Source of the DNA: a virus | Virus record (IMG/VR): IMGVR_UViG_3300048918_000309 | Coordinates: 1 to 52,758 of that record | Length of the DNA: 52,758 nt | Strand: one strand, 5' to 3' | In this document: one piece after another, positions 1 through 52,758 of the stretch | Position numbering within the stretch: position 1 is the stretch's first letter | How the letters are laid out: each line of letters begins with the position of its first letter | The notes under the pieces: generated by a model | Database searches by the model: none | Told to the model about the DNA's origin: nothing | Seen by the model: only the letters and a program-made list of their open reading frames with translations | Position numbers and translations under genes: made by a program

Positions 1-127
1 CGACCACACATCGCTGCGCGTCGTGGTTGCGGTCCCTATGGTGCAGCCTAGTCCTGCGACGCGCTGGCTGAAGGTGTTGGTATAGGTGTTGTTCGCGCGC
101 CCACCCGCGGCATCCAGATAGAGATAG
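1..127. repeat. Terminal direct repeat, left copy (circular overlap)
   Basis: These 127 bases are identical to 52632-52758. An exact overlap of 127 is a common k-mer length for short-read assemblers, so this is most simply the overlap of a closed circular contig and not a biological terminal repeat. Removing one copy gives a 52,631-bp circle. An open reading frame continues in phase across the junction, which supports this reading. Confidence 0.95.
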
Positions 128-2070
128 GTGTTGTAGGCAAAGCCGCAGCCATAGATCTGCTCGATATTGCCGATGTGGAACGGTGCATTCGTTGGGTCCG
201 CTCCGGAAGTTCCGCAGAACTGGCCACCTTTGGTATTCCACTGCCCGAACAAGCCGCCACGAACGTCCCAGTTCGTATGGGTGCGCACGACCTGCGAGCC
301 GCCAGCAGTCGTGTTGTTATTGTCGTAGGCCGCGTTAATCCGGCCTGCATTAGCGACCCCGCCTGCGGTCGGATAAATCAGGATGACATTGTTGGTGCCG
401 TAGGCGATGGGCGGGTCGCGGGATATGCCGATCCCGGGCCCAGCGGAATTGCCCGTGATCTCGAACTCGCCGCAGATGTCCGCGAAACCATCGAGTATCG
501 TCTGCCCAGAGGGCGCGTAGAGGTTGATGATGTCGTTCGCGCCACCGACGCCCATGAAGCGATAGAAGGCGAATATAGCGCCATTATAGTCACGGGCGTT
601 CGACGTGCCCTGATTGATCACGACGCCGCGATAGTTGCCGCCTACATCGATATAGCCGTCGATCGCGACACTGCCCCCGATCGGGCAGAGGATCTCCGTC
701 CCATACCGCAGGTCGAACATGATGTTCGCGCTGCCGGTGAACACGATCGATGCGGTAAGGTTGCGGACTTCTCCGCCACGGGTGCGGATGCGCGTATCCG
801 CGATGTCGGTCCATGCCGCCGTGCCGATGCTGTTGATATCGAGAACGGCGCCGTTCTCGAATAGCTGGATGCCGCCCGTCGTAGTGCGGAAGAAATTGGC
901 GCTCGCGCGCTTCACGACGATCTTGCCCGAGAACCGGAGGTATTTACAGTTGGTCGCATAGTTGGCGCTAGGAAGCGTAAGCGTCACCACAGTGGAACCT
1001 AGAGAGGGGTCTGGCGATATGGTCACGAACGCCGTCGCAGCTCCAGCCGTTGTCACTGTGGTGGTGCCCCAGGGGCAGTCGTTCATCTGGTAGATGATCG
1101 CGCCGTCTCTGCCCGACCCGGACTGGAGGACGTTCAGCGCCTTGCCGATGGTCGCGTAGGGCGCGAGTGCGGTCCCCGTCCCCGTCGTATCGTTGCCCAG
1201 CGGGGCACCATACTGGCCTGACGCGGGATCGGCCACATAGACCGCTGTCGCCGAGCTACTCGACTTGGTGAAGATCAGCGGCTGGCACGCACGCGGTCGC
1301 GTCGCATCGAGCGTCGAGCGGATCGACCGGCTATCGCCGCGCGCTGGGTATTCCTCCCAGTCGACCGTGATGGAGCCGTCTGCGAAGGTCGCGATATCCG
1401 GCGTCGCCCAAAACCCGCAAGCCGTGGTCCGCGTAAGGCCACTCGGCAATTCATCTGCCCAGGTCGCTGCTATCCACGCGGACTGCGCGCCCAGGCTGTC
1501 TGTGATCCGGTAGCGGAGAAAAGGCGCTGTACGCGCGCCGCGATAATAGGGGGCAACAGCGAGCCATTCCAGAGGAATGTAGTAGTGCCCACTGCCGTCG
1601 TTGCGGATCGTCTGTCGATCGCAATAGAGGCAGGCCCCCAGAGGCTTTGGCGCGACCCGCGTTGAATTGTTCGTGAAGCCGGTATCCACGTCATAGATCG
1701 GGCGGCTTGCCACGACGCGATTGGTGAACGCTCCAGATGGATAGCTGACCCGTTCGAAGTTGTTGAAGTCGGAAGCATTGCCCTCCTGATACGGAGCCTC
1801 GGGCACTCGGGCCATGAGCGTGAATGGCTCGCTGAACGTCTTGAACGAACCGTCAGTGTCGGCCCCATAGATGTTCGCTGGCACCAGCTCGCGAAGGACT
1901 GGATCGTCTGGAAAATAGCTCGAGGCCGGCGACAAGGGAACGAAAGTGAATCCGTCCGCGCTCGCGGTAGGCGTGGGCGTGGGCGTCGGGGTGCCGCCTC
2001 CCTGCGCCTGACGCGCAAGCCTCAGGGCTGCCGATACGAGAGACACGTTGAGCGGGCTGATCCAGGCCAT
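1..2070 (-). CDS. Beta-helix-like tail fibre/spike, N-terminal 690 residues (gene crosses the circle junction)
   Basis: The frame is open from the ATG at 2070 to base 1 and continues in phase at 52631 to a TGA at 52446, giving a protein of about 751 residues. A GGAG site precedes the ATG, and the stop of the Rz1-like gene abuts it (TAAATG). The N-terminus is short and followed by a Thr-Pro repeat linker (about residues 25-33). A region near residue 285 (APYATIGKAL) resembles the start of pectin-lyase-type right-handed beta-helix proteins, and the rest is rich in Gly, Asn, Thr and small hydrophobics, as in beta-helix spikes. It probably recognises or degrades host surface polysaccharide. It lies after the lysis genes at the end of the late operon, next to another beta-helix gene. 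The fold is inferred; no catalytic residues could be assigned. Confidence 0.8.
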   Translation of the reverse strand, partial: MAWISPLNVSLVSAALRLARQAQGGGTPTPTPTPTASADGFTFVPLSPASSYFPDDPVLRELVPANIYGADTDGSFKTFSEPFTLMARVPEAPYQEGNASDFNNFERVSYPSGAFTNRVVASRPIYDVDTGFTNNSTRVAPKPLGACLYCDRQTIRNDGSGHYYIPLEWLAVAPYYRGARTAPFLRYRITDSLGAQSAWIAATWADELPSGLTRTTACGFWATPDIATFADGSITVDWEEYPARGDSRSIRSTLDATRPRACQPLIFTKSSSSATAVYVADPASGQYGAPLGNDTTGTGTALAPYATIGKALNVLQSGSGRDGAIIYQMNDCPWGTTTVTTAGAATAFVTISPDPSLGSTVVTLTLPSANYATNCKYLRFSGKIVVKRASANFFRTTTGGIQLFENGAVLDINSIGTAAWTDIADTRIRTRGGEVRNLTASIVFTGSANIMFDLRYGTEILCPIGGSVAIDGYIDVGGNYRGVVINQGTSNARDYNGAIFAFYRFMGVGGANDIINLYAPSGQTILDGFADICGEFEITGNSAGPGIGISRDPPIAYGTNNVILIYPTAGGVANAGRINAAYDNNNTTAGGSQVVRTHTNWDVRGGLFGQWNTKGGQFCGTSGADPTNAPFHIGNIEQIYGCGFAYNTYLYLDAAGGRANNTYTNTFSQRVAGLGCTIGTATTTRSDVWS

Positions 2071-2421
2071 TTATCGGGCTCCGGGAAGCTGGGAAAAGAA
2101 GTCGCGCAGCCAGGCGGCGTTGTTCGAGCAGGCGAAAAGCCGGCCCTCGATGCGCAGGATGTAGCCGGTCACGACGCCCTCTCGGGATCGCACCGAGGCG
2201 ACGAACTTCATATGCTCGGCGCGCGCTTGGTCGACGGTCGCAACCTTGCTCCAGTCGATCACATATTCCGCTGGCACGGCCGGACGATCGCCAGCCGCGA
2301 CGCACTGTATGCGCTCAGCCGGCGGCGTTACCGCCTGGGCGATGCGCTCTGTCTTCGTGCAACTAGCGAGCAGCAGGGAAGAGAGCGTCAACGGGAGAAG
2401 CGCCATTCTCGATAGCCGCAT
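2071..2421 (-). CDS. Rz1-like outer-membrane spanin lipoprotein (o-spanin)
   Basis: This 116-residue protein begins with a lipoprotein signal: a basic Met-Arg start, a hydrophobic stretch and the lipobox LLASC with Cys at residue 21. AAGGA lies 8 bases before the chosen ATG. The gene starts inside the preceding Rz-like gene in a different frame, overlapping it by 59 bases, the arrangement typical of Rz/Rz1 pairs. It should sit on the inner face of the outer membrane, bind the inner-membrane spanin and fuse the envelope membranes at the last step of lysis. It is longer than classical Rz1 and not notably Pro-rich, so the assignment leans on the lipobox and the gene nesting. Confidence 0.75.
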   Translation of the reverse strand: MRLSRMALLPLTLSSLLLASCTKTERIAQAVTPPAERIQCVAAGDRPAVPAEYVIDWSKVATVDQARAEHMKFVASVRSREGVVTGYILRIEGRLFACSNNAAWLRDFFSQLPGAR

Positions 2422-2704
2422 CGATCCGATCCTTTTCGAGTTGCTGTTGGGCGGCGAAGGTGACGACCGCCGCCGACGCCTTGCGGTCGGCCGCCGCTGC
2501 CGAGGTCGCCTTTTTCTGAATGAGGGCATCGCTCGCGGCCTGCCACGCGGCCAGCTCGTCGGCGCGGCCGGCGCGATAGCGGCTGTCTCCCCAGGCATCG
2601 AGCGCGAGCCCGGCGCCGACGAGCAGCAGCACGGGCAGGCCGACATAGGCTATGAGCTGGGCGGTGCGCTTGCCGAGTCCCCAGCCGATGAGAAGGGCGA
2701 TCAT
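2363..2704 (-). CDS. Rz-like inner-membrane spanin (i-spanin)
   Basis: The product is 113 residues. One membrane segment (about residues 15-36) is followed by an Ala/Lys/Gln-rich helical region suited to a periplasmic coiled coil. That is the i-spanin layout: N-terminus in the cytoplasm, helix spanning the periplasm. The start is the ATG at 2704, which overlaps the stop of the upstream gene (ATGA). The Rz1-like lipoprotein gene begins within its last third in another frame. Together the pair would complete host lysis after endolysin has cut the peptidoglycan. Sequence alone supports the topology; the function is inferred from topology plus context. Confidence 0.75.
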   Translation of the reverse strand: MIALLIGWGLGKRTAQLIAYVGLPVLLLVGAGLALDAWGDSRYRAGRADELAAWQAASDALIQKKATSAAAADRKASAAVVTFAAQQQLEKDRIDAAIENGASPVDALFPAAR

Positions 2705-2907
2705 TTCGATCTGCCCACTGCAGCGACGGCGGCGCACGCGTCGACGTAGTCGGCTACCTTACTTTGCGCTTTGCCGAGCAGAACCACCGCATCGGTGAGC
2801 CAAGGGTCGCATCCGGCCTTTTCAACTTCCGCCACCGCGTTGCGAATCGCGAGCTCGGCAGGCGTCATCAGATCCACACGAATGCGGCGAGGTATGTCGG
2901 TGTTCAT
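2701..2907 (-). CDS. Small conserved protein of the lysis cassette, unknown function
   Basis: This 68-residue soluble protein contains an Ala/Glu-rich helical stretch and a Gly-Cys-Asp-Pro turn (AGCDPWLTDAVVLL). It has no signal or membrane segment. It overlaps its neighbours by four bases on both sides (ATGA junctions), so it is translated with the holin-like and Rz-like genes. Similar small proteins occur in lysis regions of alphaproteobacterial phages, but I know of no function. Confidence 0.65.
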   Translation of the reverse strand: MNTDIPRRIRVDLMTPAELAIRNAVAEVEKAGCDPWLTDAVVLLGKAQSKVADYVDACAAVAAVGRSK

Positions 2908-3245
2908 CTTGCTTCCTCGGTCTGGACAGGGTTCTCGGGGGTGTTGACGATCGTCGCCGCGAGCGGTGCGCCGTCCGCCGGCATGGCGTTGCCCAGTTGC
3001 TGCCCGAGGCGCTCCACCGACTTGCCGCTCGACAGCGCCACCAGCGTTGCCAGGCAGTCACCGAGCTTGAGCGCCGCGGCGGTGCCGATCGAGATCAACA
3101 CGTTCTCCGCCCAGTTCGGCAGTGCGCGCTTGGACAGGAAAATGCCGGCGACGATGGCGAGGATGATCACGATCAGGCCGATGGAGATTGCCAGCAGCAC
3201 CATCCGATCGGTGATGCGCTCGACGGGGGCGTGATGGCTGGTCAT
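2904..3245 (-). CDS. Holin-like membrane protein with two membrane segments
   Basis: The 113-residue product has a hydrophilic N-terminus, a strong membrane segment at about residues 15-37, a basic turn (SKRALP), a second, weaker hydrophobic segment at about 47-70 and a polar tail. This hairpin topology fits class II holins or accessory holins, which form inner-membrane holes that release or activate the endolysin. It overlaps the endolysin gene by four bases. A second holin candidate lies on the other side of the endolysin (3964-4422), so which is the true holin and which an antiholin or accessory protein cannot be decided from sequence. Confidence 0.65.
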   Translation of the reverse strand: MTSHHAPVERITDRMVLLAISIGLIVIILAIVAGIFLSKRALPNWAENVLISIGTAAALKLGDCLATLVALSSGKSVERLGQQLGNAMPADGAPLAATIVNTPENPVQTEEAR

Positions 3246-3940
3246 GCGCTGGTCGCCAGCACAGCCGCCACGTCAGCGGAGATGTCGACGCGCCGTGCGC
3301 TACTCCACTTCGGGGAGTAGGACGGCTTCACGACGTCATAGATCGTCGTCTTTCCGTCGTTCGACCATTCGCCGTCGAAGAACAGATCGCGCTCTTTCTC
3401 GCGCCGCGGGATGATGCTCGCCGGCGAACGCCAGTTCATGATTGCCGAGCGCGCCGTCTCGATCGATCCAAGCTTCCACGCCTTCACCCAATCCGCCGAG
3501 CGGATCGCCTCAGTGTTCCAGTTGAACGACAGCGCCGCGGCGAGCTGCGCCTCGGTCAACGGGTGCCCCGCGAACGCCTCCAGGACCTGTGGCAGATACT
3601 TGGTCCGCATCAGCCACACCGAGACCTCGATGCACTTGCGCAGCGGCTGCGGGTTGTCCTTGTACCGATCGACGTTGTGGCCGCTGGCGTTCGTCACGCC
3701 CATCGCCCAGGTCCCGACCTTCTCGCTGTCGAGATACCACTCGGGCACGATTGCCTCGTGCGAGGCCACCTCGAGCACGATCGGCACAGTCAGGTCAGTT
3801 GCAAACTGATTACTGACCTTGGCGGCGCGCGACAGGCCGAGGTCGTCGGCGATCGCATCTATCAGCCCGACGTCGGCGGCCGAGAAGCTCTGGTCCGCCT
3901 TCAACGGGCGCAACCGGTCGAACAGCTCTGAGCGCTGCAT
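3242..3940 (-). CDS. Endolysin, GH24 (T4-type) lysozyme family
   Basis: The 232-residue protein contains the spacing of the T4 lysozyme triad: Glu62, Asp71 (nine residues on) and Thr77 (six further), in the contexts SHEAIV, YLDSEK and GTWAMGVT. These correspond to T4 residues Glu11, Asp20 and Thr26. It should hydrolyse the MurNAc-GlcNAc bond of peptidoglycan. There is no signal peptide or signal-anchor, so release should depend on a holin. It is longer than T4 lysozyme, with about 50 extra residues before the catalytic Glu. Holin-like genes flank it on both sides and spanin genes follow, making a complete lysis cassette. Confidence 0.88.
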   Translation of the reverse strand: MQRSELFDRLRPLKADQSFSAADVGLIDAIADDLGLSRAAKVSNQFATDLTVPIVLEVASHEAIVPEWYLDSEKVGTWAMGVTNASGHNVDRYKDNPQPLRKCIEVSVWLMRTKYLPQVLEAFAGHPLTEAQLAAALSFNWNTEAIRSADWVKAWKLGSIETARSAIMNWRSPASIIPRREKERDLFFDGEWSNDGKTTIYDVVKPSYSPKWSSARRVDISADVAAVLATSA

Positions 3941-3963
3941 GGGAACCTCCGATGACGAAAGGA

Positions 3964-4422
3964 TTATTCGGGCTTGGTTGCCCGCGGGTGCGGTTTCAGG
4001 GCCTCATATTGGACAGGTGCGCGGCCCTCGATCGTGTCCTCGATGATGCGGTCGCCGGAGAGCTCGGTCTGGACGACTTGCCGAACGCGACCGATCTGCT
4101 CGCCCGCCAGCATCCGAGCTTCGCTGTCCACGCGCTGCAGGAACCTGTCCGTCAGCAGCTTGATCAGCCGGTCTGCACCGACGGTGCAGAACGCGGCGGC
4201 AAGCGCGGCGGCATCGCCCTCGAACCCGGCGCGCGACGCGATCCAGTAGGCGAGAAGGGCGACCATCGGCAGCAACAACAGGTCTGCGAACACCAAGCGG
4301 GCCTGCACCTTGACCCCACGCTTAATCAGCAGCGCGTATTTCGCCGCAAAGCCGAAGGTGATGCCGATCAGGATCCAGCCATACTTCGCCAGCACGGCCT
4401 CGAATACCGGCGACATCTGCAT
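3964..4422 (-). CDS. Membrane protein, second holin candidate
   Basis: About 152 residues. Two clear hydrophobic segments near the N-terminus (about residues 12-30 and 43-65) are followed by a weaker one and a charged C-terminal half. This resembles holins of the superfamily III / LydA type, with which it shares position next to the endolysin. The start is uncertain: ATGs at 4446, 4422 and 4416 are possible. I chose 4422 because GAGG lies five bases upstream; 4416 also has a good GGGGG spacing. The gene follows the SGNH tailspike gene and opens the lysis cassette. Confidence 0.6.
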   Translation of the reverse strand: MQMSPVFEAVLAKYGWILIGITFGFAAKYALLIKRGVKVQARLVFADLLLLPMVALLAYWIASRAGFEGDAAALAAAFCTVGADRLIKLLTDRFLQRVDSEARMLAGEQIGRVRQVVQTELSGDRIIEDTIEGRAPVQYEALKPHPRATKPE

Positions 4423-4474
4423 TTCCCCCTCGTTGGCGATGATCATGGGACGGACTCTCCCAGATATCCCGCGG

Positions 4475-6598
4475 TCAAATCTTCCAACTCGCGGAGATGC
4501 CCATGAAGGTCGGGCTCCCGGCCACGCCGTAGACGCGGATCTTCCCATCGGCGGAAATCTTCCAGAATCCGGCCGGGGTGGCGGCGATCGGCGTAAGGGT
4601 GGGCGCGGCGCCGACATTCACCAGCGGCGCGAAGACATCGACCGGGGGTCGCAGCCGCTTGGGCAGCGTGCCGACCACCGTGTCATCGGCAAGGCTCACC
4701 CCATCACGGGAGAGGTACCACGACAGATGGAACGTCCTGCCCGCTACCGAATATTGCGGCGTGGAAGTAACGCCGACGCCGCCCGTGAAATAGGGCACGC
4801 CCAGCGGGATGGCGGCAACCGAACCGCTCGCCAAGTCCTGCTCCTGCGCCTGGGTCAGGTGCGCTGCGATGCCCTTCGCCCAGCCATAGCCCAGCAGCAT
4901 CGAGCCCCAGGCAGTGGGATGGATATTGTCGGCAACGACCTGATCGCCCCAAGGCGACGTCTTCATGGTCAGCAGTGACGCGACCACAGCGCCCATGTCC
5001 TCGAACGAGGCGAGGTTGCAGTAGACGCGCGCATCGGCGAGCGCTTCCATCAGGGCGAGGCGATACCCGGCACCGGCTGCGCTATTGGAGTTCGGGCCAC
5101 CATCCTGACCATAGGCCTGCGCGTCGGTCTGCGAATAGAACATCGCTGGAATGCCGACGATCGGCTCGACACCATCTGCGCGGCAATAATCGACCATGTC
5201 CATGACGTTGTCGACGAAGGTCGCGACCGCGACGCCGGTCTGGACATCGTTGATGCCGATTTGGATCAGGCAATAGTCATAGCCGGCGCCTGTAAGCGTG
5301 ACAGCCTGCAACGCAGTAAGCTGCGCCGCGGACGTGTCGCCGGAATGAGCGAGGTTGGTCAGCGTCTCGATCTGGCACCCGCCGACGCCACCAATGAACT
5401 GGCGCGCGAAGTCGAACTGGCTTTGCCCGGTGACATTCTCGTCGCCTGTGCTGTCGCCCAGCGACAGAACCTTGAGCGGCTTGATGCCGAAGGTGCGCTT
5501 GCCCTTGTAGAGGAGCGGATTGCCGACATAGAAATTGCCCGCCGTGCCGAACCCTCCCGCCCAGCCCGCGCGCTGGATGTTGCCCGTGGTGCGATAGCGC
5601 CGGATCACGATGCCATTGAGCACGAGCCCGAAGCTCCGCTGGTCGTAGATGACGATCCCGACCGAGGATTTGGCCATGCGATAGGTCGTCTGCGCCACAA
5701 CGGGGTTAACCGTGCTGGTCTCGACGCTGGGTGAGGCGTCGACCTTTTCGGTGATGACGAGCGTATCGATGCCCGAGGTCTGGCTCTGGCGCACCAGCAC
5801 CCAGCCGGAATCGGTGAAGATCGCGATGGCGGGCAGGCACGTCGTGATGTTCGAAAGGCCTGCCTGGATATAATCGCCGGGCACGACATGGAACATCGAC
5901 GCCACGAAGGACGAGGCGGGCGGCGTTCCCCATTGCACGAGGTCCGCGGCAACCGAGGTCGGCGTTGCGGTCGCGAAAGTGCCGCTCGGCCAGCTTCCGA
6001 GCTGCCAGTGTGTCGCATCGGCGAAGTCCAGGCGGATCGGCACCTGCAACTGCCCATCGAGCGCCGAGGCCGGGCGACCAAGCTCCGTGATCCGTTTGCG
6101 CATCGTTGGGCTGAGCGCCCGCTGATAGCGCAGGTCGGTATAGTCGGTACGCAGGTCTCGCGTCACCGCCAGGCCGGGAAGAGCGGTCTGGGGGGCGCCC
6201 GTGCCGACGACATGGATCGACACGCCCGGGTCGAGGTCGAGCACGACGCCTTCGGCATCGAGTAACGCCGTGTCGCCGTTGACCATGTAGACGCCGGTGC
6301 CGGCTTCGCTCTTAGGCAGGCGGATGGTGATCGGCGCCCGATCGCATAGGGTCTCGAGTGCGGTGAAGTTGTTGGTTCCGGTGGTGCCGTTCCAATCGTC
6401 GGCACCGCCTTCGTCGGTGATCGAGACAATCTCGCCGAGCTTCGACGCTACCGTGCCGTCGCCGTAGCCGATTTCCTGGGCGCCGTCGGGCGCCGCCAGC
6501 TCGGTGAGGTCGGGGCCGTTGAAGCCGCGCGGACCTTGACCTCCGCGAAGCCCGACCGAGATACTCTCGCCACCAACTCGTATCACTGCATCGGCCAT
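4475..6598 (-). CDS. Tailspike with C-terminal-half SGNH/GDSL hydrolase domain
   Basis: This 707-residue protein starts at an ATG overlapping the stop of the preceding gene (TAATG). The N-terminal part has a short Gly-Pro-rich element (GGQGPRGFNGPD) and a beta-rich region. An SGNH hydrolase domain follows, with Ser383 in LGDSTGD (block I), Asn450 in QIGINDV (block III) and Asp557/His560 in DNIHPTAWG (block V). The last 100 residues look like a beta-sandwich tip. SGNH domains in tail proteins remove acetyl or other ester groups from host capsular or exopolysaccharide, so this is a likely receptor-modifying spike, plausible for hosts that make acetylated sphingan-type polymers. The catalytic set is visible; the substrate is inferred. 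Confidence 0.85.
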   Translation of the reverse strand: MADAVIRVGGESISVGLRGGQGPRGFNGPDLTELAAPDGAQEIGYGDGTVASKLGEIVSITDEGGADDWNGTTGTNNFTALETLCDRAPITIRLPKSEAGTGVYMVNGDTALLDAEGVVLDLDPGVSIHVVGTGAPQTALPGLAVTRDLRTDYTDLRYQRALSPTMRKRITELGRPASALDGQLQVPIRLDFADATHWQLGSWPSGTFATATPTSVAADLVQWGTPPASSFVASMFHVVPGDYIQAGLSNITTCLPAIAIFTDSGWVLVRQSQTSGIDTLVITEKVDASPSVETSTVNPVVAQTTYRMAKSSVGIVIYDQRSFGLVLNGIVIRRYRTTGNIQRAGWAGGFGTAGNFYVGNPLLYKGKRTFGIKPLKVLSLGDSTGDENVTGQSQFDFARQFIGGVGGCQIETLTNLAHSGDTSAAQLTALQAVTLTGAGYDYCLIQIGINDVQTGVAVATFVDNVMDMVDYCRADGVEPIVGIPAMFYSQTDAQAYGQDGGPNSNSAAGAGYRLALMEALADARVYCNLASFEDMGAVVASLLTMKTSPWGDQVVADNIHPTAWGSMLLGYGWAKGIAAHLTQAQEQDLASGSVAAIPLGVPYFTGGVGVTSTPQYSVAGRTFHLSWYLSRDGVSLADDTVVGTLPKRLRPPVDVFAPLVNVGAAPTLTPIAATPAGFWKISADGKIRVYGVAGSPTFMGISASWKI

Positions 6599-7053
6599 TA
6601 TTCAGTTACTCCCGCGCGAATGGTGAATGGCCCGAACAGGTAGAGCTCCTTGAGCGCGCCGGAAGGAGTCACATGCAAGTCCCACCATGCCTGCGCATCG
6701 CCCCCGATTTCCTGAGCTGGCGTCATCCCCTCCATCGTGCTCTCGTTTATGCGAATGCCGACCAAGCTGAGGGGAAGGGTGGTGCTCGTCGTCATGCCAT
6801 CCGGGACCTCGTCGATCCTGCCAGCCGAGATATGGTTGGCGACCGTATCGGTGCCGCCGTAGATCAGGCGCACCCCCTCCGCCGCACCGGTCGCCACGGT
6901 CGCCAGGTCAGCCCGTATGGCGCCGCCATCCTTGCGGTCGCGCACCTGGAGCTTGAAGACGGCGTCGGTGAAGTCGACGCCTTCGAACTGCAGCGTGCGG
7001 ACGAAAGGCGTCCACCGGTCGCCGTTCAGCGACAGCTTGCCGGGTGATTGCAT
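6598..7053 (-). CDS. Tail protein between tail tip and tailspike, unknown function
   Basis: The start is the ATG at 7053, with GGAG six bases upstream; longer upstream extensions of this frame overlap the tail-tip gene and are not credible. The 151-residue product is acidic and beta-rich, begins with a likely strand-rich domain (LSLNGDRWTPFVRTLQFEG) and has no signal sequence. Its place between the tail-tip protein and the SGNH spike suggests an adaptor joining the spike to the tail tip. I do not recognise the family with confidence. Confidence 0.7.
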   Translation of the reverse strand: MQSPGKLSLNGDRWTPFVRTLQFEGVDFTDAVFKLQVRDRKDGGAIRADLATVATGAAEGVRLIYGGTDTVANHISAGRIDEVPDGMTTSTTLPLSLVGIRINESTMEGMTPAQEIGGDAQAWWDLHVTPSGALKELYLFGPFTIRAGVTE

Positions 7054-7076
7054 GTCTGTCTCCAGAGTTGATTGCC

Positions 7077-9362
7077 TCAGACGGGCGGGCCGACGGGCGG
7101 ATCGACTTCCTTGTTGTGACTGAGGACGCCATTCGCGACGTAGGTGTGCGCGGCGGCTACGGTGAGCATCACGACAACGCCGGCCCCTGCTGGCGTGCCG
7201 ATCTGGTCGAGCGTGATCCACTCGCCATCGAGCCAGACGGGGTGGTCCGGTGAACCGCGAAGCACCTTCCCCTCGATCGTCGCCTCGAACAGGTTGGCGC
7301 ACGGCACGCGCTTGACCGCGGTGACGGGGAAGTTGCCCCAGGCCATGGTTTCCTCGTGCTGGGTCCAGACCCATTCGCCGCGCAGGATCGATCCGGCGGG
7401 CTTCGAGGTCTGGTCGGCCATCAGGATTGGCGTTTCCGGCACGACGCAATACCCGCCGCCGCCGCCGCCGCCGCCAGTCGGCGGACCACCCGAGGTTGGG
7501 GTCGTCACCGTGCCCAGATAATGCCGATAGGGGTGCGCGGTACTATTTAGCGCCTCGGATTGCTCCAGCGTAACCGCATACGGCGGAGTCTCATCGGCCA
7601 GGGTCGCGTCGTCGAAATAGGCGAAATAGGCAGTGCCGTAGTCGAGGCCGGTGATGTCCCCGCTTTCGCGATGCACGTCCGCGCCTTGGCCGGGATAGTC
7701 CCAGTCGTGCGCGGCGATCGTGACAGTCGCATCTGCACCTGCATCGATCGCACTCAGAAGGTCACCAGCGACCTTAATATACGCGCCCCGGATTGCGACA
7801 GAGGCGGCGGCCGGATCTGCGCCGGCGACATCGTCGGTCTCGTCCGGACCGGAAATCGTGATCGCCGGCGGTGCCGAGCCCGTCTGCGCCAGTGCATAAT
7901 CGTGCTTGTCGGGATTCTCGGTGACGAGGGAGAGGGAGACGGTCATCGTGGCGGGATCGATCGTGCGGTTCAAAATCACGCAATCGACCGCGTCGAGGCC
8001 AGCTTCCGGTATGTCGACAGTGACGAGGTCGCCGGGGCTATAGCCGCGCAGGCGTGGCTTGCAGACCATCTCGATCGGCCCGGCCTCCCGGCCGCCGACA
8101 AGGCCGTAGGCACCAAGCTGCGCGGCTTGAACCGGATTCGTGACCAGGTTGTATTGCCTCTCCTCCGTCTTCTCCTCTCCGTCCTCAGTAACGAACTGAG
8201 TGACCTGGATCACCTCCTGGGTCGCGACGTACTCCCACTTATGATCCGGCGAGCGGTACTTCGGGATTATCGTGTTGAGCCTGTCGCGATATGTCTGCAT
8301 CGCCGGCACGACCAAGTCGCCGTCGGCAAGGTCGTCGCGCGTTATCGTGTCCAGCGCCACGCGCGGTGCGTTGATACGGAAGCCGAGCCGGCCGTTCTTG
8401 AAGCAGGGCTCGGCAGCGCCGGCCTGAAGAATGTTCTTCAAATTCTCCCACTTGTCCCCAGGTTCGGAGAGGATGCCGTTGCAGGTCCACTCGTTGTCGT
8501 CGCAGACGTTGGCCAGCGCGACGCAGTCCACCACGTCGATCGCGTCCCACTCGAGGCCGAGACCGAATACCTTGACGTAAGCCGCATCGGCATCCGTCTC
8601 ATCGCGCTCCCAGGTGCCGAGTGCGTACCGCAGGGCGTGCAGCCCGGGATTGCGAGAATAGGTCCAGGTCGCCTTTGCTGCTGCGAAGGCAGTCGTATCG
8701 CTCGGCGACGCCCAGCGGTGGGGGCCCGAGCCGCCTGGGTAGGAGCTGTCGAGCCGAGGATCATATAGCTTGATCCCCTGCCACTCCGCACCGGTCTGGA
8801 AAAATCCGGACCCGTAGCGCTTTCCATCCTTCGGGAAGCGCGCGTTCCACAGAACGGCGGCCTTGCCCGAGAGCTTATAACTAGACCCCCAGTCCGGAGC
8901 CCCCGTCCAATGTGGCGCGAGTGCGGTAGCCTCTGGCGTTTCACCGAGCTGGTAATCGCGGTAGAGGGTGTTGTTTGAGTAGAATCCGATCGCCTTGCCC
9001 AGCCCGTCGAAGCTGATCGCGGTGAAATCACCGAAGGTTGCGACCAGCGACTGGTATGGCCCGCCAACGCCATACACATCGACCGCCAACAGATAGGCGT
9101 TCGGGACATCGTTCTCGGTCCCATATCCCGCGAGATGGACCCGTTTGCCGCCCGAGTAACTCTGCCCCAGGATCATGTCGCTGGACATGTTCGCGCCGAT
9201 CGTGATGTCCGTTTGCGACCCTTTTGCCGTTGGGCGTTTGGCGGTCAGAGCAGCGCCGATATTGGCCGCGATCGCGACGGCAGCGGCGATGGGCTGGATC
9301 GGACTGGGGACCATGGCGACGATACCAGCGATCGTGCCGACCGCCTTCAGCACGCCGCTCAA
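7077..9362 (-). CDS. Tail tip / host-specificity protein with C-terminal intein-like Hint domain
   Basis: This is the central tail-tip protein (TipJ / GTA host-specificity type), 761 residues. The N-terminus is a hydrophobic Ala-rich helix (about residues 3-40), followed by the central hub region and two or three beta-sandwich modules. A run of eight Gly leads into a Hint domain at residues 639-750: Cys639 (CVVPETPILM), a block-B-like SPDHPVW, and a C-terminal block ending LSHN. The next residue is Lys, and only 11 residues follow. The start is TTG at 9362, with GGAGG five bases upstream, overlapping the stop of the upstream gene. A GTG at 9374 is an alternative with a poorer ribosome site. 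Gene order (tape measure, two tail proteins, small DUF6950-like protein, this gene) matches gene-transfer-agent-like tail tips. Confidence 0.85.
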   Translation of the reverse strand: MSGVLKAVGTIAGIVAMVPSPIQPIAAAVAIAANIGAALTAKRPTAKGSQTDITIGANMSSDMILGQSYSGGKRVHLAGYGTENDVPNAYLLAVDVYGVGGPYQSLVATFGDFTAISFDGLGKAIGFYSNNTLYRDYQLGETPEATALAPHWTGAPDWGSSYKLSGKAAVLWNARFPKDGKRYGSGFFQTGAEWQGIKLYDPRLDSSYPGGSGPHRWASPSDTTAFAAAKATWTYSRNPGLHALRYALGTWERDETDADAAYVKVFGLGLEWDAIDVVDCVALANVCDDNEWTCNGILSEPGDKWENLKNILQAGAAEPCFKNGRLGFRINAPRVALDTITRDDLADGDLVVPAMQTYRDRLNTIIPKYRSPDHKWEYVATQEVIQVTQFVTEDGEEKTEERQYNLVTNPVQAAQLGAYGLVGGREAGPIEMVCKPRLRGYSPGDLVTVDIPEAGLDAVDCVILNRTIDPATMTVSLSLVTENPDKHDYALAQTGSAPPAITISGPDETDDVAGADPAAASVAIRGAYIKVAGDLLSAIDAGADATVTIAAHDWDYPGQGADVHRESGDITGLDYGTAYFAYFDDATLADETPPYAVTLEQSEALNSTAHPYRHYLGTVTTPTSGGPPTGGGGGGGGYCVVPETPILMADQTSKPAGSILRGEWVWTQHEETMAWGNFPVTAVKRVPCANLFEATIEGKVLRGSPDHPVWLDGEWITLDQIGTPAGAGVVVMLTVAAAHTYVANGVLSHNKEVDPPVGPPV
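7113..7448 (-). other. Hint (bacterial intein-like) domain within the tail-tip protein
   Basis: The 112-residue segment runs from Cys639 to Asn750 of the tail-tip protein. It has an N-terminal Cys after a Gly run, a block-B-like SPDHPVW with His, and a C-terminal hydrophobic strand ending in the His-Asn pair typical of inteins. The +1 residue is Lys and not Cys/Ser/Thr, so ordinary splicing is not expected. N-S acyl shift at Cys and Asn-dependent C-terminal cleavage remain possible. It is at the short end for inteins and has no homing endonuclease. Confidence 0.8.
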
Positions 9363-9793
9363 ATCAGCCTCCACGCAGCGAGCGGCGGCAGCGCGGGCTT
9401 GATGTTGACCAGGCCGAGCCGCCCGTCGTCGTGCCAACCCAGCAGCATGCCGTTGCCGGCATTCAGCAGCACCGCCTCGAAGGGAGCTCCCGGCAGAAGC
9501 GCTACGTCGCCGACGCGCATCTGAGCTGCAGGTATGGGCTCGCCGATCATCATTGTCAGCAGCCCCTTGATGGTCCGGTGACCGGTTGACCGCAGCGCCC
9601 GTCGGGCACCCTTGGCGTCGTCGAATTCCGGGATCTCCGGTGGCTGGTATCCGAAGGCCAGCATCTGCTCGCGCAGCATGTGGAGGCAGGTCACCTGGTC
9701 ACGGTAGCTCAGGGCTCGCCCGCGAAACTTCGCGGCCGTGCCATGCGTCGCGCGCGCACGTTCCGGAGGTGTCAGTGGCGCGATGCTAGACAT
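9359..9793 (-). CDS. DUF6950-like tail-tip assembly protein
   Basis: The 144-residue protein starts at the ATG at 9793 and overlaps the upstream gene by eight bases. A Cys lies in a helical context near residue 36 (RDQVTCLHMLREQM), and the C-terminal half (VGDVALLPG, MLLGWHDDGRLGLV) has a small beta-barrel look, like proteins that occupy the NlpC/P60 slot in GTA-like tail-tip cassettes. I identify it as DUF6950-like from memory of the family. A second catalytic residue is not obvious, so hydrolase activity is uncertain. It may help assemble the tail tip or process peptidoglycan during entry. Confidence 0.65.
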   Translation of the reverse strand: MSSIAPLTPPERARATHGTAAKFRGRALSYRDQVTCLHMLREQMLAFGYQPPEIPEFDDAKGARRALRSTGHRTIKGLLTMMIGEPIPAAQMRVGDVALLPGAPFEAVLLNAGNGMLLGWHDDGRLGLVNIKPALPPLAAWRLI

Positions 9794-10415
9794 AGGTCTC
9801 GTTGTTGAGTCTGGCCTGAGTGATCCCGTCGAAGCCGCCTCCGAATGATCCACCACCCCCGGAGGATGTCCCTCGGGGCGCACCGGCGACGCCCCAGGCG
9901 ACGACGACTGGCACGCCGATCGTGTTGTCCAATCCCCGCTCGCCCGGATACATGCGTCGGTGGAACTCGCCCGAGAGCACGTTGCCCTCGTTCAGGAGGA
10001 ACAGGCGCTCCAGCCGCGGCACGATGTCGACCGCCAGTTGGAATACGTTCTTTGCGAGCCGCAGTCTGGTTACGTCCGCGATGTTGTCGAGCTGCAAGTC
10101 GGGCGATCCGATGATGAGCCCGGTCTCTCGATCGACTTCAGCGATCCACATGCGAAGGCGCGTGCCCTGGAGGGTCGGAGCACTGATCGCCGCCGGCAAC
10201 GCGTCCGGCGCCGGCGAAAAGGTCAGCGTTCCCGCGGGCGCCTCGTCGCCAATGCCTTCGCTGATAGGCTCGAAACCGGAAATGCCGCCGAACACGGGAT
10301 GCCGGGACGTGTAGGTGTCTCCGTCGAAGGTGAGCGTGCCGCCGTCGCACAAGCGAACATCGCCGCCGCCCGTTTCCCATTTGATAAAGCCGGCCAGTAG
10401 CGTCGGTGCAGACAT
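9786..10415 (-). CDS. Baseplate/tail-tip hub protein (DUF2163-type position)
   Basis: A protein of 209 residues starting at the ATG at 10415, two bases after the previous stop. It is beta-rich, with a Gly/Ser-rich loop near the C-terminus (GTSSGGGGSFGGGFDG). Its order (tape measure, 196-residue protein, this protein, DUF6950-like protein, tip protein) parallels the gp12-gp15 block of alphaproteobacterial gene transfer agents, where the second protein is a DUF2163 hub component. Family assignment is by position plus overall look, not by a diagnostic motif. Longer versions of the frame upstream of 10415 overlap the preceding gene and are rejected. Confidence 0.65.
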   Translation of the reverse strand: MSAPTLLAGFIKWETGGGDVRLCDGGTLTFDGDTYTSRHPVFGGISGFEPISEGIGDEAPAGTLTFSPAPDALPAAISAPTLQGTRLRMWIAEVDRETGLIIGSPDLQLDNIADVTRLRLAKNVFQLAVDIVPRLERLFLLNEGNVLSGEFHRRMYPGERGLDNTIGVPVVVAWGVAGAPRGTSSGGGGSFGGGFDGITQARLNNETYV

Positions 10416-10417
10416 GG

Positions 10418-11008
10418 CTACGCCTTCTCGGCGATCATGAGGGTGAAGGACGTGATCCGGTCGACCGACCGAGGGATGGTGAAATCGCCGTCGATCCAGC
10501 CCTCGATACAGGGCTTGGCCAAGTCGATGACGGCGCCGGCGGGGAGGGGCGCCCGCAGCAGGTTCTGGATCGTCACCGTGGCCAGGCCAGACCCGCTCGC
10601 CACAACCTCCGACGTCGATTGGTCCAGATATCGCTGGCCGTCGATGATGTAATTCAGCCACTGGCCTTCGCGGATCGCATAGTAAGGCGTGAGGCCGCTG
10701 ATCGGGATCATCTTGCCCGCGGCTGTCGTGCTGGAAACCACCGGAGCGCCTGGTGCACCAATGTCCAAGTCGAGCTGGTGTACCTCAATGATCGCGCCGA
10801 GCTTGCGAGCTCGCAGGAGGCGCGCCGCCCAGCGCCGGCCGTCGGGCTCGACAGGCATGGCCGGGGTCGAAATCGAAGCCATGTACCGATCGCCGAGACG
10901 TTCGATCCGCGCGGTTGAACCGCCGAGAGCGGAAGCCATCAATCCGCCGAACTCCAATGGCGAAATCTCGTCGCCATCTATCTTCAGGCCCGTCAGGTCG
11001 ATGCTCAT
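10418..11008 (-). CDS. Distal tail protein candidate
   Basis: This 196-residue protein follows the tape measure directly; its ATG at 11008 overlaps the tape-measure stop by four bases. It is rich in beta-strand-forming segments, with no signal or membrane region. In siphoviruses the gene after the tape measure usually encodes the distal tail protein or its GTA gp12 counterpart, which closes the tail tube and anchors the hub. That role is inferred from position; I see no motif that settles it. Confidence 0.65.
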   Translation of the reverse strand: MSIDLTGLKIDGDEISPLEFGGLMASALGGSTARIERLGDRYMASISTPAMPVEPDGRRWAARLLRARKLGAIIEVHQLDLDIGAPGAPVVSSTTAAGKMIPISGLTPYYAIREGQWLNYIIDGQRYLDQSTSEVVASGSGLATVTIQNLLRAPLPAGAVIDLAKPCIEGWIDGDFTIPRSVDRITSFTLMIAEKA

Positions 11009-13344
11009 GCGAGACGCCTCGTAGCCCGACGGGCGCTGGTCCGGCCTGCTGCGCCCACCGTGCGGATCGAAACGTCGCCGGCGATGCCTACGACGCGCGA
11101 TGCGAAGCCCGGGGCCTCGACGATCTCAATGCGTGCGGCTCCGGAATTGCCGGCACTGCCGACCGGATGGACGCTGATGTTTTCGTTCGCCGACACGCGG
11201 ACCTTCGGGATGCCGTTGATCGACAAAACATTTTGGTCCGTGCCGGAAACACCCCCCGCCCGAAACATACCTCCGCTAGCCAAACCGCGGAGATCCATGC
11301 CACCCGACGAGCCCATCCCTCCGCCGATGCCGCCGCCAACACCGCCGGTAGCCGTGCCACCGCCGAAAATTGACCCGAGCTTGGAGAGAAAGTCTCCACC
11401 ACTGCCCCCGGAGCCCTGCCCGAGAATTGCCTGAAACGCCTTGTCCAACGCCAGATCGAGCAGACGAGCCTGGAACCGCTTCAGCGCATTATCCAGAACG
11501 TCGCCTAGCTTGCCGCCATTTAGGATCGCATCGGCGAGGCCGTCCTTGAAGCTGCCTATCCCTTCGACCGAGGCGGCCTGAAACGCTTCGTTGATCTCCT
11601 TGGCGGTCTTCGGAATGCTGTCGAGGTAGCTCTCCAGGGGGCCCATTGTCTGCCGCCGGATCGTTCCGGCTTGCTGCGAACTCTCTTTGTCGAGCTGATC
11701 CAGCTTCTCCTGGGCGATCTTATATTCGATGTCGTTACTGTCATGCTTCGCCTTGACGGCCTCGAGTGATGCTCGCTGTAGATCGGTTTCATTTTTGAGG
11801 ATTTCGAGCTGGATGCGCCGCCGGTCCTCCTGCGTGCGCGCGCTAGCCAACTCACCCTGGAGAAGGGTATTGGCATTGTCCAAGCGCGCGCGGGTCCGAT
11901 CGAGCTCCTGTTCGGTGAGCTGATCGTCGAGCTTCCAGTTGACGAGCGTATGTTCGCGGGTCGCGTTGGCTTCGTACGCAGTTTTCAGCGCCTGCGCCTG
12001 GGCCGCGGTCAGTTCACCCTGCTTCTGGCGGGAGTCGACGTCGAATTCATATGCATCCTGCGCTGTCTGGATGCGCTGGTGCTCGATCGCCGCACGCTGA
12101 TTAACGTCCGTGATGATTTCCTGCTGCAGCCGCAGCTGGTCGTCATCGAGCCCGGCCAACTCCTTGTTGAAGCGCTCCAAATACTGCTGGCTGCGGTCCT
12201 TCGGCGGCTTTTTGGCGGCTCCACTCGACTTGACCGTTGGCAGCGCGCCTTGCTTTGCGGGCTTCGCACTCCCGGGCGCCGAAGCGTTCGCCGCAGATAC
12301 GGCCATCGTCGCCTGGAAATAGAGCTGAGCTTGCTTGTCGGCCTCGCGCTGTAGCGCATCGATCATGACCTTGGGGGAGCCGGACTGCTTGGCACTGTTG
12401 AGCCTGTCCTGAGCGCCAGAAAGAACGCGCTTGCGCCGCTCCGCGTACCCTGCTGGTGTCGACGCCTCCTTCTGTTCCTGCCATGTGGCGAAGAAGCCGT
12501 TTAAGAAGCCCTCGTCGCGTTTGATCCGTTCGACGCCCTTCATGGTCGAAAAGAACTCGAGCGCCTTTTGCGCTGCCCAGACAAAGGAGTCCGCGAGCTT
12601 CATAATGCCGTCGGCATTCTCGGCGATCGTCCGCGCGAACTGGACCTCCAGCTGCTTTTGGAGCGACGCCAGTCGGTCCGAGAGATTATCTGCGGAATTG
12701 ATAAGGTCGTCGCCAAGGACGAGACCTAGCCGCTCAGCTTCCACGCGAAGCGCTTCAATGCCTTGAGCGCCCTGCGTCAGGAGCGGATCGAGCTTCTGGC
12801 CGGCCTTGCCGAACAAATCAGCCTCTAGGCGGGCGCGGGTGGCTGGGTCCTTTATCTTGGCGAAGGCGTCGGCGAGGCGGGGGAGGATTTCTCCGGCGGT
12901 GTACAACTTGCCATTGCTATCCTGCACCGCGACGCCAAGTTCGCGGAACGCAGTCGCCTGAGACTTTCCGCCGATCGACGCCTCACCCATGGTGCGGGTG
13001 AGCCTCGCCAGCGACGCATCCATTGTGTCCTGCTCGACGCCAACCTGGGTCGCGATAAATCTGTACACCTGAAGATCTTTGGTGGTCACGCCGAGTTGCT
13101 GGCTGACCTCGCCGAGCGAGCCGGCATAGTCGAGTGCGCGCTTGGCGGCAGCGGTGAATGCGCCGATAGTCGCACCAGCGATCAGGCCGTCGAAACTGCC
13201 CTTGATACCAGCGAGTGACTTCTGGATCGCGCTGGCATCGCGCTGCGCAATTGACCGCGCTCGCTTCGTTCCCGCCTCGAAATTCGCCGTATCGAGCCCG
13301 AGCGTGACTCTGAGTGCTCCAATCAAAGATCCGCCGGTGGCCAT
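11005..13344 (-). CDS. Tail tape measure protein
   Basis: At 779 residues this is the longest tail gene. The N-terminus resembles other tape measures (LRVTLGLDTANFEAGTKRA), followed by long helical, heptad-like regions rich in Gln, Glu, Lys and Ala (about residues 380-560) and a Gly-rich segment (GGGTATGGVGGGIGGGMG) before a beta C-terminus. It sets tail length and is threaded through the tube during DNA ejection. At the usual scaling of about 1.5 angstrom per residue it predicts a tail of roughly 115 nm. AAGGAAG precedes the ATG. A hydrophobic stretch near residues 50-75 may act in membrane passage. No lysozyme or peptidase motif was seen. Confidence 0.92.
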   Translation of the reverse strand: MATGGSLIGALRVTLGLDTANFEAGTKRARSIAQRDASAIQKSLAGIKGSFDGLIAGATIGAFTAAAKRALDYAGSLGEVSQQLGVTTKDLQVYRFIATQVGVEQDTMDASLARLTRTMGEASIGGKSQATAFRELGVAVQDSNGKLYTAGEILPRLADAFAKIKDPATRARLEADLFGKAGQKLDPLLTQGAQGIEALRVEAERLGLVLGDDLINSADNLSDRLASLQKQLEVQFARTIAENADGIMKLADSFVWAAQKALEFFSTMKGVERIKRDEGFLNGFFATWQEQKEASTPAGYAERRKRVLSGAQDRLNSAKQSGSPKVMIDALQREADKQAQLYFQATMAVSAANASAPGSAKPAKQGALPTVKSSGAAKKPPKDRSQQYLERFNKELAGLDDDQLRLQQEIITDVNQRAAIEHQRIQTAQDAYEFDVDSRQKQGELTAAQAQALKTAYEANATREHTLVNWKLDDQLTEQELDRTRARLDNANTLLQGELASARTQEDRRRIQLEILKNETDLQRASLEAVKAKHDSNDIEYKIAQEKLDQLDKESSQQAGTIRRQTMGPLESYLDSIPKTAKEINEAFQAASVEGIGSFKDGLADAILNGGKLGDVLDNALKRFQARLLDLALDKAFQAILGQGSGGSGGDFLSKLGSIFGGGTATGGVGGGIGGGMGSSGGMDLRGLASGGMFRAGGVSGTDQNVLSINGIPKVRVSANENISVHPVGSAGNSGAARIEIVEAPGFASRVVGIAGDVSIRTVGAAGRTSARRATRRLA

Positions 13345-13461
13345 GGAAGACTTCCTTCACGACAAAAGTCCCGGCGAAGCGGGCAGCGAAATCATGATTG
13401 CGGAGGGTAAGAAAGTGACGCGCCGCGCGATCTCGAGCTTACTTCGAGAGCGCGCAGCAAA

Positions 13462-13926
13462 CTAAGGCTTGGTGCACGCAGCAACTGCTTGGCGAACGGC
13501 GTCTTTCGCACCGGAAAGCGGAAAATCTAGGTCAACCTGGCCTCTATCGAACGCCACGAGCCGAAGGCGCACGCGCCCGCTCGCACCCAACAAGGCAAGC
13601 ACGAACCTCTCCGTATCCTTGCCAGCACCAGGGGTCGCAAAGCGGCCGTGGTATTTCCATCGCGTGGCGACCGGCGGCGATTCGTCGAAGCGATACTGCA
13701 CATCGCGAAACTGAGAACTGGCCAGGCTCCCGCCGAGGAAGCGGGAGGGCTGCACAACGATGACCGGTCTATTGTCACCTTGATCGCACAGGAACGACAG
13801 GCGACCGTCACTCGTCTCGATATATGCTGCCGCGCTAGACTTGTCAGTCATCTGGTCTGGCGTGACCTTGACCACCCAAGCGGGCAGATCTTGGACCATA
13901 GTGAGCGCCAGTATAATTATCAGCAT
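13462..13926 (-). CDS. Predicted exported protein inserted in the tail operon (VasI-like appearance), possible moron
   Basis: The 154-residue product begins with an uncharged hydrophobic N-terminus (MLIIILALTM) that reads as a short signal or anchor. The mature part carries two cysteines (FLCDQGD and VAACTKP), the pattern RFDESPPVATRWKY and a C-terminal DFPLSGAKDAVRQAV. This layout reminds me of VasI/TssI-accessory-like periplasmic proteins. GGGAGG lies eight bases before the ATG. It sits between the tail chaperone and the tape measure, a spot where virion proteins are not usually exported, so it may alter the lysogen envelope or block superinfection. The function is unknown and the family resemblance is weak. 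Confidence 0.65.
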   Translation of the reverse strand: MLIIILALTMVQDLPAWVVKVTPDQMTDKSSAAAYIETSDGRLSFLCDQGDNRPVIVVQPSRFLGGSLASSQFRDVQYRFDESPPVATRWKYHGRFATPGAGKDTERFVLALLGASGRVRLRLVAFDRGQVDLDFPLSGAKDAVRQAVAACTKP

Positions 13927-13960
13927 AGAATCAACCTCCCATGCCGAAGGCTATACCGAA

Positions 13961-14233
13961 TCAGCCTGGGCGACGAGTCGCCGCCACCCAAGCCTTGAGC
14001 GCGGAGGCGATCTGCTCGCTACTCTGCTCTCCGGTGGAAATTGAACGCTTTACCTTGCGCCCGGCGAGTTCGGCCGCTTTATAGACCCTCTCCTGGTAGC
14101 CGGTGGCGAAGCGCATCAACAGCCTGGGTGTTTGCGTCCAAAAGCTATCCGCCGGTTGGCCCGCCTCGCACCAGACCTCGAAAAGCTTCAGCCAGTCCCA
14201 GGGGTCGCCTTCTTCCGAGGGTCCGTTCGCTTC
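13961..14233 (-). CDS. Tail assembly chaperone, downstream frame (likely made by -1 frameshift)
   Basis: This frame is open for 90 codons from just after a TAA at 14236-14234 and overlaps the end of the first chaperone gene. The conserved-looking part (WDWLKLFEVW, then DSFWTQTPRLLM) resembles the small tail chaperones of GTA-like phages with their FW-x-T-P signature. No ATG, GTG or TTG precedes that part in this frame; the first ATG comes after it (MRFATGYQ). A -1 slip between 14233 and 14188 would fuse it to the upstream chaperone, as for lambda gpG/gpGT. No classic slippery heptamer is visible. The alternatives are a downstream start giving a shorter protein or a sequencing error. Confidence 0.7.
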   Translation of the reverse strand, partial: EANGPSEEGDPWDWLKLFEVWCEAGQPADSFWTQTPRLLMRFATGYQERVYKAAELAGRKVKRSISTGEQSSEQIASALKAWVAATRRPG

Positions 14234-14556
14234 TTACCCTCCGACTTCACGGTACCAAAACAGGCCTCCAGGCATGCCGCCAGCGCCTCACGCACAGCGC
14301 TTGGTCCATGATCCGCCATAATCTCACCGGCTTCTACCAGATGACAGGCGTGATTCTTCTGCAGAGCGCCCCAGAGCATGGCGCGCGCGGTAAGCATGTC
14401 AGCCGGATCGGCCTCGAACGCGGAGATTACCTCCGTCACTTTGAGACCGAGCGTCGACTGAATGTGACACCACGCGTTGACGTCTAAGACGAGCGTGAAA
14501 GCACCAGCACCTTCGCCGATGCTCGCCTCGCCGCGCATGGGATTACCGCCGACCAT
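14188..14556 (-). CDS. Tail assembly chaperone (GTA gp10 / lambda gpG-type)
   Basis: A 122-residue protein whose ATG overlaps the stop of the major tail protein by one base (TAATG). The start MRGEASIGEG, with AFTLVLDVNAWCHIQ following, matches the gate of GTA gp10-type chaperones (GEA...L..d...l..lE). It ends in a basic Lys/Arg tail (KSEGKKRTDPRKKATPG) in the region where the -1 frameshift to the downstream frame must occur. Its role is to coat the tape measure protein and recruit major tail protein during tail assembly; it is not part of the virion. The Met at residue 7 (MRGEAS) is an alternative start. Confidence 0.75.
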   Translation of the reverse strand: MVGGNPMRGEASIGEGAGAFTLVLDVNAWCHIQSTLGLKVTEVISAFEADPADMLTARAMLWGALQKNHACHLVEAGEIMADHGPSAVREALAACLEACFGTVKSEGKKRTDPRKKATPGTG

Positions 14557-14987
14557 TATGCGTCCGCTGCCTGAACAACGGCACCGGCGACGCGGACCGT
14601 GATCACCGCAGTCTGTCGGTCGTCGATCGGGACCGTCTTTTCGTAACCCTTCACGATGCCTGGAAATGTGAACGTCTGGTCCGTGCCCGCGACGGTCGGG
14701 ATCGAAATTACGATTTCAACGGTGCCGGTTTCGGCCATCGCATCGTTTATCAGACCGTCGGTCGTCGAGCCCGCGTCGAAGTTGATGCCGATCGGGATCT
14801 CGCCATTTTCCTTCATGCCGGGAATATATTCCTCGGCACGATCGGGGCTCTGGAAGTGAGTTGCCTTCACGTCGCCGATCTGGGGATTTGGGAGGCCCAG
14901 GGAGATAACCTCGGCGATCTCCACCGCCGTCGCCGCACCGATCTTGATCGAGATCTTGGCGCCGTAGCCAGTCCGAACGTTTGCCAT
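14556..14987 (-). CDS. Major tail (tube) protein
   Basis: The 143-residue, beta-rich protein has the typical small tail-tube sequence pattern (MANVRTGYGAKISIKIG, DVKATHFQSPDRAEEYIPG, and ITVRVAG near the end). It polymerises into hexameric rings that form the tail tube. Its place between the HK97 gp10-like protein and the tail chaperones is standard. Its size is close to GTA gp9 and other short tube proteins and leaves no room for an added Ig-like domain. Confidence 0.88.
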   Translation of the reverse strand: MANVRTGYGAKISIKIGAATAVEIAEVISLGLPNPQIGDVKATHFQSPDRAEEYIPGMKENGEIPIGINFDAGSTTDGLINDAMAETGTVEIVISIPTVAGTDQTFTFPGIVKGYEKTVPIDDRQTAVITVRVAGAVVQAADA

Positions 14988-14999
14988 GTCTTTCGCTCC

Positions 15000-15467
15000 T
15001 TACTTTGCCAGTCGCCGCGCTTTTGTCTCTAGCCTGGTCGCGGCCTTGTCGATTTCCGTTGCGAGGCCGGATTTCACCCGCTCCAGCACCTGCTTCTGAG
15101 CGCCATCCCAGGCTGGCCGCGCGTGCGGATGCGCTGTCTGATGCGAGTTGCCGAACTCGGTCTGAATGCCTGCGGGGTCATTGGTGCCCGCGTAGACCTC
15201 GACTGAGCTCTTCCCCTGCCTGCGCGCGGTGCGAGCCTGCGATTTGTTGAGCTTCGTCCCTGCGTGATAGCTATCACGCAGCGTGCCCGGAGGCCGCTTC
15301 GGCGTGTTCATCGGGTCGGCGTCAACTGGCGCGAGAGTTCGAACGTCTTCAACAAAGGGGGCCAGCGCGGCGATGCCGACCCGGCGCAGCACAGAGCGCG
15401 CCGTGGCCTTCGGCAAGTCGCCGAGCGCAAGATCCAGCGCGGCCAAGCCCTCGATCTTCTCAATCAC
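15000..15467 (-). CDS. HK97 gp10-family head-tail joining / tail completion protein
   Basis: 155 residues. The N-terminal pattern LAALDLALGDLPKATARSVLRRVG and the central LAPVDADP...GTLRDSYHAG are typical of the HK97 gp10 family, which acts at the neck/tail terminator stage. A C-terminal helix is rich in Lys and Ala. It overlaps the DUF3168 gene by four bases, and the two families are nearly always adjacent. The ATG at 15467 is the only sensible start. Confidence 0.85.
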   Translation of the reverse strand: MIEKIEGLAALDLALGDLPKATARSVLRRVGIAALAPFVEDVRTLAPVDADPMNTPKRPPGTLRDSYHAGTKLNKSQARTARRQGKSSVEVYAGTNDPAGIQTEFGNSHQTAHPHARPAWDGAQKQVLERVKSGLATEIDKAATRLETKARRLAK

Positions 15468-15874
15468 GCGGGCGAGGCCCAGAATCGATAATCATGAACG
15501 ATGCGGTGCGCTTGGCCGCCGCCGATCAAATCCTCGATGCCGGGCCATTGTTCGGCGACGAGCATGCCAGGGGGTTCGAACCTCCAGCCGCCAGCGGTGA
15601 CATCGTCTGGGCGCTGCATTTCTCCCTGCAGCGCAGCTGACACCGCGCCGGCGGTAGGGAAATCTGCGGCATAAATGTCGGCCTGCACCCAAGGATTGAC
15701 CAGCGGATCAGGGCCAGCATGCGTCCAGTCCTGCCCAGGAGCAGCCTTGGTGAGGACGATCGCAGGTAGGGCAGATGCCTGTGGACGGCCACCCCAGGTG
15801 ACACGTTGGCCGAGCAGAGACGTCAACTCGGCATTGCTCAGGAGACGCGCGCGGTATGCGGCCTGAAGGTCCAT
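15464..15874 (-). CDS. DUF3168 tail completion (tail terminator) protein
   Basis: 136 residues with the DUF3168 features: an N-terminal helix (MDLQAAYRARLLSNAELTSLLG), the pattern PAIVLTKAAPG and a C-terminal DYRFWASPA strand. DUF3168 proteins include the lambda gpU-like terminators that cap the tail tube and join it to the head. It starts two bases after the head-tail adaptor stop, in the usual order connector, adaptor, DUF3168, gp10, tube. Confidence 0.85.
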   Translation of the reverse strand: MDLQAAYRARLLSNAELTSLLGQRVTWGGRPQASALPAIVLTKAAPGQDWTHAGPDPLVNPWVQADIYAADFPTAGAVSAALQGEMQRPDDVTAGGWRFEPPGMLVAEQWPGIEDLIGGGQAHRIVHDYRFWASPA

Positions 15875-15876
15875 TT

Positions 15877-16209
15877 CTATGCCTCCCGCACCGCAGTTAT
15901 GTCGACCCCATCAAGCTCCTTCGATCGGATTGGCGCACCGGTGATATTCCAGATGCTGCCATCGAACTCGATCTGGTCTTTCGGTTTGATCGTCTGCGTC
16001 AGTGTATCCCGTGGGACATTGAATGTGGCCGGGACAGTGGCTTGCAGCTGGGCGGCATCTCGGCGCTCCTGGCCGGTGCCGTAGATGATCCAGGCCCAGC
16101 GCTTGCCGAGCTCCGCCCAGGTCTCGATCTCGCCGCCATAGTCGTCGGTATCGATCGAGGCCCTTTTAAAGGTGATGCGGTCGCGGCGCTTGCCGGCGGG
16201 CGTGCCCAT
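15877..16209 (-). CDS. Head-tail adaptor (stopper) protein
   Basis: 110 residues. The sequence GKRRDRITFKRASI...DDYGGEIETWAELGKRWAWI is characteristic of the phage head-tail joining family (SPP1 gp16 / HK97 gp7-8-like stopper): a small beta-barrel that closes the neck channel. The ATG at 16209 overlaps the upstream stop by one base (TGATG); a TTG three bases earlier is possible. The partner should be the connector encoded just upstream. Confidence 0.87.
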   Translation of the reverse strand: MGTPAGKRRDRITFKRASIDTDDYGGEIETWAELGKRWAWIIYGTGQERRDAAQLQATVPATFNVPRDTLTQTIKPKDQIEFDGSIWNITGAPIRSKELDGVDITAVREA

Positions 16210-16832
16210 CAAACCACAATCGTTCGCAAGCGCTCAACTAGCGACGCCGCAGCATCGAGCGATTTGGCATAGGCGCCTTCGCGCTCGGACATCATACCAC
16301 CAACGAGGACGAGGATTGCCTCGATTATACTGTGGGGAACCTCACCCAAATCATATCCGGCGGTGTAGGCGACCGTGATCGCGCCACCTGCGCGAAGGGC
16401 TGGAAATCCGCTGGAGCCGGCGAATATCCGGAGCGGGAAGGGGCCTATCGAAAATGTGCCGTCGGCATAGACCCCGTCACCGTCGGCGCCGTTGTAGGCG
16501 ATGGCGTCGACCGAGATGATGGGACGGCGGTAAAGAGTGAGCGAGGTGCCCCAGCTGGAGAAATGGGCGACGAAGGTCTGCTGCGCGATCGCGCGGCCGG
16601 TATAGTCTTCCACCCATTCGCGCGCGCTACGGATTTTCTGCGCGATCAGTTCATCTTCGGCATCATCATCGAGACGGCACTGTTTGCGGGCCAACTCTAC
16701 GGTGACTGGTTCGACGATCGCAATCGAAAGGGGAATGCCATCGTCGATCAGCGCGGCATACGCAGCGACGACCGCCGCGTCCGACGTGCTGAGGTCCAGG
16801 CCGAGAAGCTCGCGCATTTCGGCAATCGTCAT
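16209..16832 (-). CDS. Head-tail connector (gp6-like / phiE125 gp8 family)
   Basis: 207 residues. The central block VTVELARKQCRLDDDAEDELIAQKIRSAREWVEDYTGRAI is a hallmark of the gp6-like connector family: a helical bundle that forms a ring under the portal. The following region (RRPIISVDAIAYNGADG, then YTAGYDLGEVPHSIIEAIL) completes the phiE125 gp8-type architecture. The first 45 residues are an extra segment before the usual family start. It overlaps its neighbours by one and four bases. Confidence 0.87.
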   Translation of the reverse strand: MTIAEMRELLGLDLSTSDAAVVAAYAALIDDGIPLSIAIVEPVTVELARKQCRLDDDAEDELIAQKIRSAREWVEDYTGRAIAQQTFVAHFSSWGTSLTLYRRPIISVDAIAYNGADGDGVYADGTFSIGPFPLRIFAGSSGFPALRAGGAITVAYTAGYDLGEVPHSIIEAILVLVGGMMSEREGAYAKSLDAAASLVERLRTIVV

Positions 16833-17050
16833 TTGATCACCTCAAATCGAGCGGACCAGAAAGGACCGAACTCGTCTTTGCTGGCAGTCAGCAGCACAGG
16901 CTCGCCGTCGAGGATCCCGCCCATCAGGCGCTTTGGCGATGCGCCACGCCGGTTTGGCCGAAACGCGAGGCTATCTCCCTGAATCCCCGCCTGGCCGTCA
17001 AACACACCGTCGATGACGAGATGGCCGCGTCGGCCATTGTCGACCGTCAC
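16829..17050 (-). CDS. Small protein in head-tail region, unknown function
   Basis: A 73-residue product if translation starts at the GTG at 17050, which overlaps the preceding stop (GTGA). Longer upstream versions of the frame lie inside the neighbouring gene and read as Arg-rich noise. The sequence is Gly-rich and basic (VDNGRRGHLVIDGVFDGQAG) with an alternating beta pattern. No motif was recognised. Its overlap with genes on both sides argues that it is real and part of the head-tail module. Confidence 0.55.
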   Translation of the reverse strand: MTVDNGRRGHLVIDGVFDGQAGIQGDSLAFRPNRRGASPKRLMGGILDGEPVLLTASKDEFGPFWSARFEVIK

Positions 17051-17556
17051 AGCTGCCGCACCGTGAGAATAACAGTGCGTTCCCAGCGCGATGGAGGAAC
17101 CGCATCGGTTAGGATCCGCGCAGTGACCGGTAGCTGCACGCCGCCGGCACCGAACGATGCGGCAGCCCATTGCGCCTCGTCGACGGCGAACCACACCTGC
17201 AGCTTCTTGCCCGCCGTATCGATGATCGGGTTGAAATCGTCGGCGTCGTCGATCGCGACGCTCAACAGCGCCGCAGTCGCATTCATGCGCAGCTCGACGA
17301 TCTCTGCGATTTTCTCGCCCGGCTTGAGGAAGGCTGTGAAGTCGATCGCATAGGGCGCGTGGTCGGCTGGATCGTATGGCCGCCGAAATGGCACCGCGCC
17401 GCGCGGCGCGGTTGCCTCGCCTGCCGAACTCGACTGCACCGACAGGAGCACCGCCGTGCAGTCCGCGGGAGCGGTGACGGTACCCGTCTCGGAGTAGCCA
17501 CCATCGCCGCCCGATGCGCCGGCAATAAGGCCAAGAGCGATCCAGTGAGTAAGCAT
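17047..17556 (-). CDS. Structural protein, possible fibre-tail adaptor
   Basis: 169 residues. The start is hydrophobic (MLTHWIALGLIAGASGG) and could be read as a signal peptide, but the gene lies in the middle of the virion operon. The central part (YDPADHAPYAIDFTAFLKPGEKI) resembles the pattern seen in proteins annotated as phage fibre-tail adaptors, where a D-x-x-x-x-Y-x-x-D-(F/W) motif is followed by L-x-x-G-E-x-I. That identification is by resemblance only. It lies between the Ala/Thr-rich head-region protein and the small protein at 16829. Confidence 0.55.
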   Translation of the reverse strand: MLTHWIALGLIAGASGGDGGYSETGTVTAPADCTAVLLSVQSSSAGEATAPRGAVPFRRPYDPADHAPYAIDFTAFLKPGEKIAEIVELRMNATAALLSVAIDDADDFNPIIDTAGKKLQVWFAVDEAQWAAASFGAGGVQLPVTARILTDAVPPSRWERTVILTVRQL

Positions 17557-17560
17557 CGGA

Positions 17561-18448
17561 TCAGCCCGGGATCACGCGGGTCGCGAGGGTAAGGTCGCTG
17601 GTCGAAGCGAGGGTAATCGCGCCACGGGCGACAAGGACGGCATAGCCGGAGGTGCCCGACGGGATCTTGAAACCCATGCCGATACCGTGCTGCTGCGCAA
17701 CCGACGGAGTGCCGAGGTTGGTCCAATCGGTCAGATGGACGACGCCGATCAGCTTGTCGAAATCAGCCGCGTTGATCGCCAGGGCGGCGTTGTCCGTGAA
17801 GGTCGATGCCGACGGGTCGGCCGAGAAGATCAGAACGTCGACGGCGAGCGTTTGCGCGCTCTTGGAGTTCACCACGACCGACTGGAGCACGCCCGACCCG
17901 GCCGCTGCGCGGACGAAATTCGCCAGCGTCATCTTCGTGCCGATCACGTCGCCCGACGCATAAGCAGTGGTCGAGACCGTCGGTGTGCTCGTCGAAATCA
18001 GGACATCGCCGCCCGTCTTCCCGAGATAGTTCTCGCTGGTGAAGTCGCTGGCGATCGTCACCGACAGACTGTTCGCCCCGGTCTTTTGGCCGAGGGTGGC
18101 AGGCAATTTAGCCGATGCCGCGGCCAAGGTCGCCTCGGCCGCGGCACCAGTCGGCAGTGGCAGCGCGGCCGCGCTGATGGGCTGGGTTGCTTGCCAAAAC
18201 GTGCCGGTGACGGCCACCGACCCAGAGACCCCCACGGTGCCCGATACGGGCTGGGTGGCTTGGTAGAATGTTCCGGTCACCGCAACGCTGGCATTCGTCA
18301 GCGTCACCGGCAGGCCCGAGGCGGGGGTGACGTCCGTCGCGGTACCATCCACGCCGAACGAGAGCTTCGTGCGCGGATAATAGACGCCGCCGACATCATC
18401 AGCAGCCAGGACGGTACCCGCACCGGGGGCGGTGATATTGTCAGGCAA
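17561..18448 (-). CDS. Virion-associated beta-rich protein, unknown function
   Basis: 295 residues from a TTG start at 18448, which has AGGAGG five bases upstream and overlaps the stop of the collagen-like gene by eight bases. An in-frame ATG at 18520 lacks such a site. The N-terminal half contains two near-identical repeats, ASVAVTGTFYQATQPVSGT and GSVAVTGTFWQATQPISAA. The C-terminal half is a Ser/Thr/Ala-rich beta domain (about residues 140-295). Proteins of this kind in phage head operons are often head fibres or decoration proteins, which fits its place after the collagen-like gene, but no family is certain. Confidence 0.65.
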   Translation of the reverse strand: MPDNITAPGAGTVLAADDVGGVYYPRTKLSFGVDGTATDVTPASGLPVTLTNASVAVTGTFYQATQPVSGTVGVSGSVAVTGTFWQATQPISAAALPLPTGAAAEATLAAASAKLPATLGQKTGANSLSVTIASDFTSENYLGKTGGDVLISTSTPTVSTTAYASGDVIGTKMTLANFVRAAAGSGVLQSVVVNSKSAQTLAVDVLIFSADPSASTFTDNAALAINAADFDKLIGVVHLTDWTNLGTPSVAQQHGIGMGFKIPSGTSGYAVLVARGAITLASTSDLTLATRVIPG

Positions 18449-19661
18449 CGAGGCCTCCTTCGTTTGATTCAGCGATTGTGCGAGCCAGGCCAGCCAGGTC
18501 GGCTTCCAGTTCGGTGCCATCGGCGAGTGTGATGATGTGCTTCAGTCGGGCGGCATCGACCCAACTCGCCACGATCGAAGTCCCATCGGCGCCGCGCTCA
18601 CCGCGATCGCCCCGCTTGCCCTTACCGGCGGAGAGCATCCATCCATCCCCAGGCAGCTCGCCAGGGTTGTCGCACTTAGCCCGCCACTCGCAGCCGTTAA
18701 AGCTGACTACGTCCAGAGCGCGATATTCAGCCTGTGGATCAAAGAGGCCCTTGGCGGCGCCGGCATAGGCGTCAGCGCCGGGCGCACCCCGCGGCACGGC
18801 CAGGCGCCAGACCAAGCCATCCGGTGGAGCGGCCGCTATAGTGCCGCGCGCTATCCAAAGGGCACCGTCATGGCTGACAATGTCGCCCTCTTCGTAGATC
18901 TTGCCCTCTTGGAAGTCGCCGCGATCGATCGGCACCGGGAAGCCGATCTGGAAGGCATATTCTGTGTCGTCGCCGTCCCGGCAGATTGCGATGCGAAGGG
19001 TGCGGCCGTCCTCGAGCAGGCTCATGTTGAAATCGCCGGGCCCCGGGCCATCCTTGCCGTCGACGCCATCACGGCCAGGATCGCCGGGGTCTCCGTCTTG
19101 GCCGTCCGACCCATCCTTGCCGTCGCGCCCGACGACAATACCCAGCACCTTCATTCTCCCGTCCGTCATCGTCGCGACGAGATTCCCCTCGCGATCGATC
19201 AATAGGTCAGCGATGCCAGCACCGTCCTTCCCGTTCAGGCCGTCCGACCCGTCTTTGCCGTCGATACCGTCACGACCGTCCGCGCCGTCCTTCCCGTCGG
19301 CCGGCGCCGGCAGCGATGCGAAGGCCTCCGCCACTAGGGTGCGGATTAATTCGGGATCGGCATCCTTTCCGTCGGTACCGTCGCGCCCGTCCTGGCCGTC
19401 GGCACCATCGATACCGTCCTTGCCGTCGAGGGGCGCAGGCAATTCGGCGACGATCTCCTGCACTATCGCTCGAACCTCTTCCGGATCGACGTTCCGCCCA
19501 TCGCGGCCAGGCTCGCCGGGAACGGGCGCTCGCGCTTCCAGCTCGGCGACGCGGAGTGCGAGCGCAGCGTTGTCGGCCATGATCGGGGCGATCGTGCGCG
19601 CGACATAAGCGCGAACGATGCCAACCATGTCTTCGCCGAAGGCCTTTCCGTCGAAGCTCAT
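18441..19661 (-). CDS. Collagen-like virion protein with carbohydrate-binding-like module
   Basis: 406 residues. The N-terminal helix (about 1-45) is followed by Gly-X-Y repeats in three blocks (GKDGIDGADGQDGRDGTDG; GADGRDGIDGKDGSDG; GRDGKDGSDGQDGDPGDPG), strongly biased to Asp and Lys, separated by acidic helical spacers. Near residues 305-350 the segment AEYRALDVVSFNGCEWRAK resembles the Y-x-x-x-D-V-V-x-x-x-G-x-x-W pattern of chitin-binding-type modules. The ATG overlaps the portal stop by four bases. It is probably a trimeric head or neck fibre that displays a binding module. The function is inferred; the repeats are plain in sequence. Confidence 0.75.
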   Translation of the reverse strand: MSFDGKAFGEDMVGIVRAYVARTIAPIMADNAALALRVAELEARAPVPGEPGRDGRNVDPEEVRAIVQEIVAELPAPLDGKDGIDGADGQDGRDGTDGKDADPELIRTLVAEAFASLPAPADGKDGADGRDGIDGKDGSDGLNGKDGAGIADLLIDREGNLVATMTDGRMKVLGIVVGRDGKDGSDGQDGDPGDPGRDGVDGKDGPGPGDFNMSLLEDGRTLRIAICRDGDDTEYAFQIGFPVPIDRGDFQEGKIYEEGDIVSHDGALWIARGTIAAAPPDGLVWRLAVPRGAPGADAYAGAAKGLFDPQAEYRALDVVSFNGCEWRAKCDNPGELPGDGWMLSAGKGKRGDRGERGADGTSIVASWVDAARLKHIITLADGTELEADLAGLARTIAESNEGGLVA

Positions 19662-21115
19662 GCAAGCAGGCCTTTCGCGAGTTCGACGAGCGCCTTGCCG
19701 GCCTCCGTTGCAACGTTGTCGTTCGCGGAGGGGTCAGGGGCAGGTGCGGGAGGGGTTGGCGGCGGTGGCGGGTTCCTGGCAGCCTCACCCGCTACCGAAA
19801 GCGGGATATCCTGCTGCTGCACCCACGGCTCGTCGCCGTATTCGACAGGGGCGAGTTCGAAATCCTGGCGCGCGGCGTTGCGGTCGAAGATGCCACCCTT
19901 TACGCCAGCGGCCCACCCTTCCACGCGCTCCTTGAAGGCGGACCGCAGCAAGGCGCTCGTGTCGAATTCCAGATATTCGTCGGGCTGTCCGCCGAGCTTA
20001 AAGAGCAGTCCGATCGCTTCCTCGATATGGTTGAGGAGGAAGCCCAGACCGCCGGCACGCCACGACTGCATCATCGCTTCGGTGGTGGCGAAAGGGGACC
20101 CGCCGATCCCGAGGACCTGGAGCGGAATGCGGAAAACGTTCGCGATTGCCTGATCCGAAAGCTTCAGCAGGTCAGCAAGTTCGGAATCCTTCGCCGATGA
20201 ACCGATCGGCTGCGCCTTGAGGTTTGCGGTTAAGATCGGCGTGCCGCCGCTATTCATTCCCTTTGCCTGCTCGTTCCAGCTAGCACGGAGGAAATCGACC
20301 TGCTCTTTCGTCAGCACCTGGTCGGTGCTGAGCACGAAAGATGGGCGAGATTGGTTCAGGAAGAACCTGACTTGCTGGAGCAGGGCGGCGTTACCCGCCG
20401 CCATCTGCAATGCGGCGGCGCCGAGCGGACTCTCACCGAGCAGAGGATGTCGCGGCGTCTGTAGTCGAATGTGGAGGACGTCGCGGGCGGGCACGATCAG
20501 CCCGACCCCATACCGGGCGTCGACGATCGGGTTGCCGGACATGTGATAGAAGACCTCGCCGGTCACAGCCAGTTGGGGACCTGATTGGCGGGAGTTCATC
20601 ATGTGGAGCTCTACGGGTTCGAACCGGTTGTTCCGGATGACGAGCGCGTAGGCGTTGCCATCGTCGAGCAGCATGCGGACGATGTTCATGAGGAAATCGG
20701 AAATCGACTGATAGTCGTTGGGTGCCTTCAGGATGCGAACAAGCGTCGAATTGGTGACGCGCTCGCGGCCCTTTTCCTTGGCCCACTTCCAGTGGTTGCC
20801 AGGGCACATCGCGACGGTCTGCGCGTAGGAGCCAATACAGGCCTCGACCATCGCGCTCCGCCCAGAGCCCTGCACGTCATGGCCAAGCTGCCACCAGTTT
20901 GCATACTGGCCGGCGTCGCTCGAGAGCCAACCGCCGGTGATCGGCAGATTATATGGGCCTTCCCGAAACTCACCCTCTCCGGCTTTCGCGACCCGTGTCA
21001 GGGCATAATTCGCCTCTGCCGCGGCGGCGCGCGCCGATAATTTGTAGCCGGGAAGGCCCACGAGTTCAGTCCGCCTTCTTGGCGCGCGAGTGATTCTCGT
21101 CGTCAATCGTGACAT
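19658..21115 (-). CDS. Portal protein, HK97 family
   Basis: 485 residues. Recognisable portal features are WWQLGHDV near the N-terminus, VEACIGSYAQTVAMCPGNHW, the block LGESPLGAAALQMAAGNAALLQQVRFF, and LSDQAIANVFRIPLQVLGIG before the stem/crown helices. The C-terminus is Pro-rich (PPPPPTPPAPAPDPS). Twelve copies form the ring through which DNA enters the prohead. The frame overlaps the end of the Ala/Lys-rich gene by about 50 bases at the 5' end, so the exact start is less sure; the ATG at 21115 has a weak AGG. The neighbouring protease-capsid and terminase genes confirm the role. Confidence 0.9.
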   Translation of the reverse strand: MSRLTTRITRAPRRRTELVGLPGYKLSARAAAAEANYALTRVAKAGEGEFREGPYNLPITGGWLSSDAGQYANWWQLGHDVQGSGRSAMVEACIGSYAQTVAMCPGNHWKWAKEKGRERVTNSTLVRILKAPNDYQSISDFLMNIVRMLLDDGNAYALVIRNNRFEPVELHMMNSRQSGPQLAVTGEVFYHMSGNPIVDARYGVGLIVPARDVLHIRLQTPRHPLLGESPLGAAALQMAAGNAALLQQVRFFLNQSRPSFVLSTDQVLTKEQVDFLRASWNEQAKGMNSGGTPILTANLKAQPIGSSAKDSELADLLKLSDQAIANVFRIPLQVLGIGGSPFATTEAMMQSWRAGGLGFLLNHIEEAIGLLFKLGGQPDEYLEFDTSALLRSAFKERVEGWAAGVKGGIFDRNAARQDFELAPVEYGDEPWVQQQDIPLSVAGEAARNPPPPPTPPAPAPDPSANDNVATEAGKALVELAKGLLA

Positions 21116-21446
21116 GGCTGACCTGAGAGAGGTCGGCCATCGCTTGGTTGAGCTCTTCCTGCGACGGGGTGCACGGCAGCGCGGACATCTGCTCTACCTC
21201 GGCGACAATGCGCGCCTGCTCCGCGACTGCATCACGGGTCAGGTATCCGACACCCGAAGTTTCGCCGACCACCTGGCGCGGCTTTGCCGCCTTCTTGGCA
21301 GCGGCGGCCTCTTCTGCGGCCTTTCGGTCCGCGGCTTCCTTCTCCGCCGCGGCCTTTTTTGCGGCGGCGTCGGCGGTCGCCTTGTCGGCAACGGCCTTTT
21401 CGTCTGCCGCCTTCTTGGCCGCGGCAGCTTTCTCTTCCTCGGTCAT
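21066..21446 (-). CDS. Ala/Lys/Glu-rich head-region protein
   Basis: 126 residues from the ATG at 21446, which is preceded by a near-perfect AGGAGGT. Residues 3-58 are almost purely Ala, Lys, Glu and Asp (EEEKAAAAKKAADEKAVADK and onward), which should form a long single helix or coiled coil. The remainder (GVGYLTRDAVAEQARIVAEVEQM) is a short ordered domain. It lies between capsid and portal and may be a head accessory or internal protein. No family was recognised. Low complexity makes homology searches unreliable here. Confidence 0.65.
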   Translation of the reverse strand: MTEEEKAAAAKKAADEKAVADKATADAAAKKAAAEKEAADRKAAEEAAAAKKAAKPRQVVGETSGVGYLTRDAVAEQARIVAEVEQMSALPCTPSQEELNQAMADLSQVSHVTIDDENHSRAKKAD

Positions 21447-21514
21447 CGTGACCTCCTTTTCGGGAACGCAGATTGCGGGCGGCGACATGACGCCGCCGCC
21501 CGTTTCTCAGCAGC

Positions 21515-23440
21515 TTACCAGGTGACGGACTGCGTCCAGGCGACGGTACCGGAGCGGCGAAGCGCCCAGTTCATGTCGAGGATCATCCGCAGCGCCAGAG
21601 TGTCGGTCTGGAACAGCGAGCGGACCGGAGCGGCCACCACGTTCGGGGTACCGGTCGTGCCGATCGCCAGCGGCGTCGTATCTTCCATGTGGAGGGTGGC
21701 CTGATCCGACATGTCGAAGCGCGGATCGTCGCCGGTGGCGCTGAAGAAGTCCGCCGCGTCGACGAGGAACACCATGCCGGCAGTGACCGTGGTCGACTGC
21801 AGGATCGGATACCCCAGCAGGTTGCCCTCGGCGATCTCGGCCTTGAACGGAAATTCGCCGCCGGCATTCTGGGTGACGCTCGCCGAAAGCACCTGGATCG
21901 GGTTCATGATCCAGACAGGCTGGCGGAGACGACCGTTGCTGCTGGCAATCAGAGCCGCGATCAGCCCCTTGAGATCGCCGACCAATGCAGCGAAGCCGCC
22001 CCCGGACGTTGCCGTCGTCACCGTGACGCCGTTGCGAAGACCCGCAGGCCGCACCGTCGATGCTGCGGTCGCATCGAGTAGCACCGTATCGATGGAAACG
22101 GCAGTGTCCTCCTGGATCGCCTCGCGCAGCACCGCCTCGATCGACGGGGTCGAATGCTCGGCGATCTCGCGCGTGAACGTCGAGATGACCGCCATCTTCT
22201 TCGGCGTGAGCGAAGTCGACGTGAAGGCGCCCTGGCGAACCGGGATCGGCGCGCCCTGACCGACGAACGAGCCGCCGACGCTGTTGCCGAGGTTGCGCGC
22301 CGGAAGACTGACGACGCCATTGCGGCCGAACGTGAAGCGACCACCTCGGGCGCTCAGCCCGGGATAGACGGAGAACGGGAGCAGGGACTCGATGAAGTCG
22401 AGGATCGCCGTCTGCACCAGCTCGGCCGCCCAGCCGGTCGTGGTGGTCGTCGCCGGCGCGGAGGCAGCGCGGGTGACGACATCGAACACAGCGCGGGTCA
22501 TCGGGTCCTCGCCGTAACGCTCGACCAGGATCTCGGCCTGATTGCGCTTGGTGACGTGCGCAAGCGCGGTGACGACGGCCGCGCGGAGGATATAGTCCTT
22601 CGGCGCGACCTTCTTCGCCGCGGGAGCAGCGAACGGGCGCCGCGGATCCTGCTGGCCCGCAGGCTGATCGATGATCACCCCGGGAGCGGTCTTGACGGCG
22701 AGGGCCTGCTCGGCGCGCTGGAGCGCACCGAGGACCGTCTTGCTCTGCTCGACGATGCGGCTGAGCTCCTCGGTAACGATGACGTCGGCATCGTCCTGCG
22801 AAATGTGGTTGTTGAGGTCGTCGGTCGCCTTGGTGAGCGCCGCCTGTGCGGCCTCGATACGCTGTGCGAGCGTCATCGTCTTTGTCCTTGATGGGGGTGG
22901 GGAAGCGGCGTGCTCGCCGTTGGCTCCACGCTGCACGACCTCGATCCCATCGGCAGGCTCGCCAAAGATCGTCCGTTTTGCATCGTCGGAAAGGTTGAGG
23001 GCTTTCGCCATCTGAAGCGCGTTCGGGTTCGCTGGGATGCTCACCAAGGAGCATTCGACCAGCTCAGACGCCTTGAAGCGTACGCCGCGGCCATTCTTCA
23101 TGGGCTCGGCATCGATCGGGCGGAAACCTACCGAGACCGCGCGCAGCACACCGTGCTCGACTGCGGCGCGGATCTCGTCCAGGCGCTCGGAGATGCCAGC
23201 CGGCAACAGCTTGAGCGTGCCGATCAGTTTGCCGGCGATCACCTTCACGTCCGTCCAGTGGCCGACGATGAACTTGGAATCGTGGCCGAACAGGGCGATC
23301 GGGTTCTTCTTGAAATTCGCGAGAGCCCAGCCGGCTGCCTCGACGACATCGCCATATCGATCGACGGATTCGTCGCTCATCACATAGACAAGCGGGTCCG
23401 CGTCCGCCGGAGCGGCGACTGATTTTACGATTACCGTCAT
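21515..23440 (-). CDS. Prohead protease-scaffold-major capsid fusion protein
   Basis: One 641-residue frame encodes three functions that are often separate. Residues 1-165 are an S78 (HK97 gp4-like) prohead protease with His53 (ALFGHDSK) and Ser103 (LRAVSVGF). Residues 185-275 are helical and charged, like a delta/scaffold domain (MTLAQRIEAAQAALTKATDD). From about 290 to the end comes an HK97-fold capsid protein (FTREIAEHSTPSIEAVLREAI; PVWIMNPIQVLSAS; FPFKAEIAEGNLLGYPI). The protease should cut itself and the scaffold away after assembly. No stop or frameshift interrupts the fusion. It follows the large terminase gene by nine bases. Confidence 0.9.
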   Translation of the reverse strand: MTVIVKSVAAPADADPLVYVMSDESVDRYGDVVEAAGWALANFKKNPIALFGHDSKFIVGHWTDVKVIAGKLIGTLKLLPAGISERLDEIRAAVEHGVLRAVSVGFRPIDAEPMKNGRGVRFKASELVECSLVSIPANPNALQMAKALNLSDDAKRTIFGEPADGIEVVQRGANGEHAASPPPSRTKTMTLAQRIEAAQAALTKATDDLNNHISQDDADVIVTEELSRIVEQSKTVLGALQRAEQALAVKTAPGVIIDQPAGQQDPRRPFAAPAAKKVAPKDYILRAAVVTALAHVTKRNQAEILVERYGEDPMTRAVFDVVTRAASAPATTTTTGWAAELVQTAILDFIESLLPFSVYPGLSARGGRFTFGRNGVVSLPARNLGNSVGGSFVGQGAPIPVRQGAFTSTSLTPKKMAVISTFTREIAEHSTPSIEAVLREAIQEDTAVSIDTVLLDATAASTVRPAGLRNGVTVTTATSGGGFAALVGDLKGLIAALIASSNGRLRQPVWIMNPIQVLSASVTQNAGGEFPFKAEIAEGNLLGYPILQSTTVTAGMVFLVDAADFFSATGDDPRFDMSDQATLHMEDTTPLAIGTTGTPNVVAAPVRSLFQTDTLALRMILDMNWALRRSGTVAWTQSVTW

Positions 23441-23449
23441 GGAAACCTC

Positions 23450-25360
23450 TCAGGCGATCATTGCCGCCACGTCGGGGCCGGGTTCAGCGACGAGGAACAT
23501 CGGCGCGCTCGCGTTGATCAAGCCGTCGACGCCATCGATCTTGTTCGGACTGTTGGCCGTTTCCTTTTTAGGAAGCAGGCTGCCATCGGTGCGACGGTCG
23601 ACGACCGCATTTCCGATCATCCAGGTCATCACCGCATTGCCATCGTGCCGGATTCGAGACGGGCCAGATTTGACGCGCGCCTCTATCGCCTTCGCGGGGT
23701 CGGTGACGTTCTTCGAATTCTTGGCGAGCTGGGCGGCGAACGCCTCGCCACCATCGTCGAAGTCCTGGTTGAGCCGGGACGCCATAGCGAGACCGCTGTT
23801 CCACTGGTCGAAGGTTGCGCGCCGCAGCGCCAGCGCTCCTTTCAGCTCACGAATCTTTGCTTCGATGATGTTGTGGTCGATGAAATCGCCCTCGGTCTTG
23901 ATCAATTCGCCCTTGGCGACCCAACCCTTGTAGAGGTCGGTGACCTGCTTGAGAGACGGATCTTGGTTCTCGAGGCGCGCCTCCGGAACGAAGAACCAAG
24001 GCTTTACGAGCAGCTGGCCATCCGGGCGTTCGGCCGCGAGCACCAGCGCAGATAGATCGTCGACGTTCGAGAGATCGGCGCCGAGGTAGCAGTCCAAGCC
24101 CTTGAAATCGTCCAGCGTCAGCGCCGTATCGCCGCAGATTATCCACTGCGAGACACTCAGCCAGGCCGAGGCGGCGCCAAGCCAGCGGTTGAGGTTCTTC
24201 GTGAAGAAATTTGCCTCGGCCGACGGACTGGCCCGAGCCTCGATCGCGCGCTTGCCGATTTCCTTCTGCAGCGAGGGCGCTGCCGGCAGCAGCGGGTTGG
24301 CCTTGACCCAGTTCTTGGGGTCGTAGGGATCGTCGCCCTTCTTCCGTTCGGGCTCGAAATCCTTGGGTTGGTCGAGCGTGTAGATGATCGCGAAGACGTG
24401 TTCGGCAATAACAGAGCGCTCGAGCACCTTGGTCGCGAACGTCCGCTGCTCGTAGCAGATGCCGTGGATGTTGAAGCCCGCCGTGGTGATGATCCAGAGC
24501 AGCGGCTGCAACCTGGCGCCGAAGGCCGACACCATCACGTCATAGAGGCCGCGATCACTGTGCGCGTGGAGCTCGTCCATCGTCACGACGTGCGGATTGT
24601 GCCCGTCCTGCGACTTCGATTTCGAGTGGATCGGCTGCATCCAGCCGCCGTTTCCCTTGCACTCGATCGACTTAGCCCAGGGGATGAGCGCGAACGCTTC
24701 CTGCAGCGCAGGCAGCTTCTCGACCATCCGCTTGGCGGGATTGAACACCTTCTTGGCCTGGTCGAACGTCGTCGCCGCCGTCAGGATCTGCGGCCCGGGC
24801 TCGTCCTCGCAGGTCAGGCAATAGAGTGAGACGACCGCGGTCAGCGTCGACTTGGCGTTCTTGCGGGCCAGCTCCTCGTAGACCAGCGTGAAGCGGCGGA
24901 ATCCGGTTTCCTTGTCCCGCCACCCGAACACGCACACCAGAATGAAGATCTGGAAGGGCTCCAGGTCGATCAGGCCGCAACGCTCGTGATGCTCGCCCCG
25001 GCGCGCGCCCAGGCACTTGCACCAATTGCCCTCGACGTGCGGCATCTTCTCGCCGAAGTCGCAGATGTCGTTGCCGTGCCAGGGGTCGAACCGGTACGGG
25101 AAGTCCTTCGATTTTTGGCGCTTGAGATCGTCGAGATGCCGCTGCGCCGCCAGCCGCACCCATTTGCAATGCTCGGTCTGGCGCTTGTCGGCCGCCGCGC
25201 GCTTCGCATAGTCGAGCGCGATCTCCGAGTAATTCCGGGCGTGCTCGGTCGGTGCGAACGTCGGGTGGCTGGCCTTGCGCTTAGGCCGTGGCCTCTTCGC
25301 CGGCGCCTTAGCGGGCGCGGGCGCCGTTGCGCGCGAACGGGTTGGTCGACTTTGCGCCAT
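23450..25360 (-). CDS. Terminase large subunit (HK97-like Terminase_1 family)
   Basis: 636 residues. After a basic, Pro/Ala-rich N-terminal tail (about 1-40) comes the ATPase domain, with a Walker A-like loop ELARKNAKST (163-172) and Walker B VVTMDE (258-263). The nuclease domain has LGADLSNVDDL (Asp429 and the 434-435 pair) as the first acidic cluster and DGVDGL near the end. It pumps DNA into the prohead and cuts concatemers, with the small subunit choosing the site. The start at 25360 overlaps the small-subunit gene by 53 bases. A cysteine set at about 100-128 (CKCLGARRGEHHERC) could bind a metal and is not standard in this family. Confidence 0.93.
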   Translation of the reverse strand: MAQSRPTRSRATAPAPAKAPAKRPRPKRKASHPTFAPTEHARNYSEIALDYAKRAAADKRQTEHCKWVRLAAQRHLDDLKRQKSKDFPYRFDPWHGNDICDFGEKMPHVEGNWCKCLGARRGEHHERCGLIDLEPFQIFILVCVFGWRDKETGFRRFTLVYEELARKNAKSTLTAVVSLYCLTCEDEPGPQILTAATTFDQAKKVFNPAKRMVEKLPALQEAFALIPWAKSIECKGNGGWMQPIHSKSKSQDGHNPHVVTMDELHAHSDRGLYDVMVSAFGARLQPLLWIITTAGFNIHGICYEQRTFATKVLERSVIAEHVFAIIYTLDQPKDFEPERKKGDDPYDPKNWVKANPLLPAAPSLQKEIGKRAIEARASPSAEANFFTKNLNRWLGAASAWLSVSQWIICGDTALTLDDFKGLDCYLGADLSNVDDLSALVLAAERPDGQLLVKPWFFVPEARLENQDPSLKQVTDLYKGWVAKGELIKTEGDFIDHNIIEAKIRELKGALALRRATFDQWNSGLAMASRLNQDFDDGGEAFAAQLAKNSKNVTDPAKAIEARVKSGPSRIRHDGNAVMTWMIGNAVVDRRTDGSLLPKKETANSPNKIDGVDGLINASAPMFLVAEPGPDVAAMIA

Positions 25361-25727
25361 CCACCTTGCCCCCGCTTCCCACGCGGCTCTTCGGCCCGGC
25401 GATCCGCAATAGCTCTTCGTATTGGCGGCAGACGGTCAGGTAGGCAGCGGGCGGAGGCTCACCGCCGGCGTTGAACGCCTTGCGGACCAGCGCCTCTAGC
25501 GAGCAGTACCGCGCGAGCAATGCGCTATCGATCTCGGTGACGCCGGCTGCCATCACCCGGCCGAGCACCTCGTTCCAGACGTCGATCGCCTCGGCGGTCA
25601 TGTAGTCGGGCTGAATCGGCGGGTCGCCGGGAACGATAATCTCGGTTTTCACGCCGTCGCGGACGGGTTGAAAGGTGCCGCGCGACAGCTTGGTCGAGGG
25701 CGATTCCGGCTTCGGGCCACGCTTCAT
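25308..25727 (-). CDS. Terminase small subunit, P27 family
   Basis: 139 residues from the ATG at 25727 (GGGG six bases upstream; a TTG at 25739 is possible but less likely). The sequence begins with the family signature KRGPKPESPSTKLSRGTFQP and has PDYMTAEAIDVWNEVLGRVMAAGV and the D-x-x-x-L-x-x-Y-C motif (DSALLARYCSLEALV). P27-type subunits bind the packaging initiation site and deliver it to the large subunit. Two 15-base direct repeats lie just upstream and could be that site. The large-subunit gene overlaps its 3' end. Confidence 0.9.
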   Translation of the reverse strand: MKRGPKPESPSTKLSRGTFQPVRDGVKTEIIVPGDPPIQPDYMTAEAIDVWNEVLGRVMAAGVTEIDSALLARYCSLEALVRKAFNAGGEPPPAAYLTVCRQYEELLRIAGPKSRVGSGGKVDGAKSTNPFARNGARAR

Positions 25728-25741
25728 AACTGACCCCAAAA

Positions 25742-25775
25742 TTTAATTCGCACCCGAAAGTTTAATCCGCACGCG
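25742..25775. repeat. Pair of direct repeats upstream of the small terminase gene (candidate TerS-binding site)
   Basis: TTTAATTCGCACCCG (25742-25756) and TTTAATCCGCACGCG (25761-25775) match at 13 of 15 positions, with a 19-base period. They lie between the HNH and small terminase genes, next to an A-run and a C-run/G-run palindrome (25834-25844). Small terminases bind direct repeats near cos, so this is a candidate cosB-like element. Position and repetition are seen; binding is inferred. Confidence 0.5.
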
Positions 25776-25849
25776 CAAAAAAAGAGCCTGCGGTCGGTGT
25801 CCGAGCGCGCGGCCCGCCAGAAACTGACCCACCCCCCCTGGGGGCAAGG

Positions 25850-26161
25850 TCAGCCGACCCGGCGCCGCGCGGCACGAGCGCGCTCGGCCTTCGACTTGGC
25901 GAGGTGACACGGCTCGCAGAGGCCCTGCTTGTTCGACCGGTCGTCGGATCCGCCCTCGCTGAGCGGCTTGATGTGGTCGACGATCGTCGACACGGCGACC
26001 AGTCCTGCTTCACGGCACGATCGGCAGAGCGGCTCCTCGGCCAGCACCTGACGTCGATCAGCGACACCAGCGCGGCCGCGCAATCGCTTCGATGGTTTGG
26101 TCGATTGCCATGCTCTCCGCGGAGGTGACGCGCCGTTCAGCCTGGGTGGCTTGGTCGGCAT
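25850..26161 (-). CDS. HNH endonuclease beside terminase (packaging-associated)
   Basis: 103 residues from the ATG at 26161, which has AGGAGG six bases upstream. A zinc/HNH core is visible: CRSCREAGLV, then IVDHIKPLSEGGSDDRSNKQGLCEPCHLAKS. It thus holds paired CxxC cysteines, the catalytic His in VDHI, and Asn at N-K-Q-G-L-C. This matches HK97 gp74-type HNH proteins, which stimulate cos cleavage by the large terminase and lie next to its gene. Its location directly upstream of the terminase pair therefore suggests a cos-type packaging phage. A basic N-terminus (KRLRGRAGVADRRQV) may contact DNA. Confidence 0.9.
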   Translation of the reverse strand: MPTKPPRLNGASPPRRAWQSTKPSKRLRGRAGVADRRQVLAEEPLCRSCREAGLVAVSTIVDHIKPLSEGGSDDRSNKQGLCEPCHLAKSKAERARAARRRVG

Positions 26162-26210
26162 CGATCGCCTCCTGTGCCACGTCGGCAATAGCGGAACCAT
26201 GGATAGCTAA

Positions 26211-26244
26211 GAGGCCCGACCGGTACGCCACACAGTCGGGCCTC
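26211..26244. terminator. Strong hairpin between NusG-like gene and packaging genes
   Basis: GAGGCCCGAC (26211-26220) and GTCGGGCCTC (26235-26244) form a perfect 10-bp stem with a 14-base loop in a 229-base gene-free stretch (26162-26390). Read leftward, the stem is followed by CTTAGCTAT, only a poor U-tract. It could be a weak or Rho-assisted terminator for leftward transcription, placed where the NusG-like protein encoded just upstream could act. A role in packaging is also possible. The stem is seen; function is inferred. The rest of this gap shows no gene. Confidence 0.5.
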
Positions 26245-26390
26245 TCGCGCACGCGCTTAGCCCAGGGAGAGGAGGGGCGGCACGCAAATCATTGGGTGAA
26301 TTTCGAGTAGCCTTCGGACTTCGCCCGGAGCGCTTGCTCCTGCGTTGGCGGCGAGGGCGGTAAGGTCCAAGACCAGCCAGTCCTACTCAC

Positions 26391-26975
26391 CTATGCCGCT
26401 CGTGCGGCGGTGCCCGATGTGGGATGCGCAATCTGTAACGCATCGGCATCGAGTAGGAAAGTGGCAATCTTCACGCGCATGGTGCCAGCGAACCCGACGA
26501 GCGCGAACTTGCCATCGCTCTGCTGCACGACGCCGCTCATGCCCGCGAAAGGGCCCTCGGGCACGCGCACGCGCTCGCCGATGGCGAAGTCCTTGCGCTG
26601 GGTTCGCTGAACGCGGCGCATCGCGCGATGCTCCTCGCGCCGCAGGCCCTCGACCTCCCGTTCTGCGACAAGCGGGATCTTGCCCGCGTAGTGGAAGACC
26701 GAGAAAGACGGATGCTCGTTGATGGGCGAGCTGGCGCAGGCGAGGAGCTCAGGCAGATGCCAGGCCCGCGCGAACACGAACGTCGGCATGATCGGTGCCT
26801 CGATATCGATCTTGATCTTGCTGCGCGGCCGGCGGCGGCTGATCGTCTCCACCGGCGTCCACACCTCGAAGTCAGCATCGACCAATGATCGCGCCAACGG
26901 CAGCGTTCGGCCTCCGCTGGTACGCAGAATGCACCAATGCCCATCGGCAACCGCCCGGCTGATTTCCCCGCTCAT
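26391..26975 (-). CDS. NusG/RfaH-like transcription factor (candidate late antiterminator)
   Basis: About 194 residues. The NGN-type domain has WCILRTSGGRTLPLARSL, EVWTPVETI and PIMPTFVFA. A charged helix (REEHRAMRRVQRTQRKD) links it to a KOW motif, IGERVRVPEGPFAGMSGVV, at about residues 138-156. NusG paralogues bind RNA polymerase and let it pass pauses or terminators. This gene is the last before a hairpin and the late packaging genes, so it may switch on the late operon as lambda Q does, by a different mechanism. The start is unsure: ATG 26975 (chosen) or GTG 26999; neither has an ideal ribosome site. Confidence 0.85.
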   Translation of the reverse strand: MSGEISRAVADGHWCILRTSGGRTLPLARSLVDADFEVWTPVETISRRRPRSKIKIDIEAPIMPTFVFARAWHLPELLACASSPINEHPSFSVFHYAGKIPLVAEREVEGLRREEHRAMRRVQRTQRKDFAIGERVRVPEGPFAGMSGVVQQSDGKFALVGFAGTMRVKIATFLLDADALQIAHPTSGTAARAA

Positions 26976-27024
26976 TCCTGCACCACATACCTTTCGCACC
27001 CCTGCGATTGAATCACTGTTTGTT

Positions 27025-27657
27025 CTATGCCGCTTGATCGAGGTCGGACAGAGCGGCGTCGATCATCTCCTGCGTGAGGGCGCCGCATGCGAGCCCGAGG
27101 CTACGCATCTCCGGCTTCATCCGCCGGATGTCGGCAGCACTTATCGGTGTGAGTTCCTCTTCCACTGCCCGTTCGCGGCGATGAGCCTCGGCCGCCATCG
27201 CGCGCAGCCGCGAGCAGGCAAGGTGGTGCCGCGCCATCAGCCCAGATGCCAGCTTCCGGATCTCTTCCTCGATCTCGTTGGGGAAACGCATCGGACGATG
27301 TAGCGCCGCCTGCGCTGCCTCGCGCGCAACGCGGCCCGGCAGATCGCCAAGGGCCGTCACCATGATCGACAGCCACGCATCAGATTGATCCTGACTGATG
27401 GTCGGCGACACCTTGGTGAGGAGCAGGGATAGGTCCTCCCTCAGGCCGACGCTGAACCTCGACGTCAATGAAATCGGTCCCGGCTCCGCTTCCTTCAGCG
27501 GGATGAGGCCGCGTTCATAGCGAGCCAGCAGTGGGAACAACTCCAAACCCGATGCCATCACCATCGCTTCGCTGAGCGTCCAATTCGAGCTGCTCGCGAA
27601 AGCGGCGACTGCTCTCGATCGGTCCGCTTGGTCGGTCGTGACCAGGTCGTTTGCCAT
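27025..27657 (-). CDS. Protein following the DUF1376 replication gene, unknown function
   Basis: 210 residues if the ATG at 27657 is used (GAAGGA nine bases upstream). This gives a large 143-base overlap with the preceding gene; a later start (ATG near 27564) would remove most of it. The protein is helical, with the pattern AREAAQAALHRPMRFPNEIEEEIRKLA and a charged Ala-rich helix after it. Genes in this place in other phages are often helicase loaders or replication accessory factors, but I see no Walker motif, so no function is claimed. Confidence 0.6.
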   Translation of the reverse strand: MANDLVTTDQADRSRAVAAFASSSNWTLSEAMVMASGLELFPLLARYERGLIPLKEAEPGPISLTSRFSVGLREDLSLLLTKVSPTISQDQSDAWLSIMVTALGDLPGRVAREAAQAALHRPMRFPNEIEEEIRKLASGLMARHHLACSRLRAMAAEAHRRERAVEEELTPISAADIRRMKPEMRSLGLACGALTQEMIDAALSDLDQAA

Positions 27658-28324
27658 TTCTCAGACATCCTTCAATGAACGATTTGGGGTCTATCGCGCC
27701 TTCGCGTTGGGCCTTGCCGAGGGCGGTAATCACCGCCTCCGCGCCATGGTCGCGCCGCCATTTGCCGAGCATCCTGCCAGCCTCTGGCACCGAGACGCCG
27801 GCGGCGGTGAGCAAGCGGCGACCAGCATCGAACATCACCTTGTCCGGATCGGGAGGAGCGTCCGGCGCAATCGCGCCCGATCCGTTAGGATCGGAATTCT
27901 TCTTTGGTGAAGGTGAAGGTGGCGGGCATGCTCCAAGCATTGCTTGCGGCATGCTACTAGCATTGCTTGCGGCATCACCGGAGGATTGCCCCCATCTTGC
28001 TTCAGCGGCTGCTCTGGCCTTGCTTGACCGGCGCTCTGCGTTTGCCGCCGCAACGACCAATTCGGCTTCGATGCGCTTATGGTGCCATTCGCCGTCCCTG
28101 ATCTGAAACAGGCGCGACAAGGCGGCGCGGTGCTTTTTCCAGGTCCTAGCGTCGAGCTTCGCGATCTGCCGCAGGACCGCATCATCATCGGGGGCTGGGC
28201 CATTACGCCAATAGTCGAGGATCAGCAGGAGATATGCGCCATGTTGCTCGGTCGTCAGGCGCTGAGTGTCGCCGAGATAGTCGCCCACATAGAAGGGCAT
28301 CCAAGCGGATGTTTGCTGTGTCAC
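27515..28324 (-). CDS. DUF1376 (YdaU-like) replication protein
   Basis: 269 residues from a GTG at 28324 that overlaps the preceding stop (GTGA). The N-terminal domain is clear DUF1376: SAWMPFYVGDYLGDTQRLT, EQHGAYLLLILDYWRNG, and KLDARTWKKHRAALSRLF, followed by WHHKRIEAEL. The linker is Pro/Ser-rich (CPPPSPSPKKNSDPNG). A C-terminal helical domain (residues 175-235) follows. DUF1376 proteins are winged-helix replication initiators or primosome-like factors in temperate phages; this one probably marks the origin and recruits host DnaB. Its own coding region is a place to look for the origin, although no obvious iteron array was seen. Confidence 0.82.
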   Translation of the reverse strand: MTQQTSAWMPFYVGDYLGDTQRLTTEQHGAYLLLILDYWRNGPAPDDDAVLRQIAKLDARTWKKHRAALSRLFQIRDGEWHHKRIEAELVVAAANAERRSSKARAAAEARWGQSSGDAASNASSMPQAMLGACPPPSPSPKKNSDPNGSGAIAPDAPPDPDKVMFDAGRRLLTAAGVSVPEAGRMLGKWRRDHGAEAVITALGKAQREGAIDPKSFIEGCLRNGKRPGHDRPSGPIESSRRFREQLELDAQRSDGDGIGFGVVPTAGSL

Positions 28325-28740
28325 GCCGCCACCTGCCTCCGCCCATGCCAGCCGAATGCGGGCTGGTGATCTAGAATAAACAGGTGGCGCATGTTGGCGA
28401 CGTTCACGACGTTCTGCTCGGGCGGAAACACCTCGACGGCCCAGGCGTCGGGAAATCCTGCCTGCGCCTTTAGCCGCTGCAAGTCGTCCCATGCGATGTC
28501 CTCGCGCCACCGATTGGCACGCTCGTCCCACTCGGTGCGGTTGACGGACAAGCGTAGATGGCCGCTCTTCTCGCGGAAGAGTTGCACCAGGAACTGCCGA
28601 GATCGGAACATGTTGAGTCGCTCCGACTCCTCCAGGAACGGCGGCACGGGCCATTCGGCACGCGGGACCGGCACCAGCGCGTCGCTATAGCGCAGGTTGT
28701 CCTTGCGGAGCTGTCGGAGCTGCGCGGCGTTCGGACGCAC
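28321..28740 (-). CDS. DUF7694-like phage protein
   Basis: 139 residues. The protein has the arrangement LRQLRKDNLRYSDALVPVP, SRQFLVQLF, LRLSVNRTEWD and VVNVANMRHLFIL, which I recognise from a phage domain called DUF7694. It ends with a basic tail. The gene lies between the sliding clamp and the DUF1376 gene, overlapping the latter by four bases, so a part in replication or in control of it is likely. No catalytic motif was identified. Confidence 0.72.
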   Translation of the reverse strand: MRPNAAQLRQLRKDNLRYSDALVPVPRAEWPVPPFLEESERLNMFRSRQFLVQLFREKSGHLRLSVNRTEWDERANRWREDIAWDDLQRLKAQAGFPDAWAVEVFPPEQNVVNVANMRHLFILDHQPAFGWHGRRQVAA

Positions 28741-28746
28741 GGTCTC

Positions 28747-29970
28747 TCAGACCCTCATCGGCATAAGGACCGCCTGCATCGCTGCGCCAGCAGGGTCGAC
28801 GACGCGTGCCGGCGCCGACGGATCGCCCAACATGAAGGTCACGTCCTCGCAGGCGAGCGCATTCAGCACCGAGATCAGGTATCGGCCGTTGAAACCGATC
28901 TCGAGCCCGGGCGTGTTGACGGACGCCGGAACCGTGAACGCGCCATCGAAGCCGCTATCGACGTATCTTGCGCCGACATCGATGGAGTAGCGGTTCAGCC
29001 GAAGGCGCAGGGCCTTGCTCTTCTCGACATTGCCGTCGGAGAGCGCGGCGACGACGCGGCGCAGGTCGGCGGTCTTGACCGTGATCCGGTTCGGGCAGGC
29101 ATCCTCGTTGGGGATGACGCGAGTGTAATCGGGGAAGGTGCCGTCGATCAGCTTCGACGTCAGGGTGACCTGCCGATCGCCGGCCGCGAGGAATTCGAAC
29201 CGGGCGAGCGTCGCTTGCGGGTTCGCCGTCCAGTCGACGGGCTCGTTAGAGGGGTTGAGCCTACGCAGTGAGAGCTGGATCGGCTCCTGCGCCGTTCGCG
29301 ATCGAAGCTGGGAAAGGAGCCCGATTGCCTTGCGCGGGATGATGATTCCACCGCCGCGTTTCGAGCCGCCATGGTCGACAGGAGCATCACCGGACGCATC
29401 CGGCAGCTCGACGTCAGCGTAATAGAGGCGGTGTCCGTCCGTCGCAGCGAACCGATAGGTCCAGCGATCCACGTGGTGGAAATAGACGCCGTTCAGGTAG
29501 TATCTCGTTTCCTCGCTCGAGGCGGCACCTGCGACTTGCAGCAGCAGGTCGACCGCCGAGCGCGGAAGGCTCGCCGTGAAACCGGGTTCGCTGGCATGCA
29601 TCACCGGGAACTCGCCTTCCGGGAGCACGCTATGTTTGGCGCTAAACTCGGCGCCAGCCGACAACTTCATGTCGCACCCGCGGTTGTCATCGACGGCCGG
29701 AGGCTCGATGCCGATATCGTCCGCCTGAACCGCGCGCAGCACTTTGACCAGGCGCTGCGGCTCGAGGAGGCAGTGCGAGAGCGGATTGTCGGTCGGCTGA
29801 TGCGACAGCCGCACGTCGAGCTGAATGTCGAGGTCGGTTGCGCGGCAGATGATCCCGGCTTCGTCGGGCGTGACGAGCACGGTCGACAAGATCGGGATGG
29901 TGTTTCGGCGCTCGGTAACGGCAGCGGCGAGCCCTACGGCGGCCACGAAGTCTTTCGTCGCGATCTTCAT
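28747..29970 (-). CDS. dnaN: DNA polymerase III beta subunit-like sliding clamp
   Basis: 407 residues, close to bacterial beta clamps (about 370). It shows the three-domain pattern with clamp-specific motifs: TIPILSTVLV at the N-terminus, RFAATDGHRLYYADVELP in the middle, LIDGTFPDYTRVIP at the domain 2/3 join, EIGFNGRYLISVLNAL, and the C-terminal M-P-M-R-V. The clamp encircles DNA and tethers polymerase. Because no DNA polymerase gene was found, this clamp presumably works with, or competes with, host Pol III and other clamp-binding proteins. It is longer and more divergent than host DnaN and lies with replication and GapR genes. Family identity is secure. Confidence 0.92.
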   Translation of the reverse strand: MKIATKDFVAAVGLAAAVTERRNTIPILSTVLVTPDEAGIICRATDLDIQLDVRLSHQPTDNPLSHCLLEPQRLVKVLRAVQADDIGIEPPAVDDNRGCDMKLSAGAEFSAKHSVLPEGEFPVMHASEPGFTASLPRSAVDLLLQVAGAASSEETRYYLNGVYFHHVDRWTYRFAATDGHRLYYADVELPDASGDAPVDHGGSKRGGGIIIPRKAIGLLSQLRSRTAQEPIQLSLRRLNPSNEPVDWTANPQATLARFEFLAAGDRQVTLTSKLIDGTFPDYTRVIPNEDACPNRITVKTADLRRVVAALSDGNVEKSKALRLRLNRYSIDVGARYVDSGFDGAFTVPASVNTPGLEIGFNGRYLISVLNALACEDVTFMLGDPSAPARVVDPAGAAMQAVLMPMRV

Positions 29971-29996
29971 TGCGGTTCTCCCTGTGGATCTGGTGC

Positions 29997-30236
29997 TCAG
30001 TGCAGCCCGAGCGCGTTGCGGTAGGTTTCGAGGAGCGCGTCAGCTTCGTCCCGATGGTGCTTTTCCATCTTCCGAAGCTTCACGATCGTGCGCATGGTCT
30101 TCGTGCAGAAGCCGGTTGATTTGGCCTCCGCGTAGACGTCCTTGACGTCGTCGCTGATGCCCTTCTTCTCGTCTTCAAGGCGCTCGATTCGTTCGATGAA
30201 CAACCGGAGCTGTTCGGCAGATATACTGTCGCTCAT
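29997..30236 (-). CDS. gapR: GapR-family (DUF2312) DNA-binding protein
   Basis: 79 residues from the ATG at 30236. Family features are plain: [40 protein letters not shown] and IVKLRKM, giving a dimeric all-helical protein. Caulobacter GapR encircles overtwisted DNA and supports replication and chromosome structure; the family is largely alphaproteobacterial. Position next to the clamp gene suggests help in phage replication, or interference with host GapR. The frame extends upstream without plausible starts. Confidence 0.9.
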
Positions 30237-30487
30237 AGGGTCGCTTCCTTGGAGGTGGGCGCCGCCGAAAGCGGCAGGGGAAGTTGCGGATCCGGGTTGG
30301 CCGCGATCCATTCGTCCAGGCGGGCAGTGGCCGCGTGAAGCGCTGATGTGGCGGCAGCACATTCCTGCGCGGCGCTGACATGGCGCGCGATCGAGCGGCT
30401 GACGCGCTTCCTGCTGAAGCCGACCAGCGCTTCCAGGCGCGCCCGCTCTGGGTGGATCTCAGGTGCCGGGGTGATGTCGTGGGACAT
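30233..30487 (-). CDS. Small helical protein, unknown function
   Basis: 84 residues from the ATG at 30487 (GGGAGG seven bases upstream). Mostly helical and Ala-rich, with [21 protein letters not shown] and a final Pro-rich turn ([10 protein letters not shown]). It overlaps GapR by four bases and the gene upstream by one. The QLPLPLSA segment resembles a clamp-binding peptide (Q-L-x-L-x-L), which is suggestive given the clamp gene nearby, but this is inference. Confidence 0.6.
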
Positions 30488-30879
30488 CAATAGGCCTCCC
30501 GCTGTTCGCGCTCGTGGCGCAGGCGCATTTTCAGGGTGTTGTTTGCGACCTCGCGACGGGCATGGGCGGCCGTACCGGGGATATCCGCCTCGATGATCTC
30601 GCGGGCTGGGCGCGCGCCGACGATGATCCGAAGGCGATGGTACTCTTCGCGATGGTCGTCGGGGCACCAGTCCAATCGGCGGCGGTGCATTTCGGCATTC
30701 GCCTTGGCGCGCTTTTCCTGAGCCGCGGGGGACGAAATATAGTCGCTGCGCAGGCGTTCGCCGCTTGCCCTCCGCATCGCCTGCCAAGCCGGGTCTTCCC
30801 GGCGCGCCTCTTCGAGCCGTCGGCGCGCAGCGGCGATGTTCGCGCGATGCTCAGGCGTCATAGGAGACTTCTTCCTCAT
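30487..30879 (-). CDS. Small basic protein, unknown function
   Basis: 130 residues from the ATG at 30879, which overlaps the upstream stop by four bases; a second ATG at 30861 is an alternative. It is strongly basic and helical: MTPEHRANIAAARRRLEEAR at the front, DYISSPAAQEKRAKANAEMHRR in the middle and REVANNTLKMRLRHEREQREA at the end. Composition fits a nucleic-acid-binding protein. No family was recognised. Confidence 0.6.
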   Translation of the reverse strand: MRKKSPMTPEHRANIAAARRRLEEARREDPAWQAMRRASGERLRSDYISSPAAQEKRAKANAEMHRRRLDWCPDDHREEYHRLRIIVGARPAREIIEADIPGTAAHARREVANNTLKMRLRHEREQREAY

Positions 30880-31436
30880 GCCGCTAACCCATGTGTCGGG
30901 GCGATGCGTTTCCAGGCATCCGGATCCCAACCGAGCGCGAGGGCGCGTTCGACAACATCGTCGGCGGTGAGGACGCGGCCGTTGCGCTTCCAGTGATCGC
31001 CGGTCGCGGAATAAGCGCCTGCGGCATCGCAGCGGATGACGGGCCCGAGGCGTCGTAGGAAGTCGGCGGCCTGGCCTGGCTGCGTCATGTCGCGGTTCGC
31101 CGTTGCCATCTGGGCAGACAACCCGGGCTGGCGCCACGCGCCGTTGACTGTCAGGTACTTCACGCCCGATTGGACGCTCCAGCGGTCGATCACTGAGCGC
31201 TTGCAGCCGTAAATTCCGCAGAGCTGATTGGCCGTCGACCGCCGCGCCCGCTCGGCGAAGTCGGCGGGGAGATCGTCCTTCCGGGCAAACCTCCCGGCCC
31301 TGGAGCGATCGATGCCGACCTCGGCGAGCCACCGTTTTATGGTCGCGGATGAGCAGACGTAATGACGCTGCATATGCGCATAGCTCGATTTGATCGCCAG
31401 TTCTGCGAAGCCATCGGGGGCGGGGCCGCGGGACAT
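30876..31436 (-). CDS. Predicted HTH DNA-binding protein
   Basis: 186 residues from the ATG at 31436 (TGATG overlap with the upstream stop). Two helix-turn-helix-like segments can be read: YVCSSATIKRWLAEVGI at about residues 26-42 and NQLCGIYGCKRSVIDRWSV at about 70-88. The C-terminal third is a small mixed domain (GRVLTADDVVERALALGWD). It may regulate phage genes or act in replication. The gene is fully embedded in the leftward early operon. Confidence 0.6.
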   Translation of the reverse strand: MSRGPAPDGFAELAIKSSYAHMQRHYVCSSATIKRWLAEVGIDRSRAGRFARKDDLPADFAERARRSTANQLCGIYGCKRSVIDRWSVQSGVKYLTVNGAWRQPGLSAQMATANRDMTQPGQAADFLRRLGPVIRCDAAGAYSATGDHWKRNGRVLTADDVVERALALGWDPDAWKRIAPTHGLAA

Positions 31437-32254
31437 CAGTGCCTCCAGAACGCTATGGTGCGATCGGACTGCCAGCACAGCGCGCAGGTCGCGCAACAGT
31501 CGGTGCCGCCGGTCTGAGCAGGGCAGACAATGTGTGGAGTTGCGGCGCCGCGCTCGATGACCACCGAGCCGCCGGTGAGCGCGTCGTGACCGCTGAACCG
31601 GATGGCGAAGCGCTTGGGGAACCGCGCGACTATGCGCGCAATTGCCCCCCCTTCGGGGCTTGAGCGCTGCCGAGCGGTATAGCCGAACACGTTGAGCGCC
31701 GGGAATGCGCGAAGCGCATTGCGCCACAAACGGACGTAGTCGACCGAGTAGAAGTCGCCCAGGATGTGCAGCCGCACGACGAAGCCGCCGGGGTGTGCCG
31801 CCTGTTTCTCGGCCAGTTCGCCCCACAGCATGCGCTCGAACGGAGCGCCGTGGGCGATCCGCTTGGCGAACGGCATGTTGGCGCCGTAGCAAGTGCGCCA
31901 CTCCGCGCAGGTCCGCGGGCAGGTCGCACGCTCCTCGAGCGTCAGCGTGAAAATAGGCTGCCCGCGCCAACGGCCCTTGGTGACCGTCTTGCCGATCTTG
32001 CGGCTGTTGACGCCGGAGATCAGGAGGCGCGGCACCTGGTGCGGCTCGAACACGCGTTTCGGCATGATCGTGCGGCCCTCGACCAGGGCCGGATGATCGT
32101 CGGACATGCGAAAACGGCTGCCCTTCACCTCGATGCTCTCGAAGCGGCGCAGATTTCCGCCATGTCCATACCCCTTTCTGGGGATTGACACAGGCAAGCC
32201 GATGGCATCCGCCGAAACGGCCTTCGCCGCCTCGGCGCTCGTATGAGCGTTCAT
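31436..32254 (-). CDS. Cysteine-cluster phage protein, GP88-like
   Basis: 272 residues. Two cysteine groups stand out: CPRTCAEWRTCYGANMPF (about residues 112-129) and, near the end, CPAQTGGTDCCATCALCW (about 243-260). Between them lies RLHILGDFYSVDYVRLWRNAL and then NVFGYTARQ. The C-x3-C-x5-C spacing with a following Tyr and the GDFYS strand resemble phage gene-product-88-type proteins, which look like metal- or Fe-S-dependent alpha/beta-barrel proteins. Enzyme class, cofactor and substrate are unknown. It is the longest unassigned gene of the leftward operon and follows the CII-like regulator. Confidence 0.65.
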   Translation of the reverse strand: MNAHTSAEAAKAVSADAIGLPVSIPRKGYGHGGNLRRFESIEVKGSRFRMSDDHPALVEGRTIMPKRVFEPHQVPRLLISGVNSRKIGKTVTKGRWRGQPIFTLTLEERATCPRTCAEWRTCYGANMPFAKRIAHGAPFERMLWGELAEKQAAHPGGFVVRLHILGDFYSVDYVRLWRNALRAFPALNVFGYTARQRSSPEGGAIARIVARFPKRFAIRFSGHDALTGGSVVIERGAATPHIVCPAQTGGTDCCATCALCWQSDRTIAFWRH

Positions 32255-32295
32255 GTCGTCATCACTCCCTCGGGCGTTGCGGCCCGCTTAGATCC

Positions 32296-32721
32296 TCAAT
32301 CGTCGGCGATCGCGTCGGTCAGCTCCGCGACCAGCGTGCGCGCGTGGCGCCGTAGTCGTGCCTTCTCGATGTGATCGATGTTTCCGTCTTTCCGCGCTTC
32401 GCAGATCTCGAATGTCAGACTGGCCGTATCCGCCGCGATCGCGTCCCAATTGGCCGCGCTGGCCTGCAGGTCGGTGAACCGAGCGCCGCCGGGCTCCGTC
32501 ATCATGTGGATCGCTTCCGCAGGCAGGAACTTCCGGAGAGTAAGCACTGCGTGCAGCGGCATCGCCGCGCCGCCAGCCCAGCTCTTCAGGGTGCTCTCGG
32601 AAATGCGTGAGGCTTTCGCCAGCGCGGCCCGCGTCATCAGCAGGCCGGGCCCGACGAACATCGCGAACATCGCAACCTGTCGATCCTCGACATCGCGCGC
32701 CAGATTACCTTCAGGGGACAT
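32296..32721 (-). CDS. HTH regulator, Cro/CII-like
   Basis: 141 residues from the ATG at 32721 (GGAGG nine bases upstream; it overlaps the end of the preceding gene by 11 bases). An HTH is readable at LMTRAALAKASRISESTLKSWAGG, followed by a helical C-terminal half with no known domain. Genes in this place, third or fourth in the leftward early operon after Cro, often act as CII-type activators or toxin-like regulators. Its target is unknown. Confidence 0.65.
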   Translation of the reverse strand: MSPEGNLARDVEDRQVAMFAMFVGPGLLMTRAALAKASRISESTLKSWAGGAAMPLHAVLTLRKFLPAEAIHMMTEPGGARFTDLQASAANWDAIAADTASLTFEICEARKDGNIDHIEKARLRRHARTLVAELTDAIADD

Positions 32722-32929
32722 GATGCCGCGCCTCCGTGGATGGTACGAGACCGTTATGAACAGGGGAATGATCAGTGGGCGCGGAGCCCCGAGGGGTAAA
32801 AGGGTCCGCGCCCACCCCCGACGCTGGCAGCGTGCGGAGACCACAAGTGGGAAGGGGGCAACTGCGCACCTCGGGGTGCCAGCTGCTGACGCCGCAGATG
32901 CGGCATTTGCCGGTCTGGACGAGGGTCAT
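32711..32929 (-). CDS. Small zinc-ribbon-like protein with internal hairpin
   Basis: 72 residues. The ATG at 32929 overlaps the preceding stop (ATGA), supporting translation. The N-terminus carries a four-cysteine set, KCRICGVSSWHPEVRSCPLPTCG, that could bind zinc. The rest is Pro-rich and low in structure. The DNA of its second half contains the 11-bp inverted repeat described separately, so the C-terminal part may be shaped by an RNA structure. Its function is unknown. Confidence 0.55.
   Translation of the reverse strand: MTLVQTGKCRICGVSSWHPEVRSCPLPTCGLRTLPASGVGADPFTPRGSAPTDHSPVHNGLVPSTEARHHVP
32775..32815. promoter_or_regulatory. Perfect 11-bp inverted repeat (hairpin) in the early leftward operon
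   Basis: GTGGGCGCGGA (32775-32785) and TCCGCGCCCAC (32805-32815) form a stem with a 19-base loop that itself contains CCCC/GGGG. It lies inside the 3' part of the zinc-ribbon-like gene and about 50 bases before the CII-like start. It could be an attenuator, a terminator without a U-tract, or an RNA processing site. Only the structure is seen. Confidence 0.45.
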
Positions 32930-33132
32930 TGAACATGACTCCACGCCAGATTGTTCAGGATCTTCCAGATTGTCACATGGCTGACGCCGTACCGTTTCGC
33001 GATCTGGTACACGGAGGCAGGTCGACCGCAGCACGCGCATGGCTTGCCGGCCGTTCGGATCTCGCGAACCGCGTCGTCCGTGAGCTTGGCCGAGGAATGC
33101 ATCTCGCCGCGCTGGTAGTTCCGAGCTGTCAT
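32926..33132 (-). CDS. Small HTH protein with zinc-knuckle-like insert
   Basis: 68 residues. The frame AKLTDDAVREIRTAG, then PCACCGRP, then YQIAKRYGVSHVTIWKILNN, reads as an HTH of the kind found at the end of HNH homing proteins, interrupted by a C-x-C-C pair that could bind metal. It overlaps the Cro-like gene by four bases. It may be a small regulator of the leftward operon or a relic of a homing endonuclease DNA-binding domain. Confidence 0.6.
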   Translation of the reverse strand: MTARNYQRGEMHSSAKLTDDAVREIRTAGKPCACCGRPASVYQIAKRYGVSHVTIWKILNNLAWSHVQ

Positions 33133-33407
33133 GCCGCTTCTCGCTCGCGCAGGGGGCAGTCGACCGCGATGCAGGCGGCGATCTCACCAGCGGCACGGGC
33201 CTCGTTGCAGAGACCGCAGTGGGAGCCCTGTCGGCCATGCCGTGCCATGAAAGTCCGAACTTTCGCTTCGGTTTCTGGCCAGACGCGGCGTCCGTTGCGA
33301 AGCTGGCGCACGAAGTGGCGGTCACCTAGCGCGGCATCGCCGAGGTTCGTCGGGGGCATCTGATGCTTGGTCAGGAATGTCTCGACGTCATGGAGAAGGC
33401 TGGACAT
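33129..33407 (-). CDS. Cro-like early repressor
   Basis: 92 residues from the ATG at 33407. The front half is a compact helical DNA-binding domain typical of small alphaproteobacterial phage regulators: LLHDVETFLTKH, TNLGDAALGDRHFVRQLRNGRRVWPETEAKVRTFM. The back half has a cysteine pair (HCGLCNEA) and CIAVDCPLRE, possibly metal-binding. It is divergent from the S24 repressor, the cro position. A good -10/-35 places transcription start at or next to this ATG, suggesting a leaderless message. An ATG at 33419 overlaps the -10 and is therefore unlikely. Confidence 0.75.
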   Translation of the reverse strand: MSSLLHDVETFLTKHQMPPTNLGDAALGDRHFVRQLRNGRRVWPETEAKVRTFMARHGRQGSHCGLCNEARAAGEIAACIAVDCPLREREAA

Positions 33408-33414
33408 GCCACCA

Positions 33415-33443
33415 TCCATAAATGTGAAAAGTCACACGGTCAA
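33415..33443 (-). promoter_or_regulatory. Leftward early promoter with operator in the spacer
   Basis: On the minus strand TTGACC (33443-33438), 17 bases, then TATGGA (33420-33415). The spacer holds the perfect operator palindrome 33423-33436. Transcription would start at about 33408, at the ATG of the Cro-like gene. The matching rightward promoter at 34552 has the same plan. Confidence 0.65.
33423..33436. promoter_or_regulatory. Repressor operator, perfect palindrome
   Basis: TGTGAAAAGTCACA: two TGTGA half-sites around four bases. An identical layout occurs at 34531-34544. Two weaker sites share the left half only: 33446-33459 (TGTGAAGTTACTCA) and 33483-33496 (TGTGATATGTCCCC), the last covering the repressor start codon. 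Together they look like an operator cluster for the S24 repressor and Cro. Confidence 0.72.
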
Positions 33444-33488
33444 GGTGTGAAGTTACTCATCTACCACGATGGGGTGGGGACGTGTGAT

Positions 33489-34103
33489 ATGTCCCCCGTG
33501 GATGAGCGCGCTGAAATCGAACGAGTTAAGGATACCCTCCGCCGACTGATGGCGGAGAAGGGTCTCAAGGCTAAACCCTTGTCGGTGAAAGCCGGGAAGG
33601 GCGAGACCTTCGTGCGCGACATGTTCGATGGAGATGACGTCAAGATCGGCAATCTCCATCGCCTGGCTGGAGCGCTTGGTGTCACCATCGGTGACATCGT
33701 CGGCGCCGGCGTCGTAACTGTTTCCGGCCGCATTGGCGCCGGCGGCGAAGTGATCTTCGAGGAGACCGGTGGAGCTGTGGCGCCGAGGCCGCCTGGCATT
33801 TCTGGAGAGGTTGAGGCCCTCGAGGTGAGTGGGTCCTCAATGTTGCCGCGCTATTCGTCCGGTGACATCGTATATATTTCGCGCCTTTCCGACGGCGTTC
33901 AGAGCGAGGATATCGGCGAGATCTGCGCTGTCAGGCTATCGTCCGGTGAAACCTATATCAAACAGCTGGCCCACGGCTCTCGACCTGGTTTCTATACTCT
34001 GCGCTCGACGAATGCGGAGGATATCACCGACGTTGAGCTGGAGTGGGCGACTCCGATCATTTTCGTTCTGCCACGAGCCGCGCGACGTCGCTTGGGGTTT
34101 TGA
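33489..34103 (+). CDS. CI/LexA-type phage repressor with S24 peptidase domain
   Basis: 204 residues from the ATG at 33489. The N-terminal HTH covers about residues 8-70 (RVKDTLRRLMAEKGL, FVRDMFDGDDVKIGNLHRLAGALG). A likely Ala-Gly cleavage site sits at 73-74 (IVGAGVV). The S24 domain has Ser117 (VSGSSMLP) and Lys158 (ETYIKQL) as the dyad. It should keep the prophage silent and lose activity through RecA-stimulated self-cleavage. Operator sites lie upstream and just beyond its 3' end, including a weak one over its start (autoregulation). Its last 47 bases overlap the convergent HIRAN gene. Confidence 0.9.
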   Translation: MSPVDERAEIERVKDTLRRLMAEKGLKAKPLSVKAGKGETFVRDMFDGDDVKIGNLHRLAGALGVTIGDIVGAGVVTVSGRIGAGGEVIFEETGGAVAPRPPGISGEVEALEVSGSSMLPRYSSGDIVYISRLSDGVQSEDIGEICAVRLSSGETYIKQLAHGSRPGFYTLRSTNAEDITDVELEWATPIIFVLPRAARRRLGF

Positions 34104-34476
34104 CCCAATATCGGAATCCGCCCGTCGGTGGCTCCGGGGGCGGAGCGTCTGGGTAATAGGATTGCACCATAGGTTCATCGTCGCATATCGCGACGCTGAT
34201 GCGAGCGCCGAGTAGGCAGGTTCGGCTGTAGCCGATGCTATCGAGCACACCGGACACCCCGCGTCCCTTTTCGTGTACCAGTTCGTGGAGCCAGCTTTCA
34301 CGCGGCGCATAGCCGATCGTCTCCCCGAGGGCTGAAACGACGCGGATCGCCATTTCGTCGTGGGGATTGTCCGGCTCGTGAACGAACCTGACGGCCTCAC
34401 CCGCCACGCAGCGCGAGAGGGCGTCCTGATAGTGTGAAACGCCTACTATCCGCAGATAAGCAATGCCGTCGTCCAT
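34057..34476 (-). CDS. HIRAN-domain protein
   Basis: 139 residues from the ATG at 34476, preceded by AAAGGAGG at eight bases. The HIRAN pattern runs over about residues 8-60: LRIVGVSHYQDAL, GEAVRFVHEPDNPHDEMAIRVV, GETIGYAPRESWL. HIRAN domains bind DNA ends or damaged DNA. Here the domain stands alone, without a helicase or nuclease; a Pro-rich segment (PDAPPPEPPTGG) follows. The gene is divergent from the rightward operon and its upstream region carries both a LexA-type box (34514) and a repressor operator (34531), so it is probably damage-inducible or linked to the lysogenic state. The 3' end overlaps the repressor gene antisense by 47 bases. Confidence 0.82.
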   Translation of the reverse strand: MDDGIAYLRIVGVSHYQDALSRCVAGEAVRFVHEPDNPHDEMAIRVVSALGETIGYAPRESWLHELVHEKGRGVSGVLDSIGYSRTCLLGARISVAICDDEPMVQSYYPDAPPPEPPTGGFRYWVKTPSDVARLVAERK

Positions 34477-34513
34477 GCGAATCGCCTCCTTTCTGAGGAT
34501 TCCGTGATTCGCG

Positions 34514-34528
34514 GAACATTGCAAGAAC
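34514..34528. promoter_or_regulatory. LexA-type SOS box, GAAC-N7-GAAC
   Basis: GAAC (34514-34517), seven bases, GAAC (34525-34528); on the other strand GTTC-N7-GTTC, the alphaproteobacterial LexA consensus. It lies between the HIRAN gene and the repressor operators. From its position the HIRAN gene is the most likely target. Confidence 0.65.
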
Positions 34529-34530
34529 AA

Positions 34531-34544
34531 TGTGAGAAGTCACA
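34531..34544. promoter_or_regulatory. Repressor operator, perfect palindrome (right side)
   Basis: TGTGAGAAGTCACA, 13 of 14 bases identical to the operator at 33423-33436. It is two bases from the LexA-type box and eight from the -35 of the rightward promoter. Confidence 0.72.
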
Positions 34545-34551
34545 TTTCCAT

Positions 34552-34580
34552 TTGACACGGTGTGAGTTTTCCCACTAAAT
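34552..34580 (+). promoter_or_regulatory. Rightward early promoter with operator in the spacer
   Basis: TTGACA (34552-34557), 17-base spacer, CTAAAT (34575-34580). The spacer and -10 edge contain TGTGAGTTTTCCCA (34561-34574), one base away from a perfect TGTGA-N4-TCACA operator. The -35 is perfect and the -10 is weak. It would transcribe the accessory operon starting at 34645. Confidence 0.68.
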
Positions 34581-34644
34581 GATCCCCACGCCACCTGACC
34601 TTCCATATCCATGGAACGCGAGACGGTGGTGAGGGAGACGTTCG

Positions 34645-34911
34645 TTGCGCCACCATTCCCATTCCCAAGATCCCGACGTCCTAGCGGCGATCGATGATCT
34701 GACGGTTTCTGTCCTAGAGATCCGCTGGCTGACCGAGAAACTGGTCGGTGCGGAGCTGAGCGCTCCCGAGCGTGCCGACATCGGCGCGAAGGTCGACCGC
34801 ATCATGGTCGCCATCGACGAGCGCGCAGCCGCAGTGCAGCTGAGCACCGGGGCGCTCTTCGAGATCATCAACGTGGCCCTCGAGGCCGAGCCGATGCGGG
34901 TTGCGGCATGA
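34645..34911 (+). CDS. First gene of rightward operon, unknown function
   Basis: 88 residues from a TTG with GAGGGAG seven bases upstream; no ATG is available in frame. The protein is acidic and helical (PDVLAAIDDLTVSVLEIRWLTEKLVG; ADIGAKVDRIMVAIDERAAAV). It is the promoter-proximal gene of the rightward operon and so probably among the first expressed on infection or induction. No family was recognised. Confidence 0.65.
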   Translation: MRHHSHSQDPDVLAAIDDLTVSVLEIRWLTEKLVGAELSAPERADIGAKVDRIMVAIDERAAAVQLSTGALFEIINVALEAEPMRVAA

Positions 34912-35279
34912 CGTTCCCGCGCCAGCCCGACAAGCTCGTCGTAACGCCATCGAACCAGAGCCCCTGGGTCGGCTACATCGACGAGGATGATCGCTTCACC
35001 CGCGCCCAGCGCGCGGCAATGAGCATGCGCAACATCGTCGTCAGCGACCTGCTTTTCGTCGTCACCGTGTTCCGTGAGGCCACGACCCGCGAAATGTGGT
35101 GGGCATCCACGGCAGCACCGCCGGTCTTTCAGTTCGATTGCCCGGTGCTCCAGGTCCTGGGCGATGGTCGGCTCAAGGTCATCGCACCCTCGGGCGATGT
35201 GAAGATCGTCCTAGCCAATGGCTGGGTCCGCACGCCGAGCCGGCGCAATCGCCATCTCTTGCAGGCCAAGGCAGCATGA
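34908..35279 (+). CDS. Hypothetical protein
   Basis: 123 residues, overlapping the previous gene by four bases (ATGA). Central hydrophobic strand NIVVSDLLFVVTVFREA, aromatic turn MWWASTAAPPVFQFDCPVL, C-terminal basic tail (RTPSRRNRHLLQAKAA). A soluble mixed alpha/beta protein is likely. No known family or motif. Confidence 0.6.
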   Translation: MTFPRQPDKLVVTPSNQSPWVGYIDEDDRFTRAQRAAMSMRNIVVSDLLFVVTVFREATTREMWWASTAAPPVFQFDCPVLQVLGDGRLKVIAPSGDVKIVLANGWVRTPSRRNRHLLQAKAA

Positions 35280-35428
35280 AGATATTTCCGTACTTCGCCG
35301 CCGCTGCAGGTATGCTTCTGCTCGCCTCGATGCTGGCCCGGATCGTTGGCGCGCAACCGCCTTCGTACCGCAACGGCGGTGGCGTAACGCTAGCCGCAGC
35401 CAGCACGTCGCCGGATGCGCCACGATGA
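35276..35428 (+). CDS. Small membrane protein
   Basis: 50 residues with one hydrophobic segment at the N-terminus (IFPYFAAAAGMLLLASMLARIVGA) that may be a membrane anchor or an uncleaved signal. The ATG overlaps the previous stop (ATGA) and its own stop overlaps the next ATG. Too small for family assignment. Confidence 0.55.
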   Translation: MKIFPYFAAAAGMLLLASMLARIVGAQPPSYRNGGGVTLAAASTSPDAPR

Positions 35429-35532
35429 CGGGCCGTCCGACTTGGCGCGACCTGCTCGCGGCGGTGATCATCATCACATTCCTTATCGTCAGCTTCTGGC
35501 TCGACGTACCCGCTTCCACGGGAGAGCTCTGA
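35425..35532 (+). CDS. Very small membrane protein
   Basis: 35 residues: a short polar start (MTGRPTWRD), one membrane helix (LLAAVIIITFLIVSFWL) and a polar end. Stop-start overlaps on both sides (ATGA, then TGATG) place it firmly in the operon. Tandem tiny membrane proteins in a phage early operon may act on the host envelope or in exclusion; this is inference. Confidence 0.55.
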   Translation: MTGRPTWRDLLAAVIIITFLIVSFWLDVPASTGEL

Positions 35533-35897
35533 TGGCGCTGCCGTCCCGATTGAAGGACGACCACTTCAAGCCGAAGGCCCGGTTGCGCTCCTATGCCCAC
35601 TGCACCTGGGTTCGCGAGCATCATTGCTCGGTGCCCGGCTGCCAGCTGATGCCGATCGAGACGGCGCACGTCCGTCGCGGCGGCGCCGGCGGGACCGGCA
35701 TGAAGCCCAGCGACGCCTTCACGATCTCGCTCTGCCGCGATCATCACGCCGAGCAGCACCGGGTTGGCGAACTGACCTTCGAGCAGCGGCACGGCATCAG
35801 CATGTTCGAGCTCGCCAACGAATTTTACCGGCGATCACCGCACCGCGGGAAGCTGGACGACCCCTACCGCTTTGCGCCGGAAGGTTTGACAAAATGA
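35532..35897 (+). CDS. HNH-fold nuclease of DUF968/Ref-like type
   Basis: 121 residues. The pattern HCTWVREHHCSVPGCQLMPIETAHVRRGG, then GMKPSDAFTISLCRDHHAEQHRVGE, shows paired zinc-type cysteines and the His-rich HNH core with catalytic AHV and HHAEQH. Relatives act as recombination-associated endonucleases in lambdoid phages. It is followed directly by a second, different HNH gene. A role in recombination, or as a homing or defence nuclease, is possible. Confidence 0.78.
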   Translation: MALPSRLKDDHFKPKARLRSYAHCTWVREHHCSVPGCQLMPIETAHVRRGGAGGTGMKPSDAFTISLCRDHHAEQHRVGELTFEQRHGISMFELANEFYRRSPHRGKLDDPYRFAPEGLTK

Positions 35898-36343
35898 CCG
35901 GGCGCCCAAGGATCATTGCGCATGATGGCATCGCTAAGCCCTGCGAAGCTTGCGGCAAAGTCTTCCGCCTACGCGACAAGAAGTTTCAGACGCCTGCTCG
36001 GTTCGCCCGGAGAAGGTATTGCAGCAGGGCATGTGCCGGCTGTGACGGCGGTGCCGGTAACTTTTGGGATCGAGTCGACCAGAAGGGCGCGGCGGCGTGC
36101 TGGGAGTGGCAGAGGAAACGCAACCGGAAGGGTTATGGGCAGCTTACCCTCAACGGGAAGCAAATGGGCGCCCATAGGGCCGCTTATATCTTGGCTGTCG
36201 GAGCAATCCCCGACGGGATGCAGGTGCTCCACTCCTGCGACAATCCGCCCTGCTGCAACCCCAAGCATCTAAGCCTCGGCACGAACCTCGACAATGTACG
36301 CGATTGCGCTGCGAAGGGGCGGCGCGCCAGTCAGAAGAAATAG
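35894..36343 (+). CDS. HNH endonuclease (HNH_3 / homing type)
   Basis: 149 residues. A zinc ribbon at the front (CEACGKVF, then YCSRACAGC) precedes the HNH_3 block: FWDRVDQKGAAACWEWQ, GAHRAAYILAVGAIPDGMQVLHSCDNPPCCNPKHLSLGTNLDN, that is, His, Asn and His in place. Such freestanding HNH genes are commonly mobile in phage genomes and nick nearby DNA. Overlap with the preceding gene by four bases argues for co-transcription. Confidence 0.85.
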   Translation: MTGRPRIIAHDGIAKPCEACGKVFRLRDKKFQTPARFARRRYCSRACAGCDGGAGNFWDRVDQKGAAACWEWQRKRNRKGYGQLTLNGKQMGAHRAAYILAVGAIPDGMQVLHSCDNPPCCNPKHLSLGTNLDNVRDCAAKGRRASQKK

Positions 36344-36363
36344 ACCATCCCCCAAGAAGAGGG

Positions 36364-36388
36364 CCGGGAGGCCCAACAAGCCTCCCGG
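36364..36388. promoter_or_regulatory. Perfect 9-bp hairpin before the cupin gene
   Basis: CCGGGAGGC (36364-36372) and GCCTCCCGG (36380-36388), loop CCAACAA. There is no U-tract; the stem ends 10 bases before the next ATG and pairs the GGAGG that could otherwise serve translation. It may be an intercistronic regulatory or RNA-stabilising hairpin. Confidence 0.5.
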
Positions 36389-36398
36389 TGGAAATTCG

Positions 36399-36860
36399 AT
36401 GCAACGCTACACTGACATTGACGACATGGCAGCCTGGGCACGGGCAAAGATGCAGCAGAGCCCGGACTTCATCATTGGCGACCCGGCCTATCTCCGACGC
36501 TGGTGGATCGTGCCGCGCAACGAATGGCAGAACACCTATCTTCACCACGGCCTGCGCGATGACGACGATCGCGCGTTGCATGATCATCCGTGGGACAACG
36601 TCTCACTTCTGCTGATCGGCCGCTATCGCGAGATCACGCCCGATGGCGTCTTCATCCGCGAGCCGGGATCGCTCGTGCACCGCAAGGCGACCGATTCCCA
36701 CCGGCTCGAGCTGGTGGATGGTGAACCCTGGGTTTCCCTGTTCTTCACCGGCCCGAAGGTTCGGGACTGGGGCTTCCACTGTCCGAAAGGCTGGGTACCC
36801 TGGCAGGAATTCACCGCCGGCGAGCATGGCGAACTCGTGGGGAAGGGGTGCGGCGAATGA
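36399..36860 (+). CDS. Cupin-like phage protein
   Basis: 153 residues. The central region reads as a small cupin: LHDHPWDNVSLLLIGRYREIT, EPGSLVHRKATDSHRLEL, then PWVSLFFTGPKVRDWGFHC and GWVPWQEF, with His in H-D-H and S-H-R positions that could hold a metal. Very similar proteins occur in many phage early regions and their substrate is unknown. It follows the hairpin at 36364. An in-frame extension upstream exists but overlaps the HNH gene. Confidence 0.72.
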   Translation: MQRYTDIDDMAAWARAKMQQSPDFIIGDPAYLRRWWIVPRNEWQNTYLHHGLRDDDDRALHDHPWDNVSLLLIGRYREITPDGVFIREPGSLVHRKATDSHRLELVDGEPWVSLFFTGPKVRDWGFHCPKGWVPWQEFTAGEHGELVGKGCGE

Positions 36861-37039
36861 TCGACCGCCAATCCCTACTGAACGCGCCGGGTCGCTTGTC
36901 TGACCTGCATGGCGACGAGCGGCGTGCAGCGCTGTTCTCGCGCAAGGATCGCCACGACGCGGACTGGATGCGTTCGCGCTCGGTACGCCCGCTGCCGGAG
37001 AGGATCGCCGATGCGGTTCGGAAGGCGGTGGGGCGGTAA
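36857..37039 (+). CDS. Small basic protein, unknown function
   Basis: 60 residues, strongly basic (RRAALFSRKDRHDADWMRSR; ERIADAVRKAVGR). It overlaps both neighbours (ATGA in front, TAATG behind). Composition would suit nucleic-acid or membrane-surface binding. No family. Confidence 0.55.
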   Translation: MIDRQSLLNAPGRLSDLHGDERRAALFSRKDRHDADWMRSRSVRPLPERIADAVRKAVGR

Positions 37040-37434
37040 TGGCTTACGCTGATCGAACCCAGGTGCCGTTCACCAAAACGGTCTCGGAAATCGTCGCGAT
37101 GATCCGCAAGGCCGGCGCGACGCAGGTCGGGCAGATGGAGGAAGAGAATCGCCTTACGGTCCTGTTCTCCATGGCCGACCGTCAGGTTCGATTCCGGGTC
37201 GCGTGGGAGAATAGTCCGCAGTCGCAACGTCAACGAGCGCGAGCGCTGAAGTTGGTTATCCAGGCCAAGCTCGAGAGCATCGAAAGCGGCGTCGAGACAT
37301 TCGAACAAGCGTTCCTTGCCAACATCGTGATGGCCGACGGCGCCACTGTCTACGAACGCGTCCGCAGCGATCTGGCGCTCGAATACCGCAGCAACGCTCC
37401 GACGATGTTCCTCCTGAAAGGTCCGGATCAATGA
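37039..37434 (+). CDS. Conserved phage hypothetical protein
   Basis: 131 residues. The opening MAYADRTQVPFTKTVSEIVAMIRKAG, then FSMADRQVRFRVAWE and the Arg/Gln-rich helix, and YERVRSDLALEY, match a widespread phage family seen in actinobacterial and alphaproteobacterial phages whose role is unknown. Overlaps its neighbours by one and four bases. Confidence 0.65.
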   Translation: MAYADRTQVPFTKTVSEIVAMIRKAGATQVGQMEEENRLTVLFSMADRQVRFRVAWENSPQSQRQRARALKLVIQAKLESIESGVETFEQAFLANIVMADGATVYERVRSDLALEYRSNAPTMFLLKGPDQ

Positions 37435-38489
37435 CCACCACCCCCGCACAGGCGAGAGAGGCGGAGGCGCGGGAGTGTCTTCGGTCGACACCACACCTTG
37501 AGACCTGCGAACTGGGGCTGGATCTTGGCCCGCGCACCAACCTTTGCTCCTGCGACCACGCCCTCCGCGCCATGCTCGCCTTCGCCGCCCAGCAATCGCA
37601 GCCGGTCGGGGAGGGTGTGCTTGCCGAAGCGTTCGGGCAGGCCCGCGCGCTGATCCAGGAGGCAAAGGGTGCGGAATGGCCAATGGGCGGATTTATCACC
37701 GACCATCTCGACTTCGCAGAACACTGGCTGAACAAGGCAGAGGAGATCGCCCTCTCCGCCACCCAAGCCCCGGTCGGGGAAGGGGCGTTGCGGGAGGCGT
37801 TGGAGGCATCACAGCGCATTCTACGCGCATCCTACATCGGCACGGGGTCGCTCGGCGGCTCATGCATTTGTGGCGTCCAGTGGCTGGGTGACGCGGAAAC
37901 GCACGCCGCCAGTTGTCCGATCGCAGCAAATGCCGCCGCCCTCCAGTCCCCGGCATCCCAGCCGGTGGAGGGCATTCAGCACGTTGCCGATAAAATAGCC
38001 GCTGGGATTGATCGCGCACATTGCGAAGCGGGCGCACGCGGCCTGCCAGCATCCCAGCCGGTGGAGACAGACGAGTACATGTCGGTCTCGCTGTCGAGGG
38101 ACGGCGTGGTCACCTCGCACAACGCCTTCGACGCCGATTTTGACGAGATGGTCGTTGCGACCGAAACGATTGTTCGCGAGCTGCAGCGCAGGCTGAGCGA
38201 TCGGAAGTTCTGCCCGTATTCCCATGGCGCAGAGCTTCGAAAAACCGCGCCAGCATCCCAGCCGAACCGAGAAGCGGTGCTGCGGGAGGATACCGCTTTT
38301 TCAATCAGTAAGCGGCGGCATGAGGAAAAGCGCTGTGTGACGAATGATCGTCTGCGGGAAGCGCTTGAGAGAATAGCGGCGCTGAATAGACGCGAGATTA
38401 GCAGCGCTGGCGTCGCTATGCGCGCAATTCAAATCGCATCCGCCGCCCTCACCCCAGCCGCCGATCTGACCGGTTCGGGAGAGAAGTGA
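37431..38489 (+). CDS. Ead/Ea22-like repetitive accessory protein
   Basis: 352 residues. It has a short Cys-containing start (TNLCSCDHALRAMLAFA), then modules built on a repeated linker: SQPVGEG, APVGEG, PASQPVEG, PASQPVE and PASQPN. Between linkers are helical segments (VLAEAFGQARALIQEA, ALREALEASQRIL, RLREALERIAAL). This beads-on-string layout is typical of lambdoid Ea22-type early proteins, which vary by module loss and gain. Its function is unknown. Confidence 0.6.
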   Translation: MTTTPAQAREAEARECLRSTPHLETCELGLDLGPRTNLCSCDHALRAMLAFAAQQSQPVGEGVLAEAFGQARALIQEAKGAEWPMGGFITDHLDFAEHWLNKAEEIALSATQAPVGEGALREALEASQRILRASYIGTGSLGGSCICGVQWLGDAETHAASCPIAANAAALQSPASQPVEGIQHVADKIAAGIDRAHCEAGARGLPASQPVETDEYMSVSLSRDGVVTSHNAFDADFDEMVVATETIVRELQRRLSDRKFCPYSHGAELRKTAPASQPNREAVLREDTAFSISKRRHEEKRCVTNDRLREALERIAALNRREISSAGVAMRAIQIASAALTPAADLTGSGEK

Positions 38490-38671
38490 TGGGCAAGAAG
38501 CAATGCTCCTTTTGCGACAGCAAGGAAACCGATCGCGTGGTTTCCGACGAGAGCGACTTCTATCCATGCTGTGAAGCGTGTGAGCGGGCATGGGCGCTCG
38601 ATCCTGGCTACCAGCGGAATGAGAAATCGTTCGCCAAGAAACCCACCCCAGCCGCCGATCGGGAGGGTTGA
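38489..38671 (+). CDS. Small zinc-finger protein
   Basis: 60 residues with two CxxC pairs, KQCSFCDSK and YPCCEACERAW, spaced to bind one zinc ion. The tail is Lys/Pro-rich. The ATG overlaps the previous stop. It could be a transcription or host-takeover factor; nothing more can be said. Confidence 0.6.
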   Translation: MGKKQCSFCDSKETDRVVSDESDFYPCCEACERAWALDPGYQRNEKSFAKKPTPAADREG

Positions 38672-38674
38672 GGG

Positions 38675-40030
38675 ATGTCTCAGCTTCCAGCTCTTCAGCG
38701 CTCCGTGTTCGACCTGATCGACGAATATGAGCGCAAGGCCGCCGGAGTCGATCAGGCGATAGTCGCTTTCGAGCGCGCTTTTGACGCTCTCGGCATGGCT
38801 GCCACGGTCCAGGGAACGTTCATCGACAGCATCGGCAGTCGGTCCTTTCTCCACGCATCAACGCTGCAAAAAAACCTCCTCAAGTCCGGCTGGAAGGCGG
38901 TGTTCAATCGCCTGCAGATCGACCGGATTGCCAGCGCCAACGACCGGAAACTGTTCGATCGCGCAATAGCGGATCCGCCTCCACTAACGGTGGAGAACGC
39001 CAAGGCGACGTTCGGCGATTACTTCGTGCGGCCCCGCTTTCACATTCTGCGCGGTCTCGCTGAGGCCTTCACCGACCTCGACCCGGCGTACAAGTCGCAC
39101 TCAAACGTCCGGATCGGCGTGAAGGGCCTGCCAAAGCGGATCATCCTTCGCGGCTGGGGCGAGTACGGCTCCGGCTGGGGTCATGACCGGTTCCGCGACA
39201 TGGCGAATGCACTGGCCACCTATCAGGGCAAGCCGCACCTTGAATGGCCGGAGATTTCAGCGATCAACGCCGAACTTCGAAACGGCGATGCAGTTCTTGA
39301 TGGCAAGGCGGTCACCTGGGACGTCAAGGGTGCCGTTCCAGCCGACCGGATTGGCATCGATCGCGGTATCACTGTCCGGAAGTTCGCCAACGGCAATGCC
39401 CATGTCTTCTTCGAGAAATGGGCGCTGGTCGATATCAACCGCGCGCTCGCAGAGTTCTACGGCGAGGTGTTGCCTGACGCCGAAGAGGAAGGCGTGCGGC
39501 CTAGCGCGAGTACTGCCGTCTCAAAGGACCTGCAATTCTATTGGTCGCCGCCTGCAGTGATCGACGCTGCGTTGGAATTTGCGAGCGTCTGGGATTCTAG
39601 AACCTATAGCGGCACCCGGCCGGCTCTACGCGTGCTGGAGCCCTCGTGCGGCGACGGTCGCATTCTCGATGCGATCGCTCAACGGGGATATCGCGCGCTG
39701 GGCGTTGAATATCATCCGGGCCGGGCGGCCGAAGCCCGCGCGAAGGGGCATTCGGTCCTTACGGCGAACTTTCTCGATCAGCCCGCGACCCCAGACTTTG
39801 ACCGCGTGGTGATGAACCCGCCGTTCTACGGCCGGCATTACCTCAAGCACGTCCGGCACGCCCTCGACTTTCTCAAGCCTGGCGGTGTCCTCGTGTCGAT
39901 CCTGCCGGCGACGGCGCACTACGACCATGGAGAGCTCCAAGGCGAATGGCGCGACCTGCCCGTAGCCAGCTTCGCCGACGCTGGGACAAACGTGCCGACC
40001 GGCATGCTCAGAATGAGGAAGGCGGCATGA
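38675..40030 (+). CDS. Adenine-type DNA methyltransferase with N-terminal DUF4942-like domain
   Basis: 451 residues. Residues 1-280 resemble DUF4942 (helical, KAVFNRLQIDRIASANDRKLFDR; GWGEYGSGWGHDRFRDMANAL; VRKFANGNAHVFFEKW). Residues 285-451 are a class I methyltransferase with the AdoMet loop VLEPSCGDGRIL (320-331) and the catalytic NPPF (381-384) of N6-adenine enzymes. It probably modifies phage DNA and protects it from host restriction, or marks replication. The methyltransferase lies after the DUF4942 part. No restriction partner is nearby. Confidence 0.85.
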   Translation: MSQLPALQRSVFDLIDEYERKAAGVDQAIVAFERAFDALGMAATVQGTFIDSIGSRSFLHASTLQKNLLKSGWKAVFNRLQIDRIASANDRKLFDRAIADPPPLTVENAKATFGDYFVRPRFHILRGLAEAFTDLDPAYKSHSNVRIGVKGLPKRIILRGWGEYGSGWGHDRFRDMANALATYQGKPHLEWPEISAINAELRNGDAVLDGKAVTWDVKGAVPADRIGIDRGITVRKFANGNAHVFFEKWALVDINRALAEFYGEVLPDAEEEGVRPSASTAVSKDLQFYWSPPAVIDAALEFASVWDSRTYSGTRPALRVLEPSCGDGRILDAIAQRGYRALGVEYHPGRAAEARAKGHSVLTANFLDQPATPDFDRVVMNPPFYGRHYLKHVRHALDFLKPGGVLVSILPATAHYDHGELQGEWRDLPVASFADAGTNVPTGMLRMRKAA

Positions 40031-40254
40031 ACTGGCGGGAGCAAGCGCTCAAGTCATTGGACGATGCCCGAGCCGAGATCATCGAGGCGACAGAGCCGAC
40101 GATTATCGTCGTGCTGACGATCGGCTCCGACGACCTTCTCAAGGAGCGCCCCGTGTCGGTTTACGCCAATCAGAATTGGCGGTGGCTGCAGCGCATGATG
40201 GCGTTCGCTGCATGGCGCTTTTCCCTCAAAGAAGACGAGGACACCCCAGCATGA
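40027..40254 (+). CDS. Small protein, unknown function
   Basis: 75 residues, overlapping the methyltransferase stop by four bases. One hydrophobic strand (TIIVVLTIGSDDLL) is followed by an aromatic helix (NQNWRWLQRMMAFAAWRFSL) and an acidic tail. No family recognised. Confidence 0.55.
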   Translation: MNWREQALKSLDDARAEIIEATEPTIIVVLTIGSDDLLKERPVSVYANQNWRWLQRMMAFAAWRFSLKEDEDTPA

Positions 40255-40925
40255 AAACCCCCACACCGGAAATCGCGGGGGCGGGTGCGGCTGAAACCGT
40301 GCGCGACGCCCTTCTCGACAGTCAGTATCTTGCAGGCGTGACGGCGGGCTGGAACGCGGCGCAAGCCGATGATCCGAACGCCGCCCTCGCCTCTCTCCAG
40401 AAGTCGAGAGCGGGGCACCTGGCAGGATACAAAGAAGCCCGGGCCATCCTCGCCGCGCTCAACGCTCGGGCGGGGGAGGCAATGGTTCGGGTCGATCGCA
40501 ACCAATACCCCGAGATCATCCAGGCGGCGCGATGGTCCGACGAGGATAGCGGCACGAACCATTTCGAGCCCGGCATTGGCTTCGTCGTGGACGATCCGGA
40601 TGGCCTGCTGGTGCCGACGCGCTGGGTCGACTATCTGCCTGTGATCGAGGAAGCGTTGCGAGGTCTCGATCATGAGCGGCCGCATCCTGAGGATGTCGAC
40701 ACGCTCGAATATCTGGCGCGAGACGGCAAGGAGCCCAGCCTCACCTACTCTGCGGCCTATTGCTTCGTCTGCGGCGAGCAGACCCCGATGATGGCCATGG
40801 CAACGAGTTCGGAAGGGCTCTGGATAGCTAGCCGGTTCCTCAATGAATATTTCGAAGGCTGGTTGTTCGATCCCGCATCCGGATACTCGCTCCCCGCCCA
40901 ACCATCCGCGCTGGGAGAAGGGTGA
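40251..40925 (+). CDS. Hypothetical accessory protein
   Basis: 224 residues. It begins with a helical Ala-rich region (VRDALLDSQYLAGVTAGWNAAQ) and has a CxxC in YCFVCGEQTP and a conserved-looking aromatic stretch (LNEYFEGWLFDPASGY). Related to the Ea22-like accessory genes by position and composition. Function unknown. Confidence 0.55.
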   Translation: MKTPTPEIAGAGAAETVRDALLDSQYLAGVTAGWNAAQADDPNAALASLQKSRAGHLAGYKEARAILAALNARAGEAMVRVDRNQYPEIIQAARWSDEDSGTNHFEPGIGFVVDDPDGLLVPTRWVDYLPVIEEALRGLDHERPHPEDVDTLEYLARDGKEPSLTYSAAYCFVCGEQTPMMAMATSSEGLWIASRFLNEYFEGWLFDPASGYSLPAQPSALGEG

Positions 40926-41065
40926 TGGGGGAGGATCTAGAGAGGGTACACCCGCCCAAGATCGGCGGAACCCTCCCGCATGATGCATACATCCATGCAC
41001 TCCACAGCATCGCGAAATCGCTCAAGCGCATCGCGGACAGCCTCGAGAAAGGCGCGCGCCAATGA
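40925..41065 (+). CDS. Small helical protein
   Basis: 46 residues, ATG overlapping the previous stop (TGATG) and stop overlapping the next ATG (AATGA). One amphipathic helix: DAYIHALHSIAKSLKRIADS. The tight overlaps on both sides and the helix pattern support a real gene although it is very short. Confidence 0.5.
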   Translation: MGEDLERVHPPKIGGTLPHDAYIHALHSIAKSLKRIADSLEKGARQ

Positions 41066-41868
41066 TCCCCCCAGACGAAATCGCGCGGCTCGTGGAGCGG
41101 CTGCGGGCACATTCTTCGTGGCTTCGCGACAACTGCGAATGTGAAGCCGGCGACGCTTGCGATGATTGCCGCAATGCGACTCTCCTCACCGAGGCGCAGC
41201 TCGCCCTCGAAGCCCTATCTCCGCCGGCACCGGCAGAGGGGTTCGTGCATCATAAGCAGTTTGCAACTGACATGGCGTCAGAAACGAATGATTTCGTGGT
41301 GGTGCCCCTTGAGCCGAGCCCAGATCAGTGGGGCGGTTTAGCGCGTCAAATCATGATGTGGCTCGATTGCGGTGCGCCTTACACCCCGCGCAGCCTACTC
41401 GATCATCTTGGGCGCTGCAGCGAGCAAATCCCGGATTGGCTCAGAGATGAGTACGAGATGAAAGCTCTCGATCATTCGATGTCCAAGGGTACACGTTGCG
41501 TTCTCATCTACCGCGCCATGATCGCCGCCCGTCCTCAACCCCAGGCGGCGGAGACGGTGGAGCATGAGCTGGATTGTCTCCGCCGCCAACATGAGCAGCG
41601 GGCCTATCCATGCTCACCACATTGCTCCGGGTATCTTCGCGAACTGCACCTTCGCGCCAAAATGGACACCCACCAGCGCGACGCGGTTGATCGGATGCGG
41701 GAGGCGCTGGAGCCTTTTGCTGCCTTGGCGGAATTCTACGACGAATGCGAACAGCATCCGAACGGCTGTCCGGATAACGCGAACATCGGGGAGGCGGTTG
41801 ACGTAACCGTTGGCGATCTCCGTCGCGCCCGCGCTGCCCTTTCCACCCTGGCCGAGGGGGAGGGGTGA
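41062..41868 (+). CDS. Ea22-like accessory protein with cysteine cluster
   Basis: 268 residues. The N-terminus MIPPDEIARLVERLRAHSSWLRDN is the usual start of Ea22-type proteins, followed by CECEAGDACDDC. A second Cys group lies near residue 190 (YPCSPHCSGYL). A C-terminal helix (DAVDRMREALEPFAALAEFYDEC) is repeated in related proteins. Modular, variable, function unknown. It overlaps the cytosine methyltransferase start by one base. Confidence 0.58.
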   Translation: MIPPDEIARLVERLRAHSSWLRDNCECEAGDACDDCRNATLLTEAQLALEALSPPAPAEGFVHHKQFATDMASETNDFVVVPLEPSPDQWGGLARQIMMWLDCGAPYTPRSLLDHLGRCSEQIPDWLRDEYEMKALDHSMSKGTRCVLIYRAMIAARPQPQAAETVEHELDCLRRQHEQRAYPCSPHCSGYLRELHLRAKMDTHQRDAVDRMREALEPFAALAEFYDECEQHPNGCPDNANIGEAVDVTVGDLRRARAALSTLAEGEG

Positions 41869-42953
41869 TGGCGCTCGCTTATTACAACGAGATAGATCCC
41901 TTCGCCGCGGCAGTGCTGCGCGAATTGATCAAGGCCGGCGAAATCGCGCCGGGCGTCGTGGACGAAAGGGACATCCGGGATGTCGCGCCAAATGAGCTTT
42001 CTCGATTTACTCAGTGCCACTTCTTCGCAGGTGGAGGTGTCTGGTCCTACGCATTGCGCCGGGCTGGCTGGCGTGACGAATGGCCGATCTGGACCGGATC
42101 CTGCCCATGCCAGCCTTTCAGCGCGGCGGGCAAAGGACTTGGGTTTGATGATGAGCGGCACCTCTGGCCCGCTTGGGACTGGCTCATTGATCAGTGCCGA
42201 CCTGAGTGCATCACTGGCGAGCAAGTTGCAGACAAAGGTGCAGATGCTTGGCTCGACCTTGTACAAGCTGACCTGGAAGCCATGGACTACGCCTTCGGGT
42301 GTGTGCCGCTTGCGTCTGCGGGCTTCGGTGCGCCGAACCCTCGGCATCGCACTTTCTGGCTGGCCGACTCCGCTGGCCGCCGACGCAAGGGGATCAGCCG
42401 GCGTTGGAAAGATGGAATTGCCCAATGTCGCGATGCTCACTGGCTGGGCGACGCCGTGCGCTATGGAGCCGGATCAGGCTGCGGAAACGGTGATCGCGCG
42501 GAAGGCGCGCCTGTCGGAGTCGTCCGGGGTTTTCCGAGGGCCGGCGCTCCCGCTGGGCACCCAAGCGCAATTAGCGGGTTGGCCGACACCCTGCGCTCGG
42601 GACTGGAGATCAGACCGAGGCAAGCAGTCGGACGAGGAACTGTACGGGACGAAGGGGAAGCCCCCACCTCGCGTGGCCTACGAGGCAGCCTGGCCGAACG
42701 ACCGGCAGGCGGTGGTTTACGCGATCCGGGGCCGACTAACGGCTTCTGGCGAGATGCTGACTGGCTCCTTTGCCGAGACCCCCGAGGCCCACGCTGGCGG
42801 CCCGTTGACAGCGGCGCATTCCCTCTGGCTCCAGGGGCTCCCGAGCGCGTGGGAACGGTGCGCCTCTCTGGCAATGCAATCAATGCCGAAGTCGCAACGG
42901 CGTTCATTGAAGCGGTGATGGATCACCTCACAGCCGAAAGCCTCGCAGCATGA
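41868..42953 (+). CDS. DNA (cytosine-5) methyltransferase
   Basis: 361 residues from the ATG at 41868. C5-methyltransferase motifs: FFAGGGVWSYAL (motif I, about 52-63), CPCQPFSAAG with catalytic Cys81 (motif IV), CITGEQVADK (motif VI, in place of ENV), APNPRHRTFWLAD (motif VIII) and a C-terminal LSGNAINAEVATAFIEAV (motif X). The variable region between VIII and X is Arg/Gly-rich. It probably protects phage DNA from restriction; the target sequence cannot be told from the sequence. Most of the gene is overlapped by a second long frame (41980-42918). Confidence 0.88.
   Translation: MALAYYNEIDPFAAAVLRELIKAGEIAPGVVDERDIRDVAPNELSRFTQCHFFAGGGVWSYALRRAGWRDEWPIWTGSCPCQPFSAAGKGLGFDDERHLWPAWDWLIDQCRPECITGEQVADKGADAWLDLVQADLEAMDYAFGCVPLASAGFGAPNPRHRTFWLADSAGRRRKGISRRWKDGIAQCRDAHWLGDAVRYGAGSGCGNGDRAEGAPVGVVRGFPRAGAPAGHPSAISGLADTLRSGLEIRPRQAVGRGTVRDEGEAPTSRGLRGSLAERPAGGGLRDPGPTNGFWRDADWLLCRDPRGPRWRPVDSGAFPLAPGAPERVGTVRLSGNAINAEVATAFIEAVMDHLTAESLAA
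41980..42918 (+). CDS. Out-of-frame ORF nested in the cytosine methyltransferase gene (GWPTP-repeat family)
   Basis: 312 codons, fully inside the methyltransferase gene in another frame. The product has the repeats SGWPTPLAADARG, TGWATPCAMEPD and AGWPTPCARDWRS, and the segments MSFLDLL, HASLSARRAKDLGL and GSTLYKLTWKPWTTPSG. I recall highly similar hypothetical proteins from many phages and prophages, so the frame is conserved in sequence. That could be a passive result of conserved methyltransferase DNA (LADA codons read as GWPTP) or a true overlapping gene. No strong ribosome site precedes the ATG at 41980. Confidence 0.35.
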   Translation: MSRQMSFLDLLSATSSQVEVSGPTHCAGLAGVTNGRSGPDPAHASLSARRAKDLGLMMSGTSGPLGTGSLISADLSASLASKLQTKVQMLGSTLYKLTWKPWTTPSGVCRLRLRASVRRTLGIALSGWPTPLAADARGSAGVGKMELPNVAMLTGWATPCAMEPDQAAETVIARKARLSESSGVFRGPALPLGTQAQLAGWPTPCARDWRSDRGKQSDEELYGTKGKPPPRVAYEAAWPNDRQAVVYAIRGRLTASGEMLTGSFAETPEAHAGGPLTAAHSLWLQGLPSAWERCASLAMQSMPKSQRRSLKR

Positions 42954-43339
42954 CAATGCCCAACCCCATGGACGCTGAGGAGGGGGCTGTGTCGCCCAAG
43001 TTCGATGGCGCGTCTCTCGGCACTCGGATCAAGCTGTTGCGCGAACTGCGCGGCATGTCGCTCAAGGCGGTCGGCGAGGCGGCTGGGCTGACCAAATCCC
43101 ATGTCTGGGAGCTTGAGCAGGGCCGTGCGACGAATCCCACGGTCAACGCCGTATGGGGCCTGTCAGCCGCTCTGTGCGTCAGCCCAGCCATGCTGCTCGG
43201 GTTGGACGACAAGACGCCGCCGATCGATCCCGTCGCCATGCGCATCGCGGGTATTGTCGATCGCGAGATCAAGCGCGCCGTAGCGACACACGTTGCGCAA
43301 TGGGTCCAACTTGCCCCGGAGACCACCAATGGATGCTGA
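42950..43339 (+). CDS. XRE-family HTH regulator
   Basis: 129 residues. A classical HTH_XRE domain: LGTRIKLLRELRGMSLKAVGEAAGLTKSHVWELEQGRATNPTVNAVWGLSAALCVSPAMLLG (about residues 23-85). The ATG overlaps the methyltransferase stop. Possibly regulates the methyltransferase, as controller proteins do, or the accessory operon. Confidence 0.8.
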   Translation: MTMPNPMDAEEGAVSPKFDGASLGTRIKLLRELRGMSLKAVGEAAGLTKSHVWELEQGRATNPTVNAVWGLSAALCVSPAMLLGLDDKTPPIDPVAMRIAGIVDREIKRAVATHVAQWVQLAPETTNGC

Positions 43340-43724
43340 AGAACTGGCGCGGATCGCGAAGGGGCTGAGCGACGCGAGCAAGGCTGTGGCAGGTGCTTGG
43401 TTTGGGCTGATGAGGCCCGGCAAGAGCGAGGTGACTTTTCAGCTTAGGGAGGCGCGCCCCAGCGACGAGGCTCAGGCAGGTCTTAACGATCTGGTCGAGC
43501 ATGGCATTATCAGCGTCGAGCCGTTCAATCGATATGGCGGCCTTGTTTATCGTCCGCTGGTAGACTGCCATTGCTTCTTTGTTTGGCTCGGCAAGAACCG
43601 CGCTAATCCTGCTGCCAAGATACGGATGACCGTGCCGCTTGCCTCAGAGAAAGAGGCCCGAGCGCACCAGAAAGCTGCGCTCACCGTCCGCAACCACATC
43701 CTCTCGGAGACCGATCATGGATGA
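43329..43724 (+). CDS. Hypothetical protein
   Basis: 131 residues, overlapping the HTH gene by 11 bases. Likely HTH-like or mixed fold: AEELARIAKGLSDASKAVAGAWFGL, LNDLVEHGIISVEPFN, YRPLVDCHCFFVWLGKN. The gene sits between the XRE regulator and several small genes. No family recognised. Confidence 0.55.
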   Translation: MDAEELARIAKGLSDASKAVAGAWFGLMRPGKSEVTFQLREARPSDEAQAGLNDLVEHGIISVEPFNRYGGLVYRPLVDCHCFFVWLGKNRANPAAKIRMTVPLASEKEARAHQKAALTVRNHILSETDHG

Positions 43725-44028
43725 CACTGACGCAGCCGAACTGGAACAACTGCGGTTGGCGCGCTTGGCCACGTTGATGGGCGACATCAGTGAGGATTGC
43801 TGGTGCGCGGGCTGGCTCGGCGGAAATGAGTTCTCCCTCTACCACATGGCCTTCAACGGGATGTCGCGCCGCTATGGCATGGGCGAAGTGCGAGAGCAGG
43901 ATACAGCCGAGCTGCGCCGCCTCGCTGAAGCGACAGGAACATGGTTCCGATACGGCGACAACGGCATTGAAGCCGTCCCCCTCGCTGAGTTCGCAGCGCT
44001 CGCCAACAAGGACCACCACCATGCCTGA
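43717..44028 (+). CDS. Small acidic hypothetical protein
   Basis: 103 residues from the ATG at 43717 (overlap with the preceding stop). Pattern LATLMGDISEDCWCAGWLGGNEFSLY and a long acidic helix. Similar short proteins with an ISEDCWCAGW-like segment occur in other phage accessory regions. Function unknown. Confidence 0.58.
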   Translation: MDDTDAAELEQLRLARLATLMGDISEDCWCAGWLGGNEFSLYHMAFNGMSRRYGMGEVREQDTAELRRLAEATGTWFRYGDNGIEAVPLAEFAALANKDHHHA

Positions 44029-44209
44029 TGGAACGGTGCCCGTGGTGCAGGGGGCGGGAACTGACCAACCTTCCAGCTTCCTGTACAGCGATCGAGAAGC
44101 CGCTGCGGATGAAGACGAAGCCGAAATCTGGGACCGTTTTGTCGCCGCGAGGGCCGCCATCCGCGCCCTGTCCTCTGGCGTGGGGGAGGGGGTGAAAGAT
44201 GTCTGCTAA
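44021..44209 (+). CDS. Small acidic protein
   Basis: 62 residues, very acidic (DREAAADEDEAEIWDRF), overlapping both neighbours. Its acidic character could suit a DNA mimic or an adaptor, but there is no direct evidence for either. Confidence 0.5.
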   Translation: MPDGTVPVVQGAGTDQPSSFLYSDREAAADEDEAEIWDRFVAARAAIRALSSGVGEGVKDVC

Positions 44210-44453
44210 ATCGCATCGGCTGATTCGGCTGAAAGAGGTGCTCCAGCTGGTGCCGCTATCGCGCTCGACGATCTACGCGCGCATGCACGCCGGCACCTTT
44301 CCGCAGTCGCGCGACCTGGGCGGCGGCGTGGTCGCGTGGTACGAGTCGCAGGTGCTCGAATGGATCGAGGCGCTGCCCGGCGCGGGGTCGGAAAATAATT
44401 TGGGGGTAGGCGAGGGGGTAGCGGACGAAGAGGCTATCCCGAAAGCGGCGTAA
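44199..44453 (+). CDS. AlpA-like excisionase / transcription activator
   Basis: 84 residues. MerR-type winged HTH of the AlpA family: RLIRLKEVLQLVPLSRSTIYARMHAGTFPQSRDLGGGVVAWYESQVLEWIEAL. AlpA proteins activate or assist P4-type integrases in excision. The gene ends 228 bases before the integrase pair, and the last codons carry two GGGGGTAG repeats also found near the integrase operon. Confidence 0.83.
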   Translation: MSAKSHRLIRLKEVLQLVPLSRSTIYARMHAGTFPQSRDLGGGVVAWYESQVLEWIEALPGAGSENNLGVGEGVADEEAIPKAA

Positions 44454-44663
44454 ATCCGCCGTTTTCGGCATCTGTTTCAATGGAAGCCCTGTCCACCATA
44501 TGTTCTTCCGGAACCTTCCGGGAACGTCCGATATCGTCTAAGCATCCCTCAGTAGCGCTGCGGTCCAGCAGTCCGGCACTGTCCGGCATTGTTCGGCCCA
44601 AGCGCCCGCAGTTCGGGGGTAGGCGTGGGGCTATCGTTGCAGGCTCTCTCGCCCGCTACCCCC
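44402..44663. repeat. GGGGGTAG repeats flanking the integrase leader
   Basis: GGGGGTAG occurs at 44402-44409, 44414-44421 and 44615-44622, and inverted (CTACCCCC) at 44656-44663. The 227-base gap 44454-44680 also holds GTCCGGCACT GTCCGGCATT (44571-44590) followed by GTTCGGCC. Such repeated short motifs beside integrase and AlpA genes are typical of arm-type binding sites. An attP core could not be identified. Confidence 0.5.
44511..44525. promoter_or_regulatory. LexA-type SOS box before the integrase operon
   Basis: GAAC-CTTCCGG-GAAC in the gap between AlpA and the integrase operon, 155 bases before the first start codon (GTG 44681). An overlapping inverted pair GTTC-TTCCG-GAAC (44502-44514) lies just ahead. 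It fits LexA control of integration or excision genes. Confidence 0.55.
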
Positions 44664-44680
44664 AATGAGGAGTTGGTAAG

Positions 44681-45259
44681 GTGCTGAACGATGCGATTGT
44701 CGAGAATGCAGAACCGCTGGAGCGCCCGTATAAGCTGGCCGATCAGCGGTGCCTCTACCTCTATGTTTCGAGGTCGGGGTCCAAATCATTCCGTCTTAAG
44801 TATCGTTTCAAGAGGCGCGAAAAACTCCTTACGCTCGGTCGCTGGCCGTTGATCTCGCTGGCCGAGGCGCGTCGGCGTGCTGACGTGGCGCGCGCAAATC
44901 TGGCAGACGGTATTGAGCCGGAGCGCTGGCGCCTCGCCGCGCCAGTTCGCGAGAGAGTCGCGCTACGCGACCTCCCCGTACCTACGACCGGGTCGAGGTT
45001 TGTCTATTTCATCCAGGCCAGCAGCGGCCACATCAAGATCGGCGTTACATCGTGCGTCGAACATCGAAGGCGCGCGCTGCAGACAGCCCATCCAGAGGAG
45101 CTCGTGCTCCTGGCTTGTGCCCCGGGAGGTCATGCCCACGAGACGGAATTGCACCACATGTTCGCGGACTATCGCGACCATGGAGAATGGTTCTCACCCA
45201 CACCCGCGCTGCTCGGCATGATTGAAGCGGTTCGCGCGTCTGGGGGCTGGGAATGCTGA
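44681..45259 (+). CDS. Integrase arm-binding domain (DUF4102) fused to GIY-YIG nuclease domain
   Basis: 192 residues from a GTG with GAGGAG eight bases upstream. Residues 10-80 are a DUF4102 arm-binding domain clearly related to the N-terminus of the integrase encoded next (RPYKLADQRCLYLYVSRSGS; RREKLLTLGRWPLISLAEAR). There is no catalytic recombinase domain. Residues 107-184 are a GIY-YIG domain of the MUG113 type: VYFIQASSGHIKIGV, the following Arg run (RRR, 129-131), Glu154/156 and GEWF (168-171). The gene overlaps the integrase ATG by seven bases. It may cut or nick at sites the integrase binds, or compete with it. I know of no described protein with this role. Confidence 0.85.
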   Translation: MLNDAIVENAEPLERPYKLADQRCLYLYVSRSGSKSFRLKYRFKRREKLLTLGRWPLISLAEARRRADVARANLADGIEPERWRLAAPVRERVALRDLPVPTTGSRFVYFIQASSGHIKIGVTSCVEHRRRALQTAHPEELVLLACAPGGHAHETELHHMFADYRDHGEWFSPTPALLGMIEAVRASGGWEC

Positions 45260-46524
45260 CGGACGTCCAGGCGAAACGCGCGAAGCCCGCGGACAAGCCA
45301 TACAAACTCGCCGACGGGGGCGGCCTGTTCCTCCTCGTCGCGCCGACCGGCAGCCGGTCATGGCGCATGAAATATCGGGTCGGGAAGAAAGAGAAGCTGC
45401 TGACCTTCGGGCTCTATCCCGAGGTATCGCTCGTCGCCGCGCGCGCGGAGCGGGAGAAGGCGAAGGCCGCGCTGCGCGAGGGCCGCGACCCGGCCGTCGA
45501 AAAGAAGCAGGCCGCCGCGGCGCGGACGATCGGCGCGTCGAACACCTTCGAGGCCTGCGCGCGCGCCTGGCACGAGCTGAACAAGCCGCGCTGGAGCGAG
45601 GTGCATGCCGGCAACGTCATCGACAGCCTGGAGAACGACCTATTTCCCGCGATCGGCTCGCTGCCGATCAAGGACGTGACCGAGGCGCTGCTGCTCGACG
45701 CGCTGCGCAAGGTCGAGCGCCGCGGCGCGATCGAGACCGCCCACCGCATCCGCCAGCGCGCGAGCGACGTCTTCGCCTATGCGGCGGCCGGCGGCATGCG
45801 GACCGGCGATCCGGCCGCGGTCGTGAAGTCGTTGCTCAAGCCCAAGCCGAAGGCGAGCAAGCAGCCGGCGCTGACCAACCTAGCCGAATGCCGGCAGCTG
45901 ATCGTCGACGTCGAGGCGGAGCGCGCGAGCCCGATCACGAAGCTCGCAAACCGGCTCATAGCGTTGACCGCGGTCCGGTCAGCCGTGCAGCGGCATTGTC
46001 GTTGGACCGAACTGGAGGGGCTCGACGGCCCGGCGCCAATCTGGCGGGTACCGCCGGGCACGATGAAGCTCGCGCTCCGCCTGAAGGACGATATCGAGTT
46101 CGAGCATATCGTCCCGCTGTCGCGCCAGGCCGTGGAGACGATCGAGGCGATTCGGCCGCTGACCGGCCATCTGCCTTTCCTCTTCCCCAACGATCGCCAT
46201 GCGCACCGGCCCATGTCGGAGAATGCGGTCCGCGCGCTGATCATCCGGGCGGGCGAGGGCATCTATAAGCACCGGCATTGCCCGCACGGCTGGCGATCGT
46301 CGTTCTCGTCGCTCATGAACGAGTGGCGCCGGCGGGAAGGGCGACCGGATGATCGCGAGGTCATCAACCTGATGCTGGCGCACGTCGCCGAGGATAAGGT
46401 CGAGGGCGCCTATAACCGAGCTGCGCACATGGAGCGTAGGACCGAGCTCGCTCAGATCTGGGCGGACATGATCCTGGAGGGTTCTCCGCCGGCGGCTGAG
46501 CTTCTGGACGGCAGGCGCAACTGA
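45253..46524 (+). CDS. int: Tyrosine integrase, P4 type (DUF4102 N-terminus)
   Basis: 423 residues. Arm-binding domain at residues 5-85 (KPYKLADGGGLFLLVAPTGS; KKEKLLTFGLYPEVSLVAAR), core-binding domain at 95-190, catalytic domain from about 210: Arg in TAVRSAVQRHCRW, His-x-x-Arg in CPHGWRSSF, His in MLAHVAED and Tyr in GAYNRAAH. It recombines attP with attB and, with AlpA, can excise the prophage. The usual R-x-G-E after the first Arg is altered to RSAVQR, a departure worth noting. P4-type integrases often use tRNA genes, but no tRNA fragment was seen here. Confidence 0.92.
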   Translation: MLTDVQAKRAKPADKPYKLADGGGLFLLVAPTGSRSWRMKYRVGKKEKLLTFGLYPEVSLVAARAEREKAKAALREGRDPAVEKKQAAAARTIGASNTFEACARAWHELNKPRWSEVHAGNVIDSLENDLFPAIGSLPIKDVTEALLLDALRKVERRGAIETAHRIRQRASDVFAYAAAGGMRTGDPAAVVKSLLKPKPKASKQPALTNLAECRQLIVDVEAERASPITKLANRLIALTAVRSAVQRHCRWTELEGLDGPAPIWRVPPGTMKLALRLKDDIEFEHIVPLSRQAVETIEAIRPLTGHLPFLFPNDRHAHRPMSENAVRALIIRAGEGIYKHRHCPHGWRSSFSSLMNEWRRREGRPDDREVINLMLAHVAEDKVEGAYNRAAHMERRTELAQIWADMILEGSPPAAELLDGRRN

Positions 46525-46546
46525 TGCAATATAAGGAGTTCTTGAT

Positions 46547-47380
46547 ATGAGCGAAAACGTGAGCAGACGGCCGGAGAGTTTTCCAGTATCGGCCGAGCTT
46601 GAGCGGGCGATCGATGTCGCCACCTCACGCGCTTCGCCCATGCGCGGCATCGCCAAGGTTGTTGTCGGCAGCGCTGCCGGCCACCGAGTGATGACGGCGA
46701 AAGGAGAGGTCTCGCCGTCGTACGGCGAGGTTTTCGCAAGCCCGGCCGCTAGTGAGGCGATGCTCGATGACGCTGCCTTCGACGCTGAAAAGTGGCTGGC
46801 TGATGAAATCGGCTCGGAATTCGGGTGCGTCGAGAGCGAAGCGTTTGTCGTTGGCAATGGGGTCAACAAGCCGAAAGGCTTCCTCGCCGCTCCGGTCTCT
46901 CGCGAAGCGGACGCGACCCGTGCGGGTGGTACCCTGCAATACCTGCCCAGCGGCCGCGACGGTGACTTCGACGGCATCCCAGAAGATCGTTTGATCGATT
47001 TGACCCAAGCTCTGCAGGCGGAATACCGTCGCCGAGCATGCTGGGTAATGAATTCGATGACCCTCGCGAGAATCCGCAGGATCAAGACCGAGGAAGGCGC
47101 ACCCCTCTGGGCTCCGAGCTTGGCTGGCGGTCAACCCAGTATACTGCTTGGTTATCCCGTGATCGAGGTCACAGATATGCCGGACATAGCGGCCAACTCG
47201 CTTGCGATCGCCTTCGGGGATTTCGGGTCGGGTTACCTGATCGCAGAGCGGGGGCCGACCCAGATCGTTCGCGATCCCTTTACAAAGAAGCCCTTTGTTC
47301 TCTTCTACGCGACAAAGCGGATCGGCGGCGCCGTATCCGACTGGAATGCGCTCAAGCTGATGCGCTTCAGCAAGAACTGA
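46547..47380 (+). CDS. Orphan HK97-fold major capsid protein, shortened
   Basis: 277 residues with a strong AAGGAG site eight bases upstream. The C-terminal two thirds are unmistakably HK97-fold capsid: VFASPAASEAMLDDAAFDAE, WLADEIGSEFG, VVGNGVNKPKGFLAAP (102-116), WVMNSMTLARIRRIK, LLGYPVIEVTDMPD and a final RIGGAVSDWNALKLMRFS. It lacks the delta/scaffold domain, protease and N-arm, and the stretch corresponding to the E-loop seems short. It lies after the integrase, on the strand opposite the virion genes, and is not closely similar to the capsid at 21515. It could be a decoy or interference protein, a size-altering capsid variant, or a relic of a satellite. Confidence 0.85.
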   Translation: MSENVSRRPESFPVSAELERAIDVATSRASPMRGIAKVVVGSAAGHRVMTAKGEVSPSYGEVFASPAASEAMLDDAAFDAEKWLADEIGSEFGCVESEAFVVGNGVNKPKGFLAAPVSREADATRAGGTLQYLPSGRDGDFDGIPEDRLIDLTQALQAEYRRRACWVMNSMTLARIRRIKTEEGAPLWAPSLAGGQPSILLGYPVIEVTDMPDIAANSLAIAFGDFGSGYLIAERGPTQIVRDPFTKKPFVLFYATKRIGGAVSDWNALKLMRFSKN

Positions 47381-47392
47381 AGGAGCCGACCG

Positions 47393-47662
47393 ATGTCCCC
47401 GCTTGAGCGCGCTGCCCGCGCTGCAGCTGAACAATACGGCGAGGACTGGGATAAGCTGCCGGCGATCAACCCAGTCGCCAATGGCGAGCCCGATCAACGC
47501 CAGTATTTGGAGTTGATCCGCGCGGCATTTCTCGCGATTCGCGAACCAGACGGGTCGATATCGCTGGCCGCGTTCCGCAATGGAGCGTGCGGAGCGCATG
47601 AAGATTGCTGGCGGCTGATGATCGACGAGATCCTGAGGGAGGATCCTGATGCGCCTCGTTGA
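47393..47662 (+). CDS. Small hypothetical protein
   Basis: 89 residues with AAGGAG seven bases upstream. Helical, aromatic-poor (SPLERAARAAAEQYGEDWDKL; YLELIRAAFLAIREPDGS). Proteins of this kind accompany many phage accessory genes. It overlaps the next gene by 14 bases. Confidence 0.55.
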   Translation: MSPLERAARAAAEQYGEDWDKLPAINPVANGEPDQRQYLELIRAAFLAIREPDGSISLAAFRNGACGAHEDCWRLMIDEILREDPDAPR

Positions 47663-48020
47663 CCTGCCCACCTTCCTCGCGATGCCTGCTGGCACGGTGT
47701 ACGCCAAATACGAGCCTTGCGTGTTTGGCGAGCTGGCGATCAAGGACGACAGCGTCCCGGCCAGTGATCCGGTGACCTGGTACCTCCAAGATCTGATCCC
47801 GTGGTTCGAGGGCTGCAACGAAAGCATGGGCTATTTCGATGCGCTCGAATCGATGCAGCGGGGTGAGGAGACGCCCCCGCTGGACTATGATATCACCAGC
47901 AAGGATGGGCTGTACGAGCGCGAGCAGCTGTTCGCCGTGTTCGAGCGCCGGGATGTGGAAGCGCTTGTCGCTCGCCTCAGCCGGGCGCTGAACGATGGCT
48001 ATAGCCAGGAGCAACGATGA
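47649..48020 (+). CDS. Hypothetical protein
   Basis: 123 residues. Motifs: LVDLPTFLAMPAGTVYAKYEPC; GELAIKDDS; DPVTWYLQDLIPWFEGC; EREQLFAVFERRDVEALVARLSRAL. The pattern recurs in phage proteins near accessory genes. No function known. Confidence 0.6.
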   Translation: MRLVDLPTFLAMPAGTVYAKYEPCVFGELAIKDDSVPASDPVTWYLQDLIPWFEGCNESMGYFDALESMQRGEETPPLDYDITSKDGLYEREQLFAVFERRDVEALVARLSRALNDGYSQEQR

Positions 48021-48193
48021 TGGCTCAACTGCCTGAGAAAACTAGCGTGATTATCGACGGGGTCGAAGTCGGGCAGATCGAAGCTAAAACCGGTGAGCTA
48101 CCTCCGCGCGGGGAGATCACGCTCAACCTGACGTTCCGCCCGAACTGGCCGGGCATATGGCATATGCAGGCTCTTGCCCTCGACGCAGAATGA
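48017..48193 (+). CDS. Very small hypothetical protein
   Basis: 58 residues, overlapping the previous stop (ATGATGG gives two possible starts, 48017 and 48020). Beta-rich: KTSVIIDGVEVGQIEAKTG; ITLNLTFRPNWPG. No family. Confidence 0.5.
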   Translation: MMAQLPEKTSVIIDGVEVGQIEAKTGELPPRGEITLNLTFRPNWPGIWHMQALALDAE

Positions 48194-48240
48194 TGCGCGG
48201 GCGCATTGCACTCGGTTGCGATGCATGACACGCTTCCCGA

Positions 48241-48405
48241 ATGAGCGACGATTTCGAAGCTGGTGCCCTGGACCTGCTCGATCGCATTGCGGCCATGTCG
48301 GATGTGGAGTTGCTCGGCGCCTATCAGCGCACCGACGGCGAGCCGGATAATCCGGTTGCTGCTCTCCTCTGCGACGAGATCCAGCGCCGCGGCCTCGATA
48401 TCTGA
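48241..48405 (+). CDS. Very small conserved protein
   Basis: 54 residues. The layout DLLDRIAAMSDVELLGAYQRTDGEPDNPVAALLCDEIQRRGLDI matches a short motif common in alphaproteobacterial small proteins (L-x-x-x-Y-x-R-T-x-G-E-P). The gene overlaps the next ATG (TGATG). Start at 48241 lacks a good ribosome site. Function unknown. Confidence 0.52.
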   Translation: MSDDFEAGALDLLDRIAAMSDVELLGAYQRTDGEPDNPVAALLCDEIQRRGLDI

Positions 48406-48638
48406 TGGTCCCGACGCCGGACGCGCTGCGCGACATCCTGGTCGAGATCCTTGCCGGAGCGGCCGGCGGAGAACGGCAGGAATGGGCAGCGATCATCGGC
48501 GAGGTCGAGAAGCTTCAGATCGCGACGAACACGCGGAGCAACTGGGCGATCCATCCGAAGGGCAGCAAGAGCCAGCTGGAGACCGTGCGCGCGGCCGAGG
48601 AGATCGTGCGGGCCGAACACCCCTATGTCGCGCGGTGA
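48405..48638 (+). CDS. Small helical protein
   Basis: 77 residues (LRDILVEILAGAAGGERQEWAAIIGEVEKLQIATNTRSNW), overlapping its neighbours by one and four bases. The central SNWAIHP is distinctive. No family. Confidence 0.55.
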   Translation: MVPTPDALRDILVEILAGAAGGERQEWAAIIGEVEKLQIATNTRSNWAIHPKGSKSQLETVRAAEEIVRAEHPYVAR

Positions 48639-48739
48639 AGCGTTGGCGGCCGTCGTGGCTGACAGTCGAGGCGGTCCTTCTGGCGCTCCTGACGCTCTTC
48701 GCATGGGCCGCCAATATCGGCGCGCTGGTTTTCGATTGA
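48635..48739 (+). CDS. Very small membrane protein
   Basis: 34 residues from a GTG overlapping the previous stop (GTGA): a basic start (KRWRPSW), one membrane helix (VEAVLLALLTLFAWAANIGALV) and a short end. Positively charged N-terminus suggests that end is cytoplasmic. Confidence 0.5.
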   Translation: MKRWRPSWLTVEAVLLALLTLFAWAANIGALVFD

Positions 48740-48785
48740 TCGCTGCGGACTCGACATCGGTCCTTTTCCGAACGATCTAAGTGGC

Positions 48786-49157
48786 ATGGCAAAGGCACCC
48801 AACCCCAATCTCACCGTAGCTCCGGAACAGAAGCTCCGGCTCGTCTCGATGATGATCGGCCCGCTCTCCGATTCGCTGGCGCAGTTTTCGACCGAAGCCG
48901 CGCTGACCGCGGACGACTTCATCGACACGCTTTCGATGGCGCTCGGCATGCTCCTGGCGAACGACACGAATCTCAAGACGCCGCGCGACGTGCGCGAAGG
49001 TGCCGCGGTGATCGCGAAATATATCGAGCGGCACGCCGACACGTTCCGGAAGGCGCAAGAGGTCGTGGGCGGCGAGAGCGCGTTCATGAAGATCCTGAAC
49101 GCCTATCGAGCCAACCCGGACGAGCCGCCGGAGATCGTCTTCCCGACGGTCAACTGA
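48786..49157 (+). CDS. Hypothetical helical protein
   Basis: 123 residues (EQKLRLVSMMIGPLSDSLAQ; DTLSMALGMLLANDTNLKTPRDVREGAAVIAKYIERHADTFR). All-helical, no motif. It is the gene before the SRAP gene and may be transcribed with it; the 11-base gap between them holds the SRAP ribosome site. Confidence 0.58.
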   Translation: MAKAPNPNLTVAPEQKLRLVSMMIGPLSDSLAQFSTEAALTADDFIDTLSMALGMLLANDTNLKTPRDVREGAAVIAKYIERHADTFRKAQEVVGGESAFMKILNAYRANPDEPPEIVFPTVN

Positions 49158-49168
49158 GGGAGGGGACT

Positions 49169-49819
49169 ATCTGCAATCGAGCTCGCAACAAGGCTGCGCC
49201 TGAGCCGCCGACGCTGGTGACGCACTTCGGCACCGACTGGCTGGCCGACAAGCCGATGGACAATCGGTTCAATCCGAAAGAGCTGACGCCGAAGACGCGG
49301 GCCTACGTGGTGCGGGAAAGCGATCGGGGCAGGGGGCTCGATGTCATGAACTGGGACGTGCTGGGCGGCCAGGCGAAATGGCCCATGACGAATGTCCGGC
49401 AGCTTGGTCTGCCGCAGTGGCGCAGGCTCGCCGCCAATCCTGAAAACCGCTGTCTCATCCCGCTCACCGAGTTCTGCGAGTGGACACCAGAGCCGGTCGA
49501 CCTGATGGACGGCAAGAAGCCCGTGAAAGGCGAGATGTGGTTCGAGGTCGTCGACCAACCGCTGTTTGCAGTCGCAGGCTTCTGGCAGGCGACGGCGGCC
49601 GGCAACGGTTTCACGATGGTCACCTGCGATCCGAACGAGCTCGTCGCGCCGATCCACCCGAAGGCGATGATCACGATCCTGGAGCCGACCGATTGGGACA
49701 CCTGGCTGCGCGGCAGCTATGACGATGTCGTCGCGCTCCAGCGGCCCTATCCAGGCGATCGCATGACAGTGCGCGGACCCGAATTCCCGACCCGCCAGCC
49801 GGCCTCCAAGCCGCTCTGA
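49169..49819 (+). CDS. SRAP (YedK/HMCES-like) protein, start codon apparently ATC
   Basis: 216 residues if translation begins at the ATC at 49169, with a GAGG/GGGAGG site about five bases upstream. That start gives Met-Cys-Asn-Arg, the invariant SRAP N-terminus whose Cys2 crosslinks abasic sites. The other active-site positions are present: Asn in DNRFNPKEL, Glu in LTEFCEW and His in PIHPKAMITIL. The first standard start, GTG at 49217, would remove Cys2. SRAP proteins shield abasic sites in single-stranded DNA. Two genes with LexA-type boxes follow, so this is a DNA-damage-linked neighbourhood. Most pipelines would call 49217-49819. Confidence 0.8.
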   Translation: MCNRARNKAAPEPPTLVTHFGTDWLADKPMDNRFNPKELTPKTRAYVVRESDRGRGLDVMNWDVLGGQAKWPMTNVRQLGLPQWRRLAANPENRCLIPLTEFCEWTPEPVDLMDGKKPVKGEMWFEVVDQPLFAVAGFWQATAAGNGFTMVTCDPNELVAPIHPKAMITILEPTDWDTWLRGSYDDVVALQRPYPGDRMTVRGPEFPTRQPASKPL

Positions 49820-49861
49820 CCGGCGCGACGAACCGAGAACGAATCCGCTTGGAGCGAATCG

Positions 49862-49876
49862 GAACGAAATGAGAAC
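49862..49876. promoter_or_regulatory. LexA-type SOS box
   Basis: GAAC-GAAATGA-GAAC in the 84-base gap before the gene at 49904. A further GAAC-N3-GAAC pair (49830-49840) lies upstream in the same gap. The spacing of seven matches the alphaproteobacterial LexA consensus. Confidence 0.68.
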
Positions 49877-49903
49877 AACGTCGCTCGATTTTTGGAGCGG
49901 ACG

Positions 49904-50362
49904 ATGCGACAGGTGGACCGAGCCGAGCTGACCTACAGGCTCTACAGCGCGATGCGGAAATGGTCGATCACGCTCCGCCGCCGGATGTTCAACCGACAAA
50001 GCGAGCGCCGCACGACCGATCAATGGGTCGGGGCGGACCAGATCGTCCGCGATCTCCGCGACGTCGAATACTATCTGGAGGGGCGTCAGGTCGAGGCCGA
50101 GACGATCTCCGGCACGATTCGTGCCGCGATCGATCGCTTCCCCGGTGGCCTGTGCGCAATGTGGCTGTCTTCGGTTCGCGAGCGGCAGCAGGAAGCGCAG
50201 GCTACAGCCGCCAACCTCGTCGCCGACGCGCTCGCCGGCTTCGATATCCTGATGGCGACCTCGGACCATCACTCGGCTTTCACCATGGACGATCGGCTGA
50301 AGATGTTCCGCTTCCCTGTGATCCGCGTCGACGCGGCGGCGCTCAAGGCGCAATGGCCCTGA
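49904..50362 (+). CDS. SOS-box gene, unknown function
   Basis: 152 residues from the ATG at 49904 (GGAG six bases upstream; a TTG at 49892 is possible). Basic N-terminal helix (LTYRLYSAMRKWSITLRRRMFNRQSERRT), then acidic helical region and a C-terminal strand-rich part (GFDILMATSDHHSAFTMDD). The protein is not recognised. A LexA-type box immediately upstream suggests expression on DNA damage, perhaps in prophage induction. Confidence 0.62.
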   Translation: MRQVDRAELTYRLYSAMRKWSITLRRRMFNRQSERRTTDQWVGADQIVRDLRDVEYYLEGRQVEAETISGTIRAAIDRFPGGLCAMWLSSVRERQQEAQATAANLVADALAGFDILMATSDHHSAFTMDDRLKMFRFPVIRVDAAALKAQWP

Positions 50363-50373
50363 CGTGAACTTGG

Positions 50374-50388
50374 GAACGGACGAAGAAC
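50374..50388. promoter_or_regulatory. LexA-type SOS box
   Basis: GAAC-GGACGAA-GAAC in the 42-base gap before the gene at 50405; a further GAAC-N4-GAAC overlaps it (50366-50377). It has the same orientation and spacing as the box at 49862. Confidence 0.7.
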
Positions 50389-50404
50389 GTGCTACGCACG
50401 CGGG

Positions 50405-50686
50405 ATGGGAATTGGCCCGCTGCCCGACGAGATCCGCAGGCGCATCGTAGACCTGAGCGCGCGTCAGGGCGCGACCCTAGCCACGCTTTCCCGTGTCCTC
50501 GAGCGGGAGGATCGGTTCATGGACCGATACGTCCGAGAGGGTCGCCCGTACGAGTTGGCGATGGCCGATCGGGATAGGCTGGCGCGCTTCTTCGGTGTCG
50601 CGGGGCCGTTCCTGGGCGCACCTAGATCGACTCGTGGAGGCAACCTGCGTGCGCGCCGCGTTGCCGCTAGGCGTACTGCGAGCTGA
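50405..50686 (+). CDS. SOS-box small XRE/HTH protein, antirepressor candidate
   Basis: 93 residues. The segment GATLATLSRVLEREDRFMDRYVREGRPYELAMADRDRLARFFGVAGPFLGAP is the short HTH typical of alphaproteobacterial S24 regulators (L-x-R-x-L-x-R-x-x-x-x-x-x-x-x-V-x-x-G-x-P), but the peptidase part is absent. A LexA-type box ends 16 bases before the ATG. A free HTH under SOS control could compete for, or heteromerise at, operators and help switch on lytic genes. It ends flush with the convergent tail gene. Confidence 0.72.
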   Translation: MGIGPLPDEIRRRIVDLSARQGATLATLSRVLEREDRFMDRYVREGRPYELAMADRDRLARFFGVAGPFLGAPRSTRGGNLRARRVAARRTAS

Positions 50687-52333
50687 TCAACCCTCGCGCA
50701 CCTCGATATTGCCGATTGAGCCGCTGAACGCGGCGCCGAAGGGGTTGCCGATATAGAGGCCCCAACTTTCTATGGGGCGTAAGGCGCCGCTGACAGGCAT
50801 CATCACATTGACCGCCCCGTCGACGCTTAAGAGTGCTCTGCCGGCGAGGCCGTTGAAGATGAAGTCAATTCGATGCACGTCGGTGTCGACGAGCTTAGCG
50901 CCCTTTGTAGCAAACGTGACTGACTTCCCCGCGTCGTTCCGGATGGTTGCGCTAAGCTCGCCTGCTGCGGTCAGGGCGATCGACCAGCTTTGGAAAACAC
51001 CGATGATCTGGCCGGCCGGCGCGGTCGCGCTGTCCCGCTTCAGATCGAAGCTGAGCACCATCGCCGGCAGCGCGAAGAGCTGCACCGAGTTGGACCGATT
51101 GAGCTCAAAGCCGGTCCCGGCGCCTGGCTTCACCTCGAACATGCCATTGTTGATCCGGCTGGCGTCGAACGGCTTGACCGTCGCCACCGAATTGAAGCGC
51201 GACCCGTCCACCAGGCCCGCCGGCGTGAACCGGAGGCCGAGCAGCAGGTCGCGGGCGCTTTCCCGCTTCATCGCCGGCGGCTGATAGCCGATGCCTTCGA
51301 CAACGAGATCGGCGATCGTCGCGTCGCTGATGGCGTTGATGTTGCCGAGCTTGCGCAACGTCACCGAATCGGTGGCGAGCCAGCTATTCTCTTTGACGAG
51401 CAAATCGGTGTTCTTGACGGTGGCGACGAGCGTATCGCTAATATTGCCGGCCACGACCGCGCCGTCGACGTTCTCGAGGCGAATCCAGGCCCGAATGGCA
51501 TCGTCGGTTCGCGACAGCACGGTGTTGCCCTCGATCGTCACGTTCCGGCCTCCCTGGACGCAGATGCCGTTATACATGCCGTTCACATAGATCAGGTTGT
51601 TGCTGATCTCGACGTTCGCATACGGGAGCGTCCCCTCCTCGTCGTTCATGAAGATGCCTTGGATCGGCTCGCCGGCACCCTGCAGCACAACGTTGTTGCG
51701 GATCGCGATGTTGCTCGAGGCCTTGGTCTTGCCCTTGGTCAGGAACTGGATCGCGTCGGGGTGCTCGCCGCCGACAGGATACATTTCCGTGAAGAAATTT
51801 CCGTCGATCACGACGTTGGTCGCCTCGGCTAGGTTGATGCCGTCGCGCCGATTCTTGCTGAAGGTGTTGCCCGCGATCGTAAGTCCGTCGACGGTCTGGA
51901 CCAGAAGCGCGAGCGCGCAATGATCGAACGAGGAACCCGACACGGTCACGTTCTGGCTATCGCGCAGGAACAGGCCCCAGCCCAGCGCCGCGGCGGGATC
52001 GCCGCTGCCCGCAGAGATCGTCACGCCGTCGAAAGCGATATCGCGGCATCCGGTGACATTGTGGAGCTGGGTAAAGTCGGGCTCGGGTGCCTTGACCTGG
52101 CGGCCCAGGTTGAGCCCCTGGAGCACGACATTGCTCGACCGGTTCAGCTGCACGCGCTCGATCGTGGCGCGATTGGTCGGGTCCAGGGAGGTGATCGTGA
52201 CCGGCATGGGATAGGTGACCGCGCTCAAGGTGAGCGAGGCGAAGGCGCCGACCAGCTTGAGCGTCTCCCCGCCCTTGGCCGTTTTGAGGGCAGCGGCCAA
52301 TTGGGCTTGAGTATTCACGAGAATGTCGGCCAT
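50687..52333 (-). CDS. Right-handed beta-helix tailspike, pectate-lyase-like
   Basis: 548 residues with GAAAGG eight bases before the ATG. Residues 1-330 consist of parallel beta-helix repeats (SSNVVLQGLNLG; SQNVTVSGSSFDHC; VDGLTIAGNTFSKN; ATNVVIDGNFFTE; GRNVTIEGNTVLS), each about 22-26 residues, as in pectate-lyase-fold proteins. The C-terminal half is a jelly-roll/LamG-type lectin-like domain (about 400-548). The start MADILVNTQAQLAAALKTAKGGETLKLVG is typical of such proteins. It probably binds or cleaves host surface polysaccharide. It is the last gene of the late operon and meets the rightward operon stop to stop. Confidence 0.85.
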   Translation of the reverse strand: MADILVNTQAQLAAALKTAKGGETLKLVGAFASLTLSAVTYPMPVTITSLDPTNRATIERVQLNRSSNVVLQGLNLGRQVKAPEPDFTQLHNVTGCRDIAFDGVTISAGSGDPAAALGWGLFLRDSQNVTVSGSSFDHCALALLVQTVDGLTIAGNTFSKNRRDGINLAEATNVVIDGNFFTEMYPVGGEHPDAIQFLTKGKTKASSNIAIRNNVVLQGAGEPIQGIFMNDEEGTLPYANVEISNNLIYVNGMYNGICVQGGRNVTIEGNTVLSRTDDAIRAWIRLENVDGAVVAGNISDTLVATVKNTDLLVKENSWLATDSVTLRKLGNINAISDATIADLVVEGIGYQPPAMKRESARDLLLGLRFTPAGLVDGSRFNSVATVKPFDASRINNGMFEVKPGAGTGFELNRSNSVQLFALPAMVLSFDLKRDSATAPAGQIIGVFQSWSIALTAAGELSATIRNDAGKSVTFATKGAKLVDTDVHRIDFIFNGLAGRALLSVDGAVNVMMPVSGALRPIESWGLYIGNPFGAAFSGSIGNIEVREG

Positions 52334-52445
52334 CCTATCTACCTTTCATAAGCACAATCTGCGCCGATCTCGTCGTCACGCAGAGCAACACCGTTGATGT
52401 CGACGGAGGCGCTCGCATGCCTGAAGGCCCGAGCGCGCGCCTCCG

Positions 52446-52758
52446 TCATCCGCTGAGCCCGCGCGCGCCACCGTGGTCAGGCGTTGGCCGTGCCACCTTG
52501 CCGAGCGTGAAGGGCAGGATCGGCGTCGGGACTTTCTGGTATTGCGGTGCGCTGGTGTCCTTGACGTTCAGCACGCTGCCGCCTGCACCCGCCGTGTAGA
52601 CGGAGCCGTTGTAAGTCACGCCCGCATAGGTCGACCACACATCGCTGCGCGTCGTGGTTGCGGTCCCTATGGTGCAGCCTAGTCCTGCGACGCGCTGGCT
52701 GAAGGTGTTGGTATAGGTGTTGTTCGCGCGCCCACCCGCGGCATCCAGATAGAGATAG
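52446..52758 (-). CDS. Beta-helix-like tail fibre/spike, C-terminal part (upstream part at 1-2070)
   Basis: In-phase continuation of the gene at 1-2070: 61 further residues, then TGA at 52446. Within this window the part from 52632 to 52758 duplicates 1-127. The end (VPTPILPFTLGKVARPTPDHGGARGLSG, taken in pieces) is Pro/Gly-rich. A 112-base gap (52334-52445) separates it from the next tail gene and holds no gene. Confidence 0.8.
   Translation of the reverse strand, partial: YLYLDAAGGRANNTYTNTFSQRVAGLGCTIGTATTTRSDVWSTYAGVTYNGSVYTAGAGGSVLNVKDTSAPQYQKVPTPILPFTLGKVARPTPDHGGARGLSG
52632..52758. repeat. Terminal direct repeat, right copy (circular overlap)
   Basis: Identical to bases 1-127. See the left copy. 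Confidence 0.95.

Follow-up and report, generated by a model that had tools for sequence, protein, structure and literature searches.

A trimmed GTA-type capsid gene beside the integrase of a complete phage: a candidate factor in phage-GTA conflict

Gene transfer agents (GTAs) occur widely among alphaproteobacteria and are generally regarded as being under host control. In the open literature, RcGTA-like genes in phages have served to trace where GTAs come from (e.g. PMC11409702). Capsid interference by a capsid homologue is described for satellites: SaPIbov5 encodes Ccm, a homologue of a capsid protein that is incorporated into phi12 capsids in pentameric form and redirects them, and that cannot form capsids alone. 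The delta domain of Ccm (residues 1-87) is cleaved during assembly and is suspected to matter (PMC8569155). We found no phage-borne trimmed GTA capsid in the open literature, where satellite capsid interference is represented, and no phage-borne factor directed against GTAs in the literature that we searched. Here, we analyse a capsid gene that bears on both.

The stretch of DNA under study (the window) comprises the 52,758 nucleotides of IMG/VR virus record IMGVR_UViG_3300048918_000309. An exact direct terminal repeat of 127 bp (positions 1-127 and 52632-52758, identical and both on the + strand) closes the record as a circle. It thus represents the complete genome of a phage, 52,631 bp in length, and the gene of interest lies inside this genome rather than in a host flank. 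That gene, hereafter called the orphan (46547-47380, + strand), is an intact ORF of 277 amino acids with an ATG start, preceded by the Shine-Dalgarno sequence AAGGAG at 46533-46538 (within a base), 8 nt 5' of the ATG. A gene for a tyrosine integrase (45253-46524, +) lies directly 5' of it, with 22 bp between the integrase stop and the orphan ORF, whereas the identified virion genes all reside on the - strand. These encode the protease-major capsid fusion of the phage itself (phrog_617; 21515-23440), the terminase large subunit TerL (23450-25360), the portal protein (19658-21115) and the tape measure.

The neighbours of the orphan are thus the integrase and small genes of no assigned function, with neither a protease nor a portal gene beside it. 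An 89-aa gene without assigned function follows 12 bp 3' of the orphan (47393-47662, +), and next to it stands the gene for a 123-aa phage protein (phrog_11827; 47649-48020, +). On the other side, the start of the integrase gene is overlapped by a gene that fuses an integrase arm domain (PF13356) to a T5orf172/MUG113 (GIY-YIG-like) domain (44681-45259, +), the product of which possibly binds the att arm sites, where it might act as a nickase or a regulator, and an AlpA-type regulator (44199-44453, +) is likely the excisionase. The region from the integrase to the tail spike shows no DNA-level sharing with related phages, and we therefore regard it as accessory. The carrier is probably a temperate phage of a sphingomonad. 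Its genome also holds two methyltransferase genes, one combining DUF4942 with a methyltransferase (38675-40030, +) and the other encoding a C5-cytosine methylase with matches to DruM/MTase_II models (41865-42953, +), as well as an SRAP-like gene (phrog_1599; 49169-49819, +). The catalytic Cys2 of the SRAP-like protein would need an ATC start at 49169 (ATC-TGC-AAT-CGA, behind GGGAGGGG); mechanical ORF callers begin at the GTG at 49217 and lose the catalytic cysteine.

What kind of protein does the orphan encode? It matches the HK97-fold phage capsid family PF05065 with E=2e-58 over model positions 67-280, and its AF2 model (pLDDT 89.4, pTM 0.85) contains the HK97 core fold with the spine helix and the P- and A-domains. 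Among solved structures, the best sequence match is the RcGTA capsid Rcc01687 (E 2.5e-66), and in a Foldseek search with the model the RcGTA capsid occupies ranks 1-5 (TM 0.73-0.78), followed by the capsid of the cf-PICI EcCI2 (9gyi). The E-values together with the structural match to RcGTA exclude a chance match. The original prediction, made from the letters of the DNA, had described a 277-residue HK97-fold capsid protein with a strong ribosome site, next to an integrase and opposite to the virion strand, and this description is borne out in all its parts. It had also set the orphan apart from the separate, full protease-capsid fusion of the phage as not a close paralogue. Consistently, BLASTP between the two gives 24.6 bits over 48 residues only, and we reject recent paralogy with the phage's own capsid on this ground.

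The nearest natural relatives of the orphan are capsids encoded in 14-15 kb clusters in Sphingomonas, which are 52-57% identical to it along their full length and 60-66% identical when only the core is compared. One of these (L053) is a GTA cluster with genes for TerL, portal, capsid, tail completion, non-contractile sheath/TIM-barrel, baseplate hub and Rcc01698_C proteins. In a tree of the core, the orphan groups with 32 Sphingomonadaceae GTA capsids with support of 100/99 (96 in a first tree), and the comparison between a position inside this clade and one as its sister gives AU p=0.22. Judged by sequence, the orphan derives from Sphingomonadaceae GTA-type capsids, homologues of RcGTA g5/Rcc01687, which makes neither a rival phage nor a satellite its source; it lies itself outside any GTA head-tail cluster. 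Closely related GTA-type capsids occur in most of the sampled Sphingomonadaceae genomes, so that the putative target would usually be present in hosts. Some chromosomes of this family carry broken or fragmentary GTA capsid genes (G234:C1:462688-463128, G083:C3:32380-32580 and G146:C1:3257130-3257594), which suggests GTA loss in some lineages.

The orphan has been trimmed in a distinctive manner. Its ORF begins about at the mature N-terminus of the GTA capsid, and the N-terminal scaffold/delta domain is absent; this domain and an adjoining protease and portal, the attributes of a functional GTA- or HK97-type capsid gene, are all missing. In addition, a single clean block of 22 residues is lacking between codons 53 and 54 (46703-46708, +), which leaves a gap at the tip of the E-loop typical of PF05065 capsids. 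The block is present in every GTA capsid extracted for comparison, with one exception in a later scan (metagenome L276). In the AlphaFold model of the full-length L053 capsid, it is predicted to sit between the E-loop strands E101-104 and E127-130, and in that of the orphan the strands E48-50 and E53-55 are joined by a tight turn instead of an E-loop. By alignment, residues 148-152 of the RcGTA capsid, which belong to its E-loop and contact the adaptor (PMC7296036), fall within the deleted stretch. Absence of the scaffold and a shortened E-loop region had both been foreseen, the latter now resolving into exactly 22 amino acids at the tip, whereas the supposed lack of an N-arm was an overstatement: the arm is diverged, and about 40 of its residues remain. 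The exceptional L276 gene (571-1650, +) encodes a GTA capsid that has independently lost ~20 aa of its E-loop but retains an intact scaffold domain, in an apparently otherwise normal GTA cluster. Either an E-loop deletion can arise alone, or this gene reflects an assembly error.

Is the trimmed gene maintained, or is it decaying? We analysed codon positions on a fixed tree of 40 sequences, in which the orphan branch measures 0.54, 0.50 and 1.79 at positions 1, 2 and 3, with third positions close to saturation and some of its length possibly older than the truncation. In the core (residues 70-277, comprising the P- and A-domains; 46754-47377, +), this branch amounts to 6.4, 9.2 and 7.3% of the rest-of-tree length at the three positions. 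Given these shares, the ratio of amino-acid-changing to silent substitutions in the orphan core is about that of the GTA capsids themselves. The corresponding values for the N-terminal part (residues 13-69) are 36, 21 and 15%, and the N-arm and E-loop stalk as a whole (residues 1-69; 46547-46753, +) appear relaxed, with 36-44% identity to GTA capsids versus 70-81% among GTA capsids. Likewise, among positions conserved to 97% or more across 43 GTA capsids, 76 of 89 are retained in the core of the orphan, compared with 13 of 24 in its N-arm and E-loop stalk (Fisher p=0.003). In neutral simulations with similar divergence, the frame stays open in 0.15-6% of runs (P 0.0015-0.06). Such a pattern points to retention of the gene rather than to decay, with a core that is apparently under purifying selection and an N-arm and E-loop stalk that have drifted. 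The frame is unbroken and purifying selection is not lost, as either would be in a pseudogene. Random decay, which had been named beforehand as an outcome that would speak against a capsid-interfering role, was looked for; core constraint equals that of GTA capsids, and the codon-position test lends decay no support.

Searches for further copies returned no close relative of the orphan from IMG/VR, be it in exact-peptide scans with the whole protein, its N-terminal 78 aa or the integrase, or among the best 80 of at least 600 stretches in an alignment scan. There was also none in a GTDB scan of one genome per species with exact-peptide seeds, none among the plasmids scanned, and none in a tblastn-type search of ~1,000 alphaproteobacterial genomes, mostly Sphingomonadales (overlapping samples of 401 family, 401 order, 295 genus and 181 class genomes); several of the scans require exact 8-residue matches, which limits their sensitivity. 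Top-ranked matches were full-length capsids, and 47 related phage records, many being fragments, contained no orphan of this kind. Candidates for short capsids were resolved as GTA fragments, as a prophage scar or as ordinary capsids. The scar (L360; G067:C1, 5288-6538) is found in a Sphingomonadaceae chromosome, where a C-terminally truncated integrase is directly followed by an N-terminally truncated capsid (43% identical), and is apparently what remains of a deleted prophage.

A separate orphan of the same design is present in Caudoviricetes sp. ctuI7215 (MW202777.1, here L385), a circular complete phage of 45,280 bp from Manatee Spring that encodes its own full-length capsid (36934-38271) and a protease. 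Like the orphan at 46547-47380, its protein UOF81702.1 (3714-4499, +; 261 aa, annotated 'major capsid protein') is a short PF05065 protein without scaffold domain and without E-loop, and its gene is located opposite to the virion strand, in an accessory region of a phage with its own capsid. The two proteins differ, however, being only 31% identical; the deletion in UOF81702.1 is larger, and this protein carries an additional tail at its C-terminus and has a branch length of 3.85. No integrase is annotated adjacent to its gene, which lies ~3 kb from one annotated alpA, an annotation that Pfam does not confirm. Among the capsids compared, UOF81702.1 matches the Sphingomonadaceae GTA type best (112 bits), ahead of its own phage's capsid (92) and of the first orphan (90). 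MW202777.1 has GTA-like tail genes, and its terminase has one nearer record (a 'Desulfofustis' phage) and is otherwise closest to those of Brevundimonas and Roseobacter phages. A common origin of the two orphans yields AU p=0.40, and scans with UOF81702.1 brought up no third case. That two phages with different head modules each carry a GTA-like capsid lacking these same parts is suggestive of a function. Lone occurrence, the other outcome held in advance to count against such a role, is therefore what we see at the level of close homologues, but it is offset by this second phage.

How might a trimmed GTA capsid be of use to a phage? We envision that a temperate phage captured a GTA major capsid gene, placed it in the accessory region behind its integrase and kept it in a trimmed form. 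The protein would fold without scaffold or protease and would join, via its conserved core, the capsomers of GTA particles made by the host, or those of phages with that capsid type. E-loops and N-arms of HK97-type capsids form an inter-capsomer network (PMC12749128). With the P- and A-domains kept but the scaffold and the E-loop/N-arm contacts gone, the orphan could enter capsomers and stop or bend assembly, because the contacts that link subunits and capsomers to one another would be wanting. The benefit might fall to a prophage whose host would otherwise lyse in releasing GTAs, or to one that meets phages with such capsids. We assign a probability of roughly 40% to this reading, for which Ccm is a precedent and in which the orphan acts as a poison or redirector of assembly, entering capsomers as they grow, be they those of GTAs of the host or of phages with such capsids. 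Since the orphan has no delta domain, unlike Ccm, its recruitment to growing procapsids may fail. The original prediction had considered capsid interference against rival phages; interference is still the leading mechanism, whereas phylogeny moves the source and the likely target to GTAs.

Alternatively, the gene might be a passenger, brought along by recombination as a GTA capsid gene, truncated by deletion, functionless and heading for loss. Its status as a singleton among close homologues would fit, as would the E-loop deletion in a GTA cluster (L276), the integrase-capsid scar in G067 and the GTA capsid fragments in other genomes. A relic would, however, have to have retained an intact ORF with a good ribosome site, a core with the codon-position pattern of GTA capsids and with their conserved residues, and a reading frame that survived both truncations, and the same design would have to recur by coincidence in MW202777.1; we hold this explanation to be doubtful, albeit a serious one. 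Conceivably, the core has instead been exapted as a small oligomeric or binding protein, a decoy for a capsid-recognising host factor or a regulator, unrelated to GTA assembly. The loss of inter-capsomer elements from a preserved core, the location in an accessory operon with small genes of no assigned function, and the strong divergence and C-terminal tail of UOF81702.1 are compatible with such a role. Yet the residues that are kept are those that capsids conserve, the simplest reading of which is that capsid-type contacts are kept, and PADLOC gave no match, so that we consider exaptation unlikely.

Might the orphan co-assemble with GTA or related capsids and change their size or shape for the profit of the phage, for example by placing phage DNA in GTA-like particles? 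Ccm, likewise a capsid homologue, does replace pentamers (PMC8569155), and the cf-PICI EcCI2 capsid is among the structural neighbours of the orphan. The phage nevertheless encodes a complete head of its own with another capsid type, its 52.6-kb genome far exceeds the 4-4.5 kb carried by RcGTA (PMC7296036), and the delta domain suspected to matter in Ccm is lacking, all of which renders this use improbable. That the orphan helps to assemble the phage's own capsid, or forms a minor part of it, is more improbable still: both proteins share a fold family, but hardly any sequence similarity, and the orphan is encoded on the opposite strand in the accessory region and has no counterpart in the related phage records. 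An assembly artefact or chimera, for which the single virus record might speak, we judge least probable of all in view of the continuous, operon-like spacing, the circular closure and a distinct sequence with an in-frame deletion found in no genome searched. A satellite (PICI/cf-PICI) or the relic of an integrated satellite, as had been entertained, is rejected. The circular genome is that of a complete phage, in which TerL, portal, protease-capsid and tape measure are all encoded; no satellite genes surround the orphan, and the orphan groups with GTA capsids and shows purifying selection in its core.

If the orphan indeed poisons or redirects the assembly of GTA-type capsids, then capsid interference by capsid homologues would extend from satellites to complete phages. 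A trimmed GTA capsid apparently kept by selection, together with a second phage of the same design, makes a conflict between phages and GTAs testable with one cloned gene. A bolder and more tentative generalisation, which we would not count on, is that phages of GTA-bearing alphaproteobacteria have repeatedly captured the host GTA capsid and trimmed its scaffold and E-loop to obtain an anti-GTA (or anti-capsid) poison. Further cases could be sought by a simple signature, PF05065 proteins of <300 aa that lack the E-loop and are encoded outside head clusters.

How does the orphan relate to other HK97-fold proteins? Encapsulins have this fold and likewise no phage scaffold domain, but they retain the E-loop and self-assemble; the orphan has no E-loop and only weak structural similarity to them by Foldseek. 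The cf-PICI EcCI2 capsid, its second-best structural neighbour in the PDB, is, unlike the orphan, a complete capsid protein, and comes from a satellite that constructs heads of its own. With capsids of the RcGTA g5/Rcc01687 type, the orphan shares fold, clade and most core signature residues, its core being 60-66% identical to Sphingomonadaceae GTA capsids; it differs by its residence in a phage outside a GTA cluster, by the missing scaffold domain and E-loop tip and by the diverged N-arm. Ccm of SaPIbov5 is the closest analogue in proposed action, since it, too, is a capsid homologue of a mobile element, encoded apart from the head genes that it targets or, in the case of the orphan, would target. 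The N-arm is short or changed in both, and neither is expected to build shells alone. Ccm, however, is satellite-borne and possesses a delta domain, which is cleaved, and an E-loop; the orphan has neither, is carried by a complete phage and has a GTA capsid as its parent. Tested for these defining features and found to lack them, the orphan is therefore not classed with the Ccm group or with satellites. A capsid homologue outside the head genes is known; its source in a GTA capsid, the design of its truncation and its carriage by a complete phage are new here.

Follow-up and report, generated by a model that had tools for sequence, protein, structure and literature searches.

A viral SRAP gene probably translated from an AUC start codon

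The window analysed here, the whole 52,758 bases of a virus record, carries a gene of the SRAP (YedK/HMCES) family that most likely encodes a functional protein translated from AUC 49169 by fMet-tRNA, with the support of a strong Shine-Dalgarno site. This rare start is probably real, since a separately evolved phage copy appears to do the same and since infC of the presumed host clade appears to start at AUC or AUA. The protein itself is an ordinary family member; the AUC start, arisen twice independently, is the interesting part. In YedK, the reaction begins at the amine of Cys2 and the thiazolidine ring is completed by the thiol of this residue, while Glu105 and His160 provide acid-base catalysis (PMC9436759). 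Given this chemistry, the position of the translation start decides whether the enzyme can work.

Results

The SRAP locus comprises the following features.

48786..49157, + strand: upstream gene, 123 aa, in a different frame from SRAP; its TGA ends 11 nt before the ATC
49158..49165, + strand: Shine-Dalgarno site GGGAGGGG; second strongest of 107 by duplex energy (-12.7 kcal/mol)
49169..49819, + strand: SRAP coding sequence read from the ATC, 216 codons including the start, then TGA; Pfam match and fold match to YedK/HMCES
49169..49171, + strand: putative ATC start codon; ATG at the homologous position in 102 relatives, ATC also in L015
49172..49174, + strand: TGC, putative catalytic cysteine (Cys2 if the start Met is counted); invariant in 31 aligned relatives and supported by structural alignment
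49217..49219, + strand: GTG, first conventional start in the reading frame; its product would be without Cys2
49391..49393, + strand: Asn, counterpart of YedK Asn75; invariant, matched to YedK by motif
49478..49480, + strand: Glu, counterpart of YedK Glu105; invariant, aligns with the Glu of 2aeg
49655..49657, + strand: His, counterpart of YedK His160; invariant, aligns with the His of 2aeg

The frame upstream of GTG 49217 had been described as open, and indeed it is open back to 48740, with no ATG, GTG or TTG among the 143 open codons (48740-49168) that precede the ATC. Near-cognate codons in this segment are CTG 48743, AAG 48779, AGG 48998, ATA 49019, CTG 49154 and AGG 49157; among the near-cognates of the SRAP frame from 48740 on, only ATC 49169 lies at Shine-Dalgarno distance. 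The predicted GGGAGG-type site is found as GGGAGGGG, directly 3' of the stop of the upstream gene, its GGAGG ending 5 nt before the ATC. The latter is followed by TGC AAT CGA GCT CGC (C-N-R-A-R), and the TGA closing the frame ends at 49819. The window thus combines the start position, the Shine-Dalgarno spacing and the lack of a conventional upstream start expected of a near-cognate AUH start, which recurs in one independent related copy, phage contig L015. GTG 49217 corresponds to mature residue 16, and initiation there would drop 15 residues, among them the five invariant ones with the Cys2 nucleophile, whose loss had been anticipated. The original prediction that the cysteine requires the ATC stands in so far as this is the only Shine-Dalgarno-reachable start that places Cys at position 2. 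The word "requires" is slightly too strong, because SRAP proteins reportedly remove N-terminal extensions themselves (PMC3765255), so that an upstream start could in principle expose Cys2.

In many relatives, the upstream gene runs directly up to or into the start of SRAP, 19 of them showing a one-base overlap of stop and start (e.g. TGATG), and in L024 the upstream neighbour is related to the 123-aa protein of the window. No tRNA gene was found in the whole window, and hence no phage tRNA that would read AUC as a start.

The window also holds two HK97-type capsid genes (46547-47380 and 21515-23440). One of them is a protease-capsid fusion of about 640 aa in the structural block; the second capsid-like ORF, of 277 aa, lies beside the integrase, in the part of the window that also holds SRAP, and is perhaps an interfering or exchanged capsid copy. 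A tail fibre J-like protein (7077-9437, - strand) has a C-terminus that resembles a Hint (intein-type) domain (CVVPETPILM ... HTYVANGVLSHNK). The ORF at 44681-45259, immediately upstream of the complete integrase, fuses an integrase arm-type DNA-binding domain to a domain beginning FVYFIQASSGHIKIGVT and resembling T5orf172/GIY-YIG.

The protein matches Pfam SRAP (PF02586) with 67.6 bits against a cut-off of 27.1 (E 1.5e-18). Across 31 aligned relatives, C1, N2, R3, A4, R5, N74, E103 and H162 (mature numbering) are invariant, which agrees with the earlier reading of ATC-TGC-AAT-CGA as a SRAP start and of the active-site Asn, Glu and His as intact; the Glu and His also align to 2aeg. An AlphaFold2 model (pLDDT 85) matched known SRAP structures over the full length (2aeg, Z 22.3; 2f20, Z 21.5; HMCES, Z 19.1; YedK, Z 18.5), and its residue 1 aligned with chain residue 2 (Cys2) of YedK, HMCES and 2aeg (Z range 17.8-22.3). 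Only with initiation at the ATC does a Cys directly follow the start residue. With E. coli YedK and human HMCES the protein shares the full-length fold, the N-terminal Cys and counterparts of Asn75, Glu105 and His160; it differs from them in its N-terminus (CNRAR instead of the usual CGR[F/Y]), in the EFCEW around its Glu and in its putative AUC start, where they have AUG.

We collected 108 SRAP relatives from viral and genome contigs, and the start codon was readable in 107. The comparison of homologues proposed in the original prediction places the gene start at the same position: the codon before TGY is ATG in 102, TTG in three, GTG in one and ATC in one, so that the ATC start is limited to 2 of about 108 relatives. 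The sole ATC relative is L015, whose protein is 69% identical to that of the window. No ATG, GTG or TTG was found upstream of its ATC in frame, and initiation at the first conventional start downstream, ATG 5160, would cost it 54 N-terminal residues, start counted. L015 shares a starred branch of the tree with L014 (TTG) and L020 (ATG), and the window lies elsewhere, a placement that forces two origins of the ATC. The invariance of the N-terminal and active-site residues in 31 relatives and the second ATC copy argue against a chance match in the window.

Several observations concern the relatives themselves. Two look damaged, namely L021 (170-727), which is without the N-terminal CNRAR segment, and L065 (5001), whose frame is broken after 74 codons. 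The SRAP genes of L086 and L102, titled Microvirga sp. SRT01, nest inside Sphingomonas sequences in the tree, and the label may be wrong. This SRAP subfamily is present more than once in several Sphingomonas genomes; L031 and L032 lie on one contig, about 11 kb apart.

Shine-Dalgarno strength was calculated from the pairing of the 16S tail with the 21 bases preceding each start and expressed as duplex energy. Over the 107 genes the median was -5.0 kcal/mol, with the window at -12.7 (rank 2) and L015 at -10.3 (rank 5); the relatives starting with TTG or GTG ranked 44 to 100. The probability that the top five include both ATC genes by chance is 10/5671, about 0.002, a value for two cases only and from a test made after the ATC genes were known. 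The strong sites of both genes fit a compensation for a weak start codon.

Coding constraint before the conventional start was assessed with the three closest relatives that are gap-free there (L024, L030 and L002). Over codons 1-16, 13-15 of the 16 amino acids of the window are conserved, and changes per site amount to 0.49-0.78 (synonymous) and 0.06-0.14 (nonsynonymous), like the remainder of the gene; for codons 1-53 of L015 the values are 0.53-0.83 and 0.30-0.40, again with synonymous change in excess, all these pairs including branches on which the start was ATG. The ATC change sits on a terminal branch, where the changes private to the window in the first 16 codons number three (two synonymous, one nonsynonymous), too few to show selection since that change. 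With these limits, the constraint data make a recent lesion unlikely but still conceivable.

Searches for further ATC-type starts returned no additional real case with a strong Shine-Dalgarno site, either in the viral contigs or in 397 Sphingomonadaceae genomes. In all viral contigs, ATH with GGAGG before CNRAR gave only L015 and two chance matches, and before CGR[F/Y] seven matches, none of them a SRAP. The corresponding DTG control scans recovered one SRAP gene (CNRAR) and six (CGR[F/Y]), which indicates a small denominator of strong-Shine-Dalgarno SRAP genes in viruses. In the 397 genomes, GGAG with ATH and CNRAR gave two matches, both by chance.

From the SRAP relatives of the phage, we infer that the host is a sphingomonad. 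In 33 of 34 sphingomonad genomes (L133-L166), the putative infC start, at a constant 8 nt from GGAG, is AUA (26) or AUC (7, including L155, assigned by this spacing), and a conserved RPP/PPM-like motif follows (33/34); AUG never occupies this position. Given this start context, AUC is very probably used for initiation by ribosomes of the host clade. That AUA should prevail as the IF3 start of a bacterial family looks unusual in itself.

Discussion

Our results favor initiation at AUC 49169, and the other explanations have to be weighed against it. A recent ATG to ATC lesion, leaving a gene on its way to a pseudogene with little or no active SRAP, is improbable. The near relatives all have ATG, the change maps to a terminal branch that carries few private changes, and the frame of L065 is broken at 74 aa; against this, the window frame is intact to its end, as is that of L015, a separate lineage with the same codon, and lesions would not be expected to coincide with top-ranked Shine-Dalgarno sites in both genes. 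The same independent phage lineage, with its ATC and comparably strong site, makes both a random lesion and a sequencing error unlikely. Indeed, an assembly or sequencing error masking a true ATG has very little to be said for it: the window is a single contig, but a second contig from another record has ATC in another gene lineage, and no other near relative has a non-start codon at this position.

Translation might instead enter from upstream, at a non-standard start such as CTG 49154 or by frameshifting from the upstream gene, with self-cleavage of SRAP then exposing Cys2. The reported removal of N-terminal extensions (PMC3765255) and the open codons before the ATC, CTG 49154 among them, allow for this route, which we nevertheless consider quite improbable, as neither ATC gene has an ATG, GTG or TTG upstream, CTG 49154 is placed 5' of the Shine-Dalgarno site, no in-phase -1 slippery heptamer occurs in the overlap with the upstream gene, and the two lineages would need different frameshifts. 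Use of GTG 49217, giving a shorter SRAP without Cys2 and perhaps a DNA-binding form, is very improbable. It is the first conventional start, and L021 is likewise without the CNRAR segment; however, the residues lost would be the most conserved of the family and under amino-acid constraint, and the corresponding choice in L015 would cost 54 residues.

With initiation at AUC 49169, initiator fMet-tRNA would read AUC as a near-cognate start with a third-position mismatch, while the unusually strong Shine-Dalgarno site 5 nt upstream would hold the initiation complex in place. Ribosomes terminating on the upstream gene, 11 nt before the AUC, possibly help. Deformylation and Met removal would then expose Cys2, whose amine and thiol are predicted to capture abasic sites of single-stranded DNA in a thiazolidine linkage.

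One close precedent is infC. The E. coli gene, encoding IF3, starts at AUU and is autoregulated via this codon according to Butler et al. 1987, as cited in PMC9845219. Like the AUU of E. coli and the AUA/AUC of sphingomonads, the start of the window gene is an AUH codon with a good Shine-Dalgarno site and would be read by initiator tRNA; in infC, by contrast, the codon serves autogenous control by the gene's own product, whereas SRAP is an unrelated phage gene. Outside infC, pcnB of E. coli has an AUU start that keeps expression low. It resembles the window SRAP as a non-infC gene with a near-cognate AUH start and differs in codon, in being chromosomal and in encoding an unrelated protein. In an E. 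coli reporter study, AUC was reportedly a poor start codon. IF3 of the host clade very probably discriminates against AUC, and as a weak start AUC probably limits SRAP to low levels and makes it IF3-responsive, as for infC. The expected low yield may even suit a protein that attaches covalently to DNA. It is a speculative and rather doubtful extension that sphingomonad phages repeatedly moved SRAP under an IF3-sensitive AUC with a compensating Shine-Dalgarno site, so that the crosslinker would be produced chiefly under reduced initiation fidelity, via the infC control of the host.

Because the reactive Cys of SRAP proteins comes immediately after the start Met, sequence alone identifies their start codon unambiguously, and SRAP is a natural ruler for unusual starts. 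With a recurrent AUC start outside infC and host-clade infC at AUC or AUA, gene callers limited to ATG, GTG and TTG would mis-start such genes; here, conventional calling would leave the active residue out of the annotated enzyme. The SRAP locus also provides a setting outside E. coli in which AUC initiation can be cleanly tested.
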